A DNA stretch of 64,000 bases. Source: Aureimonas mangrovi. Lineage in GTDB: Bacteria; Pseudomonadota; Alphaproteobacteria; Rhizobiales; Rhizobiaceae. Of this stretch, positions 1 to 64,000 are shown in pieces (the stretch's first letter is position 1; the number at the start of each line of letters is the position of its first letter). A model generated the notes under the pieces. It worked only from the letters and a program-made list of their open reading frames with translations. It searched no databases and was not told the origin of the DNA. The DNA is taken from the NCBI RefSeq assembly GCF_014058705.1, contig NZ_CP059692.1:1555001-1619000 (forward strand), read 5' to 3'. The translations under genes and the position numbers were made by a program.

Positions 1-821
1 CGCAGGAGCGCCGCCAGGGCCGTTCGACGCTGCTCGCGAAGTCTCCTGAACCCTCGCAGGGCGCTTCGCCCATCGTGGAGCATCCGGACGTCGCGCGCAT
101 GCTCTTGACGATGAAGGCGCTGACAAGCTCGGCCCGCGCTATCGCCTATGCCTGCGGCCACGCGATCGATCTCGGACGCATCCACGAGGGAGATGAGGCG
201 CGGCGCTGGCAGGAGCGGGCCAGCCTTCTCACCCCGCTCGCCAAGGCCTTTCCGACCGATGTCGGCGTGGAAGTCGCATCCCTCGGCGTGCAGGTCCACG
301 GCGGCATGGGCTTCATCGAGGAGACGGGGGCCGCGCGCCTCCTGCGGGACGCACGCATCGCGCCGATCTACGAGGGCACCAACGGCATCCAGGCGATTGA
401 CCTCGTTACCCGCAAGCTGCCGCTTTCGGGCGGCGCCGCGGTCGCTGCCTATATCGACGAGCTCGCCGCGGTGGTGAACGATCTTCGCGGCTCGAACCGC
501 GATGGCCTCGGCATGACCGCCGACCGGCTCGCCGACGCCCTCGACGATCTGCGCGAGACGACGGACTTCCTCCTTGCCGCTCTCAAGGATGGTCGTACCG
601 ATGAGGCGCTTTCGGGCGCTACCGCCTATCTGCGTCTCTTCTCGCTGACGGCCGGTGCCTCCTATCTCGCACGCGGCGCGCTGATCGACAGCGATGGCGA
701 GGCCCGCATGGCGCTCGCACGCTTCGCGGCGGAGAACCTCCTGCCTGAGGTCGGCGCCCTCAAGCGGCAGGTGCTGGAGGGCGCGGCCTCGCTGGAAGCT
801 GCGCGCGCCGCACTGAACTGA
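1..821 (+). CDS. Acyl-CoA dehydrogenase, C-terminal part (5' end outside window)
   Basis: The reading frame is open from the window edge (first full codon at base 3) to a TGA at 819-821, so about 272 residues of a longer FAD-dependent acyl-CoA dehydrogenase are present. The segment QVHGGMGFIEE followed by YEGTNGIQAIDL is the C-terminal signature of this family; the glutamate of YEGTNG lies where the catalytic base sits in most members. About 100 residues follow that motif, longer than in short-chain enzymes and like the extra C-terminal domain of the roughly 590-residue subgroup. It oxidises an acyl-CoA to the 2-enoyl-CoA and passes electrons to ETF. The enoyl-CoA hydratase gene 16 bases downstream suggests a shared beta-oxidation operon. 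Chain-length specificity is not readable. Confidence 0.93.
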   Translation, partial: QERRQGRSTLLAKSPEPSQGASPIVEHPDVARMLLTMKALTSSARAIAYACGHAIDLGRIHEGDEARRWQERASLLTPLAKAFPTDVGVEVASLGVQVHGGMGFIEETGAARLLRDARIAPIYEGTNGIQAIDLVTRKLPLSGGAAVAAYIDELAAVVNDLRGSNRDGLGMTADRLADALDDLRETTDFLLAALKDGRTDEALSGATAYLRLFSLTAGASYLARGALIDSDGEARMALARFAAENLLPEVGALKRQVLEGAASLEAARAALN

Positions 822-837
822 GCGTGAGAGGGGGAAT

Positions 838-1587
838 ATGACCGACACGATCAAGACCGCGATCGCTGATGGCGTGATGACCATCGCGCTCGACCGGCCG
901 GAGAAGAAGAACGCGCTCGACCAGGCCATGTATGGCAAGCTCGTCTCAGCTTTCGAGGAAGCCGCGTGCGAGGACGCTGTGCGGGTCGTCCTCGTCAAGG
1001 GCGTGCCGGGTTCGTTCAGCGCGGGCAACGACATCAAGGACTTCGTGACGCGCGCCTCGGGGGGCGACGCCGGAGAGGAAACGGCCCGGTTCCTGCGCAT
1101 CCTCGCCGGCTTCAGGAAACCGCTCGTTGCCGCCGTCGACGGGCTCGCGATCGGCATCGGCACGACCATGCTGATGCATTTCGACCTCGTCTATTCGAGC
1201 CCGGCTTCGCTCTTCCGCACGCCCTTCCTCGACCTTGGGCTGGTGCCCGAGGCCGGTTCCAGCCTGATCGCGCCGCGCCTGATGGGGCACACGCAGGCCT
1301 TCGCCCTGCTCGTGGCGGGCGAGCCTTTCAATGCCGAACGCGCCACGCGGGCCAACATCGTGACCGAGATCGTCGCGGCCGATGCGCTCGAAGCCCATGC
1401 TCTGAAGGCCGCGGCGTCGCTGGCGGCGAAGCCGCCGGAAGCGCTCCGCATCGCTCGCGCGCTGGTGCGCGGCGACGAGGCGGGCATTCTGGAGCGGATC
1501 GAAGTCGAGATTCGACATTTCGCCGAGCGCCTGCGTTCGACGGAAGCGCGCGAGGCCTTCACCGCCTTCATGAACCGCAGTCGCTAG
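838..1587 (+). CDS. Enoyl-CoA hydratase/isomerase family protein
   Basis: A 249-residue crotonase-fold protein, the usual length. The start has a purine-rich GAGAGGGGGA just upstream. The oxyanion-hole segment around AGNDIKDF (residues about 62-69) and the second one at VDGLAIGIGTT (about 100) are present, followed by GLVPEAGSS with the glutamate used by hydratases. The second catalytic acidic residue of true 2-enoyl-CoA hydratases is less clear, so isomerase or another crotonase activity is possible. It acts in the cytoplasm on CoA thioesters and probably follows the upstream acyl-CoA dehydrogenase in fatty-acid or branched-chain breakdown. Its 3' end overlaps the convergent RNA methyltransferase gene by 4 bases. 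Confidence 0.9.
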   Translation: MTDTIKTAIADGVMTIALDRPEKKNALDQAMYGKLVSAFEEAACEDAVRVVLVKGVPGSFSAGNDIKDFVTRASGGDAGEETARFLRILAGFRKPLVAAVDGLAIGIGTTMLMHFDLVYSSPASLFRTPFLDLGLVPEAGSSLIAPRLMGHTQAFALLVAGEPFNAERATRANIVTEIVAADALEAHALKAAASLAAKPPEALRIARALVRGDEAGILERIEVEIRHFAERLRSTEAREAFTAFMNRSR

Positions 1588-2801
1588 CGCGAGAAGAGCG
1601 CCACAGCCTCGACATGGTGCGACCAGAGGAACTGGTCGATCGGCGTCACCGAGAGGAGGGCGTAGCCGCCTTCGATGAGGATCGCCGCGTCGCGCGCGAG
1701 TGTCGTCGGATTGCAGGAAACCGCCGCGACCCGCTTCACCTTCGAGGCTGCAAGCTCGCGGGCCTGCGCCTCCGCGCCCGCGCGAGGCGGGTCGAAGACG
1801 ACCGCATCGAAGCGCGCCAGTTCCTTCGCGGTCATCGGGCGGCGGAAGAGGTCGCGGCGTTCGCTCGTTACCGGCTTCAGGCCCGGTGCGCCGCGACGTG
1901 CTTTATCGAGTGCCGCAAGGGCCGGCGCCTCGCCCTCGACCCCGTGAACGGCCGTGTGCCGCGCGAGACGCAGCGTGAACGTGCCGACGCCGCAGAAGAG
2001 ATCGGCGGCTGCCTTGGCGTCTTCGAGATGCGTCTCCACCAGAGTCGCCATCTGCGCCTCGGCTCCCGTGACAGCCTGCAGAAAGGCGCCGGGCGGTGGT
2101 TCCACGACGATGCCACCGAGATCGACGACCGGCCGGCGCGATTCAACCAGCACCTCGCCGCCCACCGTCAGCCGCGCGAGACCGGCCTCGAGCGCCATCG
2201 TCAGAGCAGACTGACGCAATGCGTGGGTCAGGCGCGCGGCGTCTTCGGCGGCGATGTCGAGCCCGGCCGGGCCGGCGAAGACCGTCAGCCGCAGTGGGCG
2301 CTTGCGGTCGATCAGTGTCGCGGCGAGCCTGCGAAGCAGAGGCAACGCCTTCTCGATCGCCGGGACGGCGACGAGGCAGGTCTTCAGATCCTCAATGCGG
2401 TGGCTCTGCGCCTGATGGAAGCCGAGGAGGACGCGCGGCCCGGCGCGAACGGCCGTGAACACAGCCCTCCGGCGGGTTCCGGGCGCGCAGGGGACTAGGG
2501 GCGCCACCTCGGTCTTGATGCCTGCCCGCCGGAAGGCCTCCGCGACGAGCTCGCGCTTGAAGGCGCGGTAGAGTTCGTCCGAGGCGTGTTGAAGGTCGCA
2601 GCCGCCGCAGGCGCCGAAATGCGGGCAGGGGGGCTCCCTGCGTTCGGCCGAAGGTTGGACGATGCGCAGGGGGCGGGCGCGCGCGCCCCGGCGTTCGACC
2701 TCGACCGTCTCTCCGGGAAGCGCGAAGGGCACGTAAAGCGGGCCCGGCGCGATGCCGTCGCCCTTTGCGCCGAGCGCCTCGATCTGGACCGTTTCGCTCA
2801 T
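1584..2801 (-). CDS. Class I SAM-dependent RNA (uracil-5) methyltransferase, RlmD/RumA-like
   Basis: 405 residues. The N-terminal 60 residues look like a TRAM RNA-binding domain. A cysteine cluster CPHFGACGGC (about 59-68) plus a later cysteine in VPCAPG would bind a 4Fe-4S cluster, as in RumA (RlmD). The Rossmann motif DLFCGVGTFTLRLA (about 267) binds SAM. FDPPRAG and the catalytic-cysteine motif SCNPTTLARD lie near the C-terminus. The family makes m5U in 23S rRNA (or tRNA in relatives); the exact target base is inferred, not shown. Its start overlaps the stop of tlyA by 4 bases, so it is the last gene of the dxs string and likely translationally coupled. Confidence 0.9.
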   Translation of the reverse strand: MSETVQIEALGAKGDGIAPGPLYVPFALPGETVEVERRGARARPLRIVQPSAERREPPCPHFGACGGCDLQHASDELYRAFKRELVAEAFRRAGIKTEVAPLVPCAPGTRRRAVFTAVRAGPRVLLGFHQAQSHRIEDLKTCLVAVPAIEKALPLLRRLAATLIDRKRPLRLTVFAGPAGLDIAAEDAARLTHALRQSALTMALEAGLARLTVGGEVLVESRRPVVDLGGIVVEPPPGAFLQAVTGAEAQMATLVETHLEDAKAAADLFCGVGTFTLRLARHTAVHGVEGEAPALAALDKARRGAPGLKPVTSERRDLFRRPMTAKELARFDAVVFDPPRAGAEAQARELAASKVKRVAAVSCNPTTLARDAAILIEGGYALLSVTPIDQFLWSHHVEAVALFSR

Positions 2802-3547
2802 GTTTTTCTTGCGCCCATCAGGAATTCGCGGTTGCCGTCGCCGCCGTCGATCGGGGAGGGGACGAGGCCGATCGAACGCCAGCCCGGCACCGTATCGAAC
2901 CAGTCCCGCACGCCCTCGGCCACGGTCTCGGCCGATCCTGGATCGCGCAGAAGGCCGCCCTTGCCGATGGCTTCGCGACCCGCCTCGAACTGCGGCTTGA
3001 CCAGAAAGAGGCCGAGCGCGCCGGGTTCGGCGAGATCGAGAGCCGGCGGCAAGGCGAGGCGCAGCGAGATGAAGGACACGTCGGCGACGACCATCGTGAT
3101 CGCACGGGCGTCCAGATCATCCCGCACCATTTCGCGTGCGTTCAGGCCTTCTCGCAGCGTCACGCGCGGATCACCGGCGATCAGTGGATGCATCTGCCCG
3201 TGGCCGACATCCACCGCCACGACATGCGGGGCGCCGCGCCCGAGCAGCACCTGCGTGAAGCCTCCCGTCGAGGCACCGATGTCGAGAGCCTCGCGCCCCG
3301 CCGGGTCGAACCCGAAGGCGTCGAGCCCTGCAATGAGCTTCAACGCGGCGCGCGAGACGTAGTCGCCGACCGGGTCGTCCACAGTGATCGCAGCATCGAC
3401 CGCCACGCTCTGGGACGGCTTTCGCGCCGGCTCGCCATCGACGCGCACATGGCCGCGCAGAATGGCGTCGCGCGCCCGCGCCCGCGACGGAAAGATGCCA
3501 CGCTCTGCCAGGAACTCGTCGAGGCGTTGTCTGGAAGCGGCGTTCAC
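2798..3547 (-). CDS. tlyA: TlyA family rRNA (cytidine-2'-O)-methyltransferase
   Basis: 249 residues, normal for TlyA. An S4 RNA-binding domain fills the first 65 residues ([20 protein letters not shown]). The methyltransferase domain carries the SAM motif [15 protein letters not shown] (about 89-103) and the [12 protein letters not shown] segment near the C-terminus with the catalytic lysine. TlyA proteins 2'-O-methylate cytidines in 16S and/or 23S rRNA and have sometimes been annotated as hemolysins. It overlaps dxs by 4 bases upstream and the RlmD-like gene by 4 bases downstream, the dxs-tlyA-methyltransferase order seen widely in this order of bacteria. Confidence 0.92.
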
Positions 3548-5460
3548 GCCTTCATGACGCGCTGAGCGCCCGGCCCGAGCGCGCGGAAGACAGCGTCCAC
3601 GATGCCCGCCTTGTCGAGCCCGGACTGGCGGATCATCGCCTCCGGTGCCGCGTGATCGACGAAGCTGTCCGGCATGGTCAGCGGGCGTACCTTGATGCCG
3701 GTGTCCAGGAGGCCGGTGCGCGCCATGTGCTCGAGCACATGGGCCGCGAAACCTCCGGCAGCGCCCTCTTCGAGCAGGATCAGCACCTCGTGGTCACGCG
3801 CCAGTCGCGCGACAAGCTCGGCATCGAGCGGCTTGGCGAAGCGCGCGTCGGCGACCGTGGTCGAAAGGCCGAAGCCTTCGAGTTCCTCGGCGGCGAGGAC
3901 GGCATCGGTCAGCCGCGAGCCGAAGGACAGGATTGCGACCTTCGAGCCCTCGCGCACGATCCGACCCCTGCCGATCGGCAGGATCTCGCCACGCTCCGGC
4001 ATCTCGACGCCCGTGCCGTTGCCGCGCGGGTAGCGGAAGGAGATCGGGCCGTCGTCATAGGCGGCAGCCGTGCGTACCATGTGGCGCAGTTCGGCCTCGT
4101 CGCTGGCGGCCATCACCACCATGTCCGGCAACGCGGCGAGGAAGCCCGTATCGAAAGAGCCGGCGTGAGTCGGCCCATCCGCGCCGACGAAGCCGGCACG
4201 ATCGATCGCGAAGCGCACCGGCAGGTGCTGGATTGCGACGTCGTGGACGATCTGGTCGTAGGCGCGTTGCAGGAAGGTGGAGTAGATGGCGCAGAAGGGC
4301 TTGTAGCCCTCCGAGGCGAGGCCCGCCGCGAAGGTGACGGCGTGCTGTTCGGCGATGCCGACATCGAAGGTGCGCGTCGGGAAGGCTTCGCCGAAGAGAT
4401 CGAGGCCGGTGCCGTTCGGCATCGCCGCATTGATCGCGACGATCTTCTCGTCGGCCTCTGCCTCCTGGATGAGGCTTTGCGCGAAGACCTTCGTGTAGCT
4501 CGGCGCATTCGCCTTGGCTTTCGCCTGCGTGCCCGTCACGACATCGAATTTGGAGACGCCGTGATACTTGTCCGCGCTCGCCTCGGCTGGCGGATACCCT
4601 TTGCCCTTCTTTGTCACGACATGGACGAGGATAGGGCCTTCCTTGGCGTCGCGGACGTTCTTGAGCACGGGAAGGAGATGGTCGAGGTCGTGACCGTCGA
4701 TTGGCCCGACATAGTAGAAGCCGAGTTCCTCGAACATCGTGCCGCCGGTGAAGAATCCGCGTGTGAACTCCTCGGTCTTGCGCGCGCCCTCGCGCATGAA
4801 CTCCGGCAGCTTCTTGGAGATGGCCTTAGCGCGGTGGCGCAGAGAGCGGTACGCCTTGCCGGAGACGAGCCGTGCCAAATAGGCGCTCATTGCCCCCGTC
4901 GGCGGGGCGATCGACATGTCGTTGTCGTTGAGGATGACGACGAGACGGGCGTCGAGCGCGCCGGCGTTGTTCATCGCCTCGTAGGCCATGCCGGCCGACA
5001 TCGCCCCATCGCCGATGACGGCAACGACGTTGTTTTTCGCGCCGGCCAGATCCCGCGCGACCGCCATGCCGAGGCCGGCGGAGATCGAAGTGGACGAGTG
5101 CCCCGCACCGAACGGGTCGTATTCGCTCTCCTTGCGCTTGGCAAAGCCCGACAGGCCGCCCTCCTGGCGCACGGTGCGCATGCCTTCGCGGCGCCCGGTG
5201 AGGATCTTGTGCGGGTACGCCTGATGGCCGACGTCCCAGATCAGGCGGTCGTTCGGCGTGTCGAACACATAGTGGAGCGCGACTGTGAGCTCGACGACGC
5301 CGAGGCCGGCGCCCAGATGCCCGCCGGTGCGCGAGACCGCGTCGATCAGGTCCGACCGCAACTCGTCTGCGAACTGGCGCAGGTCGGTTTCGGGCAGCGC
5401 CCGAAGGTCTGCCGGCACACGAACCTTGTCGAGCAGCGGGGTGTCGTTGGTCTGCGTCAC
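3544..5460 (-). CDS. dxs: 1-deoxy-D-xylulose-5-phosphate synthase
   Basis: 638 residues, typical length. It condenses pyruvate with glyceraldehyde 3-phosphate in a TPP- and Mg-dependent reaction, the first step of the MEP isoprenoid pathway. The TPP motif [18 protein letters not shown] is around residue 151, and [15 protein letters not shown] marks the pyrimidine-domain/transketolase centre around 417. ATDH-like conserved histidines near [11 protein letters not shown] are present. The start is GTG at 5460 with a weak AAGG upstream; no better ATG exists in frame. The same pathway is represented by ispH at 21074. It is co-oriented with xseB 138 bases upstream and overlaps tlyA downstream. Confidence 0.96.
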
Positions 5461-5557
5461 AGGCTCACGCGCCTTCCATTTTCGTCTTACGCTCCACGAG
5501 CATGCATTCGCGTCAAACGCGGTGCGATCCCTGGAACCCTTGTAAATCGCGGAACGT

Positions 5558-5580
5558 GCCTTTCCTTCAAGGGGAAAGGC
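5558..5580 (-). other. Hairpin between xseB and dxs
   Basis: GCCTTTCC (5558-5565) and GGAAAGGC (5573-5580) form a perfect 8-bp stem with a 7-base loop in the 138-base gap between xseB and dxs. There is no T-run after it in the minus direction, so it is not a convincing intrinsic terminator. It may be a processing or mRNA-stability hairpin that uncouples dxs expression from the upstream genes. Confidence 0.35.
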
Positions 5581-5598
5581 GGCAGGCGGGACGTTTTG

Positions 5599-5868
5599 TC
5601 AGGCCGGGTCGAGCGGTTCAGTGCCGTCGGTCTTGCCGGCGCGGGAGGCCTTGATCTTCTCCACCTTGTCTTCAGCGGCGTTCAGAAGCCGGTCGCAATG
5701 CGTCTTCAGCTTCTCCCCGCGTTCGAAGATGCGAATCGACTGTTCGAGCGGAACGTCGCCGCGTTCGAGATTGGAGACGATGCCTTCCAGCGCCGCCAGC
5801 GCCTCCTCGAAGCTCATGCGGCGGATGTCGGAATCGTCGTTCGGGACGGCGGGGTTCGGATCGGACAT
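5599..5868 (-). CDS. xseB: Exodeoxyribonuclease VII small subunit
   Basis: 89 residues, normal for XseB. The core [20 protein letters not shown] followed by [18 protein letters not shown] (about 15-52) is the family signature: a helical hairpin that binds the XseA large subunit. The complex degrades single-stranded DNA in both directions. The acidic N-terminal 15 residues and Lys/Glu-rich C-terminus are variable. The gene lies 28 bases after the deacetylase-like gene and upstream of dxs, an order conserved in many alphaproteobacteria. xseA is not in this window. Confidence 0.93.
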
Positions 5869-5896
5869 GCATCACCAGATAGAGAGAAAGATCGGC

Positions 5897-6823
5897 TCAG
5901 CCAACGATCAGGCGTTCGACATGCCTAGCGACGCTCCTGCCGAGCGCGTCGAGATCGTAGCCGCCTTCCAAGATCGACACGAGCCGCCCGTCGCAATGGC
6001 GATAGGCGGCGTCGAGAAGTTGGGCTGTCGCCCAGTCGAAATCGTGCTCCGTCAGCTTGAGGCCGGCGAGCGGATCGCGCCAGTGTGCGTCGAAACCGGC
6101 CGAGACGATAAGGAGATCGGGGTGAAAGGCCTCCACGGCCGGCAGGATCACGGATCTGAAGGCGTCTCGGAATTCGTCGCTGCCCTCACCTTCGCGGAGC
6201 GGGGCGTTGAAGATGTTGCCGGCGCCGGTCTCGCTTTTCGCGCCCGTGCCCGGATAGAGCGGCATCTGGTGGGTGGAGGCGTAGAGGACAGACGGATCGG
6301 ACCGGAAGATGTCCTGCGTGCCGTTGCCGTGATGGACATCCCAGTCAATGATCGCGACGCGCGAGAGGCCGTGCGCGCTCTGCGCGTGGCGCGCCGCGAT
6401 GGCGGCCTGATTGAACAGGCAGAAGCCCATGGCCGTCGCGCGTTCGGCATGGTGACCCGGCGGGCGGGCGGCGACGAAGACATTGTCCGCGCGCTTCTCC
6501 ACCACGTCGTCGACGCCCGCGCAGGCCGCGCCAACGGCCAGAAGCGCTGCGGTGAAGCTCTTCGGGCTGACGATCGTGTCGCTCTCGATCCGCGCCAGAC
6601 CCTCCGTCGGGATCACGCGCGCGAGCTGGCGCACATAGTCGTGCGGGTGACAGAGAAGCACCTGCTCGGTCGTGCCCTCGGGAGCCTCGGCGCGGTCGAG
6701 ATGCTGGAAGGGCTCGGCTTCGAGCACCGCCTCCACCGCGGCCATGCGCTCCGGTCGCTCGGGATGGTCCGGCCCGGTCAGATGCTCGGCGAAAAGGGAA
6801 TGCCGGTAGAGCCGCGTCGTCAT
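5897..6823 (-). CDS. Histone deacetylase family (acetylpolyamine amidohydrolase-like) protein
   Basis: 308 residues from the ATG at 6823 (MTTRLYRH). An in-frame start at 6892 would overlap aroC by 50 bases and add residues unlike the family, so the later start with GGGCGAAGCGG upstream is preferred. Class II HDAC-like motifs are intact: ARPPGHHAE (tandem histidines), IDWDVHHGNGT (zinc Asp/His), SAGFDAH (second zinc Asp) and the C-terminal LEGGYDLDALG. The family hydrolyses N-acetyl groups of lysines or polyamines, or other amides; the bacterial substrate here is unknown. It sits 19 bases after aroC and 28 before xseB, probably one transcript. Confidence 0.9.
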   Translation of the reverse strand: MTTRLYRHSLFAEHLTGPDHPERPERMAAVEAVLEAEPFQHLDRAEAPEGTTEQVLLCHPHDYVRQLARVIPTEGLARIESDTIVSPKSFTAALLAVGAACAGVDDVVEKRADNVFVAARPPGHHAERATAMGFCLFNQAAIAARHAQSAHGLSRVAIIDWDVHHGNGTQDIFRSDPSVLYASTHQMPLYPGTGAKSETGAGNIFNAPLREGEGSDEFRDAFRSVILPAVEAFHPDLLIVSAGFDAHWRDPLAGLKLTEHDFDWATAQLLDAAYRHCDGRLVSILEGGYDLDALGRSVARHVERLIVG

Positions 6824-6842
6824 GCGCGTTCCGCTTCGCCCT

Positions 6843-7940
6843 TCACTCACCCCTCCCGGTCTGACCACGGTGGCGAAGATAGTGGTCCGCAATCGCGCAG
6901 GCCACCATCGCCTCGCCGATCGGCACCGCCCGGATGCCGACGCATGGATCGTGGCGCCCCTTGGTCATGACATCGACCTCCTGCCCGTCGGTATCGATCG
7001 ACCGACGCGGTGTCAGGATCGAGGAGGTTGGTTTCACGGCAAAGCGCGCGACCACCGGCTGACCGGTCGAGATGCCGCCGAGAACGCCGCCGGCATGGTT
7101 GGACAGGAAGACCGGCCGGCCGTCCTCGCCCATGCGTATCTCGTCGGCGTTCTCTTCACCCGACAGTTCGGCGGTGAGGAAGCCGTCTCCGATCTCGACA
7201 CCCTTCACGGCATTGATCGACATGAGGTTGCCGGCGATATCCTGATCGAGCTTGCCGTAAAGCGGCGCGCCGAGCCCGGCGGGCACGCCCTCGGCGACGA
7301 TCTCGATCACCGCGCCGATGGAGGAGCCGCGCTTGCGTACTTCGTCGAGGAGTGTCGCCCAGCGTTCTGCGGCCGCGCGATCCGGGCAGAAGAACGGATT
7401 GTCGTCCACTGCGTCCCAGTCGAACTTCGCGCGATCGATCCTGTCCGAGCCGACCTGGACGAGCGCGCCCCGCACGGTGAGGCCTGGCACGATGAGCCTT
7501 GCGATCGCCCCCGCGGCAACGCGTGTCGCCGTCTCGCGGGCGGAGGAACGCCCGCCGCCGCGATGGTCGCGCAGGCCGTACTTCATGTCGTAGGCGATAT
7601 CGGCGTGGCCCGGCCGGTAGCTCTGCGCAATGTTGGCGTAGTCCTTGGAGCGCTGGTCGACGTTGCGGATTTCCATCGCGATCGGCGTTCCGGTGGCCAC
7701 CAACTCGCCGGGGCGCTCGCCTTCGACGACTCCGGACAGGATCGCGACCTCGTCCGGCTCGCGCCGCTGCGTCGTGTAACGCGACTGGCCGGGGCGACGG
7801 CGGTCGAGAAACGCCTGCACGTCCTCGCGCGTGAAGCGCAGTCCCGGTGGCGTCCCGTCAACCACGCAGCCGATCGCCGGCCCGTGACTTTCGCCCCAGG
7901 TGGTGACGCGGAAGAGATGGCCGAAGCTGTTGTGGGACAT
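6843..7940 (-). CDS. aroC: Chorismate synthase
   Basis: 365 residues from ATG at 7940 ([10 protein letters not shown]), the standard N-terminus; an in-frame extension upstream is not family-like. It converts EPSP to chorismate with reduced FMN, the last step of the shikimate pathway. Signatures seen are [14 protein letters not shown] near the N-terminus, [18 protein letters not shown] (about 115-135), and [17 protein letters not shown] (about 270). The gene heads the minus-strand string running through HDAC, xseB, dxs, tlyA and the RNA methyltransferase. The 167-base gap to the divergent DUF1344 gene probably holds both promoters. Confidence 0.97.
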
Positions 7941-8107
7941 GGGGTTCCAGGGCTTGGGGAGGCACGGCGCGAACGGGCGGGATTTAGAGGGGCCGGGCCA
8001 TGCGGTCAAATATCGCGGCACTCACGCGTCGCGGCGTCAAACGGCCACATTCGCGCGAAAGCTTCACGCAAGGCCGGCTGCGGCGTCGAGACGAGGAGGA
8101 ACCTGAC

Positions 8108-8326
8108 ATGACCGGGCGTATCGTAGGTCTCTTCGGCAGTTCCGTTCTCGCGATATCGCTGTGCGTTCCCGCGCTCGCACAGGAGACGACCGGCGTCGTC
8201 GCGGCGGTGGATGTCGGTGCCCGGACCATCGCACTCAACGACGGCACGCTTTATCTGGCTCCTGACCACATTGCCCTCGGCAACGTCTCGCCCGGCATGG
8301 AAGTGTATCTGATCTTCACGAGCTGA
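8108..8326 (+). CDS. Small secreted DUF1344 family protein
   Basis: 72 residues. The ATG at 8108 has an ideal GAGGAGGA seven bases upstream. The first 24 residues are a Sec signal peptide (VLAISLCVPALA, predicted cut before QET). The mature chain of about 48 residues, TTGVVAAVDVGARTIALNDG and following, fits the small beta-rich DUF1344 domain common in rhizobia and relatives. Function is unknown; it is exported to the periplasm by inference. Its stop lies only 3 bases from the end of the convergent phosphatase gene. Confidence 0.8.
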   Translation: MTGRIVGLFGSSVLAISLCVPALAQETTGVVAAVDVGARTIALNDGTLYLAPDHIALGNVSPGMEVYLIFTS

Positions 8327-8329
8327 GGA

Positions 8330-8950
8330 TCAGACCCACTCGGCGATGCCGTCTTCCCAACGCAGGACACGGTTCTGGAAGACGCGCGCATGGGCCGCAT
8401 CCGCCGGATCGACACTGCCATAGGTGTTCAGAAAGGCACGCGTGATCCCGCCGTGGGCGACGACGATGGCCGGGCCTTTCAACCCCTGGAAGACAGGGAT
8501 GCAGCGCTCCACCAGCATCCGGTAGCTCTCGGCCGCGTCGCCCGAAGGCCGGAAGTTCCACTTGTCGGCGTCGCGCTCCGCGACGATGCCCGGCCAGCGC
8601 GCCTCGATCTCGGCGAGCGTCATGCCCTGCCAGTCACCGAAATTGAGCTCCATCAGCCGCTCGTCGGTCCTGAAGCCGTCCTCCGGGAGCCCGGCCTCGC
8701 GGCGCAGGATGCGCATCGTTTCCTGCGTGCGGTTCATCGGGCTGGCGACGAAGTCCCACCCGTCCAGAGCCTCGCCCAGTGTCTCGCGCAGGAAGGCGCC
8801 GTTTCGCGCGGCCTGCGAGCGGCCGTGGTCGTTCAGCGGAATGTCGCGCTGCCCCTGGATGCGCCCTTCGGCGTTCCAGTCGGTCTGGCCGTGGCGGCAC
8901 AGGAACAGGCGAGGCAGGGCGGCCGGATCGGCAGGCACGGCGAGCGGCAC
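8330..8950 (-). CDS. Histidine phosphatase family protein (phosphoglycerate mutase-like)
   Basis: 206 residues from a GTG at 8950, 8 bases after the fabI stop and with AAGGA about 12 bases upstream; a second GTG at 8938 is possible. The RHG motif FLCRHGQTDWNAEG near residue 18-31 holds the phospho-accepting histidine; later SPMNRTQETM, ERLMELNFGDWQG and VVAHGGITRAF (second catalytic histidine) complete the fold. It probably dephosphorylates a small metabolite; cobalamin phosphatase and general phosphoglycerate-mutase-like roles are alternatives. Tight spacing behind fabI suggests cotranscription. Confidence 0.88.
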   Translation of the reverse strand: MPLAVPADPAALPRLFLCRHGQTDWNAEGRIQGQRDIPLNDHGRSQAARNGAFLRETLGEALDGWDFVASPMNRTQETMRILRREAGLPEDGFRTDERLMELNFGDWQGMTLAEIEARWPGIVAERDADKWNFRPSGDAAESYRMLVERCIPVFQGLKGPAIVVAHGGITRAFLNTYGSVDPADAAHARVFQNRVLRWEDGIAEWV

Positions 8951-8958
8951 GGGCGCGC

Positions 8959-9777
8959 TCAGTCCTTGACGACGGAGATGTCGGGTGCGTCCACGGCTTT
9001 CATGCCGACCGTGTGGTAGCCCGAATCGACGTGGTGGACTTCGCCGGTGACGGCGGTCGACATGTCCGAGAGAAGATAGAGCGAAGACTGCCCGACCTCG
9101 TCGATCGTCACCGTACGCTTGAGCGGAGAGTTGTACTCGTTCCACTTCAAAATGTAGCGGAAGTCGCCGATGCCGGAGGCGGCCAGCGTCTTGATCGGTC
9201 CGGCCGAGACAGCGTTGACGCGGATGGCCTTCTTGCCGAGATCGACTGCCAGATAGCGCACGGACGCTTCGAGGGCGGCCTTTGCGACGCCCATGACGTT
9301 GTAGTGCGGCATCACCTTCTCGGCGCCGTAATAGGTGAGCGTCAGCATGGAGCCGCCCTCGCTCATCAGCTTCTCGGCGCGCTGAGCAACGGCGGTGAAC
9401 GAATAGACCGAGATCAGCATCGTCTTGGTGAAGTTCGCTTCGCTCGTATCCACGTAGCGGCCGGTCAGCTCGTCCTTGTCGGAGAAGCCGATGGCGTGGA
9501 CGAGAAAGTCGATCTTGCCCCACTTCTCGCGCAGCGTGTCGAAGACGGCGTCGATCGTGGCCGCGTCGCCGACGTCGCAATGGCCGGCCAGCGTGGCGCC
9601 GAGTTCGGCAGCCAGAGGCTCGACGCGCTTCTTCAAGGCATCGCCCTGATAGGTGAGCGCGATCTCCGCGCCCTCGTCGGCGAGCGCCTTGGCGATGCCC
9701 CAGGCGATCGAACGGTTGTTCGCCACACCCATGATCAGCCCACGCTTGCCCGCCATCAGGCCGCTCGTCCGTGCCAT
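8959..9777 (-). CDS. fabI: Enoyl-[acyl-carrier-protein] reductase [NADH]
   Basis: 272 residues from ATG 9777 (MARTSGLMAGKRGL), the usual FabI N-terminus; 22 additional in-frame codons upstream do not resemble the family. It reduces trans-2-enoyl-ACP in the last step of each fatty-acid elongation cycle. The variant Rossmann motif GVANNRSIAWGIAKAL (about 17-32) and the YYGAEKVMPHYNVMGVAKAALE active-site region, with Tyr-X6-Tyr-X6-Lys, are typical; the AGPIKTLAASGI loop follows. A paralogous FabI may exist elsewhere, as is common in this group. It is followed closely by the phosphatase gene. Confidence 0.95.
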   Translation of the reverse strand: MARTSGLMAGKRGLIMGVANNRSIAWGIAKALADEGAEIALTYQGDALKKRVEPLAAELGATLAGHCDVGDAATIDAVFDTLREKWGKIDFLVHAIGFSDKDELTGRYVDTSEANFTKTMLISVYSFTAVAQRAEKLMSEGGSMLTLTYYGAEKVMPHYNVMGVAKAALEASVRYLAVDLGKKAIRVNAVSAGPIKTLAASGIGDFRYILKWNEYNSPLKRTVTIDEVGQSSLYLLSDMSTAVTGEVHHVDSGYHTVGMKAVDAPDISVVKD

Positions 9778-9881
9778 GGGTGCTCCTTCCGCCTGCCTCT
9801 TTTCAGTGCGGGGCGGTATGGCATAGGCATCAGAAGCCAGCAAGCCGAGGCGCGATCACGCATCTCGCTGCTTTGTTGCGC

Positions 9882-10829
9882 TCAGACGGCGCCCGACTCG
9901 CGACGGGCACGCAGGAAATCGGCAAGGCTCTCGTCGGGTTCGGCCGGAAGCGCGATCTTGAGCGAGACGAGAAGGTCACCGCGTCCGCCGCCCTTCTTCG
10001 TCAGCCCCTTGCCCTTCAGCCGAAGAACGCGACCACTCGTCCAGGGGGCGATCTTGGTGGCGATGCGCCCGTCCAGCGTCTCGACCTCGACTCGCCCGCC
10101 CAATACGGCGTCCTCCAGCGAGACCGGCTGATCGAGGTGAAGATCACGGCCCTCGACGCGGAAACGCGGGTGCTCTGCGAAAGCGATCGTCACCAGTGCG
10201 TCGCCCGCGGGCGAGTCGGGGAAGGGCGCCGGCTGGCCCTGGCCCCGTAGGCGAATGGTCTGCCCGTCCTCGACGCCGTCCGGCAGCTTGATCGCGAGGC
10301 GCTTGCCGTTCGGAAAGATCGCCTCGACCTTCTTGTTGGAAACGACGTCTTCCAGGGCGACCTTGAGCGTCGCCTTGATGTCCTCACCTTTCACAGGCGC
10401 ATTGCGCGCCGCCGTGAAGCCGGAGCGCCCGCTGCGCGCGCCAGCTGCGGAGAAGGCCTGCTCGAAGAAGTCGGCAAAGCCGCCCCCGCCCATATCTGCG
10501 CCGGCCGCTGAGCGGAAGTCGAACCCGCGCGTTCGCGCACCGCCGCCGAACGGGCTCGCACCCCCGCTGGCGCTGCCGCCGAAGCCGCCGAAACCTTGGA
10601 ACTTCGGCTTGCCCTCGCCGTCGATCTCGCCACGGTCGAACTGTCCGCGTTTCTCCTTGTCGCCAAGAATCTCGTAGGCCTGGTTAGCCTCGTTGAAGCG
10701 CGCGGCCGCGTTGGCATCATCGGCGTTCGCGTCCGGATGATACTTCTTGGCCAGCTTCCGGAAAGCGGATTTGATCTCGGCGTCTGTGGCCGACTTGGCA
10801 ACGCCGAGGACGGCGTAGGGATCACGCAT
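9882..10829 (-). CDS. DnaJ-class co-chaperone (CbpA/type II J-protein)
   Basis: 315 residues from ATG 10829 ([10 protein letters not shown]). The J domain occupies residues 1-70 with the Hsp70-stimulating HPD motif in KKYHPDAN. A Gly/Phe-rich linker (about 80-150) and two C-terminal beta-sandwich substrate domains ([15 protein letters not shown] onward) follow. The cysteine-rich zinc domain of DnaJ itself is absent, so this is a CbpA-like type II J-protein that partners DnaK. It is co-oriented with fabI 104 bases downstream. The canonical dnaJ is expected elsewhere. Confidence 0.92.
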
Positions 10830-10923
10830 GGCGTCTGTTGGGTCCTTCGATGAAGCGGAACAGGGCAATTGTCGCGCTTCTATATGGTCCGCGTCGGGGC
10901 CCTATTGAAGAGCCGTCCGAACG

Positions 10924-11346
10924 TCAGTCGCCCTCGGCGAAGCTCGTGAGCGTCCATTCGCCGTCGCCGGTCGTGCAGGTCTCGCCCCTGAAAAGGGCGA
11001 TTCCATCGAAGCGTTGGCGTGATGTCTTGAAGGTGCGGCAGATGTTCTTGCCGCTGCGCGCCTCGACGATGGAGGTGATCATGCCGCTCGCCCCCGTATC
11101 GGCGTTCGCCCAGGCCAGCGGCGCGCCTTCCGCCCGGCCGAGATCGGCGGCCGAGACGGCGTTGCGCACGGTGCGGCTGTCTGAGACTTCCTCGCGGTTC
11201 GGCATGGGGACGGCCGGAGCATTGATCGAGCCCGTCACGATGGAGCGATCGACCATCTCCTCCATTGCTTCGCCGCTCATGACTGTGCAGCCAGCGCCGG
11301 AGGCGGCTGCGACGAGGACGAGGAGGGTTCGGAGCATCTCCGACAT
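10924..11346 (-). CDS. RT0821/Lpp0805-like surface protein, probable lipoprotein
   Basis: 140 residues from ATG 11346 (MSEMLRTLLV). A hydrophobic leader ends in GAGC (residue 20), a weak lipobox because position -3 is Gly. The C-terminal region with two cysteines, NICRTF and GETCTTGDGEW, matches the pattern of RT0821/Lpp0805 surface antigens. It is therefore probably exported and membrane-anchored; function is unknown. It is divergent from pdxH across 70 bases. The family call is from pattern memory and would need a profile search. Confidence 0.65.
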   Translation of the reverse strand: MSEMLRTLLVLVAAASGAGCTVMSGEAMEEMVDRSIVTGSINAPAVPMPNREEVSDSRTVRNAVSAADLGRAEGAPLAWANADTGASGMITSIVEARSGKNICRTFKTSRQRFDGIALFRGETCTTGDGEWTLTSFAEGD

Positions 11347-11416
11347 CAAGTTCGCTCTCTTTGCCGGAGGTGGCGGGGCGGCTATGAAGGCTTCCGTCTG
11401 AAGAGGAAAGACGAAA

Positions 11417-12031
11417 ATGGCCGGGCAATCGCTAAAATTGGATGAAACCGACGAACCGATGGCGTTCTTTGCGGGCTGGCTCGCCGAGGCCGAGGCGTCG
11501 GAGCCGAATGACCCCAACGCGATGGCGCTCGCGACGGTCGATCCGAGCGGCCTGCCAGATGTGCGCATGGTGCTTCTGAAGGGACACGATGCGCGGGGCT
11601 TCGTCTTCTACACCAATTTCGAGAGCGTGAAGGGTGCCGAGATCCTCGCAAGCGGCAAGGTCGCGTTGTGCCTGCATTGGAAGTCGCTGCGCCGGCAGGT
11701 GCGCGCGCGCGGGCCCGTCGAACAGGTGACGCCGGCGGAGGCCGACGCCTATTTCGCCTCCCGCCATCCGGCGAGCCGCCGAGGGGCCTGGGCCTCGCAG
11801 CAATCGCGGCCGCTCGATTCGCGCCAGACGCTGGAGGGAAGGCTTGCCGAAATACAGACGCTGTACCCCGACGACGATGCGATTCCGCGCCCGCCGCACT
11901 GGTCGGGATTTCGCATCGTGCCGAGCGAGATCGAGTTCTGGCAGGACGGCGCGCACCGACTGCACGACCGTTTCCGCTTTACGCGCGGCGAGGCGGCGCA
12001 GCCCTGGAAGGTGCAGCGGCTCTATCCGTGA
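11417..12031 (+). CDS. pdxH: Pyridoxamine 5'-phosphate oxidase
   Basis: 204 residues, normal length. It oxidises PNP or PMP to pyridoxal 5'-phosphate with FMN and oxygen. The FMN-binding segments [19 protein letters not shown] (about 51-69) and the C-terminal [13 protein letters not shown] with WKVQRLYP are diagnostic; [18 protein letters not shown] lies between. The PLP it makes is used by ThrC encoded at 30465. The gene ends 3 bases from the convergent tldD. Confidence 0.95.
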
Positions 12032-12034
12032 GCG

Positions 12035-13450
12035 TCAGGTCTGCGTGCCGCCGACGGTGATCGCGTCCATGCGCAGATGCGGCTGGCCAACGCCGACCGG
12101 CACGCCCTGGCCAGCCTTGCCGCAGGTTCCGATGCCGGTGTCGAGTGCAAGGTCGTTGCCGATCATCGAGACGCGATGCATCGCGTCCGGCCCGTTGCCG
12201 ATGAGCATGGCGCCTTTCACCGGCTCCGAGACGATGCCGTTGCGGATGCGATAGGCCTCGGTGCAGGCGAAAACGAACTTGCCGCTGGTGATGTCGACCT
12301 GCCCCCCGCCGAAGGACACGGCATAGAGCCCGTCCTTCACCGAGGCGATGATTTCCTCGGGCGTCTTGTCACCGGCCAGCATCATCGTGTTGGTCATGCG
12401 CGGCATCGGGACATGCGCGTAGGATTCGCGGCGGCCGTTGCCGGTCGGCGCCATGCCCATGAGCCGGGCGTTCTGCCGATCCTGCATGTAGCCGACGAGC
12501 TTGCCGTCCTCGATCAGCACGGTGCGGTTGGTCGGCGTGCCCTCGTCGTCGACGCTGAGCGAGCCTCTGCGTTCGGAGATGGTTCCGTCGTCGACGACCG
12601 TTACGCCGCGGGCTGCCACCTGCTGATTCATCAGCCCCGCGAAGGCGGATGTCTTCTTACGGTTGAAATCGCCCTCTAGGCCGTGGCCGACGGCCTCGTG
12701 CAGCATGACACCGGGCCAGCCGGCACCGAGAACGATGTCGAACGCGCCTGCGGGTGCGGGCACCGCGCGCAGGTTCACCTTAGCCTGCCGCAACGCCTCG
12801 TCGGCGACAGTGCGCCAATTCGCTTCCGCCATGAACTCGCCGAAGCCGCGACGCCCGCCGATGCCGTGCGTGCCGGTCTCCTGCCGGTCTCCCTCGCCGG
12901 CGACGACGGACACGTTGAGGCGCATGAGCGGGCGCACGTCGCGAACGAGGCGGCCATCGGCCCGCAGGATCTCGGCCACCTGCCATTGGGCCGCGATCGA
13001 GACGGTCACCTGCCGTACCGCTTCGTCGGCGCCGCGCAGGTAGCTGTCGATCGACTGCAAAAGCCTGACCTTCTCCTCGAACGAGGGGGAGGGGATGGGG
13101 TTTTCGTCGCCGTAGAGGCGATGGTTGGTGCCGGCCGGCGCGGGTGCGAGGACGCCCGAACGCCCGGTGCGCACGGCCGAGACGGCGTCGGCGGCGCGGG
13201 CAAGGGCTGCTTGGCTCATCTCGCCGGAATGGGCGTAACCGACGGCTTCGCCGGCGACGGCGCGCAGGCCGAAGCCCGAATCAGTGGAGAAATTCCCGGC
13301 CTTCAGGCGGCCATTATCGAAGACGAGCGATTCCTGCTCGCGATACTCGATGAAGAGCTCCCCGTCATCGGCGCCAGCCAGCGCATCGCCGAGGATGCGC
13401 TCCACCGCCGCCTGGGAGACGTCGAAGCGTTCGATGAGCGAGCCGGCCAT
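12035..13450 (-). CDS. tldD: Metalloprotease TldD
   Basis: 471 residues. The zinc motif HEAVGHGLEGD (about 252-262, HExxxH type) is intact, and the glycine-rich SFGGGQVDITSGKFVFAC and GNGPDAMHRVSMIGND segments near the C-terminus are typical of TldD. TldD forms a heterodimer with TldE (PmbA) that degrades unfolded peptides and processes some ribosomal peptides. The pmbA partner is not in this window, as is usual. ATG at 13450 gives the expected N-terminus. Confidence 0.94.
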   Translation of the reverse strand: MAGSLIERFDVSQAAVERILGDALAGADDGELFIEYREQESLVFDNGRLKAGNFSTDSGFGLRAVAGEAVGYAHSGEMSQAALARAADAVSAVRTGRSGVLAPAPAGTNHRLYGDENPIPSPSFEEKVRLLQSIDSYLRGADEAVRQVTVSIAAQWQVAEILRADGRLVRDVRPLMRLNVSVVAGEGDRQETGTHGIGGRRGFGEFMAEANWRTVADEALRQAKVNLRAVPAPAGAFDIVLGAGWPGVMLHEAVGHGLEGDFNRKKTSAFAGLMNQQVAARGVTVVDDGTISERRGSLSVDDEGTPTNRTVLIEDGKLVGYMQDRQNARLMGMAPTGNGRRESYAHVPMPRMTNTMMLAGDKTPEEIIASVKDGLYAVSFGGGQVDITSGKFVFACTEAYRIRNGIVSEPVKGAMLIGNGPDAMHRVSMIGNDLALDTGIGTCGKAGQGVPVGVGQPHLRMDAITVGGTQT

Positions 13451-13514
13451 GTCGCGCGTGTCCTTATCGTCGAAATGTCAGCGACGAGATAGGCACGCGA
13501 GCCGCGCTTGTCAC

Positions 13515-14027
13515 TTACGGAAGCGCGGCGAACCCGTCCGCGAAGCCGTCGAGATCGACCGGGATGCCGATGCCCTGCTCAGGCGTCTGGAAAACGATGA
13601 AGGTCGCCGAGTCGCCGTCGGACAAGGTCTGCCGCAGCCCGTCCTCCAGAATGACCTCGGCGTAGCAACCGTCCTCGAAGCAGCGCACGAACTGCGCCCG
13701 GCCGATGTCCGTGCCGTCGACATACAGACCGAGGCCGTTGGGCAGGAGAATGCCGAGCGGGGCGAGGACGCGCAGGATCTGCGCCTGGCCGTCCGCCGTC
13801 TTCAGGGCGAGCACGGACAGCCCCACCTCCGGCCTGTCTTCCGCAACAACGTTCTGCAGAAGCGCGCACTGTTCGCCGGAGGCGCCGGCGGGCTCGTCGC
13901 AGACGACGGACCAGGCGCCATGCTGGGAGCGCACCTCGCCGGTCAGCGCCGATTGCGCGTGAGCGGGGAGGGTGCCGGCGGCGCCGAGAGCGGCGAGGGC
14001 CGCAAGGTGGAGAAGGGGCAGTCTCAT
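13515..14027 (-). CDS. Invasion-associated locus B (IalB)-like periplasmic protein
   Basis: 170 residues from ATG 14027 (MRLPLLHLAA). A clear signal peptide ends at LPAHA before QSALTGE. The mature region has the IalB pattern: HGAWSVVCDEP, a CALLQ segment, VLAPLGILLPNGLGLYVDG, FVRCFEDGCYAEV, and ends in PVDLDGFADGFAAL. Four cysteines suggest two disulfides in the periplasm. IalB was named from Bartonella invasion, but homologs occur in non-pathogens and their biochemical role is unknown. It is a single gene upstream of the cox locus in opposite orientation. Confidence 0.85.
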   Translation of the reverse strand: MRLPLLHLAALAALGAAGTLPAHAQSALTGEVRSQHGAWSVVCDEPAGASGEQCALLQNVVAEDRPEVGLSVLALKTADGQAQILRVLAPLGILLPNGLGLYVDGTDIGRAQFVRCFEDGCYAEVILEDGLRQTLSDGDSATFIVFQTPEQGIGIPVDLDGFADGFAALP

Positions 14028-14375
14028 GGCAGGCGAATCCGTAACACGATCGTGGCGATCTTCCGGCGGCATGGCAAACAAATCGTTACCGCGCCAGCGC
14101 TGTTCATATCGGACCCGCTCCGTTCATGTTCGTGCGTCATCGTTTCGCGCTTCCGCGCGAGAGGCGCGCGGCGTATGACGGAAGGGTCCGCACAGCGCGC
14201 GAAGGACGGGAGGCGAGCGCGCTCATCATGTTGCGAACGGGCGGGTTTCGTGGTTGAAGCGGCCGAACGTACATTGGCGGCATTCTAAACGCGGACGGCT
14301 CTTGCGAGCGTCCGCTTCGGACGGACGGGGGCGTTCGTCGCCACTGGCAAGATGATCCTCACGGGGAGAGCATTC
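14028..14375. promoter_or_regulatory. Intergenic region upstream of the cox operon with a hairpin
   Basis: 348 bases without a supported gene, between divergent ialB-like and ctaC genes, so it must hold both promoters. No sigma-70-like pair with good spacing stood out. A strong hairpin lies at 14291-14315: GCGGAC / GTCCGC enclosing GCTC-TTGC-GAGC with a single bulged G. It has no T-run and sits about 60 bases before ctaC, so a 5'-UTR structure is more likely than a terminator. GGGGAGAG at 14363-14370 is the likely ctaC ribosome binding site. Confidence 0.4.
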
Positions 14376-15326
14376 GTGAAAAGACCGATCCTCGCAGCCG
14401 CGACGCTTCTGGCTCCGACGCTTCTGGCATCGATGCCCGGCGCCAGCGCGCAGGAGAGCACGGACCTGTTGCCGGGCCAGCCGCATCCCTGGCAGCTCGG
14501 GCTGCAGGAGCCAATGGGCGGCATGAAGGCCCAGATCGACTGGTTCTCGAACTACACGCTCTGGTTCATCATCCCGATCACCATCTTCGTCGCGCTGCTG
14601 CTGGCCTGGTGCATCATCCGCTACCGCGAGAAGGCCAACCCGACGCCCTCGCGCACCAGCCACAACACGACGATCGAGGTGGTCTGGACGCTCGCGCCGG
14701 TGCTGATCCTCCTGGCGCTGGCCATTCCGTCCTTCCAGCTCCTGACCGCGCAGTACAATCCCCCGCGAGAGCCCGAACTGACCGTGAAGGCGACGGGTTA
14801 CCAGTGGTACTGGGGTTACGAGTATCAGCCGGCCGAGACGGACGCCGCCGCCGAGGGTGGTGCGGCGGAAGAGGCGGGCGCGGCCGCGGAGCCGGTGTCG
14901 TTCCTCTCGTATATGCTGAACGATGCCGACCGTGAGGGTGCTGCCAAGCAGGACACCAACCTCTACCCGCACCTCCTCGCCGTCGACAACGAGATGGTCG
15001 TGCCGGTGAACACGGTGGTGCGCCTTCTGACCACGGCGGGTGACGTGATCCACTCCTTCGCGCTGCCCTCGCTCGGCGTGAAGGTGGATTCGATCCCCGG
15101 CCGGATCAACGAGTACTGGTTCGAGGCCAACCGCGAAGGGATCTTCTACGGCCAGTGCTCCGAGCTTTGCGGGCGCGACCACGCCTTCATGCCGATCGCC
15201 GTCAGGGTTGTGAGCCAGGAGCAGTTCGACAACTGGCTGGCGGCCGCCGCTGGCGGTGTCGAGGCGGCGAACGAACAGCTCAACGCCGAGATCGAAGCCG
15301 CGGGCGAAGTCGTCGCAGCGCGCTGA
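14376..15326 (+). CDS. ctaC: Cytochrome c oxidase subunit II
   Basis: 316 residues from GTG at 14376, chosen because GGGGAGAG lies 5 bases upstream and it yields a clean signal peptide (VKRPILAAATLLAP, cut after ASA). ATG at 14352 is a possible longer start without a good binding site. Two membrane helices follow (about 60-82 and 103-126). The CuA centre is complete: His227 in VIHSF and CSELCGRDHAFMP (Cys261, Glu263, Cys265, His269, Met272). Residues about 152-173 are an Ala/Glu-rich insertion between helix 2 and the cupredoxin domain. It accepts electrons from cytochrome c and heads the cox operon. Confidence 0.95.
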   Translation: MKRPILAAATLLAPTLLASMPGASAQESTDLLPGQPHPWQLGLQEPMGGMKAQIDWFSNYTLWFIIPITIFVALLLAWCIIRYREKANPTPSRTSHNTTIEVVWTLAPVLILLALAIPSFQLLTAQYNPPREPELTVKATGYQWYWGYEYQPAETDAAAEGGAAEEAGAAAEPVSFLSYMLNDADREGAAKQDTNLYPHLLAVDNEMVVPVNTVVRLLTTAGDVIHSFALPSLGVKVDSIPGRINEYWFEANREGIFYGQCSELCGRDHAFMPIAVRVVSQEQFDNWLAAAAGGVEAANEQLNAEIEAAGEVVAAR

Positions 15327-15336
15327 ACCTTTTTAG

Positions 15337-16962
<1,626 letters not shown>

Positions 16963-16985
16963 GGCGGCGCACGGACAACCGTCAT

Positions 16986-17023
16986 GCGGACCGGCCGGCA
17001 CAACCGGCCGGTCCGCTCCGTTT
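16986..17023 (+). terminator. Perfect 13-bp hairpin after ctaD
   Basis: GCGGACCGGCCGG (16986-16998) and its exact reverse complement CCGGCCGGTCCGC (17004-17016) are separated by CACAA. A short TCCGTTT follows. This is the strongest hairpin in the window. The T-tract is poor, so it may act as a partial terminator or as a 3' stability element that gives ctaC-ctaD more mRNA than the assembly genes downstream. Confidence 0.6.
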
Positions 17024-17101
17024 CCCGGCCCCGGATGAAGGGCCGGTGCCGGATTGCCTTCGGAGCATGATCGGCAGAGTATGAGGTCGAAGGATTTGAG
17101 C

Positions 17102-18031
17102 GTGACAACCAGCCCCGCCATGGCGCGTGCCGGCATCAGCCTCGCCGAACCGGGAGACTATCTAAGCCTCCTCAAGCCGCGCGTGATGTCGCTCGTGGTG
17201 TTGACGGCTGTCACCGGTTTCGTGCTCGCTCCGGGCTCGATGAACCCGTTCCTCGCCATCATCTCCATCCTCGCGATCGCTGTCGGAGCCGGCGCCTCCG
17301 GCGCGCTGAACATGTGGTATGATGCCGACATCGACGTACTGATGGCGCGTACCGCCAAGCGGCCCGTCCCTTTGGGCAAGATCACTCCGGGCGGCGCGCT
17401 CGCTTTCGGCCTCTCGCTCTCCGTCCTCTCGGTGATCCTGCTCGGCCTAGCCTCGAACTGGTTCGCGGGCGCCTTCCTTGCCTTCACCATCTTCTTCTAC
17501 GCCGTGATCTACACGATGGGTCTCAAGCGCTCGACGGCGCAGAACATCGTCATCGGCGGTGCGGCCGGCTCCTTTCCGCCGATGATCGGCTGGGCCGCGG
17601 TGACGGGCGGTGTCAGCTTCGAGTCCTTCGTCCTGTTCCTTATCATCTTCCTGTGGACGCCGCCCCACTTCTGGGCGCTGTCGCTCTTCAAGATGAAGGA
17701 CTACGGCGCCGCGGGCATCCCGATGCTGCCGAACGTGGCGGGCACGGCTTCCACGCGCCGGCACATCTTCGCCTATAGCCTGGTCCTCGCACCGGTCGGT
17801 GTCCTTCCCTTCGTCCTCGGCTATGCCAGCCCGGTGTACGGCATTGCGTCCGCGCTTCTGGGTGCCGTGTTCCTGTGGCATGGCTTTCGGGTCCTGCGCA
17901 TGAGCGACGAGGACGCCGCTATGGTGCCCGCCAAGAAGCTTTTTGCCTTCTCCATCCTCTACCTCTTCGCGCTGTTCGTTCTGCTTCTAGGCGAGGGTGT
18001 CGTCGGCAAGCTCGCGTTCGGGGCGGCCTGA
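17102..18031 (+). CDS. ctaB: Heme O synthase (protoheme IX farnesyltransferase)
   Basis: 309 residues from GTG at 17102, preferred because AAGGA lies 7 bases upstream; ATG at 17081 would add seven residues. It is a polytopic membrane UbiA-family prenyltransferase that adds farnesyl to heme b, making heme O for the aa3 oxidase. The first Asp-rich motif [19 protein letters not shown] (about 67-85) and the second region around [19 protein letters not shown] are intact. The TGA overlaps the next ATG (TGATG at 18029-18033), so translation of coxF is probably coupled. Confidence 0.95.
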
Positions 18032-18171
18032 TGGAAAACGACGAGCCCATCCGCCTTACCGAGGCCGAGCGCAAAGCGCAGCGCCGACGTTCGGTCGCCA
18101 TCGCGCTGGTCCTCGCCGCGCTGATCGTTATCTTCTACGTCGTCACGATCTTCAGGATGGGAGCGTCATGA
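18031..18171 (+). CDS. CoxF-like small single-span membrane protein
   Basis: 46 residues. It has a charged cytoplasmic N-terminus (about 1-23, with RLTEAERKAQRRR) and one hydrophobic helix (SVAIALVLAALIVIFYVVTI). Its start overlaps the ctaB stop by one base and its stop overlaps the ctaG start as ATGA, so it is embedded in a translationally coupled run. Position and composition match the small CoxF/oxidase-assembly protein seen between ctaB and ctaG in alphaproteobacteria. Its molecular role is not established. Confidence 0.8.
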   Translation: MENDEPIRLTEAERKAQRRRSVAIALVLAALIVIFYVVTIFRMGAS

Positions 18172-18794
18172 CCGATCGCGAGCGTCCCGCCGAGGCTGCG
18201 AAGCCATTCGATCCGAAGCGCGCAAGGCGGATCGCCGTCGGCTGCTTCGCTTTCTCGCTTGGCATGCTGGGCGCAGCGTATGCGTCCGTGCCGCTGTACG
18301 AGCTGTTCTGCCAGGTGACGGGCTACGGCGGGACGACCCAGCGCGCCGAGGCCAACGCCGCGACGGTGAGCGACCGCGAAATCAATGTCCGGTTCGATTC
18401 GAACGCCTCGCCGGGCGTTCCCTGGACCTTCAGGCCGACCGAGCGGCAGGTGCGTGTGAAGCTTGGCGAGACACGCCAGACGGCTTATCGCGTACGCAAC
18501 GATGCGAACCACCCGGTGAAGGCGATGGCGACGTTCAACGTCACGCCGCTTTCGGCCGGCGCGTACTTCAACAAGCTCTACTGCTTTTGCTTCGACGAGC
18601 AGACGTTGCAGCCTGGCGAGGAGGTCGACATGCCGATCGTCTTCTTCGTCGACCCGGCGATGCTGGAGAAGGAAGAGCTGAAGAACGCGCCGACCATCAC
18701 GCTCTCCTATACGTTCTTCCCCGTCTCCGGCGGCTCCGCTCCGGTGGCGAGCGCGAAGGGCGCTCCGCAAGACGGTGAGGCGGACAGCCTCTGA
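18168..18794 (+). CDS. ctaG: Cytochrome c oxidase assembly protein CtaG (Cox11 family)
   Basis: 208 residues from ATG 18168. One N-terminal membrane helix (about 18-38) includes the typical ASVPLYELFCQVTGYGGTTQ. The periplasmic domain holds the copper motif KLYCFCFDEQTL (CxC). Cox11/CtaG delivers copper to the CuB site of subunit I. The C-terminal 20 residues are a low-complexity tail. The gene is coupled to coxF by an ATGA overlap. Confidence 0.96.
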   Translation: MTDRERPAEAAKPFDPKRARRIAVGCFAFSLGMLGAAYASVPLYELFCQVTGYGGTTQRAEANAATVSDREINVRFDSNASPGVPWTFRPTERQVRVKLGETRQTAYRVRNDANHPVKAMATFNVTPLSAGAYFNKLYCFCFDEQTLQPGEEVDMPIVFFVDPAMLEKEELKNAPTITLSYTFFPVSGGSAPVASAKGAPQDGEADSL

Positions 18795-18910
18795 CCGGCG
18801 TTTGAGGAGGATGCGCCTTCGGGCGCACGGGGCGCGCGGGCGCCCGCCACAGATTGGAATCGATCCGGCAACGCGCTATGAGCGATGGGACCGGAGGAAC
18901 GGGGCAGGGC

Positions 18911-19789
18911 ATGGCTGACACGCACGCGAAACATCACGACTATCATCTCGTCGAGCCGAGCCCGTGGCCCGCGCTCGCCTCGCTTGGCGCCTTCATCCTG
19001 ATGGTCGGCTCGGTTGCGCTGTTCCGCTGGCTGAACGATGCGCCGTTCAACTTCATCGGCGTTAACTGGGCGACGCCGTGGATCTTCTTCATCGGCCTCG
19101 CCATCGTTCTTTACACGATGTTCGCATGGTGGTCGGACACGATCCGAGAGAGCCAGGCGGGCGCGCACACACCCGTTGTCTCGCTACACCTGCGCTACGG
19201 CATGATCATGTTCATTGCCTCGGAGGTGATGTTCTTCGTCGCGTGGTTCTGGGCCTTCTTCGACGCAAGCCTCTTTCCGGGCGAGGCACATCAGGTGGCC
19301 CGCACGCAGGCGCTCGGTGGCCAATGGCCGCCCGCCGGCATCGAGGTTCTCGACCCGCTCCATCTGCCGCTCTTCAACACCGTGACGCTGCTGCTCTCCG
19401 GCACGACCGTGACGTGGGCTCACCACGCGCTTCTGGAGAACGACCGCAAGTCGATGGTCACGGGCCTCGCGCTCACTGTCGTCCTCGGCGTGATCTTCTC
19501 TTTCGTCCAGTATGTCGAGTATGCTCACGCGCCGTTCGAGTTCGCGGGCTCGATCTACGGTTCGACGTTCTACATGGCGACCGGTTTCCACGGCTTTCAC
19601 GTCATCGTCGGCATCATCTTCCTGTTTGTCTGCCTCCTGCGTGCGAGCGCCGGCCAGTTCACGCCGCAGAAGCACTTCGGCTTCGAGGCGGCAGCCTGGT
19701 ACTGGCACTTCGTCGACGTCGTGTGGCTGTTCCTCTTCTTCGCCATCTACGTGTGGGGAAGCTGGGGCGCTCCGATCTACGGGGGCTGA
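18911..19789 (+). CDS. ctaE: Cytochrome c oxidase subunit III
   Basis: 292 residues from ATG 18911 (MADTHAKHHDYHLV), the standard N-terminus; an upstream in-frame ATG at 18854 adds 19 atypical residues. Seven membrane helices are evident. Conserved segments include WWSDTIRES, LRYGMIMFIASEVMFFVAWFW, WAHHALL and GFHGFHVIVG, and the C-terminal WYWHFVDVVWLFLF. Subunit III stabilises the oxidase core and proton uptake. The 116-base gap before it contains no other gene. Confidence 0.97.
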   Translation: MADTHAKHHDYHLVEPSPWPALASLGAFILMVGSVALFRWLNDAPFNFIGVNWATPWIFFIGLAIVLYTMFAWWSDTIRESQAGAHTPVVSLHLRYGMIMFIASEVMFFVAWFWAFFDASLFPGEAHQVARTQALGGQWPPAGIEVLDPLHLPLFNTVTLLLSGTTVTWAHHALLENDRKSMVTGLALTVVLGVIFSFVQYVEYAHAPFEFAGSIYGSTFYMATGFHGFHVIVGIIFLFVCLLRASAGQFTPQKHFGFEAAAWYWHFVDVVWLFLFFAIYVWGSWGAPIYGG

Positions 19790-19823
19790 CGGGCGCAGGG
19801 CCCGGCACCATATGAGCCTTTGC

Positions 19824-19857
19824 GGGGCGGCCGGTGTTCCGGTCGCCCCTTTCGTTT
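19824..19857 (+). terminator. Intrinsic terminator-like hairpin after ctaE
   Basis: GGGGCGGCCGG (19824-19834) pairs with CCGGTCGCCCC (19839-19849) with one G-U pair and a TGTT loop, followed by TTTCGTTT. This fits a rho-independent terminator closing the cox operon. The DUF983 gene starts 14 bases beyond, so it needs its own promoter or read-through. Confidence 0.7.
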
Positions 19858-19870
19858 GCCGAGTAGCTTC

Positions 19871-20263
19871 ATGACCGATGATCCATCGCACCGCGCCGAA
19901 GCCGAAGCCGCCATGGCTGGGCTGAAAGGCCGTTGCCCGCGATGCGGGCAGGGCCGGCTGTTTGCTGGTGTCCTCAGCCTCGAGCCGGCGTGCGAAGATT
20001 GCGGGCTCGATTTCGGCCCGTTCGATTCGGCGGACGGTCCCGCCTTCTTCGTCATGTCGATCGTCGGCTTTGTGATCGTCGGGCTGGCTCTCTATGTCGA
20101 GGTCGCACATTCGCCGTCAGTCTGGGTTCACATCGTCCTGTGGCCACTTCTCGCAGCCATTCTCACGCTGCCGCTCCTTCGGCTGTGCAAGGGGCTGATG
20201 GTCGGGCTGCAGTACCGCAACAGGGCGGCCGAAGGTCGGTTGGTTGATCGTGACGAGGTCTGA
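19871..20263 (+). CDS. DUF983 family membrane protein
   Basis: 130 residues. An N-terminal zinc-ribbon-like part has two CxxC pairs, CPRCGQG and CEDCGLDFG (about 22-48). Two or three membrane helices follow (about 59-80 and 88-112). DUF983 proteins sit consistently between ctaE and surf1 in alphaproteobacteria, suggesting a link with oxidase biogenesis; no reaction is known. ATG 19871 directly follows the terminator-like hairpin. Confidence 0.88.
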   Translation: MTDDPSHRAEAEAAMAGLKGRCPRCGQGRLFAGVLSLEPACEDCGLDFGPFDSADGPAFFVMSIVGFVIVGLALYVEVAHSPSVWVHIVLWPLLAAILTLPLLRLCKGLMVGLQYRNRAAEGRLVDRDEV

Positions 20264-20267
20264 CGTC

Positions 20268-21062
20268 GTGACGGCTGGCGAGTCGATCGAGAACGCGGCG
20301 CCGATGTCGCGGGCGCGCTACTGGAGCGCGGTGGTGCTCTGCCTTGCGGGAATAGCAATTCTTCTCAATCTCGGTGCCTGGCAGGTGGAGCGCCTGACGT
20401 GGAAGGAGGGGATCGTGCGCACGATCGATGCGCGCATCCATGCCGAGCCACGTCCCGTCGCGGAGATCGCGCGCCTTGCCGAAGCCGGCGAGGACATCGA
20501 GTACATTCCCGTCACGGTGCGGGGCCGCTTCCTCCACGATGGCGAGCGCTACTTTCTTTCGACACATGACGGGGAGGCCGGCTGGCACGTCTATACTCCG
20601 CTGGCGCTCACGGGCGCCGGCGATGTTGTCTTCGTCAACCGAGGCTTCGTTCCCTATGCCCTGAAGGATCCCGCGACTCGTCCCCTCGGCCAGGCCGAGC
20701 GCGAGGTGGAGATCACCGGTCTCGCGCGCAACGCGCAGGACGAGAAGCCGGGCGGCATGGTGCCGGACAACGATCCCGCGCAGGGCGTCTTCTTCTGGAA
20801 GAACATCGACGAAATGGCGCAAGGCCTTGATCTGGAGTCCGGAGCGCGTGTCCTGCCGCTGATCGTCGATGCCGGGCCGGGGGCTGCCGAAGGCGGCTAT
20901 CCGATCGGGGGCGTCACCGTGATCGACATCCCCAACAACCATCTGCAATACGCGATCACCTGGTTCTCGCTCGCCTTCCTCATGGCCGGGATGCTGGTGA
21001 TCCTCGTCGTGACGCAATGGCGGCGACGCCGCGCCTTGACACGCGGCGGCCCCGTCCGTTGA
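20268..21062 (+). CDS. SURF1 family cytochrome oxidase biogenesis protein
   Basis: 264 residues from GTG 20268, with GAGG 9 bases upstream; ATG 20304 is an alternative giving 252 residues. SURF1 topology is evident: an N-terminal helix ([18 protein letters not shown] followed by VERLTWK), a long periplasmic domain with [12 protein letters not shown] and VTGLAR-like segments, and a C-terminal helix ([19 protein letters not shown]). SURF1 assists heme a insertion into subunit I. It closes the oxidase locus and is 11 bases from ispH. Confidence 0.93.
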
Positions 21063-21073
21063 TTGCGGGCGCC

Positions 21074-22099
21074 ATGCCACAGGAGCCGATCTTGGACAGC
21101 GTCCTCGTCAAGCCGAACCTCACCGTGCGTCTGTGCGAGCCGCGCGGCTTCTGCGCAGGCGTCGACCGGGCGATCCAGATCGTCGTGCTTGCGCTGAAGA
21201 AATACGGCGCGCCGGTCTATGTGCGCCATGAGATCGTGCACAACAAATACGTCGTCGAGGGACTGCGCGACATGGGCGCAGTGTTCGTGCGCGAGTTGAC
21301 CGATATTCCCGATGACGGGCGGCCCGTCGTCTTCTCGGCGCATGGCGTGCCGAAATCCGTGCCGGCCGAGGCAGATCGGCGCGAGATGCTGTATCTCGAC
21401 GCGACCTGTCCGCTGGTCTCGAAGGTCCACAAGCAGGCGATGCGTCACATGCGGCTCGGCCGTCACGTGCTCCTCATTGGCCATGCGGGCCATCCCGAGG
21501 TCATTGGCACGATGGGCCAACTGCCCGAAGGCACGGTCACGCTGATCGAGACGGAAGAAGACGTCGCCGCTTTCGATCCGGTCGACCCCGCCGGGCTCGG
21601 CTTCGTGACGCAGACGACGCTCTCGGTCGACGACACCGCCGGTATCCTGGCCGCGCTGGAGGCGAAGTTCCCGCTCCTCAATGCGCCGTCATCCGAATCG
21701 ATCTGCTATGCGACGACCAATCGGCAGGACGCAGTGAAGGCCTCAGCGCCCGGAACCGATCTCTTCCTCATCGTCGGCGCGCCCAACTCGTCCAACTCCA
21801 AGCGGCTCGTCGAGGTCGCCGAGCGCGCAGGTTCTCGGGTGGGGCGGCTCGTACAGGGTGCGCAGGAACTGCCTTGGGAGCTTCTGGAAGAAACCCGAAC
21901 GCTCGGCATGTCGGCCGGTGCCTCGGCCCCCGAGATCCTCACGGACGAGATATTGGCGGCCCTGCGTGAGCGCTTCGAGGTGCGGATCGAGATCGTGCAG
22001 ACGGCGATCGAGAACGAGAACTTCCCCGTCATGCGTTCGCTGCGCGACACGCCGCTCCTGCCGGCCGACATGGCCTTCGTGAACGGCAACGCAGCCTGA
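21074..22099 (+). CDS. ispH: 4-hydroxy-3-methylbut-2-enyl diphosphate reductase
   Basis: 341 residues from ATG 21074. IspH (LytB) makes IPP and DMAPP in the last step of the MEP pathway. The three 4Fe-4S cysteines are present in [25 protein letters not shown] and [13 protein letters not shown]. The proton-relay glutamate lies in the GFVTQTTLS / [11 protein letters not shown] region as usual. It overlaps thrB by one base (TGATG). With dxs at 3544, both ends of the MEP pathway are encoded in this window. Confidence 0.97.
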
Positions 22100-23076
22100 T
22101 GGCAGTCTATACCGATGTGAGCGAGCCGGAGGTCGCAGCGTTTCTGTCGCGCTACGATCTCGGGCGCCTTCTTTCCTACAAAGGGATCGCGGAGGGGGTG
22201 GAGAACTCCAACTTCCTCCTGCGGGCGGAGGGGGGCACCTTCATCCTGACGCTCTACGAGAAGCGCGTCGATCGCGGAGACCTGCCGTTCTTCGTCGGCC
22301 TGATGCGGCATCTGGCGGCGGCGGGCCTCTCCTGTCCGCTGCCGGTCGAGCCGCGAGAGGGCGAGACGCTGGGCGAACTCGCGGGCCGCCCCGCTGCGCT
22401 CTTCACCTTCCTCGAAGGCATGTGGACGCGCAGGCCGACGGCCGAACACTGCCGCGGCGTCGGTGGTGCGATGGCCGCGATGCATCTGGCAGGGCAGGAC
22501 TTTGCGATGCGGCGCGAGAACGCTCTGTCACTTGGCGCATGGCGCCCGCTCTTCGCCGGCTGTGGTCCGCGCACCGACGAGATCGAGCCGGGATTGGCCG
22601 ATGAGGTCGAGGCGGAACTGGCCGCGCTCGAGGCCGGCTGGCCGCGCGCCCTGCCTGCCGGCGTGATCCACGCAGACCTCTTCCCCGACAACGTCTTTTT
22701 CCTCGGCGGCGAGCTCTCGGGGCTGATCGACTTCTACTTCGCCTGCAACGACATCCTCGCCTACGATCTCGCCATCTGCCTCTGTGCCTGGTGCTTCGAG
22801 GCGGACGGGGCGTTCAACGTGACCAAGGCGCGCGCGATGATCGAGGGCTATCGCGCGGTACGGCCGCTCGGCGGCGACGAACTCGACGCCCTGCCGATGC
22901 TGGCGCGAGGCGCGGCGATGCGCTTCTTCCTGACGCGCCTCTACGACTGGATCCACATTCCCGATACGTCCTTCGTCACCAAGAAGGACCCGCGCGAATA
23001 TCTGCGCAAGTCGCGCTTCATGCGGCAGGTCCGCGATGTCCGCGAGTTCGGACTCGTCACCGAGGCGCTGCGATGA
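22099..23076 (+). CDS. thrB: Homoserine kinase, type II (ThrB1, APH fold)
   Basis: 325 residues. It phosphorylates homoserine to O-phosphohomoserine. It belongs to the aminoglycoside-phosphotransferase fold rather than the GHMP kinases: [20 protein letters not shown] near the N-terminus, the Brenner motif [13 protein letters not shown] (about 189-201), and the metal Asp in [10 protein letters not shown]. Its product is the substrate of ThrC encoded at 30465, so threonine synthesis is split between two loci here. It overlaps ispH by one base and rnhA by 4 bases. Confidence 0.95.
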
Positions 23077-23543
23077 ACGACAAGACGCGGGTGGAGATCT
23101 TCACGGACGGCGCCTGTTCCGGCAATCCCGGGCCGGGCGGCTGGGGCGCGATCCTCGTTCACGGCGAGACGCGACGCGAGATGTCCGGCGGCGAGGCGAT
23201 GACGACCAACAACCGGATGGAGCTTCTGGCGGCGATCGAGTCCCTGTCGGCACTCAAGCGCCCCTGCGCCGTCGATCTGCACACCGATTCGCAATATGTG
23301 CGCAACGGCATAACCAAATGGATCCACGGCTGGAAGCGTAACGGCTGGCGCACGGCCGACCGCAAGCCGGTGAAGAACTCCGAGCTCTGGCAGCGCCTCG
23401 ACGAGGAGCGCGGTCGCCACGAGGTGACCTTCCACTGGGTGAAGGGCCACGCCGGGCACGACATGAACGAGCGCGCCGACGAACTGGCGCGCGAGGGCAT
23501 GGCGCCCTTCAAGGCCAACCGAAAGCCGATGCCGGCCGCCTGA
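23073..23543 (+). CDS. rnhA: Ribonuclease HI
   Basis: 156 residues. It degrades the RNA strand of RNA-DNA hybrids in the cytoplasm. The DEDD active site is intact: [16 protein letters not shown] (Asp10), NNRMELLA (Glu), TDSQYV (Asp) and NERADELA (Asp). The basic protrusion [16 protein letters not shown] is present. It starts inside the end of thrB with an ATGA overlap, the usual ispH-thrB-rnhA order. Confidence 0.97.
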
Positions 23544-23561
23544 GCGCGGGAAACTTTCGCG

Positions 23562-24047
23562 TCAGAGCTGGCCGAGGATCGTCTGCGCGGAGGACTTGTC
23601 GGCCTGGCCCGGTGCTTCCTCGATGTTGAGCAGCTTCACGACGCCGTCTTCCACGAGCATGGAATAGCGCCGCGAGCGCGGGCCGAAACCGGCGACCGAA
23701 AGGTCCGCGTCGAGGCCGATCGCCCGCGTGAACTCGGCATTGCCGTCGGCGAGGAACAGAATACGATCGTCCGCGCCGGTCGCCTTCTTCCAAGCATCCA
23801 TCACAAAGACGTCGTTCACCGAGACGACCGCGATCGTGTCGACGCCCTTTGCTCGAATCTCATCGTTGAGGTCGATGAAGCCGGGAAGATGGTTCATCGA
23901 GCAGGTCGGCGTGAAAGCGCCAGGCACGGCGACGAGGACAACGCGTTTGCCCGAAAAGATCTCGTCGCTCGTGAGGTTGACGGGGCCATCCTCGCCGGGG
24001 GTGCGGAAGGTGGCGGAGGGCAGGCGGTCGCCGGGTTTGATGCTCAT
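23562..24047 (-). CDS. Peroxiredoxin (Prx5/AhpE-like, single-cysteine)
   Basis: 161 residues from ATG 24047 (MSIKPGDRLP). The PrxV motif VPGAFTPTCSMNHLPGF holds the peroxidatic cysteine near residue 49. It is the only cysteine in the chain, so resolution must use an external thiol such as glutathione. GFGPRSRRYSMLVEDGVV is the conserved C-terminal segment. It removes hydrogen peroxide or alkyl hydroperoxides in the cytoplasm. The gene is convergent with rnhA, 18 bases apart. Confidence 0.93.
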   Translation of the reverse strand: MSIKPGDRLPSATFRTPGEDGPVNLTSDEIFSGKRVVLVAVPGAFTPTCSMNHLPGFIDLNDEIRAKGVDTIAVVSVNDVFVMDAWKKATGADDRILFLADGNAEFTRAIGLDADLSVAGFGPRSRRYSMLVEDGVVKLLNIEEAPGQADKSSAQTILGQL

Positions 24048-24105
24048 TTGTCCGATCTTCGCTGTTCGCCGCGGGCGGCGGGTTTCAGTTTGCCGTTTCT
24101 CCATA

Positions 24106-24900
24106 TCACGGGCGAAGGCGCAAATCGAAGCGGGTGGCCGTTGCCGCGTCATCGCGCGTGCTGACGGCCTCGAAGGCGTCGTCGTCACCGGTCAAGGGGC
24201 TTGCAAGGACGGGCACACGCCACGCCCCGTCCTCTATTCGGGCCGGCCCGAAGCCCCAGCCGGCGGGGCCGGCGACGAAGAAATCGGAGCCTTGCGCGCC
24301 ATCGATCACCAGATGGGATCCGTCCTCGTCGAAATGCGCGTCGAGGGGCGCGTCCGCATGGGCCGGGCGCGATAGAAACGCCCTGTCGATGGCGTTCGCA
24401 TCGGCAAGGTCGGGCATGAGACCGAGATCGCGCGACAGGTCGACTGAAACCGGCACGCAGATCTCGCGGCAGAGGCCGAGGGTCGCGCGCAGGACAAGGC
24501 GAGGGACGGTCGCATCGGCGTGTGCGCTGAGCGCAATGACGACGGGTTGGTCGTAGCCGTTGGAGACGTTGTCGCCCTCGCGGAAGCGCGACGGCGCAGG
24601 AAAATCGACTGTGAGCCCGCTGACGCCCTGGCTGGCCGAAATATCGAGAACGGGGGCAAGACCGCTTTCGCCCGGATCGCGCCAATAGGTCTTCCAGCCG
24701 GGCTCGAGGTCGATCGCAAGCGCCGCGCGGATCGCGCCATTCTCGTTAGGGGGCTCCGAAAGGAGGCGAATGGTCGCGCCTTCGGTGCGATAAATGTCCT
24801 GAAACTGAGCGGAGGCGGGCGGAATGCCCGCGAGCAGAGTCACCGCCGCAAGGAGCGTGCGGCCGAGCACGCAGGCGTGATTGCGCCGCAATGCTCGCAA
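24106..24900 (-). CDS. Exported DsbD-alpha-like (disulfide reductase N-terminal domain) protein
   Basis: About 264 residues. No ATG lies near the expected N-terminus; TTG 24900 or TTG 24891 gives a basic start and signal peptide (LLAAVTLLAGIPPASA, cut before QFQ), so the start is uncertain. The mature part has DLEPGWKTYWRDPGESGLAP and the cysteine pair LGLCREICVPVS, as in the periplasmic N-terminal domain of DsbD. The membrane and thioredoxin domains of DsbD are absent. Homologs stand alone in many alphaproteobacteria; partner and substrate are not known. It is divergent from yqgE. Confidence 0.75.
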   Translation of the reverse strand: MRALRRNHACVLGRTLLAAVTLLAGIPPASAQFQDIYRTEGATIRLLSEPPNENGAIRAALAIDLEPGWKTYWRDPGESGLAPVLDISASQGVSGLTVDFPAPSRFREGDNVSNGYDQPVVIALSAHADATVPRLVLRATLGLCREICVPVSVDLSRDLGLMPDLADANAIDRAFLSRPAHADAPLDAHFDEDGSHLVIDGAQGSDFFVAGPAGWGFGPARIEDGAWRVPVLASPLTGDDDAFEAVSTRDDAATATRFDLRLRP

Positions 24901-24924
24901 AGAGCTCTCGCCGAGGTGTAGAGG

Positions 24925-25569
24925 ATGAAAAGCCAAGAGACCTCGTCTATCTTTGTGGGCATGGACGTCGACACGCTCAAGAACCGCACCGATGGCACCG
25001 CTTCTCTCGAGGGGCACTTTCTCATTGCCATGCCCGGCATGGAAGACGAGCGCTTCTCGCGCAGCGTCGTCTACATCTGTGCCCATTCCGCGTCGGGCGC
25101 CATGGGTTTCATCATCAACAAGGCGCAGGACCTGACCTTTCCCGATCTCCTGCGCCAGCTCGACATCGTCTCCAGCTCCGAGGAGATCCGTCTGCCGGAG
25201 AAGGGGATGGAGATTTCGGTCTGTCAGGGCGGGCCGGTGGAGCGAGGTCGCGGGTTCGTCCTGCACTCCGACGACTATGACTCGGAATCGACCGTTCAGG
25301 TGGATGGGCGCATCGCGCTCACCCCGACCCTTGATATTCTGAAGTCAATCTCGAGGGGCATCGGCCCCGACTCGGCCATCATGGTGCTCGGCTATGCCGG
25401 CTGGAGCGCCGGCCAGCTCGAGACCGAAATCGCGGCGAATGGCTGGCTCACATGCCCTGCCAATTTCGACATCGTCTTCGACCGCGAACTCGACGCCAAA
25501 TATGCCCGCGCTCTCGCGATCCTCGGTGTCGATCCGGCCTTCCTTGCGAGCGAAGCCGGACACGCCTGA
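24925..25569 (+). CDS. YqgE/AlgH family protein
   Basis: 214 residues. The conserved LEGHFLIAMPGMEDERFSRS, VVYICAHS and GAMGFIINK segments at the N-terminus and FVLHSDDY in the middle identify the family. GAGG-type Shine-Dalgarno (GAGGTGTAGAGG) precedes ATG 24925. The fold is known, but function is unresolved; AlgH was first linked to alginate regulation in Pseudomonas. It shares a short divergent region with the DsbD-like gene. Confidence 0.92.
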   Translation: MKSQETSSIFVGMDVDTLKNRTDGTASLEGHFLIAMPGMEDERFSRSVVYICAHSASGAMGFIINKAQDLTFPDLLRQLDIVSSSEEIRLPEKGMEISVCQGGPVERGRGFVLHSDDYDSESTVQVDGRIALTPTLDILKSISRGIGPDSAIMVLGYAGWSAGQLETEIAANGWLTCPANFDIVFDRELDAKYARALAILGVDPAFLASEAGHA

Positions 25570-25577
25570 GATCGTCG

Positions 25578-28484
25578 TCAGCCGGCGCGGGTGAGCGTGC
25601 CGGGCGCGTTCTGCCTGTCCTGAAGAAGACGACGCGCCTCCTCGGCCGCGAGCGGCGGCGCGAACATGAAGCTCTGGACATACTCGCATTTCAGCGCCTT
25701 GAGGCGCGCGGCATCCTTCTCCGTCTCGACACCCTCGGCGACGACAGCAAGGCCGAGTTCGTGCGCCATCGTCACGATCGACTGGACGATGATCGAGCGC
25801 TGCGGGCCGGTATCGCCGCGCAGGAAGGACTGGTCGATCTTCAGCGTGTCGAAGGGAAACTGCATCAGATAGGCGAGTGACGAGTAGCCCGTGCCGAAAT
25901 CGTCCAGCGACAGGCCGACGCCCATCTCGCGAAGCTGGGCCAGCAGCTGGCTGGAGCGCTCCGGATTGTCCATCACCATCGATTCTGTCAGCTCGAGCTT
26001 CAGCGATTCCTCGCGGATGCCGTAGCGTTTCACCACCGCGCGCACATCGTTCAGAAGGTCCTGCCGGATGAGCTGGCGCGACGAGATGTTGACGGAGACG
26101 GTGAGACCCGCGCGCCCGCTGAGCTTCTGCCAGTCCGAAAGCCGACGCGCGGCCTCGTCGAGGGCGAACTGCCCGAGCTGGACGATCAGCCCGCTCTTCT
26201 CTGCGATCGGAATGAATTCGGCCGGCGAGACGAAGCCGCGCTTGGGGTGATCCCAGCGGAGCAACGCCTCGAAGCCCGCGACCTGGCCGTCCGACAGGCG
26301 GATGATCGGTTGGAAGGCGAGCGAGAGTTCGTGGCGCGCGAAGGCGCGGCGCAAGTCCGATTCCAGTTCCAACCGGCCCGAGCCGACCGTCTTGAAAGCA
26401 GGGCGGAAGGCCTCCACACGGTCGCCGCCCATGCGCTTTGCCTGGTAGACCGCGAGTTCGGCCTCCTTCAGCACCTCGTCGCTGCCCGCGCTTTCGCTCC
26501 AGCCCGTCAGGCCGACGGAGGCGGTGAGGATGATCTCGCGGTTGGTGAAGCCGATCGGTGCGCGGATGACGTTACGCAATGCCTCAGCGAAGCGGGCGAC
26601 ACCCTCGACATCGGTCTGTGACATCAGGATCAGGCCGAACTGGTCGCTCGAGAGGCGGGCAAGCGAATCCTGCGGCTTGAGAAGGCGCTTCAGCCGGCGG
26701 CCGACGGTCAGGAGGATCGTGTCGCCGGTTGCGATGCCGAACTCGTCGTTCACCTGCTTGAACCGGTCGATGTCGATCATGAAGATCGTCGGGCGCAGAT
26801 CGGGCCGCGTCGCGGCGATCGCGGCCAGCGAGTCGAGCCGGTCGAGGAAAAGTTCGCGGTTCGGCAGTCCCGTCAGCTGGTCGTGCAAAGCGTCGTGGAG
26901 AAGGCGCTCCTCGGCTTTCTTGCGCTCGGTCACGTCCTTCAGCGTGCCGACGCAGCGCACGACTTCTCCGTCCGAGCCGAGCACGGGGCGGGCGCGCAGG
27001 TTCATCCAGTGGTAGTGGCCGTCGCCCGCGCGGAGGCGGAAGTCCTGCGCGATACGCCCGCGCCTGTGCTCGACGATCGTGTCGAGCGTCAGCTTGAAGC
27101 GGTCGCGGTCGTCCGGGTGGATGATCGGCAGCCAGTCGCGTGCCGGGCCGTTCATGTCGCGGACCGGCATGCCGGCCATGCCGTCTCCGTCGGTCGAGGC
27201 GAAGATGCGGTCGCGCGCGACGTCCCAGTCCCAAATCGCGTCGCCCGTGCCGGCGAGTGCGAGCGCCCGGCGCTCCATGTCGGAGATGAGGCCGCTCGCG
27301 AAGGTGCCGCCGGCGAAGGCGTGCTGCATCACCGTGAAGCCGATGAGGAGCACGATGAGGACGAGCCCGCCGCCCAGCGCGGGCTGGATGATGTCGTTGT
27401 CGATGCGCCCCGTCACGGTCATCCAGCCGCCGATGAGCCAGGCGATGATGAGGAGCCAGGTCGGGATCAGCATCACCGCGCGGTCGAAGCGCTGGAACGC
27501 CATCACCAAGATCAGCACGAGGCCGACGCCGCCCGTTGCGGCCAGTGACAGGCGGGCGAGGCCGGATGCGAGCGGCGGGTCGACGATCGCCATGAAGCCG
27601 AGGCCGAGGAGCCCGGCGAGCCAGACGATGGTGAAGGCCGAGAGTGCGCTGTGCCAGCGGTTGAGGTTCAGATAGGCATAGAGGAAGACGATCAGCGTGA
27701 AGGCGAGGGCGACCTCCGTCGCCGCCCTCCAGATCGATTCCTGTCCGGGCTGGGTGGGCACCAGCCGCTGCCAGAAGTCGAAGTCGATGCAGATATAGGC
27801 GAGCACCGCCCAGGCGAGGGCGGCCGTGGCTGGAAACATCGCCGAGCCCTTCACCACGAAGAGGATAGTCAGGAAGACCGCCAGAAGGCCGGCGATGCCG
27901 AGTACGATGCCACGATAGAGCGTGTAGGCGTTGACGGTGTCCTTGTAGGCGTTCGGTTCCCACAGGCGAAGTTCGGGCAAGCGGTCGGACGACAGTTCAG
28001 CCACGAAGGTAACGACCGAAGCGGGGTCCAGCGTGACCAGGAAGAGATCGGCTTCAGAGGGATCCTGCCGCTCCGGGGCAAAGCCTTCCGAGGGCGTGAT
28101 GGCCGCTATCCGCTGCGAGCCCAAGTCCGGTGAGAGAACACCGGAGCCCGCCAGCTTGAAATGAGGCGCGACGACCAGCCGGTCGATCTGGACGTCGGTG
28201 TTGTTGGCGAGGGCGAAGACGGCCCAGCCACGGGCCGCGCCGCCGCTCCCCGATTCCACCTCGATGCGCCGCACGATGCCGTCGGCGCCCGGCACCGTGG
28301 AGACCTGAAAGCTCGATCCGGATCCGGGGTGCATCTCCACCGCCGGCAGGAGATCGATCGCCACGTCATCGCGAGAGATCCCGACGGGCTCGAGCGCGAG
28401 CGCGGGTATCGACAGGAAGACGAGGCCAAGGATCGCCGCGACGAGGGCGAGGATCGGACGAGGGATGCGGAGTAGGTCGAACAT
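25578..28484 (-). CDS. Membrane PAS-GGDEF-EAL protein with degenerate GGDEF
   Basis: 968 residues from ATG 28484. A signal peptide (LVAAILGLVFLSIPALA) and a periplasmic domain of about 170 residues are followed by a 7-helix membrane region (about 210-430) resembling 7TMR-DISM sensors. A PAS/PAC unit (HPDDRDRFKLTLD, GTLKDVTERKKAEE), a GGDEF domain and an EAL domain follow. The GGDEF site reads RLSSDQFGL, so the cyclase is probably inactive. EAL residues are intact: FEALLRW, SVNISSRQL, ELTESM, LDDFGTGYSSL, DTLKIDQSFL and AEGVETEKD. It is likely a sensor-controlled c-di-GMP phosphodiesterase. It lies 10 bases after the GNAT gene. Confidence 0.92.
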   Translation of the reverse strand: MFDLLRIPRPILALVAAILGLVFLSIPALALEPVGISRDDVAIDLLPAVEMHPGSGSSFQVSTVPGADGIVRRIEVESGSGGAARGWAVFALANNTDVQIDRLVVAPHFKLAGSGVLSPDLGSQRIAAITPSEGFAPERQDPSEADLFLVTLDPASVVTFVAELSSDRLPELRLWEPNAYKDTVNAYTLYRGIVLGIAGLLAVFLTILFVVKGSAMFPATAALAWAVLAYICIDFDFWQRLVPTQPGQESIWRAATEVALAFTLIVFLYAYLNLNRWHSALSAFTIVWLAGLLGLGFMAIVDPPLASGLARLSLAATGGVGLVLILVMAFQRFDRAVMLIPTWLLIIAWLIGGWMTVTGRIDNDIIQPALGGGLVLIVLLIGFTVMQHAFAGGTFASGLISDMERRALALAGTGDAIWDWDVARDRIFASTDGDGMAGMPVRDMNGPARDWLPIIHPDDRDRFKLTLDTIVEHRRGRIAQDFRLRAGDGHYHWMNLRARPVLGSDGEVVRCVGTLKDVTERKKAEERLLHDALHDQLTGLPNRELFLDRLDSLAAIAATRPDLRPTIFMIDIDRFKQVNDEFGIATGDTILLTVGRRLKRLLKPQDSLARLSSDQFGLILMSQTDVEGVARFAEALRNVIRAPIGFTNREIILTASVGLTGWSESAGSDEVLKEAELAVYQAKRMGGDRVEAFRPAFKTVGSGRLELESDLRRAFARHELSLAFQPIIRLSDGQVAGFEALLRWDHPKRGFVSPAEFIPIAEKSGLIVQLGQFALDEAARRLSDWQKLSGRAGLTVSVNISSRQLIRQDLLNDVRAVVKRYGIREESLKLELTESMVMDNPERSSQLLAQLREMGVGLSLDDFGTGYSSLAYLMQFPFDTLKIDQSFLRGDTGPQRSIIVQSIVTMAHELGLAVVAEGVETEKDAARLKALKCEYVQSFMFAPPLAAEEARRLLQDRQNAPGTLTRAG

Positions 28485-28494
28485 GAAGGCGGGA

Positions 28495-29136
28495 TCAGGA
28501 CCAATCGGCGGGAGGCATGTGCGCCATTGGCGCTTGAGTGCGTCTATCACCCGAAGCGGACCAATCTTCGGCGAGCAGCGCATAGAGGTGGTGGTCCTCC
28601 CAGTTTCCGGCGATCCGCAGGTATTTTCGCAGATGACCTTCCCTTGCGAAACCTGCTTTTCGCAGAAGCGCGATGGAGCGTTCGTTGCGCGGCAGGCACG
28701 TCGCTTCGATGCGGTGCAGCCCCTCGGGACCGAAGCCGTGCGCGCAGACGAGGCCCAGTGATTGCGACATTCGGCCGGAACCGGCATAGCGCTCGCCCAT
28801 CCAGTATCCAAGGACGCCGGCCTGGGAAACGCCGCGCCGGATCTGGCCGAGCGTAATGCCGCCGCATAGGGCCCCGCTGGCGCGATCGGTGATCATGAAG
28901 GCGAGGGCGCTCCCGTTCCGCGCGTCCTGCCGATAGCGGGCAAGGCGCTCGCGCCAGGCGGCGGGGGACAGCTCGTCCGCCGTCCAGGCCGGCTCCCAGG
29001 GCGTGAGGAAGGCGCGGCTTTCGTCGCGCAGCGCCCGCCATTCCTCATAGTCGCCGCGCCGGGGCAGGCGAAGCATGACGCGCTCGCCCTCCAGCACGGG
29101 GCCGGGAGGCGACAGGAACCGCTGGAGGATGCCCAT
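28495..29136 (-). CDS. GNAT N-acetyltransferase (RimJ/RimL-like)
   Basis: 213 residues. The GNAT acetyl-CoA region GYWMGERYAGSGRMSQSLGL (about 110-129) and the conserved C-terminal EATCLPRNERSIALLRKAGF, then REGHLRKYLRIAGNWEDHHLYAL, are those of ribosomal-protein-alanine acetyltransferases. The target may be a ribosomal protein N-terminus (RimJ-like), but this is inference. It lies 15 bases after the M16 peptidase gene and 10 before the EAL gene, in the thrC-M16-GNAT-EAL order familiar from rhizobia. Confidence 0.9.
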   Translation of the reverse strand: MGILQRFLSPPGPVLEGERVMLRLPRRGDYEEWRALRDESRAFLTPWEPAWTADELSPAAWRERLARYRQDARNGSALAFMITDRASGALCGGITLGQIRRGVSQAGVLGYWMGERYAGSGRMSQSLGLVCAHGFGPEGLHRIEATCLPRNERSIALLRKAGFAREGHLRKYLRIAGNWEDHHLYALLAEDWSASGDRRTQAPMAHMPPADWS

Positions 29137-29151
29137 CGGCTTCGCGGACCG

Positions 29152-30468
29152 TCAGCGCGCCGCTGCGGGCCGTGCCTGCCGCACCTGAGGCGCCCGTCCA
29201 CCGGCAAGACGCTCTTCCAGTTCTCCCAGCGATGCCAGGCGCTTCAACGGACCGATGGCGGCGAGCGTCGGCTTGGCGCCGACGAAGGTCGTCTCCGCGA
29301 GTCCGGCGAGGCGCTGCGCGGTGATCGCCGACAGGCGGTCCATCAGCTCCACATTGTCGATGAGCTCGCCTTTGAACATCAGCTGGCGGGCAATCTGGCC
29401 GGCGCGCGCAGCCGGGCTTTCCTGGCTCATCAGGAGGCTGGAGCGCATCTGCGCGCGAGCCCGAACGACCTCCTTCTCGGAGATGCCTTCAGCTGCGCGC
29501 ATCAGCTCGTCGACGATCACCGGCGCGAGTTCGGCAAGCTCTTCCTCGCCGGTCGCGGCGTGGATGCCGAAGATGCCCGAATCGGCAAAGCTCCAGTGAA
29601 AGGCGGAGATCGCGTAGCAGAGCCCGCGCGTCTCGCGGATTTCCTGGAACAGCCGCGAGGACATGCCGCCGCCCAGAATGATCGAGAGCACCTGCGACGC
29701 ATAGAAGTCGCGCTTGTAGTAGGGCCGTCCCTCGAAGCCGAGGACGAGCTGCGCATCGGCCAGATCGCGTTCTTCGCGGAACTCGCCGCCGGTGTAGACC
29801 GCCGGTTCCCGTTCCTCCACCGGCGCGGCTCGACCGGGGGCTACAGCCCCGAAGCTCGCCGAGACGCGATCCACGATGTCCTGATGGGACACGGCGCCCG
29901 TCGCCGAGACGACCATCTTCTCCGGGGTGTAATGGCTGCCGAGATAGGAGCGCAGCCCCTTCGGCGTGAACGAGCGCACCGTCTTGCGCGTGCCCAGGAT
30001 CGGCCGGCCGAGGATCTGGTCGCGGAAGGCGCGCTCCTGGAAATGGTCGAAGACGATGTCGTCCGGCGTATCCTCGGCCGCACCGATCTCCTGAAGGATA
30101 ACGTGCTTCTCGCGCGCCAGCTCGTCCTCGTCGAAGCGCGAATCGAGCAGGATGTCCGACAGGATGTCGAGCGCCAGCGGCACGTCCTCGCGCATCACAC
30201 GCGCGTAATAGGCGGTCGTCTCGACACTCGTCGAGGCGTTCAGCTCGCCGCCGACGTCTTCGATCTCCTCGGCGATGCCGCGCGCCGAGCGGCGCGTCGT
30301 GCCCTTGAAGGCCATGTGCTCGAGGAGATGGGCGATGCCGTGCTCGTGCGGCCCCTCGTCGCGCGCGCCCGCCTTCACCCAGACGCCGAGCGCGGCACTC
30401 TCGAGCGATGGCATGGTCTGCGTGGCGATGGTCAATCCGTTGGACAGCTTCGTGATCTCGACGCTCAT
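29152..30468 (-). CDS. M16 family zinc metallopeptidase (processing-peptidase-like)
   Basis: 438 residues, a single pair of M16 domains, like the beta subunit of mitochondrial processing peptidase. The inverted zinc motif HLLEH in GIAHLLEHMAFKGT (about 47-60) and the distal glutamate about 76 residues later are present; ELNASTSVETTAYYARV follows. The C-terminal half has GGGMSSRLFQEIRETRGLCY. The substrate is unknown. It overlaps thrC by 4 bases, so the two are translationally coupled. Confidence 0.94.
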   Translation of the reverse strand: MSVEITKLSNGLTIATQTMPSLESAALGVWVKAGARDEGPHEHGIAHLLEHMAFKGTTRRSARGIAEEIEDVGGELNASTSVETTAYYARVMREDVPLALDILSDILLDSRFDEDELAREKHVILQEIGAAEDTPDDIVFDHFQERAFRDQILGRPILGTRKTVRSFTPKGLRSYLGSHYTPEKMVVSATGAVSHQDIVDRVSASFGAVAPGRAAPVEEREPAVYTGGEFREERDLADAQLVLGFEGRPYYKRDFYASQVLSIILGGGMSSRLFQEIRETRGLCYAISAFHWSFADSGIFGIHAATGEEELAELAPVIVDELMRAAEGISEKEVVRARAQMRSSLLMSQESPAARAGQIARQLMFKGELIDNVELMDRLSAITAQRLAGLAETTFVGAKPTLAAIGPLKRLASLGELEERLAGGRAPQVRQARPAAAR

Positions 30469-31874
30469 GCCGCGGCTCCGAGGCGCACGGCGCGGCTTTT
30501 CTCACGCACGAAGGCCTGGACGGCGGAAAGGTCGTTGGCGATCGTCTCGAACACTTCCGGGCGGCTCATCAAGTCGGCGTGGGTCGGCGGCAACGGGGGC
30601 TCGGTGCCGATGGCGGCCTTCACGGCAGCCGGGAACTTCGCCGGATGGGCGGTGCCCAGCGTGATCATCGGAACGGCACCCTGATGGCGCGAAGCGACCC
30701 TCACGCCGACCGCCGTGTGCGGGTCGAGGAGATAGGCCGAGTTCCCAAAGGTCTCGGCGATGGTCTCGCGCGTCTCCTCTTCGCTCGTGCGGCCCGCGTC
30801 GAACTCGGTGCGGATCGTGTCCAGCGTCTCTGCGGGAAGAGTGAAGCCGCGCGACTGCGAGAGCCCGTCCATCAGGCGGCGGATGGAGGCGCCGTCACGC
30901 CCGCCGGCCTCGAAGAGCAGTCGCTCGAAATTCGAAGAAATCTCGATGTCCATCGAGGGCGAGGTCGTGGCGCGCACGCCCTCCATCTCGTAACGCCCGC
31001 TGGCGAGCGCACGCGCGAGGATGTCGTTCTCGTTGGTGGCGACGACGAGCCGCTCCACGGGAAGGCCCATCCGCTTGGCCGCGTAGCCGGCGAATATGTC
31101 GCCGAAATTGCCGGTCGGCACTGTGAAGGAGACCTTGCGGCCAGGGGCGCCGAGCGCGCTCGCGGCCGTAAAGTAATAGACGATCTGCGCCATGATGCGC
31201 GCCCAGTTGATCGAGTTGACGCCCGAAAGCGCGGTCTCGGCCCTGAACCGGCGATCATTGAACATGGCCTTCACCATCGCCTGGCAGTCGTCGAACGTGC
31301 CCTCGACGGCAATCGGGTGGACGTTCGGCGCGGCGGAGGTCGTCATCTGGCGCTGCTGCACCGGCGAGACGCGCCCGCGCGGGAACAGTATGAAGACGTC
31401 GGCCCGGTCGCTGCCGGCAAAGGCCGAGATCGCCGCGCCGCCCGTATCGCCGGACGTCGCGCCGACGATCGTCGCGCGCTGGCTGCGCTCGGCAAGGACA
31501 TGATCCATCAGTCGGGCGAGGAGTTGCATCGCCACGTCCTTGAAGGCGAGCGTCGGGCCATGGAAAAGCTCGAGCACGAAGGCGTTCGGCCCGGTCTGGA
31601 CGAGCGGGGCAACGGCCGGATGGCGGAACGTCGCATAGGCCTCGTCGACCATGCGCCTGAGGGCGCCGGCCTCGATCTCGCCGCCGACATAGGGCGTCAA
31701 CACCTCCAGCGCGACTTCGGCGTAGGCCCGGCCGGCAAAGCCGGCGATGGTCTGCGGCGAAAGCTCGGGCCAGCTCTGCGGAACATAGAGCCCGCCATCT
31801 TCGGCAAGGCCGGCGAGCAGGACATCTGAGAAGCCCAGAACGGGCGCTTCGCCCCGCGAACTCACATATTTCAC
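30465..31874 (-). CDS. thrC: Threonine synthase
   Basis: 469 residues from GTG 31874 (VKYVSSRGEAP), supported by GGGAG at 31880-31884; in-frame codons further upstream are not family-like. It converts O-phosphohomoserine to threonine with PLP. The PLP lysine is in HGPTLAFKDVAMQLL (about 105-119), and the phosphate loop is ATSGDTGGAA. SISSINWAR-like VNSINWARIMAQIVYYF and VPTGNFGDIFAGYAAK are also typical. ThrB is encoded at 22099. It is divergent from the small lipoprotein gene across 173 bases. Confidence 0.96.
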   Translation of the reverse strand: MKYVSSRGEAPVLGFSDVLLAGLAEDGGLYVPQSWPELSPQTIAGFAGRAYAEVALEVLTPYVGGEIEAGALRRMVDEAYATFRHPAVAPLVQTGPNAFVLELFHGPTLAFKDVAMQLLARLMDHVLAERSQRATIVGATSGDTGGAAISAFAGSDRADVFILFPRGRVSPVQQRQMTTSAAPNVHPIAVEGTFDDCQAMVKAMFNDRRFRAETALSGVNSINWARIMAQIVYYFTAASALGAPGRKVSFTVPTGNFGDIFAGYAAKRMGLPVERLVVATNENDILARALASGRYEMEGVRATTSPSMDIEISSNFERLLFEAGGRDGASIRRLMDGLSQSRGFTLPAETLDTIRTEFDAGRTSEEETRETIAETFGNSAYLLDPHTAVGVRVASRHQGAVPMITLGTAHPAKFPAAVKAAIGTEPPLPPTHADLMSRPEVFETIANDLSAVQAFVREKSRAVRLGAAA

Positions 31875-32047
31875 GGCAACTCCCTGGCCGCGCATGCGGC
31901 GGTCAATTCCCGGGCCGCGCGAGCGGCCGTCGATCCATGTCGTCGCGGGCTTGGCGCCGCGCGGGTTGGATGCGCGCCTCCAGCAGTCGCGCGGGATCCA
32001 TCGCGATGATATAGAACGGCGCCGTACGATAAGGGAAGAACCGCACG

Positions 32048-32515
32048 ATGCTTCCTTCCATGCCGGCGCACCCGGCATCGCTTCTCATCCTCGCCGCCCT
32101 CGCTCTCGCAGGCTGTTCGTCAGGCGCCGGCAATGGACCGGCGGCCTCGGTGCCGCAGGCGGATATGCCCGCCCGGTGCCCGGACATCGCCGTACGCGAC
32201 GGCACACGCAGCCTGCGCACGCAGAACCACAGCGCCACGATCATCCAGACCACGCGCTCCTGCAGCGTGATCGACGGACGGCTCGCCGTGCAGGTTCGCG
32301 TGGCGGGGGACGTCTCGTTCATCGGAACGAGCCCGGCCGAACTGCCGATCCGCGTCGCAGTCGTCGATGGCGCCTCGGTCCAGTATTCGCAGCTCGGCCG
32401 CCAGAGCGTTACGCCCGGAGCGTCGACCTTCACCTTTCTCGACAGTGCCCTTCGCCTCACCGAGCCGGCCGGCCCGAACGTGACGATCTATGTCGGCTTC
32501 GACGAGCGGAACTGA
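32048..32515 (+). CDS. Hypothetical lipoprotein
   Basis: 155 residues. The N-terminus ends in a good lipobox, ALALAGC (Cys at residue 23), followed by SSGAGNGPAAS, so it is probably lipidated and kept in the outer or inner membrane. The mature domain has beta-rich VQVRVAGDVSFIGTSPAELP and FTFLDSALRLTEP segments and two more cysteines (about 44 and 72). No family was recognised. AAGGGAAG precedes ATG 32048; ATG 32060 is an alternative. It ends 6 bases from the convergent HAD gene. Confidence 0.78.
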   Translation: MLPSMPAHPASLLILAALALAGCSSGAGNGPAASVPQADMPARCPDIAVRDGTRSLRTQNHSATIIQTTRSCSVIDGRLAVQVRVAGDVSFIGTSPAELPIRVAVVDGASVQYSQLGRQSVTPGASTFTFLDSALRLTEPAGPNVTIYVGFDERN

Positions 32516-32521
32516 GCGTCT

Positions 32522-33202
32522 TCAGGCTTCGTCCCAGGAGGAAAGCGCCTCGACGACGGCCGGAAAATCCGAGAGGCGCGAGATCACCGTCTCGGCCCCG
32601 GCTTCGCTCAAGGCTTCCGCGTGGCCAGGATGGGTATGGCTGGCGCCCGTGAAGCCGATGGCGCGGCAGCCCGCAGCGACGGCCCCGGCGACGCCGTGGA
32701 CCGAGTCTTCCAGTACGATCGCCTCGCGCGGGTTGATCTCGAATTCGCGGCAGGCGTGCAGGAAGACGTCGGGCGCGGGCTTGATGCGCTTCTCGCCGAC
32801 CTCGCGCGAGGCGAAGACGTAGGGGCGGAAACGGTCCCACAGCCCGTTCGGCTGGAGCATCAGCTTCAAACGCGGTGTCATCGAGTTCGAGCAGATGCAG
32901 CGCGGCAGATCGAGCCGGTCCAGCATCTCGTGGACGCCGGCAATGGGCGCGACGGTGGCGAGGCGCCGGTTGCCCTCGGCTTCGGCCTTCGTGGCGAAAT
33001 CCTCCGGCAGCGTGACGCCGGTTTCGGTCTCCAGCGTCTCCAGGATGCGCACGAGCGTCAGGCCGGCGAAGCGCTCGGCGAGTTCCTCTGCCGAGATTTC
33101 GATGCCGTGCTCCTTCAGCATTTCCGATTCGATGCGCGCGGCGACGATCTCGGAATCGACGAGCACGCCGTCGCAGTCGAAGATGATGAGGGAGAGGGCC
33201 AT
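32522..33202 (-). CDS. HAD superfamily hydrolase (beta-phosphoglucomutase-like phosphatase)
   Basis: 226 residues from ATG 33202 (MALSLIIFDCDG). Motif I is FDCDGVLVDSE with the nucleophile and general acid aspartates; the alpha-helical cap (about 18-85) follows. Motif II is ICSNSM, motif III lysine is in KRIKPAPDVF, and motif IV is VLEDSVHGVAGAVAAGC. It resembles phosphoglycolate/beta-phosphoglucomutase type phosphatases; the substrate is not predictable. It is divergent from ccrM. Confidence 0.9.
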   Translation of the reverse strand: MALSLIIFDCDGVLVDSEIVAARIESEMLKEHGIEISAEELAERFAGLTLVRILETLETETGVTLPEDFATKAEAEGNRRLATVAPIAGVHEMLDRLDLPRCICSNSMTPRLKLMLQPNGLWDRFRPYVFASREVGEKRIKPAPDVFLHACREFEINPREAIVLEDSVHGVAGAVAAGCRAIGFTGASHTHPGHAEALSEAGAETVISRLSDFPAVVEALSSWDEA

Positions 33203-33235
33203 TCTTTGCTCCGCCTGATAGCGGCCGGGGCCTAG

Positions 33236-34501
<1,266 letters not shown>

Positions 34502-34504
34502 GCT

Positions 34505-35584
34505 TCAAGCGGCGAGGGCGGTCTCGATCGCCTTGCGCATGAGCGTCGGCAGGGCCTCGGCGTCCAACGCGTCGGCGGGGGCCCACCAGCCTGATGTGTC
34601 GGGCACTTCCATCACCACGGCGCGCCAGACCTCGAGCGTCAGGTCGAAATGGGTGAAGCCGTGGCGCACCTCGCCGACGAGCCGCCAGTCGGCCGGAAAG
34701 GGGGCGGCGTCCTCTCCCGTTGCGCCGTCCGCTCGTGCGCTCCAAGCGGTCGTCGGCGGTTCGCTCATCCCGCCGAGCATTCCTGTGGACGGGCGCTTGC
34801 GCAGGAGCACGGCGCCATCGCCGCGCCGGAGCGCCACGAAGGCGGCCCCGATGCGGCTCGGCTTGGCAGCCTTCTTCACCTTCACGGGGAACGTCTCCTG
34901 CCGCCCTTCCGCCCGCGCCCGGCAGGGCTCGGCGATGGGGCAGATCACGCAGGCGGGCTTTCGCGGCGTGCAGATTGTGGCGCCGAGATCCATCATCGCC
35001 TGCGCGAAGTCTCCCGGCCGGTCTGCCGGCGTCATCGCGTCCACATGGTGGCGCACGAACGGGCGGCCGGCGGGCAGGGGCGTCTCGATCGCGTGGAGGC
35101 GGGTCGTCACGCGCTCGACATTGCCGTCCACCACGGCGACCCGTTCGCCGAAGGCGATCGCGGCAATTGCGGCTGAGGTATAGTCGCCGATGCCAGGCAG
35201 TGCTCTGAGACCCTCGGCGCTCGTGGGAAACAACCCGCCGCGTTCGCCAGCGACCACTCGCGCGCAGGCGAGGAGGTTGCGGGCGCGCGCATAGTAGCCA
35301 AGGCCCGCCCAGGCGCTCATCACCTCGCCGTCCTGTGCTGCCGCCAACGCTTCCACGCTCGGCCAGCGTTCGGTGAACCGCGCAAAGTAGCTCTTCACCG
35401 CCGCGACGGTCGTCTGCTGGAGCATGATCTCAGAAAGCCAGACCCGGTAAGGGTCGGCACGCTCGCCTTCAACTGCACGTTCCGGCCCCAAACGCCAGGG
35501 AAGCTCTCGCGCGTGTCGATCGTACCAGGGCAGGAGAAGACCGGCGATCCGGGCGTCCGGCGCGTGTTCGCTCGGAAGGCGCAT
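34505..35584 (-). CDS. mutY: A/G-specific adenine DNA glycosylase
   Basis: 359 residues from ATG 35584 (MRLPSEHAPD). It removes adenine mispaired with 8-oxoguanine. Catalytic Glu in WLSEIMLQQTTV, helix-hairpin-helix GIGDYTSAAIAAIAFG with the Asp in VDGNVERV, and the 4Fe-4S loop CTPRKPACVICPIAEPC are all seen. The C-terminal Nudix-like 8-oxoG recognition domain (about 235-355) is present. It is convergent with ccrM (3-base gap) and divergent from the GT25 gene. Confidence 0.95.
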   Translation of the reverse strand: MRLPSEHAPDARIAGLLLPWYDRHARELPWRLGPERAVEGERADPYRVWLSEIMLQQTTVAAVKSYFARFTERWPSVEALAAAQDGEVMSAWAGLGYYARARNLLACARVVAGERGGLFPTSAEGLRALPGIGDYTSAAIAAIAFGERVAVVDGNVERVTTRLHAIETPLPAGRPFVRHHVDAMTPADRPGDFAQAMMDLGATICTPRKPACVICPIAEPCRARAEGRQETFPVKVKKAAKPSRIGAAFVALRRGDGAVLLRKRPSTGMLGGMSEPPTTAWSARADGATGEDAAPFPADWRLVGEVRHGFTHFDLTLEVWRAVVMEVPDTSGWWAPADALDAEALPTLMRKAIETALAA

Positions 35585-35660
35585 ACGGCTCAATGATTGA
35601 CTTCCATGCAGTTTGACGCCATCCGGTGAGCCGATCGGACCCTGCCATAAAGCGTATCTC

Positions 35661-36398
35661 TTGGCGACCAAGGCCTATCTTATCAATCTCGACCGTTCGC
35701 AAGACAGACTGAAACGCATCCGGGGCGAAGCGGAACGTGCGGGTGTCGAGCTCGTGCGCGTGCCCGCCGTGGACGGTCGGACGGTGCCTGCGGCCGAACG
35801 TGCGCTCCTCGACGAGCCCGGCTTTCTGCGCGACCACGGCAAGCGACCGCTGCCGGGGGAATACGGGTGCTATGCGAGTCATCTAAAGGCTTTGGAGATG
35901 TTTCTTCAAAGCTCGGATGAATTCGGTCTCATCCTTGAGGACGACGTGGTCCTCTCTCCCGATCTCTCGCAAACGCTGTCGGCGCTCGAGACCGTGGGCG
36001 GCTGGGACGTGCTGAAGCTCGTTCATCACCGGCGCGCCATGCATCTCACGGAACGGAGCCTCCCGAACGGCCTGCGGGTGGGGCGCGCCGCCTTCGGGCC
36101 GAGCGGTTCGGCAGCGGCCTATCTCGTGCGGCGTGAGATCGTGCCGCGACTCTTGCGATCGCTGACGCCGATGCGCTTGCCTTACGATGTCGCGCTCGAG
36201 CGCGAATGGGCCCTCGGCGTGCGTCTGCGTCACGTTCATCCTGACCCGATCGGCCTCGCGGGAACCAGAAGCCTGACCCGAGACGGGCGGAAATACGCCG
36301 ACCAGAACCTGCCCCTCTGGCAGCGGCTGACGACATTGCGCTTCCGCACGATCGATGCAGCACGTCGCCTGCTTGGCGCCATGCGGCCATCGCGATGA
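35661..36398 (+). CDS. Glycosyltransferase family 25 (LPS-type) protein
   Basis: About 245 residues from TTG 35661; TTG 35613 is an alternative, and neither has a good ribosome binding site, so the start is uncertain. KAYLINLDRSQDRLKRI at the N-terminus, GEYGCYASHLKALEMFLQ (about 72-89) and the acidic ILEDDVVLSPDL are the GT25 signatures. GT25 members add galactose or other sugars to LOS/LPS or other glycans. The gene overlaps the ligase/polymerase-like gene by 4 bases, and together they sit between mutY and dciA as a two-gene polysaccharide unit. Confidence 0.85.
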   Translation: MATKAYLINLDRSQDRLKRIRGEAERAGVELVRVPAVDGRTVPAAERALLDEPGFLRDHGKRPLPGEYGCYASHLKALEMFLQSSDEFGLILEDDVVLSPDLSQTLSALETVGGWDVLKLVHHRRAMHLTERSLPNGLRVGRAAFGPSGSAAAYLVRREIVPRLLRSLTPMRLPYDVALEREWALGVRLRHVHPDPIGLAGTRSLTRDGRKYADQNLPLWQRLTTLRFRTIDAARRLLGAMRPSR

Positions 36399-37621
36399 CC
36401 TTCAAGCGGATCCTCCTGGCGCGGCGGCGCCTCGACCCTCTCGTCCTGATGACGGCGGTAGCGACGGTGATCCTGCTATTCGCCGTCGGCAAGGCTGGCT
36501 TCATCGCGTTCGCCGCCTGTGGGTTCTACCTCGTTCTGGTACGTCACCGCGTGTGCCGGCATCTGCCGCCGCTCTATTCGGCATTGCTTCTCACCTACGT
36601 GATATGGGCGATCGCGCTGTCGCTCGGGCGTGGGGAGCCGGTGCAGGGGAACCGGCAACTCGGCTACGCGCTTGTGGAGCTTTCGGCCTTCTTCATCCCG
36701 GTCGGACTGTGCCTCGTGCGCAGGCCCGTCGACGCTATGGTGATCGGCGCGCGCATGGCGTTGCCAACGCTTCTCGTCGCTTCCGTGCTTCAGGTCCTGC
36801 TGCTGAAGGGCGAGCGCCTCGACCTCGGTGAGAATGCGGCGATACTGGCCTTCCTTGTGGCGGGGGCGGCGGTGATGGCGCGCATCGATGCCGCCCGGCC
36901 GCCGCGCTTCCTGCCCAACGGGCGCTGGTGGGCGTATCTGGCGATCGCGCCGATCCTTCTCACGCAAACGCGCGGGGCCTGGATCGTTTTCCTGCCGATT
37001 GTGGCGATCGACCTGTGGGCGATCTTTCGCGGCGACCAGCCGAGCCGGCGCATGGCGGTGCTGACGGCCGGTCTCGCCGGCCTCGTCGCGGCGTCCTTTG
37101 TGGCGTACCCGCTCGTCGCTGATCGCGTCTCGCGCGCCGTGGAGGAGATGGAGCGCTTTAACGCTACCGGCAGCGCCAGCGGTTCGGTCGATGTGCGGCT
37201 GACCTTCTGGAACGCCAGCCTCCAGATCGTGGCAGAACATCCCTTAACGGGCGTAGGGGCCATGAGCCGGATGGAGCGGGTCGCGGAGTTCTCCGGCCCG
37301 AACGCCGAGCGCGTCATGCAATTCCAGCACCTCCACAACTTGTTCCTCGACGAGATGCTCTCGAACGGACTCGTCGGGCTCGCCCTGCTGCTCGCGATCT
37401 TCGCCGCTTTCGCCGTCTCATGTGTCAGGTTCGGCTCGCGAAACCTCGTTGCCAACGCCGCCGTGTTCGTCTTCCTCGTCTTCTCCTTCGGCGCCTTTCA
37501 TGGTGTGCTCCTGAACGAGTGGATGATCATCTTGGTTTTCGGCTTCATGGGCATCGTCCTCACCAGCCTGCGGCGCACGGAACTGGCACTGACCGGGCGC
37601 CGCCTCGGTCCCTCGTCATGA
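36395..37621 (+). CDS. O-antigen ligase/polymerase family membrane protein (Wzy/WaaL-like)
   Basis: 408 residues with about ten to twelve membrane helices. The Wzy_C-type periplasmic loop lies at about 250-320, with VDVRLTFWNASLQIVAEHPL, TGVGAMSR, and HLHNLFLDEMLSNGLVGL; LTQTRGAWI in the preceding helix is also typical. Such proteins either polymerise O-antigen repeats or ligate glycans to lipid A-core, and sequence alone does not separate the two. It is coupled to the GT25 gene upstream (ATGA) and overlaps dciA downstream by 4 bases. Confidence 0.85.
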   Translation: MTFKRILLARRRLDPLVLMTAVATVILLFAVGKAGFIAFAACGFYLVLVRHRVCRHLPPLYSALLLTYVIWAIALSLGRGEPVQGNRQLGYALVELSAFFIPVGLCLVRRPVDAMVIGARMALPTLLVASVLQVLLLKGERLDLGENAAILAFLVAGAAVMARIDAARPPRFLPNGRWWAYLAIAPILLTQTRGAWIVFLPIVAIDLWAIFRGDQPSRRMAVLTAGLAGLVAASFVAYPLVADRVSRAVEEMERFNATGSASGSVDVRLTFWNASLQIVAEHPLTGVGAMSRMERVAEFSGPNAERVMQFQHLHNLFLDEMLSNGLVGLALLLAIFAAFAVSCVRFGSRNLVANAAVFVFLVFSFGAFHGVLLNEWMIILVFGFMGIVLTSLRRTELALTGRRLGPSS

Positions 37622-38133
37622 AGGCGGCGAGCGCGCCAAAGCGTCCCGGTGTCAAGCCGCTCGCGGACCTCGTGGCCGGCCTCGTCGATCCGATCCTGGC
37701 GAAAAAGGCGGGCATGACGAGCGGGCTCGTCACGGCGTGGCCGGAGATCGCCGGCCCACGGCTCGCGGCTGGGACACGGCCGGAAAAGCTGATCTGGCAG
37801 GCGCGGCGCAGCGACAACGATCCGTTCGAGCCAGCAACGCTCGTCGTCGCCTGTGAGGGTGCATCGGCGCTGAGGCTTCAGCACGAGAGCAGCGAGCTGC
37901 TCCAGCGAATCGACGCCTTCTTCGGCTTTCATGCCGTCGGGCGTCTGAAGATCATACAGAAGGCGCTGCCGCTGCCACCGGCCTCCCGCAAGCCCGCGAC
38001 GGCGCCGCTCTCCGCAGCGGACAAGGCAGCTATCGAAGCGCAGGCTGGATCGGTGGAGAATGAACGCCTGCGGAAGGCTCTGACGCGTCTTGGCGAAAGC
38101 GTTCTGGCGCGCAACCGGGCGCCTACGGACTGA
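37618..38133 (+). CDS. dciA: DciA family (DUF721) replicative helicase loader-like protein
   Basis: 171 residues. The KPLADLVAGLVDPILAKKAG, VTAWPEIAGPRLA segment (about 13-56) and the LVVACEGASALRLQHESSELLQRIDAFFG region form the DUF721 core; the C-terminal 55 residues are variable. DciA loads or recruits DnaB in bacteria that lack DnaC. The ATG overlaps the stop of the glycan gene as ATGA, which is odd company for a replication protein; in relatives it usually follows mutY directly. Confidence 0.88.
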   Translation: MKAASAPKRPGVKPLADLVAGLVDPILAKKAGMTSGLVTAWPEIAGPRLAAGTRPEKLIWQARRSDNDPFEPATLVVACEGASALRLQHESSELLQRIDAFFGFHAVGRLKIIQKALPLPPASRKPATAPLSAADKAAIEAQAGSVENERLRKALTRLGESVLARNRAPTD

Positions 38134-38272
38134 ACACTGCGTTCAGGATTCGTTCAAGCGCAATCGCGCAATCGTCAGGATGGTGTATTGGAAAAGCCCC
38201 AATCGCCTCCTAGACAAGGCATCTCCGCATTGTTGCGGCGCGCAATCGAAGGCCCATGAAGGACATTCATCG

Positions 38273-39058
38273 ATGAAAGCTTCCAAGCAGACCATCACCG
38301 TCGGCCCCTCGCTTATGCAGCGGGCGCGCCATGCATCGGTTCTGCTCGGCAGTGCCGCGGTGCTGGCCCTTGCGGCGTGCGCTGACGACGACGGCACCTT
38401 CCGGCTGATCGGTACGGCACAGGCTCAGGAGGCGCCGGCCGCGAACCCCGACGCCGCCCCGGCCGAGCGCCGCACTGATCCTTCGTCCGCCACAGCTCCG
38501 GAGCCGCAGGGCAGCGTCGATGTCGCGGAGCTCATGGCTGAGGGCGCGCTGCCCGACATCGTCATCGGTGACCCGAACGCGCCGGTTACCATCGTTGAGT
38601 ACGCCTCACTGACCTGCCCGCATTGCGCCCAGTTCCACAATCAGGTGCTGCCGGACATCAAGGCGGACTATGTCGACACCGGCATCGCCAAGGTGATCGT
38701 GCGCGAGTTCCCCTTCGACCCGCAGGCGCTCGCCGGTTTCATGCTGGCGCGGTGCGTGCCGGAAACCCAGCGCGAGCCGATGGTCGACGTCCTGTTCCAG
38801 CAGCAGGCGACCTGGACGCGCGCCGAGAACGTCTCCGCAGCGCTTCTCCAGATCGCGCGCCTCTCCGGCATGAGCCAGGAAGCTTTCGTCGCCTGCCTGC
38901 AGAACCAGGAGCTGCAAGGTCAGGTCGCGGCCGTCAAGGAGCGCGGCGAGAACGAGTTCGGCGTGCGTGCCACGCCGACCTTCTTCATTAATGGCGACCG
39001 TTATTCCGGCGCGATGACCGCCGACCAGATGGCGGCGGTCATCGAAGCGCATCGGTGA
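38273..39058 (+). CDS. DsbA-family thioredoxin-fold lipoprotein
   Basis: 261 residues from ATG 38273, with AAGGA 9 bases upstream. The leader has a lipobox, LALAAC (Cys at about 36). A Pro/Ala-rich linker (about 51-80) follows. The thioredoxin fold begins at GDPNAPVTIVEYASLTCPHC, where CPHC is the DsbA-type active site, and the cis-proline loop is GVRATPTFFINGD. It likely oxidises or isomerises disulfides while tethered to the membrane. In relatives this gene lies between dciA and smc; smc is not next to it here. Confidence 0.9.
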   Translation: MKASKQTITVGPSLMQRARHASVLLGSAAVLALAACADDDGTFRLIGTAQAQEAPAANPDAAPAERRTDPSSATAPEPQGSVDVAELMAEGALPDIVIGDPNAPVTIVEYASLTCPHCAQFHNQVLPDIKADYVDTGIAKVIVREFPFDPQALAGFMLARCVPETQREPMVDVLFQQQATWTRAENVSAALLQIARLSGMSQEAFVACLQNQELQGQVAAVKERGENEFGVRATPTFFINGDRYSGAMTADQMAAVIEAHR

Positions 39059-39181
39059 AGGCGGTTTAGCGCCGCGGCGCGCAAGGCGGGGCTTGGGGTT
39101 CTGCGGCGAATGCCGTAATCGGACCACTGGCTCTTAAGGACGGGCCCGGTGGCCATCCGGGCGACGGCGTGGTGCGAGTGC

Positions 39182-41854
<2,673 letters not shown>

Positions 41855-41924
41855 GGATGCTGACGCTGGCGTTGCTTCGATCTGCCTGTGATATGCTCGC
41901 CCGGACGGCAGTGCGAGGCATGGC

Positions 41925-42770
41925 GTGAGCGGACACTACATCAGGAAGCGTGCGCGTTCGGCCGGTTGGGCCTGGGCGCTGGCCACTTTCGCGCTCGCAC
42001 TTCTGGCTGTCGCGCTGATCTTTTTCCGCCTCCAGATCCTGAACCTGCAAGCGTTCTCGCTCGTCGTCGTCACGGTGGGCGGACTGGTGGTCGTTGCGCT
42101 CCTCTGCGCACTCTTCGCCGCCGCAAAGGCCTGGTTCCGCGGCCATCGTGGCGGCGGGCGCGCGGTGGCCGCACTCTTCCTATCCTGCTTCCTGGCCGTT
42201 CCCTTCGCGGTCGGCATGTTCCTGGCGATCGAGTATCCCAATTCAGCAATGGCCGAGACGGACGGCATGGCCGCCCAGCTTTCACCGTCCGCCGGCCTGC
42301 CGATCGAATCGACGCGCGTCGTTCTCGGCCGCGATTTCCGCGCGACGGCCGCCGAGGTCTACGGCGCGGCGCGGAGCGCCATCGACGCATCGGGGTGGGA
42401 GGTGGAGGACATCGTTGCAGGCTCTGGCCCGCAGCCTGCCGAAGGCGATCTGGGCGTCGCCGGCACGGTGGTCACCGCCGTGCCGACGCTGCGCGATACG
42501 CTTGCGGCCGAGGGCGAACAGGACCCCTCGGCAGTTCAGGATTCGGACCAGTACGTGATCTCGGCAGTTGCCTACGCGCCGATCCTCGCCCTGCCGAGCG
42601 ACGTGACCATCCGTATCGTGGAGGAAGACGGCGTCAGCTATGTCGATGTGCGGTCGGTCTCGCGCGACGTGCCGCGCGATCTTGGCCAGAACCGCCGCTT
42701 CATCGACGCTTTCCTCGCGCGGCTGGATGCTGCGATGGATCTTCTGCGCAGCGGCCCCGTCGAGGAATAG
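41925..42770 (+). CDS. DUF1499 family membrane protein
   Basis: 281 residues from GTG 41925. Three hydrophobic helices occupy the first 105 residues (AWALATFALALLAVALIFF, SLVVVTVGGLVVVALLCAL, and ALFLSCFLAVPFAVGMFLA). The periplasmic or cytoplasmic C-terminal half, with SDVTIRIVEEDGVSYVDVRSVSR and DLGQNRRFIDAFLARLDAAM, matches DUF1499. Function is unknown. It lies 70 bases after ppdK and converges on the MBL hydrolase with a 3-base gap. Confidence 0.83.
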   Translation: MSGHYIRKRARSAGWAWALATFALALLAVALIFFRLQILNLQAFSLVVVTVGGLVVVALLCALFAAAKAWFRGHRGGGRAVAALFLSCFLAVPFAVGMFLAIEYPNSAMAETDGMAAQLSPSAGLPIESTRVVLGRDFRATAAEVYGAARSAIDASGWEVEDIVAGSGPQPAEGDLGVAGTVVTAVPTLRDTLAAEGEQDPSAVQDSDQYVISAVAYAPILALPSDVTIRIVEEDGVSYVDVRSVSRDVPRDLGQNRRFIDAFLARLDAAMDLLRSGPVEE

Positions 42771-42773
42771 GCT

Positions 42774-43679
42774 TCAAACGCGTTCGAAACGCGCTCCGAT
42801 CAATGGCGGGCCATCGCTCGCCGCAAGGCCCCGGCCGACGAGGTCCTCCAGATGGGCGAGGACCGAAAGTCCGGCCGCCCCATGCAAGCGCCTGTCCGTC
42901 GTCGCATAGAGGGCGGCGACGATCTCCGGGATGGTTCGATCGCCGGACTGCAGACGTTCGAGGATTGCCGCCTCGCGCATGCGGCGATGCGAACGCAGCG
43001 CGCGCATGAAGGGGAGCGGGCGCTCGAGCGGCGCGCCGTGCCCCGGCAAGTAGAGGCTCTCCGGGCGCGCCATCAGCTTGTCGAGCGAGGCCATGTAGTC
43101 GGCCATCGAGCCGTCCGGCGGTGCCACGATGGTGGTCGACCACGCCATGACGTGGTCACCGGAGAAGAGCGCCGGAGTTCCTTCGAGCGCAAAGGCCAGA
43201 TGGTTCGCGGCGTGGCCGGGCGTCGCGATCGCGGTGAAGCTGCTGGCCCCGAAGCGCACCGTCTCGCCGTCGCCAACGCGGATATCCGGCGCGAAGCCGC
43301 GATCGGCGCCGGCGTCGAGGGCGTTCGTCTCGCCCTCGTGCAGGGTCCGCGCGGCGCGGTGCGGGCCTTCGGCGTAAACTAGCGCGCCCGTCGCAGCCTT
43401 CAGCTTTGCCGTAAGGCCGGTGTGGTCGAGATGGGTGTGGGTGACGAGGATTGCTTCCAGCGGCGCCCCGCCCAGCGCATCGAGGATCGCCGCCAGATGC
43501 GCCTCGTCGTCCGGCCCGGGATCGACGAGGACCAGGCGCTCCGTGCCGACGAGGTAGGTGTTGGTGCCGCGAAAGGTGAACGGCCCCGGATTGGGCGCGG
43601 TGATGCGGCGCACGTTGTCCGCGATCTCGACGGGCTCACCCGGCTGCGCATCGAAGGTCAAATCGAATTCCATTGCCAT
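42774..43679 (-). CDS. MBL-fold metallo-hydrolase (LACTB2-like)
   Basis: 301 residues from ATG 43679 (MAMEFDL); the ATG at 43673 is an alternative. The dinuclear zinc site is complete: VTHTHLDHTGL (HxHxDH), TPGHAANHLAF (His), LFSGDHVMAW (Asp) and YLPGHGAPL (His). A C-terminal winged-helix-like region (RRMREAAILERLQSGDRTIPEIV) is typical of the LACTB2/glyoxalase II-like group. The substrate is not known. It is divergent from the acetolactate-synthase-like gene. Confidence 0.92.
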   Translation of the reverse strand: MAMEFDLTFDAQPGEPVEIADNVRRITAPNPGPFTFRGTNTYLVGTERLVLVDPGPDDEAHLAAILDALGGAPLEAILVTHTHLDHTGLTAKLKAATGALVYAEGPHRAARTLHEGETNALDAGADRGFAPDIRVGDGETVRFGASSFTAIATPGHAANHLAFALEGTPALFSGDHVMAWSTTIVAPPDGSMADYMASLDKLMARPESLYLPGHGAPLERPLPFMRALRSHRRMREAAILERLQSGDRTIPEIVAALYATTDRRLHGAAGLSVLAHLEDLVGRGLAASDGPPLIGARFERV

Positions 43680-43770
43680 TTGTCCCAGGTCGAGCTCCGG
43701 GGATGCACCGTTGTCAAGGCGCGTATTGCTTGACGCGACGTTCACGCCCGGAGGTAGCTTGAGCTTGCCC

Positions 43771-43793
43771 TGTGCCCATTTATGGTGGGCACA
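43771..43793 (+). promoter_or_regulatory. Inverted repeat upstream of the acetolactate-synthase-like gene
   Basis: TGTGCCCA (43771-43778) and TGGGCACA (43786-43793) form a perfect 8-bp inverted repeat around TTTATGG. It lies 36 bases before the start codon at 43830 in the 150-base divergent region shared with the MBL hydrolase. It could be an operator or an mRNA hairpin near the ribosome binding site. No regulator can be assigned. Confidence 0.4.
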
Positions 43794-43829
43794 CACGACT
43801 GTCCGCAATCCCATCACGAGGTCGAAACC

Positions 43830-45485
43830 ATGCCTAAGGGCTCGGATCTGTTTGTCGCCGCGCTGGAGAACGAGGGCGTCGAGCGCGTCTTCGGCGTTCC
43901 CGGGGAAGAGAATCTCGACGTTCTGGAATCGTTGCGAACCTCGTCCATCGAAGTGGTCCTGACACGCCATGAGCAGGCGGCCGCCTTCATGGCCGCGACG
44001 CACGGAAGGCTGACCGGCAAGCCCGGCGTCTGTCTGGCGACGCTCGGCCCGGGTGCGCTGAACTTCTCCACCGGCGCGGCCTATGCTCATCTCGGCGCCA
44101 TGCCGATGATCCTCATCACCGGGCAGAAGCCGATTCACACCGCAAAGCAGGCGCGCTTCCAGATCGTCGATATCGTTGCTTCCATGAAGCCGCTGACCAA
44201 GATGACGCGCCAGATCGTCAGCGCGGGCAGCATCCCCTCGACGGTGCGCGACGCCTTCCGTGTCGCGATGGAGGAGCGGCCGGGTCCGGTGCATCTCGAA
44301 CTGCCCGAGGACGTGGCCGCCGAGGAAGTCGAGAATGCGCCGGTCATCCCGTCCCACGTCCTGCAATGGCCCGTCGCGCAGTCGTCCGTGCTCGACCGCG
44401 CTGCGGACACGATCCTTGCCGCCAAGCGTCCGCTCGTGATGATCGGGGCGGCCGGAAACCGGCCCTCGCTCGTCGATGCCCTGTCGAACTTCATCGCGCG
44501 CACGCGTGTGCCCTTTTTCAACACGCAGATGGGCAAGGGCGCGGTGACCGGGGGCTCGAACCTTTACGTCGGCACGGCGGCGCTGTCCGAGGGCGATTAT
44601 GTCCATGAGGCTATCGAGCGCGCGGATCTGATCATCGCCATCGGTCACGATACCGTCGAGAAGCCGCCGTTCCTGATGAAGAGCGCAGGCGGGCCGAAGG
44701 TCGTCCATGTCGGCTATCAGTCGGCGACCGTCGAGCAGGTCTATCATCCCGACATCGAGGTCATCGGCGATATCGCGACGACCGTCGACGCGCTCGCGGA
44801 GCGCCTCGAAGGCAAGCTGACCTCCGATGAGGGGATGCTGGAATTGCGCCAGCGGATTCTCGCGCGGATCAACGACCGCGCCGAAGAGGACCGTTTCCCG
44901 GTGACGCCGCAGCGCATGGTCCACGATGTCCGCAAGGTGATGCCCGAGGACGGGATCGTGTGCCTCGACAACGGGATGTACAAGATCTGGTTCGCGCGCA
45001 ACTACCGCACCCATGTCGCCAACACGCTGCTCCTCGACAACGCGCTCGCCACGATGGGCGCTGGGCTGCCCTCGGCCATGATGGCCGCGATGCTCAATCC
45101 GGGCCGGCGTGTGATGGCCGTCTGCGGTGACGGCGGCTTCATGATGAATTCGCAGGAGATGGAGACGGCGGTCCGCCTGGGGCTGAACCTCGTCGTTGTC
45201 ATCCTGAACGATTCGGCCTACGGCATGATTCGCTGGAAGCAGGCTGTGGACGGCTTCCCGGATTTCGGCATGAGCTTTGGCAATCCAGATTTCGTGCGCT
45301 ACGCCGAGGCCTACGGCGCCAAGGGCTCGCGGGTGAACGCGGTGGAAGACCTCGTGCCGACGCTGGAGGCGGCCTTCGCGGGCGGCGGCGTGCATCTGGT
45401 CGAGGTGCCGATCGACTATTCGGAGAACACCCGGGTTCTCGTCGACGAACTGCGCAACCGCACGCCGGACGTCGAGTGCGCCTGA
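43830..45485 (+). CDS. Acetolactate synthase large-subunit-like TPP enzyme
   Basis: 551 residues from ATG 43830 (MPKGSDLFVA). It has the three-domain layout of TPP decarboligases. The catalytic Glu48 lies in LTRHEQAAAFMAATHGR, LATLGPGALN follows, and the TPP/Mg motif GDGGFMMNSQEM ends at the Asn of VILNDSAYG (about 430-462). FAD-type loops are reduced in the central domain compared with IlvB. There is no ilvN regulatory subunit nearby, and an aldehyde dehydrogenase follows 34 bases on. This suggests a catabolic role on a 2-oxo acid or a stand-alone acetolactate synthase; the substrate is unresolved. Confidence 0.85.
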   Translation: MPKGSDLFVAALENEGVERVFGVPGEENLDVLESLRTSSIEVVLTRHEQAAAFMAATHGRLTGKPGVCLATLGPGALNFSTGAAYAHLGAMPMILITGQKPIHTAKQARFQIVDIVASMKPLTKMTRQIVSAGSIPSTVRDAFRVAMEERPGPVHLELPEDVAAEEVENAPVIPSHVLQWPVAQSSVLDRAADTILAAKRPLVMIGAAGNRPSLVDALSNFIARTRVPFFNTQMGKGAVTGGSNLYVGTAALSEGDYVHEAIERADLIIAIGHDTVEKPPFLMKSAGGPKVVHVGYQSATVEQVYHPDIEVIGDIATTVDALAERLEGKLTSDEGMLELRQRILARINDRAEEDRFPVTPQRMVHDVRKVMPEDGIVCLDNGMYKIWFARNYRTHVANTLLLDNALATMGAGLPSAMMAAMLNPGRRVMAVCGDGGFMMNSQEMETAVRLGLNLVVVILNDSAYGMIRWKQAVDGFPDFGMSFGNPDFVRYAEAYGAKGSRVNAVEDLVPTLEAAFAGGGVHLVEVPIDYSENTRVLVDELRNRTPDVECA

Positions 45486-45519
45486 GCTGAGAGGCTCGTG
45501 AAGGCGTGAGGGAGATGAC

Positions 45520-46902
45520 ATGCTGACAATCGTGCAGGCTTTCGATCGCGAGCCGATCGCTGAGGTCGATACCGACGACGCGACGGCCCTGGAGCGCAAG
45601 CTCCAGGCGGCGGAGCGCGCCTTCAAGGACCGCGGCGGCTGGCTGAAGCCGCACCAGCGCATCGCGATCCTGCGCAGGCTGGCCGCGCTGATGGAGGGGC
45701 GGCGCGATCACCTCGCCATGCAGATCGCGCGAGAGGGTGGCAAACCGCTGCCGGATGCGATCGTGGAGACGAGCCGGGCGATCGACGGTGTCCACAACGC
45801 CGCGGACGAGCTTCGCAACTTCGCCGGCCGGGAAATCCCGATGGGGCTTTCGCCTGCGGCAGACGGTCGATGGGCCTTCACGACGAAGGAGCCGATCGGC
45901 ATCGTCGCGGCGATCTCGGCTTTCAACCACCCCTTGAACCTGATCGTTCATCAGGTCGCACCGGCGATCGCGGTCGGCTGCCCTGTGATCATCAAGCCGG
46001 CGAGCACGACGCCGCTCTCATGCCTCGAATTCGTATCCATGGTGCATGAGGCGGGCCTGCCGGAAGCCTGGTGCCAGAGCTTCCTACCGGAGGGCAACGA
46101 ACTGGCGGAAAAGCTGGTGACCGATCCGCGTGTGGCGTTCCTAAGCTTCATCGGCTCGGCGAAGGTCGGCTGGTCGCTCCACTCCAAGCTCGCCCCCGGC
46201 GTGCGCTTGGCGCTGGAGCACGGGGGCGCGGCGCCGGCCATCGTCGACCGCAGCGCCGATCTTGATAAGGTCATCGAGCCGATCGTGAAGGGCGGTTACT
46301 ACCATGCCGGCCAGGTCTGCGTTTCGACGCAGCGCATCTTCGTGCATTCCGATCTCGCCGAGGATTTCACGCAAAGGCTCGTCGCGCGCGTCGAGACGCT
46401 GCGCACGGCCGATCCCGTCTTGCCCGACACGGAGGTCGGGCCGCTGATCCTGCCGCGAGAAGCCGATCGCGTCGCGCAGTGGATCGAGGAAGCGGTGAAG
46501 AGCGGGGCGGTGCTTGCGACCGGAGGCGAGAGGCTGTCCGAGACGAGCTTGAGCCCGACAGTGCTCGTCGACCCGCCGGCCGATGCAAAAATCTCGACGC
46601 TGGAAGTGTTCGGCCCCGTCGTTGCCGTCTACCGCTACGACGATCTCGACGAGGCGATCGGGCGCGCGAACGCGTTGCCGACTGCCTTTCAGGCCAGTGT
46701 CTTCTCGCAGGACATCGATGTCGCCATGCATGCGGCCGACCGGCTGGACGCCTCGGCCGTGATGCTGAACGATCCGACGGCGTTCCGCACGGACTGGATG
46801 CCCTTCGCGGGGCGCAGGACTTCCGGCTACGGAACGGGCGGCATCCCATACACGATGCGCGACATGACGCAGGAAAAGATGATCCTGATGCGCAGGGGCT
46901 GA
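45520..46902 (+). CDS. Aldehyde dehydrogenase family protein
   Basis: 460 residues. It oxidises an aldehyde to the acid with NAD(P). The catalytic cysteine is in AGQVCVSTQRIFVH (about 268), and the general-base glutamate in LALEHGGAAPAI. The cofactor loop is SFIGSAKVGWSL, and the PWNF-type segment here reads SAFNHPLNL. GTGGIPYTMRDMTQEK is the C-terminal signature. It probably works on the product of the TPP enzyme upstream, with which it forms a two-gene operon. The physiological aldehyde is unknown. Confidence 0.92.
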   Translation: MLTIVQAFDREPIAEVDTDDATALERKLQAAERAFKDRGGWLKPHQRIAILRRLAALMEGRRDHLAMQIAREGGKPLPDAIVETSRAIDGVHNAADELRNFAGREIPMGLSPAADGRWAFTTKEPIGIVAAISAFNHPLNLIVHQVAPAIAVGCPVIIKPASTTPLSCLEFVSMVHEAGLPEAWCQSFLPEGNELAEKLVTDPRVAFLSFIGSAKVGWSLHSKLAPGVRLALEHGGAAPAIVDRSADLDKVIEPIVKGGYYHAGQVCVSTQRIFVHSDLAEDFTQRLVARVETLRTADPVLPDTEVGPLILPREADRVAQWIEEAVKSGAVLATGGERLSETSLSPTVLVDPPADAKISTLEVFGPVVAVYRYDDLDEAIGRANALPTAFQASVFSQDIDVAMHAADRLDASAVMLNDPTAFRTDWMPFAGRRTSGYGTGGIPYTMRDMTQEKMILMRRG

Positions 46903-47036
46903 TGCCGCTCGGTTCCGCCCGCGCTTGGACGATCTTGGTCGGCACCGTGATCTCCGCCGCCACCCTGCCCGAAATGGAGACGGTCGCCACGACGCGGAGC
47001 AATCCGGCTTGAGCCGTGTTGCCGTGTCCTGGCGGT

Positions 47037-47912
47037 TCAGGCTGTTCGGTGGGCCGCGGGCCGGCGATGTGTCAGGATCAGGCCGCGCGGCGCGACGAGG
47101 ACCGAGATCGCATAAAGGATGCCGGCCGAAAGGATGATCGCCGGGCCCGAAGGAAGGGAGGCGTGGTAGGACAAGAGCAGGCCGGCGACAGATGAGACGG
47201 CCCCGAGAACGACAGCGAGCGCGCACATGCCTTGAACACGGCTGGCCCAGAAGCGCGCGGCCGCCGCTGGCAGGATCATCAGGCCCACCGACAGAAGCGT
47301 TCCGAGCGCCTGAAACCCGGCAACGAGATTGAGGACGACGATCCCCAAGAAAATGAAATGAACCGGCGACCCGAGCCGCGAAACCGAACGCAGGAAAAGC
47401 GGGTCCATGCATTCGGCTACGAGAGCGCGTCCGAATATAGACAGGCATCCGAGCGTGATCGCCGTGACGAGGGCGATAAGGGTGATCGCCGCGCCGTCGA
47501 GGGCCAGAACGGTGCCGAAGAGCACATGCATCAGGTCGATGTTGGAGCCGCGTAACGAAACGATCAGCACGCCGAGCGACAGGGAAATCAGGTAAAAAGC
47601 CGCCATGGAGGCGTCTTCCTTCTGCACCGTGAAGCGCGCGACGGCGCCCGCGCCAAGGGCCACCAGCACGCCGGCGACCAAGCCGCCGATCGTCATCGGC
47701 ACGATCTCCAGCCCGTAGAGGAGAAAGCCGACCGCTGCGCCCGGCAGGATGGCATGTGCCATCGCGTCGCCGGTGAGGCTCATGCGCCGTAGCATCAGGA
47801 AGACACCGATCGGCCCGGCAGCGACCGAAAGCATCAGTGCGCCCAGAAGGGCGCGCTGCATGAAGGCGAATTCGACGAACGGCGCGATGAGGAGGTGGTA
47901 GGCGGTCTCCAT
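47037..47912 (-). CDS. Zinc/manganese-type ABC transporter permease (ZnuB-like)
   Basis: 291 residues from ATG 47912, which overlaps the stop of the ATPase gene by one base. Eight or nine membrane helices are visible. The ABC-3 family segments LMLRRMSLTGDAMAHAILPG (about 38-57) and GFQALGTLLSVGLMILPAAAA near the C-terminus are diagnostic. With the ATPase it would import Zn2+ (or Mn2+). No substrate-binding protein gene is in the window; the 134 bases before the ALDH gene hold nothing recognisable. Confidence 0.92.
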   Translation of the reverse strand: METAYHLLIAPFVEFAFMQRALLGALMLSVAAGPIGVFLMLRRMSLTGDAMAHAILPGAAVGFLLYGLEIVPMTIGGLVAGVLVALGAGAVARFTVQKEDASMAAFYLISLSLGVLIVSLRGSNIDLMHVLFGTVLALDGAAITLIALVTAITLGCLSIFGRALVAECMDPLFLRSVSRLGSPVHFIFLGIVVLNLVAGFQALGTLLSVGLMILPAAAARFWASRVQGMCALAVVLGAVSSVAGLLLSYHASLPSGPAIILSAGILYAISVLVAPRGLILTHRRPAAHRTA

Positions 47913-48727
47913 CAGGCAGCTTTCCCGGCGCGTGCTTCGCCGGTCCCGTCGTTCGCGGAAGAGCCTTGCGCCTTGTCGCCGTGTTCGTGCGTGTCGCCGA
48001 CGCCGCACCATGGCGCGTGCTCGTCCCAGGCTTCCTGGAACTGCCGCGCTCGCAGGAGGTTTTCAGGCGCCAGCGCGCCGGGCAGGGCGCCCCACGCCAC
48101 CGGACGCCTCGCCAGGAGAAGGGCCTCGGGGAAATTCGCGCGCACGAGTTCCAGATCGTGAGCGACGACGAGGACGGTGCGCATCTCGCCGTGCCAGCGT
48201 TTAATCAGTGCTACGAGATCGACCACGGTTCGCGCGTCGACTGCGTTGAACGGTTCGTCGAGAAGGATGAGATCGGCATCCTGTACGAGAACGCGCGCGA
48301 AGAGCGCGCGCTGCAGCTGGCCGCCGGACAGGGTGTCGATCGGGCGCCTCTCGAAGCCGGCCAGGCCAACGGCGCGCAGCGCTTGCGCGAGTGACGCTCT
48401 GTCCTCGGCCGTGTGGCGTCGGAAGAAGCCACGGCGCGGCCACAGGCCGAGCGCGACGAGGTCGAGCACCCGGGCGGGGAAGGACCGATCAAGCTCGGAC
48501 TGCTGCGGCAGGTAGGCGATGCGCGTGCCGGGGCGGACGTCGCACCGTCCGCTCATCGGCGTCATCATACCTGCAATGCCCTTGAGAAGCGTCGATTTTC
48601 CCGAGCCGTTGGCGCCCACGATCGCCATCAGCGCACCGCGCGCGATGGTGCCATCCACGTGATGCACGGCTGGATGGCTGCCGTAGCCAAGAGTCAGATC
48701 GTCGAGGGTGATCAGGGCTTCCGGCAT
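47912..48727 (-). CDS. Zinc-type ABC transporter ATP-binding protein (ZnuC/AztA-like)
   Basis: 271 residues. Walker A is VGANGSGKSTLLKGIAG, the signature LSGGQLQRALFARVL, Walker B LILLDEPF and the switch histidine in VVAHDLELV. The C-terminal tail contains a His/Cys-bearing stretch (EHAPWCGVGDTHEHGD), which could bind metal. Such proteins energise ABC-3 metal importers. It is transcribed away from zur across a 117-base region that contains the candidate Zur site, so zinc-dependent repression is likely. Confidence 0.92.
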   Translation of the reverse strand: MPEALITLDDLTLGYGSHPAVHHVDGTIARGALMAIVGANGSGKSTLLKGIAGMMTPMSGRCDVRPGTRIAYLPQQSELDRSFPARVLDLVALGLWPRRGFFRRHTAEDRASLAQALRAVGLAGFERRPIDTLSGGQLQRALFARVLVQDADLILLDEPFNAVDARTVVDLVALIKRWHGEMRTVLVVAHDLELVRANFPEALLLARRPVAWGALPGALAPENLLRARQFQEAWDEHAPWCGVGDTHEHGDKAQGSSANDGTGEARAGKAA

Positions 48728-48788
48728 AATCGTTCCAGGAGAGCGCCCTACGGTGATATCGCGCCGTAAAAGGCGCTCGTAAAGCTGG

Positions 48789-48808
48789 TGTTATGTTATT
48801 ATGTTTGC
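48789..48808. promoter_or_regulatory. Candidate Zur operator in the divergent znu-zur region
   Basis: TGTTATGTTATTATGTTTGC is the only AT-rich stretch in this divergent region. It contains the half-site ATGTTAT typical of alphaproteobacterial Zur boxes and a direct repeat TTATGTTA/TTATGTTT. The second half does not complete the usual palindrome, so the call is tentative. It could regulate both the transporter genes and zur. Confidence 0.4.
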
Positions 48809-48844
48809 TCAGTCGTCATTGCAAGGCGTGATAAGGAGGCGGCC

Positions 48845-49246
48845 ATGATCGCCCATTCGAGCGAACTGACACGCAACCAGAGCCTGGTTCTGGACGCGCT
48901 CGTCGATGCCAAGGGCCCGGCCAGCGCGTATGGTCTCCTCGACACGCTGCGCGCGCAGGGGCTGCGCGCCCCGCCCCAAATCTATCGGGCGCTCGACAAG
49001 CTCGTGGAGTTCGGTCTTGTCCACAAGCTCGAGAGTATGAACGCCTATGTCGCGTGCGCGCACCGCCATGATCACGACGGTTGCGGGGCGACGGCCTTCG
49101 CCATCTGCGAGCGGTGCGAGAGCGTGGTGGAATTCTGTGATGCTCAGGTTGCCGAGCGCCTGTCCGCCTGGGCTGGCGCCCACAAGTTTCGCTCTCGTCG
49201 CACCGCTATCGAACTGCGCGGCGTCTGCGCCGCGTGTTCCACCTGA
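48845..49246 (+). CDS. zur: Fur-family transcriptional regulator, Zur-like
   Basis: 133 residues from ATG 48845, preceded by AAGGAGGCGGCC. The winged helix is in residues 8-75 (NQSLVLDALVDAKGPASAYG, APPQIYRALDKLVEFGLVH). HRHDHDGCG, CERCESVVEFCD and the terminal CAAC give metal-binding histidines and two CxxC pairs as in Zur. The divergent zinc-type ABC genes support zinc rather than iron sensing. As a Zn-bound repressor it would shut off uptake when zinc is replete. Confidence 0.9.
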   Translation: MIAHSSELTRNQSLVLDALVDAKGPASAYGLLDTLRAQGLRAPPQIYRALDKLVEFGLVHKLESMNAYVACAHRHDHDGCGATAFAICERCESVVEFCDAQVAERLSAWAGAHKFRSRRTAIELRGVCAACST

Positions 49247-49821
49247 ACCCGGATCCTTCGTTCGGCGCCTGACGGAAGCATCTCGGCGAACGGGGCAAAG
49301 CCATTTCCGTGAGCCGCTTCCACCAACGATGCGGAGCTTTGCGTGACCTTGACGCTCCGAAGGCTTGCGGAGTGGGCTGCGTACCAAGACCGGCTACCCA
49401 TCCTTGAAGCCGGACGGACGATATCTCAGCTTTCCTAAGAGCGAACCTGCGCGATCGTTGCTCCCTAGGCAGCCTTCACCCGCGACAGGAAGTTCCGGAG
49501 TTCTCTCGTCCGCTTGGCCGCGCTCGCGGATTGCGCCGGGCCCTTTGCTGGTCGGCTGTCTCGCTGGCGACGATGAGGAGGGTCGGAGCCACGGTGTTCC
49601 AGTCGCATTCGTTGGCGGGTCTTGGCTGCGCCCATCATACCTGGATCGATGCCGGCATCAGGCGATCTCGAGGCCCCGGCTGATCTGTCGCACCTGCAAC
49701 TCCGAACTCCCTAGAACGTCTTCGCGGCCGGAACGTTGTGCAGCGCAAGGCAATCACCGCTCTCGCTCATGAGCGCTTCGATCGTCGTCTTCATCGGCCA
49801 ATGCGTTCCAGGAGAGCGAGA
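49247..49821. other. Gene-free 575-base region with degraded coding traces
   Basis: No convincing gene was found. On the minus strand, 49533-49465 translates to a 22-residue segment ending in RELRNFLSRVKAA and a stop, which resembles the C-terminus of methyl-accepting chemotaxis proteins, but the upstream frame does not continue as one. On the same strand 49794-49711 is a 27-codon ORF without a ribosome binding site. The region may be decayed DNA between zur and the SDR gene. AGGAGAG near 49811 is the ribosome binding site of the SDR. Confidence 0.4.
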
Positions 49822-50823
49822 ATGAAGGTAGCAGTTGTCACCGGCGCGAGCGCCGGTATCGGGTTTGCAACCGCCGAGCGGTTCGCGCGATCCGGCTGGC
49901 GGGTCGCGATCCTTGCACGCGATCCCGACCGTCTCCGAGATGCCCGCTCGCAGCTCGAGCGCATCGGCGGCACGATCCTGGATATTCCGACCGATGTCGC
50001 CGACGCGGCGCAGGTTGAAGTGGCAGCTAAGCGTGTCGTGCGCGAACTGGGCTCGATCGACGCGTGGGTCAACAACGCGATGACGACCGTCGTCGCGCCG
50101 GCGCACGAGATCACCGCCCAGGAATACCGCCAGGTCACGGCCTCGACATACCTCTCGCAGGTCTACGGTACGCTCGCGGCGCTGCGTCGGATGCGGAGCC
50201 AAGGACGCGGTGCCATCATTCAGGTCTCGTCGGGTCTTGCCATTCGGGCTGCGCCCCTGCAGGCAGCTTATTGTGCGGCGAAGGCTGCTGTCGGTGGGTT
50301 CACTGACTCGCTGCGCGCCGAGCTGATCGCCGAAAAATCGCCTGTCACTCTCTCGGTCGTCTACCTGCCGGGCGTGAACACGCCACAGCCGACATGGGCG
50401 CGCAATCGCATGGGCCACGAGCAGGTCATACCGGACCCGCTGTTCGATCCGCGTCTCTGTGCGGAAGCGGTCTACTCGGCCGTGCGGGATCCGCAGCGTG
50501 AGATCTGGGTCGGACGCTCAACGATGATGATGGCGCTTGGTCAGGCGTTGTCGCCGAGCGTCGCCGATCGACGGGCGGCCAGCATGGTCGAGGCGCAGCA
50601 GGGCGATCCGATGCCGCACCGCGACGGTAATCTCGCGGGGCCAGAGACCGGACCTGCCCGCATCGACGGCCCGCGGACGCGGGACGTCGTCGGTTCGCGC
50701 TCGGAGTTCGTGACGAGCCGCGATGTGCGCCTTCTCAAGCTGGCGGCAGCGGGTGGGCTGCTGCTCGCGGGCGCAGCCCTGAGGACGCTCACAGGGCGCG
50801 GCGCGTCGGAGCGCTTGCGATGA
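49822..50823 (+). CDS. SDR family oxidoreductase with C-terminal extension
   Basis: 333 residues from ATG 49822. The classical SDR core fills about 1-240: TGASAGIGFATAERFA for NAD(P), VNNAM in place of the NNAG motif, catalytic Ser in QVSSGLAI, and YCAAKAAVGGF (Tyr-x3-Lys). A roughly 80-residue extension follows, ending with a hydrophobic LLKLAAAGGLLLAGAALR that may associate with the membrane. Its substrate is unknown. It overlaps the GH15 gene by 4 bases, so the two probably act together. Confidence 0.9.
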   Translation: MKVAVVTGASAGIGFATAERFARSGWRVAILARDPDRLRDARSQLERIGGTILDIPTDVADAAQVEVAAKRVVRELGSIDAWVNNAMTTVVAPAHEITAQEYRQVTASTYLSQVYGTLAALRRMRSQGRGAIIQVSSGLAIRAAPLQAAYCAAKAAVGGFTDSLRAELIAEKSPVTLSVVYLPGVNTPQPTWARNRMGHEQVIPDPLFDPRLCAEAVYSAVRDPQREIWVGRSTMMMALGQALSPSVADRRAASMVEAQQGDPMPHRDGNLAGPETGPARIDGPRTRDVVGSRSEFVTSRDVRLLKLAAAGGLLLAGAALRTLTGRGASERLR

Positions 50824-52652
50824 CCGTTGTTGAAAGGATCGCGGCTTTCGTGCCGGGCAAGTCCGGCACGCGTCGTCGCGGAGATCGCACAGCCGGCTAT
50901 CTCGCGCTCGAGGACTACGGCGCGATCGGCGAGGGGCGCTCGGTTGCTCTCTCCGGCGCGGATGGGTCGATCGACTGGTGGTGCGTTCCGAACATGGATT
51001 CGCCACCGTTGTTCGACCGCCTGCTCGACGGCGAAAATGGCGGTCGCTTCTCGATCTGCCCAGAAGAGCCGTTCGAGGTCGAACAACGCTACCGCGAAGC
51101 CAGCAACGTCTTCGAGACCGTGTTCACCACCGCCAACGGCAAGGCGATCATGACGGAATCGCTGAACAGCGGGACGGCAGGACGCCTGCCTTGGGCGGAA
51201 CTCGCACGCCGTGTCGAGTGCGTGCGCGGTTCGGTGAAATTCGATGTCCTGATGCGGCCGGGCCGGCGCGGCGATACGGTGAACCCGTACCATTCGACGA
51301 TCGGCGCGCAGACTGTCTTCAACGTCGGCACGGTGCTCGGCCTCTTCCTGCATTCTACGGGGCTCGGTTTCGACTGGTCGGACGAGTGCATTTCCGGACG
51401 CTTCGAAGTCCGCGAAGGTGAGCGGCGTACGCTGGCGATCGTCGCGTGCAGCGACGGGCCGCTCGTGGTCCCCTCGATCGAGGAAATCGACGAGCGGATC
51501 GACATCTCCGACGAGGAATGGCGCGTCTGGGCCCGTCGCGTCTCCTATGACGGGGAGAACCGGGAAGCCTTCGTACGCAGCGCTCTGGCGCTCAAGCTCC
51601 TCCTGTTCTCGCCCTCCGGTGCCATCGCGGCAGCACCGACGACCTCGCTGCCGGAGAAGATCGGCGGTCCGAAGAACTACGACTACCGCTACGCCTGGGT
51701 GAGGGACGCGGGATACACGATCAAGGCGTTCCTCGCTGCGGGCGCCGAGGCAGAAGCGAAGGCAGCTTTCTCCTGGCTCCTGAACCGGATCGAGGAACAC
51801 GGTACGCAGGTCTGCTACACGCTCGACGGCGGGCTCGTGTCGGGCGTCCATGAATGGGCAATGCCGGGCTACCGCGGCTCCAAACCCGTGGTTACGGGGA
51901 ACGTCGCTGCCAAACAGCGCCAGCACGGCGTCTACGGCGATATCTTCGAGACCGCGTCGCGCTTCGTGGAGCGCGGCAACATCCTGGATGCGCGAAGCGC
52001 CATGACGCTCTCGTCGCTAGCAGACGAATGCGCCGACCTTTGGCGCACGCCCGATGCCGGCATATGGGAACTGGAAGACATCCAGCACTATACGATGTCG
52101 AAGATCAGTTGCTGGCAGGCGCTCGCCCGGGCGGTGGAACTCGCCGACAACGGGCAGTTGCCGACGACCTGCCGCGAACGCTGGGTCCGCGAGCGCGACC
52201 GGATCGCGGCCTGGATCGAGGAGCATTGCTGGTCCGAGGAAGTGGGCAGTTTCGTCATGTATCCCGGCTCAACGCGCCTTGATGCCTCGCTCGCGCTTGC
52301 CGTGCGGTTCGGGTTCGACGGTCGTGATCGGCTGCGCGAGACGCTCGAGGCAATCGATCGCGAACTCGGCAGCGGGCCGTTCCACTACCGCTATTCGGGG
52401 GCGGAAAGGGAGGAAGGCTGCTTCCTCGCTTGTTCGTACTGGATGGCCGAAGCCTGGGCGATCCTCGGCGAACGGGATCGCGCCAAGGAGCGATTGGCCG
52501 AACTCGAACGGGCTCTTGCGCACGGCGCCGGCGTCCTCTCCGAGATGGTCGATCCCCGAACCAACGCGTTCCTCGGCAACATGCCGCAGGGCCTCAGCCA
52601 CCTTGCACATATCATGGCGATGTCGACGCTGAGTGGCGAGGACGCGGCATAA
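50820..52652 (+). CDS. Glycoside hydrolase family 15 protein (glucoamylase/trehalase-like)
   Basis: 610 residues. A beta-rich N-terminal domain starts with LALEDYGAIGEGRSVALSG and GSIDWWCVPNMDSP. The alpha6/alpha6 barrel has NYDYRYAWVRDAGYTIKAFL (about 280), with catalytic acid candidates near WELEDIQHYTMSK, and ends SEMVDPRTNAFLGNMPQGLSH. Bacterial members of this subgroup hydrolyse trehalose or alpha-glucans, and no signal peptide is seen, so it is cytoplasmic. It is coupled to the SDR by an ATGA overlap. No otsA or treS is in the window. Confidence 0.9.
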   Translation: MTVVERIAAFVPGKSGTRRRGDRTAGYLALEDYGAIGEGRSVALSGADGSIDWWCVPNMDSPPLFDRLLDGENGGRFSICPEEPFEVEQRYREASNVFETVFTTANGKAIMTESLNSGTAGRLPWAELARRVECVRGSVKFDVLMRPGRRGDTVNPYHSTIGAQTVFNVGTVLGLFLHSTGLGFDWSDECISGRFEVREGERRTLAIVACSDGPLVVPSIEEIDERIDISDEEWRVWARRVSYDGENREAFVRSALALKLLLFSPSGAIAAAPTTSLPEKIGGPKNYDYRYAWVRDAGYTIKAFLAAGAEAEAKAAFSWLLNRIEEHGTQVCYTLDGGLVSGVHEWAMPGYRGSKPVVTGNVAAKQRQHGVYGDIFETASRFVERGNILDARSAMTLSSLADECADLWRTPDAGIWELEDIQHYTMSKISCWQALARAVELADNGQLPTTCRERWVRERDRIAAWIEEHCWSEEVGSFVMYPGSTRLDASLALAVRFGFDGRDRLRETLEAIDRELGSGPFHYRYSGAEREEGCFLACSYWMAEAWAILGERDRAKERLAELERALAHGAGVLSEMVDPRTNAFLGNMPQGLSHLAHIMAMSTLSGEDAA

Positions 52653-52701
52653 GAGATGAACGTCCGAACTCGGACCGATATCCGGTGAACGGGAACCGCC
52701 G

Positions 52702-52890
52702 CTAGGAAGACATTCGGCGCTCGTGATCCTTATTCGAGCGAGGAATACGGGCTGACGTGCTGTCGTGACGTTGCCAGCTTTCGATAACACCTTTCTTTCG
52801 CGGGCGGCCCAGCGCCATGCGCGTGGTATTCGCCCTGAGGATAGCGATCCACTGGCGCACGACTTTGGCGATGATCCCCCCGAGGGACAT
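52702..52890 (-). CDS. Possible small basic protein
   Basis: A 62-residue ORF starts 7 bases after the SDR stop on the same strand. It is strongly basic and includes MALGRPRKKGV, reminiscent of AT-hook-like basic patches. There is no ribosome binding site and no recognised family. The 245-base convergent gap between GH15 and the SDR contains nothing else. It may well be a chance ORF in GC-rich DNA. Confidence 0.15.
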   Translation of the reverse strand: MSLGGIIAKVVRQWIAILRANTTRMALGRPRKKGVIESWQRHDSTSARIPRSNKDHERRMSS

Positions 52891-52897
52891 CACTAAT

Positions 52898-53665
52898 TCA
52901 GGCCAGCATGTTGGTATCGCCGCATACTGAAATGGCCTGCCCCGAGATCGTGCGGCCCGTGCGCCCTGCCAGGAACAAGGCCTGGCCCGCAATCTCGGAA
53001 GGCTCCACGTAATGCCTGATCGACGTGTAGGAGAAGGCCTCCGCCTCGGTCTCCGCGAAGCTGCGCCCTTGCCGTTGCGCCTTCGCCTCCAGGACACGCC
53101 GCTGGCGATCCCCCGCGACAAGGCCGGGCAGGATGGCGTTGACCCGGATGTCGTCCGGGCCGAGCTCGGCCGCAAGCGATTTCGTCAGCCCGACTACCCC
53201 CCATTTGGCGGCCGCGTAGGGCGTGCGAAGTGCGAAGCCCATTCGGCCGGCCAGCGACGAAAGATTCACGATCGAAGCATTATTCGAGCAGCGCAGGGCG
53301 TGCACGGCCCGAGAGGCGGCAAGATACTGGCTCGTCAGCACCACGCGCAGGCAATGATCCCAATCAGCGAGGTCGATATCCTCCACCCGTGCCGTCGGCC
53401 CGGCTATGCCGGCATTGTTGACGAGGCAGTCGAGCCCGCCGAAGGCCTCTATCGCCTCGTCGATGAAACCGGTGAACGCCTCAGGATCGGAGACGTCGAT
53501 CTTCCTGGCGAGCACATCCTGCGGAAGGGAGGCGAGCGCCGCGTCGTCGATGTCGCAGGTCGCGACCTTGGCTCCCTCCCCACGGAACGCATCGACGATC
53601 GCGCGTCCGATCCCGCCGGCTCCGGCGGTGACGATCACGCGCGCGTCCTGCAATCCCAGGTCCAT
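52898..53665 (-). CDS. SDR family NAD(P)-dependent oxidoreductase
   Basis: 255 residues. Cofactor motif TAGAGGIGRAIVDAF (about 12-26), NNAG in LVNNAGIAGP, catalytic Ser in NLSSLAGRMG, and YAAAKWGVVGL (Tyr-x3-Lys) are intact. The end, GRTISGQAISVCGD, is typical for classical SDRs. It probably oxidises a secondary alcohol of the catabolic substrate. It starts one base after the gntR stop region, so the regulator and this enzyme form a leftward operon divergent from the main cluster. Confidence 0.92.
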   Translation of the reverse strand: MDLGLQDARVIVTAGAGGIGRAIVDAFRGEGAKVATCDIDDAALASLPQDVLARKIDVSDPEAFTGFIDEAIEAFGGLDCLVNNAGIAGPTARVEDIDLADWDHCLRVVLTSQYLAASRAVHALRCSNNASIVNLSSLAGRMGFALRTPYAAAKWGVVGLTKSLAAELGPDDIRVNAILPGLVAGDRQRRVLEAKAQRQGRSFAETEAEAFSYTSIRHYVEPSEIAGQALFLAGRTGRTISGQAISVCGDTNMLA

Positions 53666-53666
53666 C

Positions 53667-54368
53667 TCAGTCCTCCTTAGGCCTGTCCGCGCCGAGCGCG
53701 TTTTCGATAATCGAGGCAGCCGCGCTCTGAATGTCGATCGTCACTGCGGCCGCCGCGCCCTCGACATCGCCGGCTTCCAGCGCCAGCAGGAGCGCGGCAT
53801 GCGCCTGCATCGAGCTGGCATTGCGGGAGCGGCGCGTCGGCATGCCGATATCAAGGTTGATCATCGGCCCCGCGCGCAGCCAGTTGCTGGCGATGATGCG
53901 CGACAATGTTGCGGAGCCTGCGGCGTCGTAGAGGCAGAAGTGCAGGCGCTGGTTGATCGGCACGGGCTCGGTGGAGCCCGGATCGCCCATCGCCTCCACG
54001 AACGCGTCGTTGATCCGGCGCAGCTCATTTAAGATTTCCGGGGTCATCCGTTGGGCCGCCCGGCGCGTCGCCTCAGCTTCGGTGAGGATGCGCGCCTCGG
54101 TCAAATCCTGAAAATCGGCGATCGAGAGCTTCGGCACCACGACGGCGCGGTTTCGCTCGATGGCGAGCGCACCCCCCGCCACCAGACGCGAAACGGCGTC
54201 CCGCACCGGCATGGTGGAAACGCCCATGGCTTCGGCCAGCTCTCGGATGGAAGTGCGATCTTCCGGCTTGAGCACACCGCTGCAAAGCATGTCCTCCAGG
54301 CGCGCACGCACCTGATCGGCTAGCGAATGGCTGGCCAATGGCAGCTCTGCAAAATCCGTGAAGCCCAT
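53667..54368 (-). CDS. GntR family regulator, FadR subfamily (FCD domain)
   Basis: 233 residues. The N-terminal winged helix (about 12-75) has LADQVRARLEDMLCSGVLKP, TSIRELAEAMGVSTMPVRDAVSRL, then GGALAIERNRAVVVPKLS. The helical FCD effector domain (about 85-225) has RLHFCLYDAAGSATLSRII and a later AHAALLLALEAGD, giving histidines for metal and ligand binding. It likely represses the divergent operon and responds to the substrate or an intermediate. A palindrome in its promoter region is a candidate binding site. Confidence 0.93.
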   Translation of the reverse strand: MGFTDFAELPLASHSLADQVRARLEDMLCSGVLKPEDRTSIRELAEAMGVSTMPVRDAVSRLVAGGALAIERNRAVVVPKLSIADFQDLTEARILTEAEATRRAAQRMTPEILNELRRINDAFVEAMGDPGSTEPVPINQRLHFCLYDAAGSATLSRIIASNWLRAGPMINLDIGMPTRRSRNASSMQAHAALLLALEAGDVEGAAAAVTIDIQSAAASIIENALGADRPKED

Positions 54369-54402
54369 TTTCGACGCTCGGCGGCCATTGACGTGAAGTT
54401 AG

Positions 54403-54427
54403 ATTATGCCATCATGATCTGAGATCA
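54403..54427. promoter_or_regulatory. Candidate GntR operator and -10 element
   Basis: TGATC-TGA-GATCA (54415-54427) is a perfect 5-bp inverted repeat in an AT-rich stretch between gntR and the catabolic operon. On the minus strand CATAAT (54408-54403) could be the gntR -10 element, placing the palindrome in the spacer. A second imperfect repeat AAGAT-CTAT-ATCTT is at 54442-54455. FadR-subfamily regulators bind short palindromes of this kind; the assignment is by position. Confidence 0.45.
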
Positions 54428-54488
54428 CAGTGGTGTTGAAGAAGATCTATATCTTTTGAACGCCGCCGTGAAGGGAGGAGAGTTCGAC

Positions 54489-54581
54489 ATGGACCATACG
54501 CGTTTGGCCGCATCGGGCGGCGCGCGATATAAGTCGCTACTGCACGGCGTTCGCCCTTTTGCGGACGCATGCGCGAAATGA
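54489..54581 (+). CDS. 30-residue leader ORF translationally coupled to the catabolic operon
   Basis: The ATG at 54489 is preceded by GGGAGGAGA at an ideal distance, the best ribosome binding site in this promoter region. The ORF has 30 codons (MDHTRLAASGG... ending DACAK) and stops at TGA 54579-54581, overlapping the ATG at 54578 of the next gene as ATGA. The downstream gene has no strong ribosome binding site of its own. It may be a leader peptide or a small protein; no family was recognised. Confidence 0.5.
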   Translation: MDHTRLAASGGARYKSLLHGVRPFADACAK

Positions 54582-55546
54582 CGACGGTCGCCATCGTCGG
54601 CGCGGGCCTAGTCGGGCGGGGCTGGGCCTTCGTTTTCGCACGGGCCGGAATGGCCGTGCGCGTCTGGGATGCCGAGCCAGCTGTCCTCGAACGGTTGCCC
54701 GCAGAGATCGCGAAAATGGCTGCAGAGGCCGGCGCCTTCGGCTGCGGCGGCTCCGATCACGCCGGGCTCGCGGACCGAATCCTCACTTTCGCTTCGCTCG
54801 ACGAGGCGTTGCGCGGCGCATCGCTGGTGCAGGAGAGCGGGCCGGAAGTTCTGTCGGTCAAGCAGGCGTTGTTCACCCGTCTCGATGAGCTCGCCGAGCC
54901 CGATGCGGTCGTCGCCTCCTCAAGTTCGGGGCTGACCGTCTCGCAATACACGGACGAACTGCCAGGCCGGCACCGCTGCCTCGTCGGCCACCCGGTCAAC
55001 CCGCCGCATCTCGTGCCGGTCGTCGAGCTTTCGCCCGGCCCGCACACCGATGCGGCGACGCTTGATACGGCGGAGCGTATTTACCGCCAGGCTGGCCAGG
55101 TGCCCGTTCGTCTCGAACGCGAAATCGACGGCTTCATCCTCAATCGCCTGCAGGCGGTGGTGCTGGCCGAGGCGCTGCGTCTCGTCGACGAGGGCTATGT
55201 GAGCGCGCACGGGCTCGACGACACGATGCGCCACGGCCTCGGCCGGCGCTGGGCCTTCATGGGGCCGCTCGAGACGATCTCCCTCAACGCGCCGAACGGC
55301 ATTGCCGACTATCTGCGCCGCTACGGACCAACGATGGCGCGCCTCGCCGACGATGCGGCGCGCGGCGAAGCCTTCAACGAGGCCGCGATCGAAAAGGTCG
55401 CGCGGGCTTTTCCGGTGACCGAAAGCGACAAGGTGAGGGCGCGCCAGGCATGGCGTGACGACGAACTGGCCGCCTTGGCGCGGCATCTGGCCGAGCGCAA
55501 TGCCCGGCATGCGGAAGGGGAGGGACGTCATGGCGGGCAAGCGTAA
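54578..55546 (+). CDS. 3-hydroxyacyl-CoA dehydrogenase family protein, lambda-crystallin/gulonate-dehydrogenase type
   Basis: 322 residues from ATG 54578; ATG 54569 would add three. The NAD motif is VAIVGAGLVGRGWAFVFA at the N-terminus. QESGPEVLSVKQALF, SSSSGLTVSQ and GHPVNPPHLVPVVEL (catalytic His region) are those of lambda-crystallin/L-gulonate 3-dehydrogenase and carnitine dehydrogenase relatives. LNRLQAVVLAEALRLVDEG and RRWAFMGPLETISLNAP follow. It most likely oxidises a free 3-hydroxy acid to a 3-keto acid. It overlaps the BKACE gene by 17 bases, matching sequential steps. Confidence 0.88.
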   Translation: MTTVAIVGAGLVGRGWAFVFARAGMAVRVWDAEPAVLERLPAEIAKMAAEAGAFGCGGSDHAGLADRILTFASLDEALRGASLVQESGPEVLSVKQALFTRLDELAEPDAVVASSSSGLTVSQYTDELPGRHRCLVGHPVNPPHLVPVVELSPGPHTDAATLDTAERIYRQAGQVPVRLEREIDGFILNRLQAVVLAEALRLVDEGYVSAHGLDDTMRHGLGRRWAFMGPLETISLNAPNGIADYLRRYGPTMARLADDAARGEAFNEAAIEKVARAFPVTESDKVRARQAWRDDELAALARHLAERNARHAEGEGRHGGQA

Positions 55547-56459
55547 GGTCGTCATCACATGCGCGGTGACGGGCGCTATCCATACACCCTCCATGTCACC
55601 GCATCTGCCGATCAGCGCGTCGCAGATCGCGGACGCCGCAATCGGTGCGGCAGAGGCCGGTGCGGCCGTCATTCATCTCCATGCGCGTGACCCGGAGGAC
55701 GGGCGGCCCGACCAGAGCGCCGGGGCCTTCGAGCCGTTCCTGCGCCGGATCAAGCAGGCGAGCGACGCGGTGGTGAACATCACCACCGGCGGCGCTCCGA
55801 CGATGGCGATCGCCGAGCGCATCGGCCCGGCGCTGCACTGGAAGCCCGAGCTGGCCTCGCTCAACATGGGTACGATGAATTTCGGCCTTTTCCCCATGCT
55901 CGGGCGCTTCAAGGATTTGAAGCATCAGTGGGAGCGGGACTATCTGTCCAACAAGGACATCATCTTCCGGAACACGTTCGGCGACATCGAGCATGTCATG
56001 ACCGAACTCGGCGCCAACGGCACGCGCTTCGAGTTCGAATGCTATGATACCGCCCATCTCTACAATCTGAAGCACTTCAAGGATGCCGGCCTCGTCACGG
56101 GGCCTCTCTTCATCCAGACGGTCTTCGGCCTGATGGGCGGTATCGGCGCTCATCCCGACGACGTCCTGCACATGAAGCGCACCGCCGACAGACTGTTCGG
56201 CGAGGATTATCGCTGGTCGGTTCTGGGCGCGGGGCGCAACCAGCTTCCCGTGGCCGCGATGGCCGCAGCCATGGGCGGCAATGTTCGGGTGGGTCTGGAG
56301 GATTCCCTGTGGGCCGGGCCGGGGCGTCTTGCCGAGACAAATGCCCAGCAGGTGCGTTCGGTGCGCCAGATCATCGAAGGGCTGGGCCTCGAGGTCGCTT
56401 CGCCCGCCGAGGCGCGCGAGCTCCTTGCCCTCAAGGGCGGCGACGCGGTCGGCTTTTAG
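55530..56459 (+). CDS. Beta-keto acid cleavage enzyme (BKACE, DUF849)
   Basis: 309 residues from ATG 55530, with GGGGAGGG upstream. The zinc histidines are in [15 protein letters not shown] (His49, His51). [28 protein letters not shown] and [10 protein letters not shown] complete the family pattern. BKACE enzymes, such as 3-keto-5-aminohexanoate and dehydrocarnitine cleavage enzymes, exchange a beta-keto acid with acetyl-CoA to give acetoacetate plus a new acyl-CoA. The upstream 3-hydroxyacid dehydrogenase would supply the keto acid. The R-group specificity cannot be read. Confidence 0.92.
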
Positions 56460-56467
56460 GAGGAAAG

Positions 56468-57778
56468 ATGGCAGTCGAACACATCAAGTGTGGCAAGGCC
56501 GATACCGAGCGCAACGAGGACGACCGCGCGGTGCGCACTCAGGTCGAAGCGGCACTCGCCGACATCGAGACGCGCGGTGACGCAGCCGTGCGCGAGATGA
56601 GTGCGCGCTTCGACGGCTATGAACCGGCCTTGTACCGGCTTTCGCAGTCCGAGATCGACGCGCTGATCGGAACACTGGACGCGCGCGAGATCGAGGACAT
56701 CCGCTTCGCGCAGGCGCAGGTGCGCAACTTCGCGGAGATCCAGCGGGCCAGCATGCGCGACGTGGAGGTAGAGACGCTGCCCGGCGTCACGCTTGGCCAC
56801 AAGCACATCCCGGTGCAGGCGGTCGGTTGTTACGTGCCAGGCGGCAAGTTTCCGATGGTGGCCTCGGCCCACATGTCGGTGCTGACGGCTTCTGTCGCCG
56901 GCGTGCCACGCATCGCGGCGGCCACCCCGCCCTTCAAGGGAGCACCCAACGCGGCCGTCATCGCCGCGATGCACTGGGGAGGCGCGCACGAAATTTACGT
57001 GATGGGCGGCATCCAGGCCGTCGGGGCGCTCGCCCTCGGCACCGAGACCATTGCGCCGGTGGACATGCTGGTCGGGCCGGGCAACGCCTTCGTGGCCGAG
57101 GCTAAACGCCAGCTTTACGGGCGAGTCGGCATCGACCTCTTCGCCGGCCCGACCGAGACATTGCTGATCGCGGACGAGACGGTGGACGCGGAATTGTGCG
57201 CGACAGACCTTCTCGGGCAGGCGGAGCACGGTTTCAACTCTCCGGCGATCCTCCTGACGACTTCTCGCAAGCTCGCGCTGGCGACGCTCTCGGAGATCGA
57301 CCGTCTTCTCGGCATCATGCCGACGGCCGCCACCGCGGGTGCGAGTTGGCGCGACTACGGCGCCGTCATCGTGTGCGACACGCATGAGGAGATGCTCGCC
57401 GCCGCCGAGGAGATCGCGTCCGAGCACGTACAGGTGATGACCGATCGCGACGACTGGTATCTCGAGAACATGACCGCCTACGGGGCGCTGTTCCTCGGGC
57501 CGCGCACGAATGTGGCGAACGGAGACAAGGTGATCGGCACGAACCATACGCTGCCGACAAAGAAGGCGGGCCGCTACACTGGCGGGCTATGGGTTGGCAA
57601 GTTCCTCAAAACGCATACCTATCAGCGCATCACCACCGACGAGGCGGCGGCCGATATCGGCCGCTACTGTTCGCGCCTTTCGATGCTCGAGGGTTTTGCC
57701 GGCCACGCCGAGCAAGGCAATGTCCGCGTCAGGCGTCACGGCGGCCAGACCGTGCCCTATGCGAGCGCCGCGCAATGA
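56468..57778 (+). CDS. HisD-family alcohol-to-acid dehydrogenase, sulfopropanediol dehydrogenase (HpsN)-like
   Basis: 436 residues from ATG 56468 with AGGAGG upstream. Residues matching E. coli HisD zinc ligands and bases are all present: Gln251 and His254 ([11 protein letters not shown]), Glu319-His320 (ASEHVQVM), Asp353 ([14 protein letters not shown]) and His413 ([11 protein letters not shown]). The segments [15 protein letters not shown] and [12 protein letters not shown] recall HpsN rather than biosynthetic HisD. The context is catabolic and no his gene is near. It likely performs an NAD-dependent four-electron oxidation of a primary alcohol to a carboxylate. The actual substrate is not known. 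Confidence 0.88.
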
Positions 57779-58533
57779 CGCCAATGCCATCCTTTTCGCT
57801 GGAAGGCCGATCCGCGGTCGTGACAGGCGCAGGGCGCGGCATCGGCCGGGCCATCGCCGAGACCTTTGCGCAGGCAGGCGCCGAAGTCTGGCTCTGCGCG
57901 CGCACGGGAGCCGAGATCGAAGAAGCGGCCTCGGCTATCCGCGACGCGGGCTACAAAGCCGAGGCGTTGGCGATTGACGTGACTGACATCGCCGGCTTTC
58001 GTGCCGCGATCGACGGCATCGGATGCCTCGACGTCTTCGTCAACAACGCAGGCACCAACCGGCCAAAGCCGTTGATCGAAGTCGAAAAGGACGATTACGA
58101 CGCGGTCGCGGACCTGAATGCTCGTGCCGCCTTCTTCGCCCTCCAGTCCGCCGCGCGCCGGATGATCGCGCTCGGGACGGGAGGGTCGATCATCAGCATG
58201 TCCTCCCAGATGGGGCATGTCGGCGCACCGAACCGTTCGCTCTACTGCGCGACGAAATGGGGTCTCGAAGGGCTGACGAAGGCCGCTTCGATGGAGCTCG
58301 CGCCGCATGGCATCCGGGTCAACACGATCTGCCCGACCTTTATCGAAACGCCGCTCACGCGGCCGTACTTCACCGACCCCGCGTTTCGCGAGGAAACGTT
58401 GAATAAGATCAGGCTCGGCCGATTGGGGCAGGTCGAGGACATCACCGGAGCGGCCCTGTTCCTCGCCAGCGACGCCTCGTCGCTGATGACGGGCAGTGCC
58501 GTCCTCGTCGACGGCGGCTGGACGGCGGGCTGA
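57775..58533 (+). CDS. SDR family oxidoreductase (FabG/gluconate 5-dehydrogenase-like)
   Basis: 252 residues from ATG 57775, overlapping the HisD-family gene as ATGA; ATG 57784 is possible. [16 protein letters not shown] binds the cofactor, followed by NNAG in [11 protein letters not shown], Ser in [10 protein letters not shown], and [11 protein letters not shown]. It ends [15 protein letters not shown] like many sugar-alcohol dehydrogenases. It is the second SDR of the cluster and could set the stereochemistry of a secondary alcohol, as HpsO/HpsP do in sulfopropanediol breakdown. Confidence 0.92.
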
Positions 58534-58582
58534 ATATTACAGGCTAAGAATAGACGACAATCGATTTCGGGAGGAAATCACC

Positions 58583-59560
58583 ATGAGAACCATCACCATC
58601 GCCCTGTCGGGTATTGCGGCTCTCGCCACCGTCGCGACGGCCGGCGCTCAGGAACGTGTCTTCGACGTCAGCCTGCCGCTCGGACCCGAATCCCATCAGG
58701 GTATCGGCGTCCTGAAGTTCGGCGAGGAACTGGAGCGGCTTTCGGATGGGCGCCTGTCGATCCGCCCCCATTACGACAATGCTCTGGGCGGCGAACGCGA
58801 GGTCGTGGAGGGTGTCGGGCTCGGCATCATCGATGCCGGCATCACGTCCACCGGGCCGATGGGCGGCTTCTCCGATCCGTTCTTGCTGTTCGATCTGCCC
58901 TACATCTTCACGAGCTACGACCAGGCACACGCCTTCCTCGACAGCGAGTACGGGGACCAGTTGGCTCAGCAGCTGGAGGACGCGACGGGCGCCAAGATCA
59001 TCGCCTGGATGGAGAACGGCTTCCGGCACAACACCAACAATGTTCGCCCCCTCCACACACCGGACGATCTGCGGGGCATCAACCACCGCACACAGGAAAG
59101 CCGCGTGCAGGTCGACACCTGGCAGGCGCTCGGCGCCAACGCGTCGCCCATGGCCTGGACGGAGGTCTTCACCGCGCTCCAGCAGGGCGTGATGGACAGC
59201 CAGGAAAACCCGCTGCCCACGATCTACGACGTCAATTTCTACGAGGTGCAGCGCTATCTGAACCTTACGCAGCATGTCTATTCGCCGGCCCCGTTGATGA
59301 TGGGGCGTGACCTCTTCAATTCCCTTCCCGAAGAAGATCAGGCGATCGTTCTGGAAGCAGCGGCTCTGGCGCTTCCCGTTCAGCGCGAGGCGAGTGCGCG
59401 CCTCGAAGCTGAGTACAAGGAACGCCTCGCCGAACTCGGCATGGAGGTGACGGAACCCGACCTCGATGCTTTCGCCGAAAGGGTGCAGCCGGTGATCGAG
59501 AACTGGACCCCGACTGTAGGCGCGGAACTCGTCGAGGCTGCCCGCGGCTTCCAGCCCTGA
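58583..59560 (+). CDS. TRAP transporter substrate-binding protein DctP
   Basis: 325 residues from ATG 58583, with GGGAGGAAA upstream. A signal peptide (MRTITIALSGIAALATVATAG, cut before QE) is followed by the DctP fold. The carboxylate-binding arginine region RGINHRTQESRVQVDTWQALG (about 169-189) and AMQ-like segment FTALQQGVMDSQENPLPTIY are present. An acidic organic ligand is likely because most DctP-type receptors bind carboxylates or sulfonates through that arginine. It begins the transporter genes 49 bases after the SDR. Confidence 0.94.
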   Translation: MRTITIALSGIAALATVATAGAQERVFDVSLPLGPESHQGIGVLKFGEELERLSDGRLSIRPHYDNALGGEREVVEGVGLGIIDAGITSTGPMGGFSDPFLLFDLPYIFTSYDQAHAFLDSEYGDQLAQQLEDATGAKIIAWMENGFRHNTNNVRPLHTPDDLRGINHRTQESRVQVDTWQALGANASPMAWTEVFTALQQGVMDSQENPLPTIYDVNFYEVQRYLNLTQHVYSPAPLMMGRDLFNSLPEEDQAIVLEAAALALPVQREASARLEAEYKERLAELGMEVTEPDLDAFAERVQPVIENWTPTVGAELVEAARGFQP

Positions 59561-59636
59561 TCCCAGCAAAGCAGGCAGGTCCGCGCACGCGTCGGTCGTG
59601 CCGGGCCTCCTCGTCCAGGCACGCCGGAGAGCGATC

Positions 59637-60158
59637 ATGCAAGCGATATTGAAGGCGGCGAACCGTGCCACGCACGGTTTGAACTGGCTGGTGGGGTGGC
59701 TCATCGCCACGCTGCTCGCCGTGATGACGGTGCTGATCACCTGGCAGGTCTTCGCGCGCTACGTGATGGGGAGCCCGCTGACCTTCTCGGAGGAAATCGC
59801 GCGTTTCTCGATGGTGTGGATGACGATGCTCGGCGCCGGCTACGCTTTCCGCTACGGGGCGCTCATCTCGGTCGACATCGTTTCCGAGTTCGCGCCGAAG
59901 CGCATCGCGCGGTTTGTGGAGATCAGCGTCGTGCTACTCGTCGCTGTCTTTGCGCTGGTTCTCTTGAAGGAGGGCTGGTCCCTTGCCGAGCGCGTCTCAG
60001 CCCAGACCGCGCCCAGCACGCGCATCTCCATGCTTTGGCTCTATGGCGCCATGCCAGCCGGCGCCGTCCTCATCCTCATCAACGCGGCCGGTCTTCTGAT
60101 CGACAAGGCGACAGGCGAGGAACCCGTTCTTGCAGAGAAAGAGGCATTGAGCGAATGA
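59637..60158 (+). CDS. TRAP transporter small permease DctQ
   Basis: 173 residues from ATG 59637 with four membrane helices (about 19-40, 58-78, 96-118 and 137-157). FSEEIARFSMVWMTMLGAGYAFR is the DctQ signature after helix 1. DctQ associates with DctM in the inner membrane; its exact role is structural. It ends in an ATGA overlap with dctM. The 76 bases between dctP and dctQ carry no gene. Confidence 0.92.
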   Translation: MQAILKAANRATHGLNWLVGWLIATLLAVMTVLITWQVFARYVMGSPLTFSEEIARFSMVWMTMLGAGYAFRYGALISVDIVSEFAPKRIARFVEISVVLLVAVFALVLLKEGWSLAERVSAQTAPSTRISMLWLYGAMPAGAVLILINAAGLLIDKATGEEPVLAEKEALSE

Positions 60159-61429
60159 TCGCGCTTCTCTTCGGGCTTCTTCTCGCCCTTCTGCTGCTCG
60201 GCGTTCCGATCGCCTTCGCGCTCGGTATCGCGGCTATCGCCACGATCTGGCAGGGATCGCTGATGCCGATGCTGATCGTCCCGCAGGAAACGATCCGCTC
60301 TATCAACTCATTCCCGCTGCTCGCAATCCCGTTCTTTGTCCTCGCCGGCTTTCTGATGCAGTCGGGCGGCATCTCGCGCCGCCTCGTCGATTTCTCGAAC
60401 ACGCTGGTGGGCGCGACGACGGGGGGCCTCGCCATCGTCGCCATCGTAACGTCCCTCTTCTTCGCGGCGATCTCCGGTTCGGGCACGGCAACCACGGCCG
60501 CAGTGGGCTCGATCCTCATCCCGGCCATGATCGCAAGGGGCTATAACCGCGACTATGCGGCCGCCAACCAGGCCGCCTCCGGCGCACTCGGCGTGATCAT
60601 TCCGCCTTCGATCCCGCTGATCCTCTATGCTATTTCAGCCAACGTCTCCGTGGGCGACATGTTCGTCGCGGCCGTGATCCCCGGCATTCTCGTCGCGCTG
60701 TCCCTGATGGTCTACGCCTATGTCTATGCGCTCGGTCATCCGCATGTGCGCGAGGAGGCCGCAAGCCTCGGCGACATTATGAAGGCGGGGCGGAGCGCGA
60801 TCCTCGCCATCCTCATGCCGATGATCGTGCTCGGCGGCATCTACGGCGGCATCGTCACACCGACCGAAGCCGCCGTGATCGCCGTCGTCTATTCGCTCTT
60901 CGTCGGAGTCGTCGTCTATCGAGAGATCGGCCTAGCGGATCTGCCGGGAATCTTCCGCAAATCCGCGGTGACGGCCGCGATCGTGCTTGTCATCATCGCC
61001 ACCGCAGGCCTTTACGGTCGCATCATCCTGTCCCTGCAGGTGCCGGGCATGGTCTCCAACCTCGTCGTCGGCTCGATCGACAACGCGATCCTGTTCCTGA
61101 TCCTCGTCAACCTGCTCCTGCTCCTCGTCGGCATGTTCCTGGAGGCAGCGGCGGCGATCCTGATCTTCACCCCGATCCTCCTGCCGATCGCGCAGACCTT
61201 TGGCGTTCATCCGGTGCATTTCGGGGTGATCGTCGTGGTCAATCTGGCCATGGGCATGTTCACGCCGCCGGTCGGGCTGAACCTCTTCGTGGCTTCGCAG
61301 ATTTCCGGCTCAGGCATCTCCCGCCTGTCTCGCTACATCCTGCCTTTCGTGGTCGTGGTCTTCGTCAACCTTCTGGCTATCAGCTTTCTGCCAGTGCTCT
61401 CGCTCTGGATGCCAGGGCTATACGAGTAG
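60155..61429 (+). CDS. TRAP transporter large permease DctM
   Basis: 424 residues with about twelve membrane helices. PLLAIPFFVLAGFLMQSGG, SGSGTATTAAVGSILIPAM, GALGVIIPPSIPLILYA and FTPPVGLNLFVASQIS are the conserved DctM segments. It is the Na+-driven transport subunit that imports the ligand delivered by DctP. It is the last gene of the catabolic operon; 284 bases without a gene follow before the tRNA-Pro gene. Confidence 0.95.
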   Translation: MIALLFGLLLALLLLGVPIAFALGIAAIATIWQGSLMPMLIVPQETIRSINSFPLLAIPFFVLAGFLMQSGGISRRLVDFSNTLVGATTGGLAIVAIVTSLFFAAISGSGTATTAAVGSILIPAMIARGYNRDYAAANQAASGALGVIIPPSIPLILYAISANVSVGDMFVAAVIPGILVALSLMVYAYVYALGHPHVREEAASLGDIMKAGRSAILAILMPMIVLGGIYGGIVTPTEAAVIAVVYSLFVGVVVYREIGLADLPGIFRKSAVTAAIVLVIIATAGLYGRIILSLQVPGMVSNLVVGSIDNAILFLILVNLLLLLVGMFLEAAAAILIFTPILLPIAQTFGVHPVHFGVIVVVNLAMGMFTPPVGLNLFVASQISGSGISRLSRYILPFVVVVFVNLLAISFLPVLSLWMPGLYE

Positions 61430-61713
61430 GTGGGGCAATTCGGCAGCAGCGCTCACTCTCCAGCGATCTTGACTGGCATAGTTCGGTACGGCCTCGTCTT
61501 CCGACGTTGAAGAGCCTTTTCGGCAAAGTTCGAGTGTTGCCGCCCTAATGATCGCCACCCTCGAATCATGCAGAGCCACGATCGATTGTACGCAACGGGC
61601 TGCGAAACCCGCCTCGCGAGCGCCCCTCGCGGGCAGGCTTCCGGCAGTTGTTTCTGTTGCCGCTGGAATTTCGGAAAGGCTCACGAAATCCATAGTGACT
61701 GTGGTGATTGGAG

Positions 61714-61790
61714 TGGTCGGAGTGGCAGGATTCGAACCTGCGACCCCCTCGTCCCGAACGAGGTGCGCTACCAGGCTGCGCTACACTCCG
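61714..61790 (-). tRNA. tRNA-Pro (CGG)
   Basis: The minus strand from 61790 to 61714 folds as a 77-base tRNA including encoded CCA. The acceptor arms are CGGAGTG and CACTCCG with discriminator A; the T arm has GGTTCGAATCC; the anticodon stem CCTCG/CGAGG encloses TTCGGGA, giving anticodon CGG (proline). Its 3' end faces the catabolic region, the side on which islands usually integrate, but no duplicated 3' end or integrase was found. Confidence 0.95.
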
Positions 61791-61925
61791 AAGCCGCCGG
61801 GTGTATAGCGGGCGCCATCGCGGCGGGCAAGAGCCGAAAACACGTTCGCCGGCATGAAAACGCAGAGCCGCGGATGCGTTGCGTGCCTTCGGGCAACGAG
61901 CTATAGAAGCGCGCCGTCGCGGCGT

Positions 61926-62000
61926 TGGGGCGTAGCCAAGCGGTAAGGCAGCGGTTTTTGGTACCGCCATTCCCTGGTTCGAATCCAGGCGCCCCAGCCA
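61926..62000 (+). tRNA. tRNA-Gln (TTG)
   Basis: A 75-base tRNA with encoded CCA. The acceptor TGGGGCG pairs with CGCCCCA. The anticodon stem GCGGT/ACCGC encloses TTTTGGT, giving anticodon TTG (glutamine), and the T arm contains GGTTCGAATCC. Length and order match bacterial tRNA-Gln closely. It is transcribed toward mmsA, 159 bases downstream. Confidence 0.96.
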
Positions 62001-62159
62001 TCATCGTTTTTCCTCGCTATCGCTATCGCTCCTCTCCAGGGCCGCGGGGGCGATCGCAATTTGCTCATCGGCCGTCTTTCTGCCGCCGTCCCTTGGCGGG
62101 CTCTGACGTTTCGTCCTACAAATCGTCGAGCAGGACAGGGTACGGCAAGGGAGGACTGC

Positions 62160-63656
62160 ATGCGGGACGTCGGGCATTTCATCGGTGGAGAGCATGTCGC
62201 CGGGCGTTCGGGGCGAAGCTCCGACATTTTCCAGCCGATGACGGGCGAGGTCGTCGGAAAGGTCGCGCTGGCCGGCGCCGACGAGGTGCGCCGCGCGGTG
62301 GAGAACGCCAAGGCCGCGCAGCCTGCCTGGGCTGCCGTGAACCCGCAGCGGCGCGCCCGCGTGATGATGCGCTTTCTCCAACTCGTCGCCGACGAGGTCG
62401 ATAGTCTGGCGGATCTTCTCGCCCGCGAGCACGGCAAGACGGTGCTGGACGCGAAGGGCGATATCCAGCGCGGCGTCGAGGTGGCCGAGTTTTCGCTGGG
62501 CGTTCCGCATCTGATGAAGGGCGAGTTCACCGACAATGCCGGGCCCGGCATCGATGTCTACTCCATGCGCCAGCCGCTCGGCGTCGTCGCCGGCATCACG
62601 CCGTTCAACTTTCCCGCGATGATTCCGCTCTGGAAGTTCGCGCCGGCCATCGCCTGCGGCAATGCGTTTATCCTCAAGCCATCCGAACGCGATCCGGGCG
62701 TTCCGATGCGCATGGCCGAGCTGATGATCGAGGCGGGCCTGCCCGCCGGCATCCTCAACGTCGTCAACGGCGACAAGACGGCCGTCGACGCGATCCTCGA
62801 CGATCCGCACATCAAGGCCGTCGGCTTCGTCGGATCGACGCCCATCGCCGAATATGTCTACAGCCGCGCGACGGCCGCGGGCAAACGCGCGCAGTGCTTC
62901 GGCGGCGCCAAGAACCACATGATCATCATGCCGGACGCCGACATGGACCAGGCCGTCGACGCTTTGATCGGCGCCGGCTACGGGTCGGCCGGCGAACGCT
63001 GCATGGCCGTCTCCGTGGCCGTGCCGGTCGGGCAGGCGACGGCCGACGCGTTGATGGAGAAGCTCGTGCCGCGGGTCGAAGGGCTGAAGATCGGCCTGTC
63101 GACGGATTCTTCGGCCGACTACGGGCCGTTGGTTACGCGCGAGGCCGTGGAGCGCGTGCGGAACTACATCGATATCGGCGTGAAGGAAGGCGCGCGGCTC
63201 GCTGTCGACGGGCGCGATTTCAAGATGCAGGGCTACGAGGACGGCTTCTATCTAGGCGGCTGCCTCTTCGACGAAGTGACGCCTGACATGCGCATCTACA
63301 AGGAGGAGATTTTCGGACCCGTCCTTTCGGTCGTGCGCGCCAAGGATTACGGTGAAGCCCTGAAGCTCCCGTCCGAGCACGAATACGGAAACGGCGTCGC
63401 GATCTTCACGCGCGACGGCGACGCGGCGCGTGATTTTGCCGCCAAGGTGGAGGTCGGAATGGTCGGCATCAACGTGCCGATCCCGGTACCGATCGCCTAC
63501 TACACCTTCGGTGGCTGGAAGCGCTCCGGGTTCGGCGATCTCAACCAGCACGGTCCGGATTCCATCCGCTTCTACACCAAGACGAAGACCGTCACTTCAC
63601 GCTGGCCTTCCGGCGTGAAGGAAGGCGCGCAATTCTCCATCCCGACGATGGAGTAG
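62160..63656 (+). CDS. mmsA: CoA-acylating methylmalonate-semialdehyde dehydrogenase
   Basis: 498 residues from ATG 62160, with AGGGAGGA upstream. It converts methylmalonate semialdehyde to propionyl-CoA (valine breakdown) or malonate semialdehyde to acetyl-CoA (inositol or beta-alanine routes). GVVAGITPFNFPAMIPLWK, FVGSTPIAEYVY, the catalytic cysteine in GSAGERCMAVSVAV and FTGWKRS-like FGGWKRSGFGDLNQHG are typical of MmsA, as is the missing general-base glutamate region (CFGGAKNHMII). An acyl-CoA dehydrogenase gene follows, so valine catabolism is most likely. Confidence 0.95.
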   Translation: MRDVGHFIGGEHVAGRSGRSSDIFQPMTGEVVGKVALAGADEVRRAVENAKAAQPAWAAVNPQRRARVMMRFLQLVADEVDSLADLLAREHGKTVLDAKGDIQRGVEVAEFSLGVPHLMKGEFTDNAGPGIDVYSMRQPLGVVAGITPFNFPAMIPLWKFAPAIACGNAFILKPSERDPGVPMRMAELMIEAGLPAGILNVVNGDKTAVDAILDDPHIKAVGFVGSTPIAEYVYSRATAAGKRAQCFGGAKNHMIIMPDADMDQAVDALIGAGYGSAGERCMAVSVAVPVGQATADALMEKLVPRVEGLKIGLSTDSSADYGPLVTREAVERVRNYIDIGVKEGARLAVDGRDFKMQGYEDGFYLGGCLFDEVTPDMRIYKEEIFGPVLSVVRAKDYGEALKLPSEHEYGNGVAIFTRDGDAARDFAAKVEVGMVGINVPIPVPIAYYTFGGWKRSGFGDLNQHGPDSIRFYTKTKTVTSRWPSGVKEGAQFSIPTME

Positions 63657-63710
63657 GGGTGCGCCGCACGGGAGGGCGGCGAGGACGGACGAGGGGAGGA
63701 GACGGCGGAG

Positions 63711-64000
63711 ATGGCCTCGACATTCGGGCTCGACGAGGAGCGACTCGCGATTCGGGCCATGGCCCGCGATTTCGCTGACGAAAAGATCGCGCCCAACGCG
63801 CTCGACTGGGATGAGCGCAGGCATTTCCCCGTCGAGACTCTGCGGGAGGCGGCCGCGCTCGGCATGGGCGGCATCACGGTTCGCGAGAATGTCGGCGGCT
63901 CGGGCCTGTCGCGCCTCGATGCCGCGCTGATCTTCGAGGCGCTGGCGACCGGCTGTCCGACGGTCGCGGCGTTCCTGTCGATCCATAACATGGCCGCCTG
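63711..64000 (+). CDS. Acyl-CoA dehydrogenase, N-terminal part (isobutyryl-CoA dehydrogenase-like; cut by window end)
   Basis: The first 96 residues are present and the frame is open to the window end. MARDFADEKIAPNALDWDER near residues 14-33 and GMGGITVRENVGGSGLSRLDAALIFE are typical of the alpha-helical N-terminal domain. SHM-like LSIHNMAA is seen at the edge. Position 54 bases after mmsA suggests the isobutyryl-CoA dehydrogenase of the valine pathway, the order found in many alphaproteobacteria; the specificity is inferred from context. Confidence 0.88.
   Translation, partial: MASTFGLDEERLAIRAMARDFADEKIAPNALDWDERRHFPVETLREAAALGMGGITVRENVGGSGLSRLDAALIFEALATGCPTVAAFLSIHNMAA

Follow-up and report, generated by a model that had tools for sequence, protein, structure and literature searches.

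What does the gene cluster at 52898–61429 of the window, the whole 64-kb stretch of Aureimonas mangrovi DNA analysed here, allow the cell to use, and which of its enzymes belong to the same conversion? An ORF check and profile searches confirmed nine open reading frames in this region, with family matches far above chance. The HisD-family enzyme, lambda-crystallin-type dehydrogenase, BKACE, two SDRs and TRAP transporter listed in the first-pass annotation are all present, but that list omitted a regulator (53667–54368) and an operator-like palindrome. The features are as follows.

52898–53665, minus strand: SDR1, short-chain dehydrogenase of module A (Pfam adh_short_C2, 164 bits)
53667–54368, minus strand: GntR/FCD-type regulator, divergent from the operon (Pfam GntR 55 bits, FCD 71 bits)
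54415–54427, no strand: palindrome TGATCTGAGATCA, a probable GntR operator (sequence searches)
54569–55546, plus strand: HADH, lambda-crystallin-type 3-hydroxyacid dehydrogenase (above the NF004783 cut-off)
55530–56459, plus strand: BKACE (Pfam PF05853, 359 bits; NF053538)
56468–57778, plus strand: HisD-family dehydrogenase of the GKFPM clade, module B (Pfam, 427 bits; motif and metal-ligand test; quick tree)
57775–58533, plus strand: SDR2, module B, overlapping the stop codon of HisD (Pfam, 202 bits)
58583–59560, plus strand: DctP, TRAP solute-binding protein (Pfam, 275 bits)
59637–60158, plus strand: DctQ, TRAP small permease (Pfam, 111 bits)
60155–61429, plus strand: DctM, TRAP large permease (Pfam, 392 bits; TIGR00786, 426 bits)

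The cluster consists of two modules, A (GntR, SDR1, HADH, BKACE and a transporter) and B (HisD and SDR2). In a scan of 189 loci, 86 held a BKACE match of 60% or more, of which 36 passed a module-A filter (at least two of GntR, SDR1 and HADH within 9 kb), so that the core of the cluster is common to many relatives. The other 50 failed the filter, for example where BKACE lies beside acyl-CoA dehydrogenases, and this BKACE type therefore serves other contexts too. The earlier idea that two pathway types are joined here agrees with the neighbourhoods of BKACE and HisD, in which the joined set is rare and the modules recur separately. Module A is found without HisD in other genomes, and module B often lies beside sugar ABC systems of the Ugp or Rbs type; among the loci examined, the two adjoin only in the window and in Paracoccus denitrificans (locus L035). 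A class-wide search for joined clusters (E ≤ 1e-155) returned 3 of 385 genomes, the window's own among them, and neither of the two loci that it added (L225 and L226) has HisD. In quick trees of BKACE, HADH and SDR1 the window grouped with L035 and L211, a locus in another genome of the same family (G532), with support of 97, 99 and 96, respectively; SDR1 is 74% identical to that of L211 and 70% to that of L035.

The region looks like one co-regulated unit, because genes overlap (HADH/BKACE by 17 bases, HisD/SDR2 and DctQ/DctM by 4 each) and because the palindrome is found again upstream of related regulators, its unique exact copy in this genome lying here. It is the sole match to TGATCNNNGATCA within the 64-kb window, where 0.11 would be expected, and the exact TGATCTNAGATCA occurs once in the 3.49 Mb genome, at 54415–54427. 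Within 400 bases upstream of GntR, TGATCNNNGATCA was present in 17 of the 36 module-A loci and was not found in the other 19. L211 carries the identical 13-base palindrome beside a regulator 65% identical to that of the window, and the palindrome of P. denitrificans has the same form as the window's. The GntR/FCD regulator would control its own inducible catabolic operon.

Our best explanation of the cluster as a whole, to which we give a probability of roughly 45%, is an inducible operon for import of a hydroxy-carboxylate and its cleavage by BKACE, with HisD and SDR2 as an accessory cassette. The general route of import, 3-hydroxy oxidation and BKACE cleavage is likely in itself, and the TRAP import of an anionic polyol and the two later steps proposed in the first-pass annotation are kept as the best reading. 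In the route that we infer, DctPQM would import a short hydroxy-carboxylate, HADH would oxidise its 3-hydroxyl to give a beta-keto acid, and SDR1 would probably handle another hydroxyl or the other stereoisomer. The zinc-dependent BKACE would then cleave the beta-keto acid with acetyl-CoA, yielding a shorter acyl-CoA along with acetoacetate, which could be recovered by a 3-oxoacid CoA-transferase and a thiolase whose genes lie elsewhere. Both kinds of match occur in the genome, as a 3-oxoacid CoA-transferase pair and five Thiolase_C matches, together with one match to DUF4147, which we take to be of the glycerate-kinase type. This is a genuine bacterial nutrient-use gene set, which probably takes up a small sugar-like acid and breaks it down to central metabolites.

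BKACE scores 359 bits on PF05853 (curated cut-off 24.8) and 537 bits on NF053538, the 3,5-dioxohexanoate-type BKACE model (equivalog cut-off 430), although the name of the latter need not be its natural role. It is identical to BKACE15 of P. denitrificans at 257 of 308 aligned positions (83%), and the catalytic E171 of BKACE15 is kept as E170, its R254 as R253. BKACE15 has been crystallised (8RIO, 8RIP and 9HNF), and the available text of PMC11961710 describes its physiological role as unknown to the authors. Were HisD to act ahead of BKACE, a dicarboxylate would result, which lies outside the listed BKACE15 substrates and counts against our explanation. HADH scores 384 bits on NF004783, over the cut-off of 347, and its nearest solved chains are those of lambda-crystallin (3ado/3f3s).

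The families of DctP, DctQ and DctM are all present, which makes the carrier a TRAP transporter of the DctP type. The solved structures nearest to DctP are 4nq8, 4pdd, 4p9k and 4pdh by sequence, and 4pdh, 4pak, 4p9k and 4pdd by fold; a sugar-acid binder is among these nearest relatives, and the ligands of the former four point to pantoate or erythronate. Relatives of IseP, which are not named there, held one or the other of these, as stated in the accessible part of PMC11668362. Neither is itself a suitable substrate, as BKACE requires a CH2 at the place of the dimethyl carbon of pantoate, and erythronate carries a 2-hydroxyl, and both serve only as a guide to substrate size and polarity. We tentatively take the likeliest substrate class to be a 2-deoxyaldonate (3-hydroxy, 2-CH2), such as 2-deoxyribonate or 3,4-dihydroxybutanoate, at odds a little short of even.

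A sugar connection is suggested by the relatives. An Rbs-type sugar-binding protein is encoded in 7 of the 36 module-A loci; six of these seven also encode a lactonase of the SMP-30 or metallo-lactonase type, versus none of the other 29, a contrast that is biased since the lactonase references were drawn from sugar-transporter loci. The lactonases of L153, L155 and L156 are near-identical (97–100%), so the six positives represent fewer independent cases. We read the contrast as the sugar form entering via the lactone and the acid form entering directly. Outside the 36 loci, L253, L259 and L263 have lactonase-type matches of 35–51% without an Rbs-type binding protein, that of L259 lying beside HADH and BKACE. 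Three lactonase references found no lactonase in 46001–64000 of the window, and a sugar origin of the substrate would thus rest on the relatives.

The part played by module B is less certain. The solved chain nearest to HisD is 8v35 (370 bits); HpsN and (R)-DHPS dehydrogenase are its closest relatives of solved structure. In the accessible text of PMC11382572, HpsN has the motif G-R-Y-A/S-H with a sulfonate-recognising His126; GKFPM replaces this motif in the window HisD and its best 80 relatives, with Met at the position of His126. The "HpsN-like" of the first-pass annotation is thus apt for overall similarity, but the residue that defines HpsN is missing. Nor is it the best HisD-family match of the genome, as would be expected of the biosynthetic histidinol dehydrogenase: another copy (G000:C1:1073497) scores 544 bits versus 427, and in the quick tree this copy sits by itself at the end of a very long branch. 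Among the matches listed, most annotated plasmid records call the GKFPM-clade enzyme hisD. We put at even odds that HisD acts on a terminal diol, taking a HOCH2-CHOH- end to the carboxylate by a four-electron oxidation with NAD; SDR2 would act on a neighbouring secondary alcohol, the pair broadening the substrate range. It is possible, at somewhat less than even odds, that GKFPM-type HisD is a third functional class of the family, neither histidinol nor DHPS dehydrogenase, which with an SDR oxidises the terminal diol of a sugar-derived acid to the carboxylate in a widespread undescribed pathway for sugar acids, mainly in alphaproteobacteria, joined to BKACE cleavage in the window and in P. denitrificans.

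The route proposed earlier counted HisD oxidation among its steps, a reading revised here: HisD is not obligatory, since L211 carries this TRAP operon with neither HisD nor SDR2. HisD lies near BKACE in 2 of the 36 module-A loci, and its link to the operon substrate may therefore be fortuitous. The cassette might then serve an unrelated sugar-derived substrate and merely share promoter or carrier with module A through chance or selfish joining, as its absence from the other 34 loci and its frequent position beside Ugp- or Rbs-type systems elsewhere would allow. We consider this unlikely, since the order HADH-BKACE-HisD-SDR2 is the same in P. denitrificans, where the SDR following HisD is 72% identical to SDR2, the HisDs of window and L035 are nearest kin (support 94), and the gaps inside the single operon are short. 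Furthermore, seven loci in which no BKACE adjoins have HADH together with HisD; one of these loci (L172) has a 56% BKACE 8.8 kb away.

Clearly less probable is an operon for aromatic or arylpropanoid side chains, in which HisD would oxidise a primary alcohol to the acid, HADH and SDR would form an aryl beta-keto acid, and BKACE would release aroyl-CoA and acetoacetate. Aromatic acids can be taken up by TRAP carriers and by ABC carriers of the branched-chain type, and a PcaC-like gene (121 bits, under the cut-off of 155.7) occurs in one relative with module A, L214. Against this stand the sugar-acid binder among the nearest solved relatives of DctP, the sugar ABC systems with lactonase in six relatives, and profile searches that found no ring-cleavage gene among the nine cluster genes. 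The authors of BKACE15 take its gene context as aromatic and infer such a role, whereas the confirmed substrates named in PMC11961710 are aliphatic.

A DHPS or other sulfonate pathway with HisD as HpsN is very improbable. It would fit the nearest solved HisD relatives and the fact that TRAP carriers serve DHPS in other bacteria. PF04295, the SuyB-type family, has no match in the genome, and together with the replacement of His126 this led us to reject the reading. TRAP carriers also serve isethionate (in the accessible part of PMC11668362). The published route, as given in the part available of PMC11131964, is without BKACE and HADH. Equally remote is a carnitine-type route with HADH as L-carnitine dehydrogenase and BKACE as the dehydrocarnitine-cleaving enzyme, as combined in a SAR11 island (PMC12421898, in part), because HADH scores 186 bits on NF005716 (cut-off 592) and 178 on NF005471 (cut-off 414), and profile searches found no thioesterase, dioxygenase or betaine enzyme among the nine genes.

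The analysis places BKACE15, crystallised without a known physiological role, in a gene cluster whose candidate substrates can be tested, and it marks off the HisD-like clade that fails the HpsN residue test. If GKFPM-type HisD is indeed a third class, the joined pathway would give BKACE15 its physiological role. Should the substrate be found, many annotations as "histidinol dehydrogenase" and "3-keto-5-aminohexanoate cleavage protein" could be corrected.

Several known systems invite comparison. The L-carnitine route and the Kce of lysine fermentation draw on the same enzyme superfamilies and, in the case of carnitine, the same two-step logic as HADH and BKACE. The window proteins nevertheless score under the NCBI curated cut-offs (BKACE 233 bits on the Kce model NF052387, cut-off 382), by which both comparisons drawn in the first-pass annotation are excluded. 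HpsN (PMC11382572, in part) shares family, zinc ligands and catalytic Glu/His with the window HisD, these residues (Q251, H254, D353, H413, E319 and H320) being kept in 80 of the 80 best relatives, in keeping with the HisD superfamily of four-electron zinc alcohol dehydrogenases, whereas the window HisD lies outside the group of HpsN-motif rows in the quick tree (100). The oxidative 2-deoxyribonate pathway (Price et al. 2019; PMC6365646), with genetic support in three genera according to the text available, likewise oxidises a 3-hydroxy acid and has the resulting beta-keto acid cleaved by a BKACE to acyl-CoA and acetoacetate. There, however, C3 is oxidised by an SDR instead of HADH, a lactonase and MFS carriers take part where the window cluster has no lactonase, and the word "histidinol" is absent from the main text as available.

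A literature search on the gene combination gave nothing useful, in keeping with the earlier statement that no described pathway uses exactly this set, but the window is not alone in having it. The BKACE15 cluster of P. denitrificans contains the same set, with divergent GntR and SDR1 and a branched-chain-type ABC transporter instead of TRAP. The nearest relative is L211, which has the same TRAP carrier (DctQ 64%, DctM 79% identity) and, apart from HisD and SDR2 between BKACE and DctP, has SDR1, GntR, HADH, BKACE and DctPQM in the same order at 63–84% identity.

The nine reading frames of the first-pass annotation are present as described, with strong family matches, and form a divergent cluster. 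SDR1 and the GntR/FCD regulator are encoded on the minus strand, and HADH (a lambda-crystallin-type 3-hydroxyacid dehydrogenase), BKACE (a beta-keto acid cleavage enzyme), HisD, SDR2, DctP, DctQ and DctM on the plus strand. Three adjacent gene pairs overlap, which fits one operon. The cluster, which lies in a single-contig genome of 3.49 Mb, very probably constitutes one regulated unit. The central point of that annotation, that two pathway types are joined here, is confirmed in a stronger form, as both modules also occur separately: module A (GntR, SDR1, HADH, BKACE and a transporter) and module B (HisD and SDR2). A 610-aa protein encoded at 50820-52652, whose gene has a 4-base overlap with the end of an SDR gene, has sub-cut-off similarity only, to archaeal trehalases (267 versus 820 bits). 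A gene for a CoA-acylating methylmalonate-semialdehyde dehydrogenase (62154-63656; TIGR01722, 650 bits), separated from the cluster by tRNA-Pro and tRNA-Gln, probably belongs to a separate cluster.

A palindrome lies between the divergent genes:
54415-54427, TGATCTGAGATCA, between the GntR/FCD regulator and HADH

The pattern TGATCNNNGATCA has a single occurrence in the window, where 0.11 are expected, and a search of the whole genome for TGATCTNAGATCA with at most one mismatch found two places, the exact one at the cluster and a one-mismatch site at C1:97390. We surveyed 37 loci, the 36 module-A loci described below and L221, which has no GntR match at the threshold. The pattern was found within 400 bases upstream of GntR in 17 of the 36 loci having this gene, namely in 15 of the 17 whose GntR shares 39% identity or more with that of the window and in 2 of the 19 with less. 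Three more matches in the 37 loci (L154, L163 and L214) are located outside that 400-base stretch. The distribution of this short sequence points to a dedicated putative operator retained in closer relatives.

Relatives of the BKACE were sought at order (397 genomes, matches in 103 at E <= 1e-120), family (297 genomes, 44 at E <= 1e-140) and class level (385 genomes, 3 at E <= 1e-155), the window's genome being counted each time, and flanks were taken for 20 + 14 + 2 + 40 of the matches. Plasmid loci, HisD loci and the window itself brought the number scanned to 189; a BKACE at least 50% identical to the window's is encoded in 87 of them, and one at least 60% identical in 86. A module-A filter, requiring at least two of GntR (30%), SDR1 (40%) and HADH (36%) within 9 kb, was passed by 36 of the 86 loci and failed by 50, so this BKACE type also occurs in other contexts.

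Module A without HisD is common. Among the loci scanned, a HisD of the window's clade adjoins the BKACE in two, the window and L035 from Paracoccus denitrificans; in L172 a 56% identical BKACE lies 8.8 kb from its HisD. The telling case is L211, the nearest relative, where the gene order is the same as in the window (SDR1 74%, GntR 65%, HADH 63%, BKACE 84%, DctP 77%, DctQ 64% and DctM 79% identical), but no module B genes lie between BKACE and DctP. The window, L035 and L211 group together in quick trees (27 or 28 rows each) of BKACE, HADH and SDR1, with starred supports of 97, 99 and 96, and the sister pair within this group differs or stays open among the three. Taken together, the frequency of module A without HisD, the case of L211 and the three trees show that HisD and SDR2 (56468-58533) behave as an optional cassette.

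The window HisD was searched for in 101 genomes, including its own. A copy at 59–77% identity was found in 22 of the 100 others, the next matches being at most 49% identical. A scan of the genome collection confirmed at least 566 relatives, of which the best 80 were kept, some on short contigs. Among these best 80 loci, SDR2 is present at 45% identity or more in 66, a number that falls to 35 when 50% is required; BKACE together with HADH at 50% or more occurs in one, the P. denitrificans locus. Copies on annotated plasmids of Ruegeria and Martelella are found beside sugar ABC transporters, LacI regulators and SnoaL-type "ester cyclases", and that of Pararhizobium gei beside a sugar ABC transporter, a metallo-lactonase and HADH; near a Rhizobium copy the annotation shows no ABC transporter and no lactonase. 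A frequent setting of HisD with the GKFPM motif, as in Ruegeria, is that of L145:2753-17308 and similar loci, with an Ugp-type sugar ABC transporter, LacI, several SnoaL "ester cyclases", an SDR, a cupin, a cobalamin-independent methionine synthase-like protein, an alpha/beta hydrolase and a RraA-like protein. A literature search for histidinol dehydrogenase together with ester cyclase found no paper. Clustering of 52 loci gave seven in which the same lactonase family, HADH and HisD lie beside an Rbs-type transporter:
L047, L070, L150, L172, L181, L185, L187: lactonase-HADH-HisD loci with Rbs-type transporter
L047:7527-8087 and L181:6825-7370: example members of a protein family of about 183 aa

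For L070, L185 and L187, identity to SDR2 is just 31–34% in the nearest SDR. The short protein family occurs in four of the seven (L047, L150, L172 and L181) and matches no Pfam or NCBIfam model above the thresholds applied.

The excerpted text of PMC11382572 gives the motif G-R-Y-A/S-H, ending in His126, as the discriminator of HpsN, the DHPS 3-dehydrogenase of the HisD family. The window HisD has G-K-F-P-M at this site, as do all 80 of the best of at least 566 relatives, which also keep the Zn ligands and the catalytic Glu/His. Eight more distant kin (60–71%) carry GKYPL, GKYPM or GRYPM, none with His. In a quick tree of 45 rows, for which the program issued a long-branch warning, the 26 GKFPM rows lie on one side of a branch (starred 100), where the window HisD groups with L035 (94) and with L109 from Fulvimarina (starred 99); the six GRYAH/GRYSH rows form a group of their own (starred 100), and the long-branched L031 (GKYPL) falls on the HpsN side. 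The genome's better HisD-family match is located elsewhere, not at the cluster. No match to PF04295, which we take to be the family of SuyB, was found in the genome, so sulfolactate desulfonation by a SuyB-type enzyme is not expected. L088, whose contig was binned as Flavobacteriales, has a GKFPM-type HisD that falls among proteobacterial sequences, owing to either transfer or a binning error.

An Rbs-type sugar-binding protein is encoded in 7 of the 36 module-A loci. In six of them a lactonase accompanies it, of SMP-30 type in five and a metallo-lactonase in one; the remaining locus, L220, is cut off beside HADH. No lactonase above threshold was found in the 29 loci without this binding protein, a contrast to be read with caution, since the lactonase references (identity checked by Pfam) were drawn from sugar-transporter loci and L153, L155 and L156 are near-copies. 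The 29 loci have a branched-chain-type ABC transporter in 17 cases (4 of these with TRAP nearby), TRAP in 3 and none of the carriers sought in 5. A further caution is that, outside the 36, lactonase-type matches (35–51%) without an Rbs-type binding protein occur in L253, L259 and L263, that of L259 adjoining HADH and BKACE. Read plainly, a substrate entering as a sugar would have its lactone opened first, whereas one entering as an acid, as the window's TRAP transporter predicts, would need no lactonase. The BKACE mechanism requires a CH2 next to the carboxylate, and a sugar acid used by this enzyme would therefore be a 2-deoxyaldonate.

The genome also has a pcaI/scoA and pcaJ/scoB-type CoA-transferase pair, five Thiolase_C matches and one match to DUF4147, presumably of glycerate-kinase type. 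As genes of common occurrence they prove neither acetoacetate recycling nor the use of a glyceryl product, though they fit both. The closest solved relatives of DctP, by sequence and by fold (from a model with mean pLDDT 84), are among 4nq8, 4pdd, 4p9k/4pak and 4pdh, after which come 7bbr, a "sugar acid binding protein" by its title, and 8t9t, which binds isethionate. By our reading, R148, R169 and N209, conserved in three aligned relatives, would be the carboxylate-binding Arg/Arg/Asn that the available part of PMC11668362 gives for the family. Among solved chains lambda-crystallin is nearest to HADH; carnitine dehydrogenase was rejected, the protein scoring clearly below both carnitine models. 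A second, less similar BKACE (C1:696756-697622 of the same genome) is identical to the window copy at 116 of 269 aligned positions. In one module-A relative, a PcaC-like gene of the carboxymuconolactone decarboxylase type (L214:10273-10662; 121 bits, below the 155.7 cut-off) lies between BKACE and SDR1.

The cluster is filed as a variant of BKACE-dependent hydroxy-acid catabolism with a candidate substrate only, its HisD clade being the most interesting part. The BKACE of L035 is identical over 309 residues to the protein of 8RIO, and the window BKACE matches that protein at 257 of 308 aligned positions, with E171 and R254 kept. In the accessible portion of PMC11961710, its authors confirm aliphatic beta-keto acids as substrates, call the physiological role unknown and suggest aromatic degradation from context. 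The gene cluster at L035:1808-12063 (NZ_FNEA01000041.1, P. denitrificans DSM 413) encodes the crystallised enzyme, BKACE15, alongside HADH, HisD, SDR2, a branched-chain-type ABC transporter, GntR and SDR1, and this gene context is a testable lead to its physiological role.
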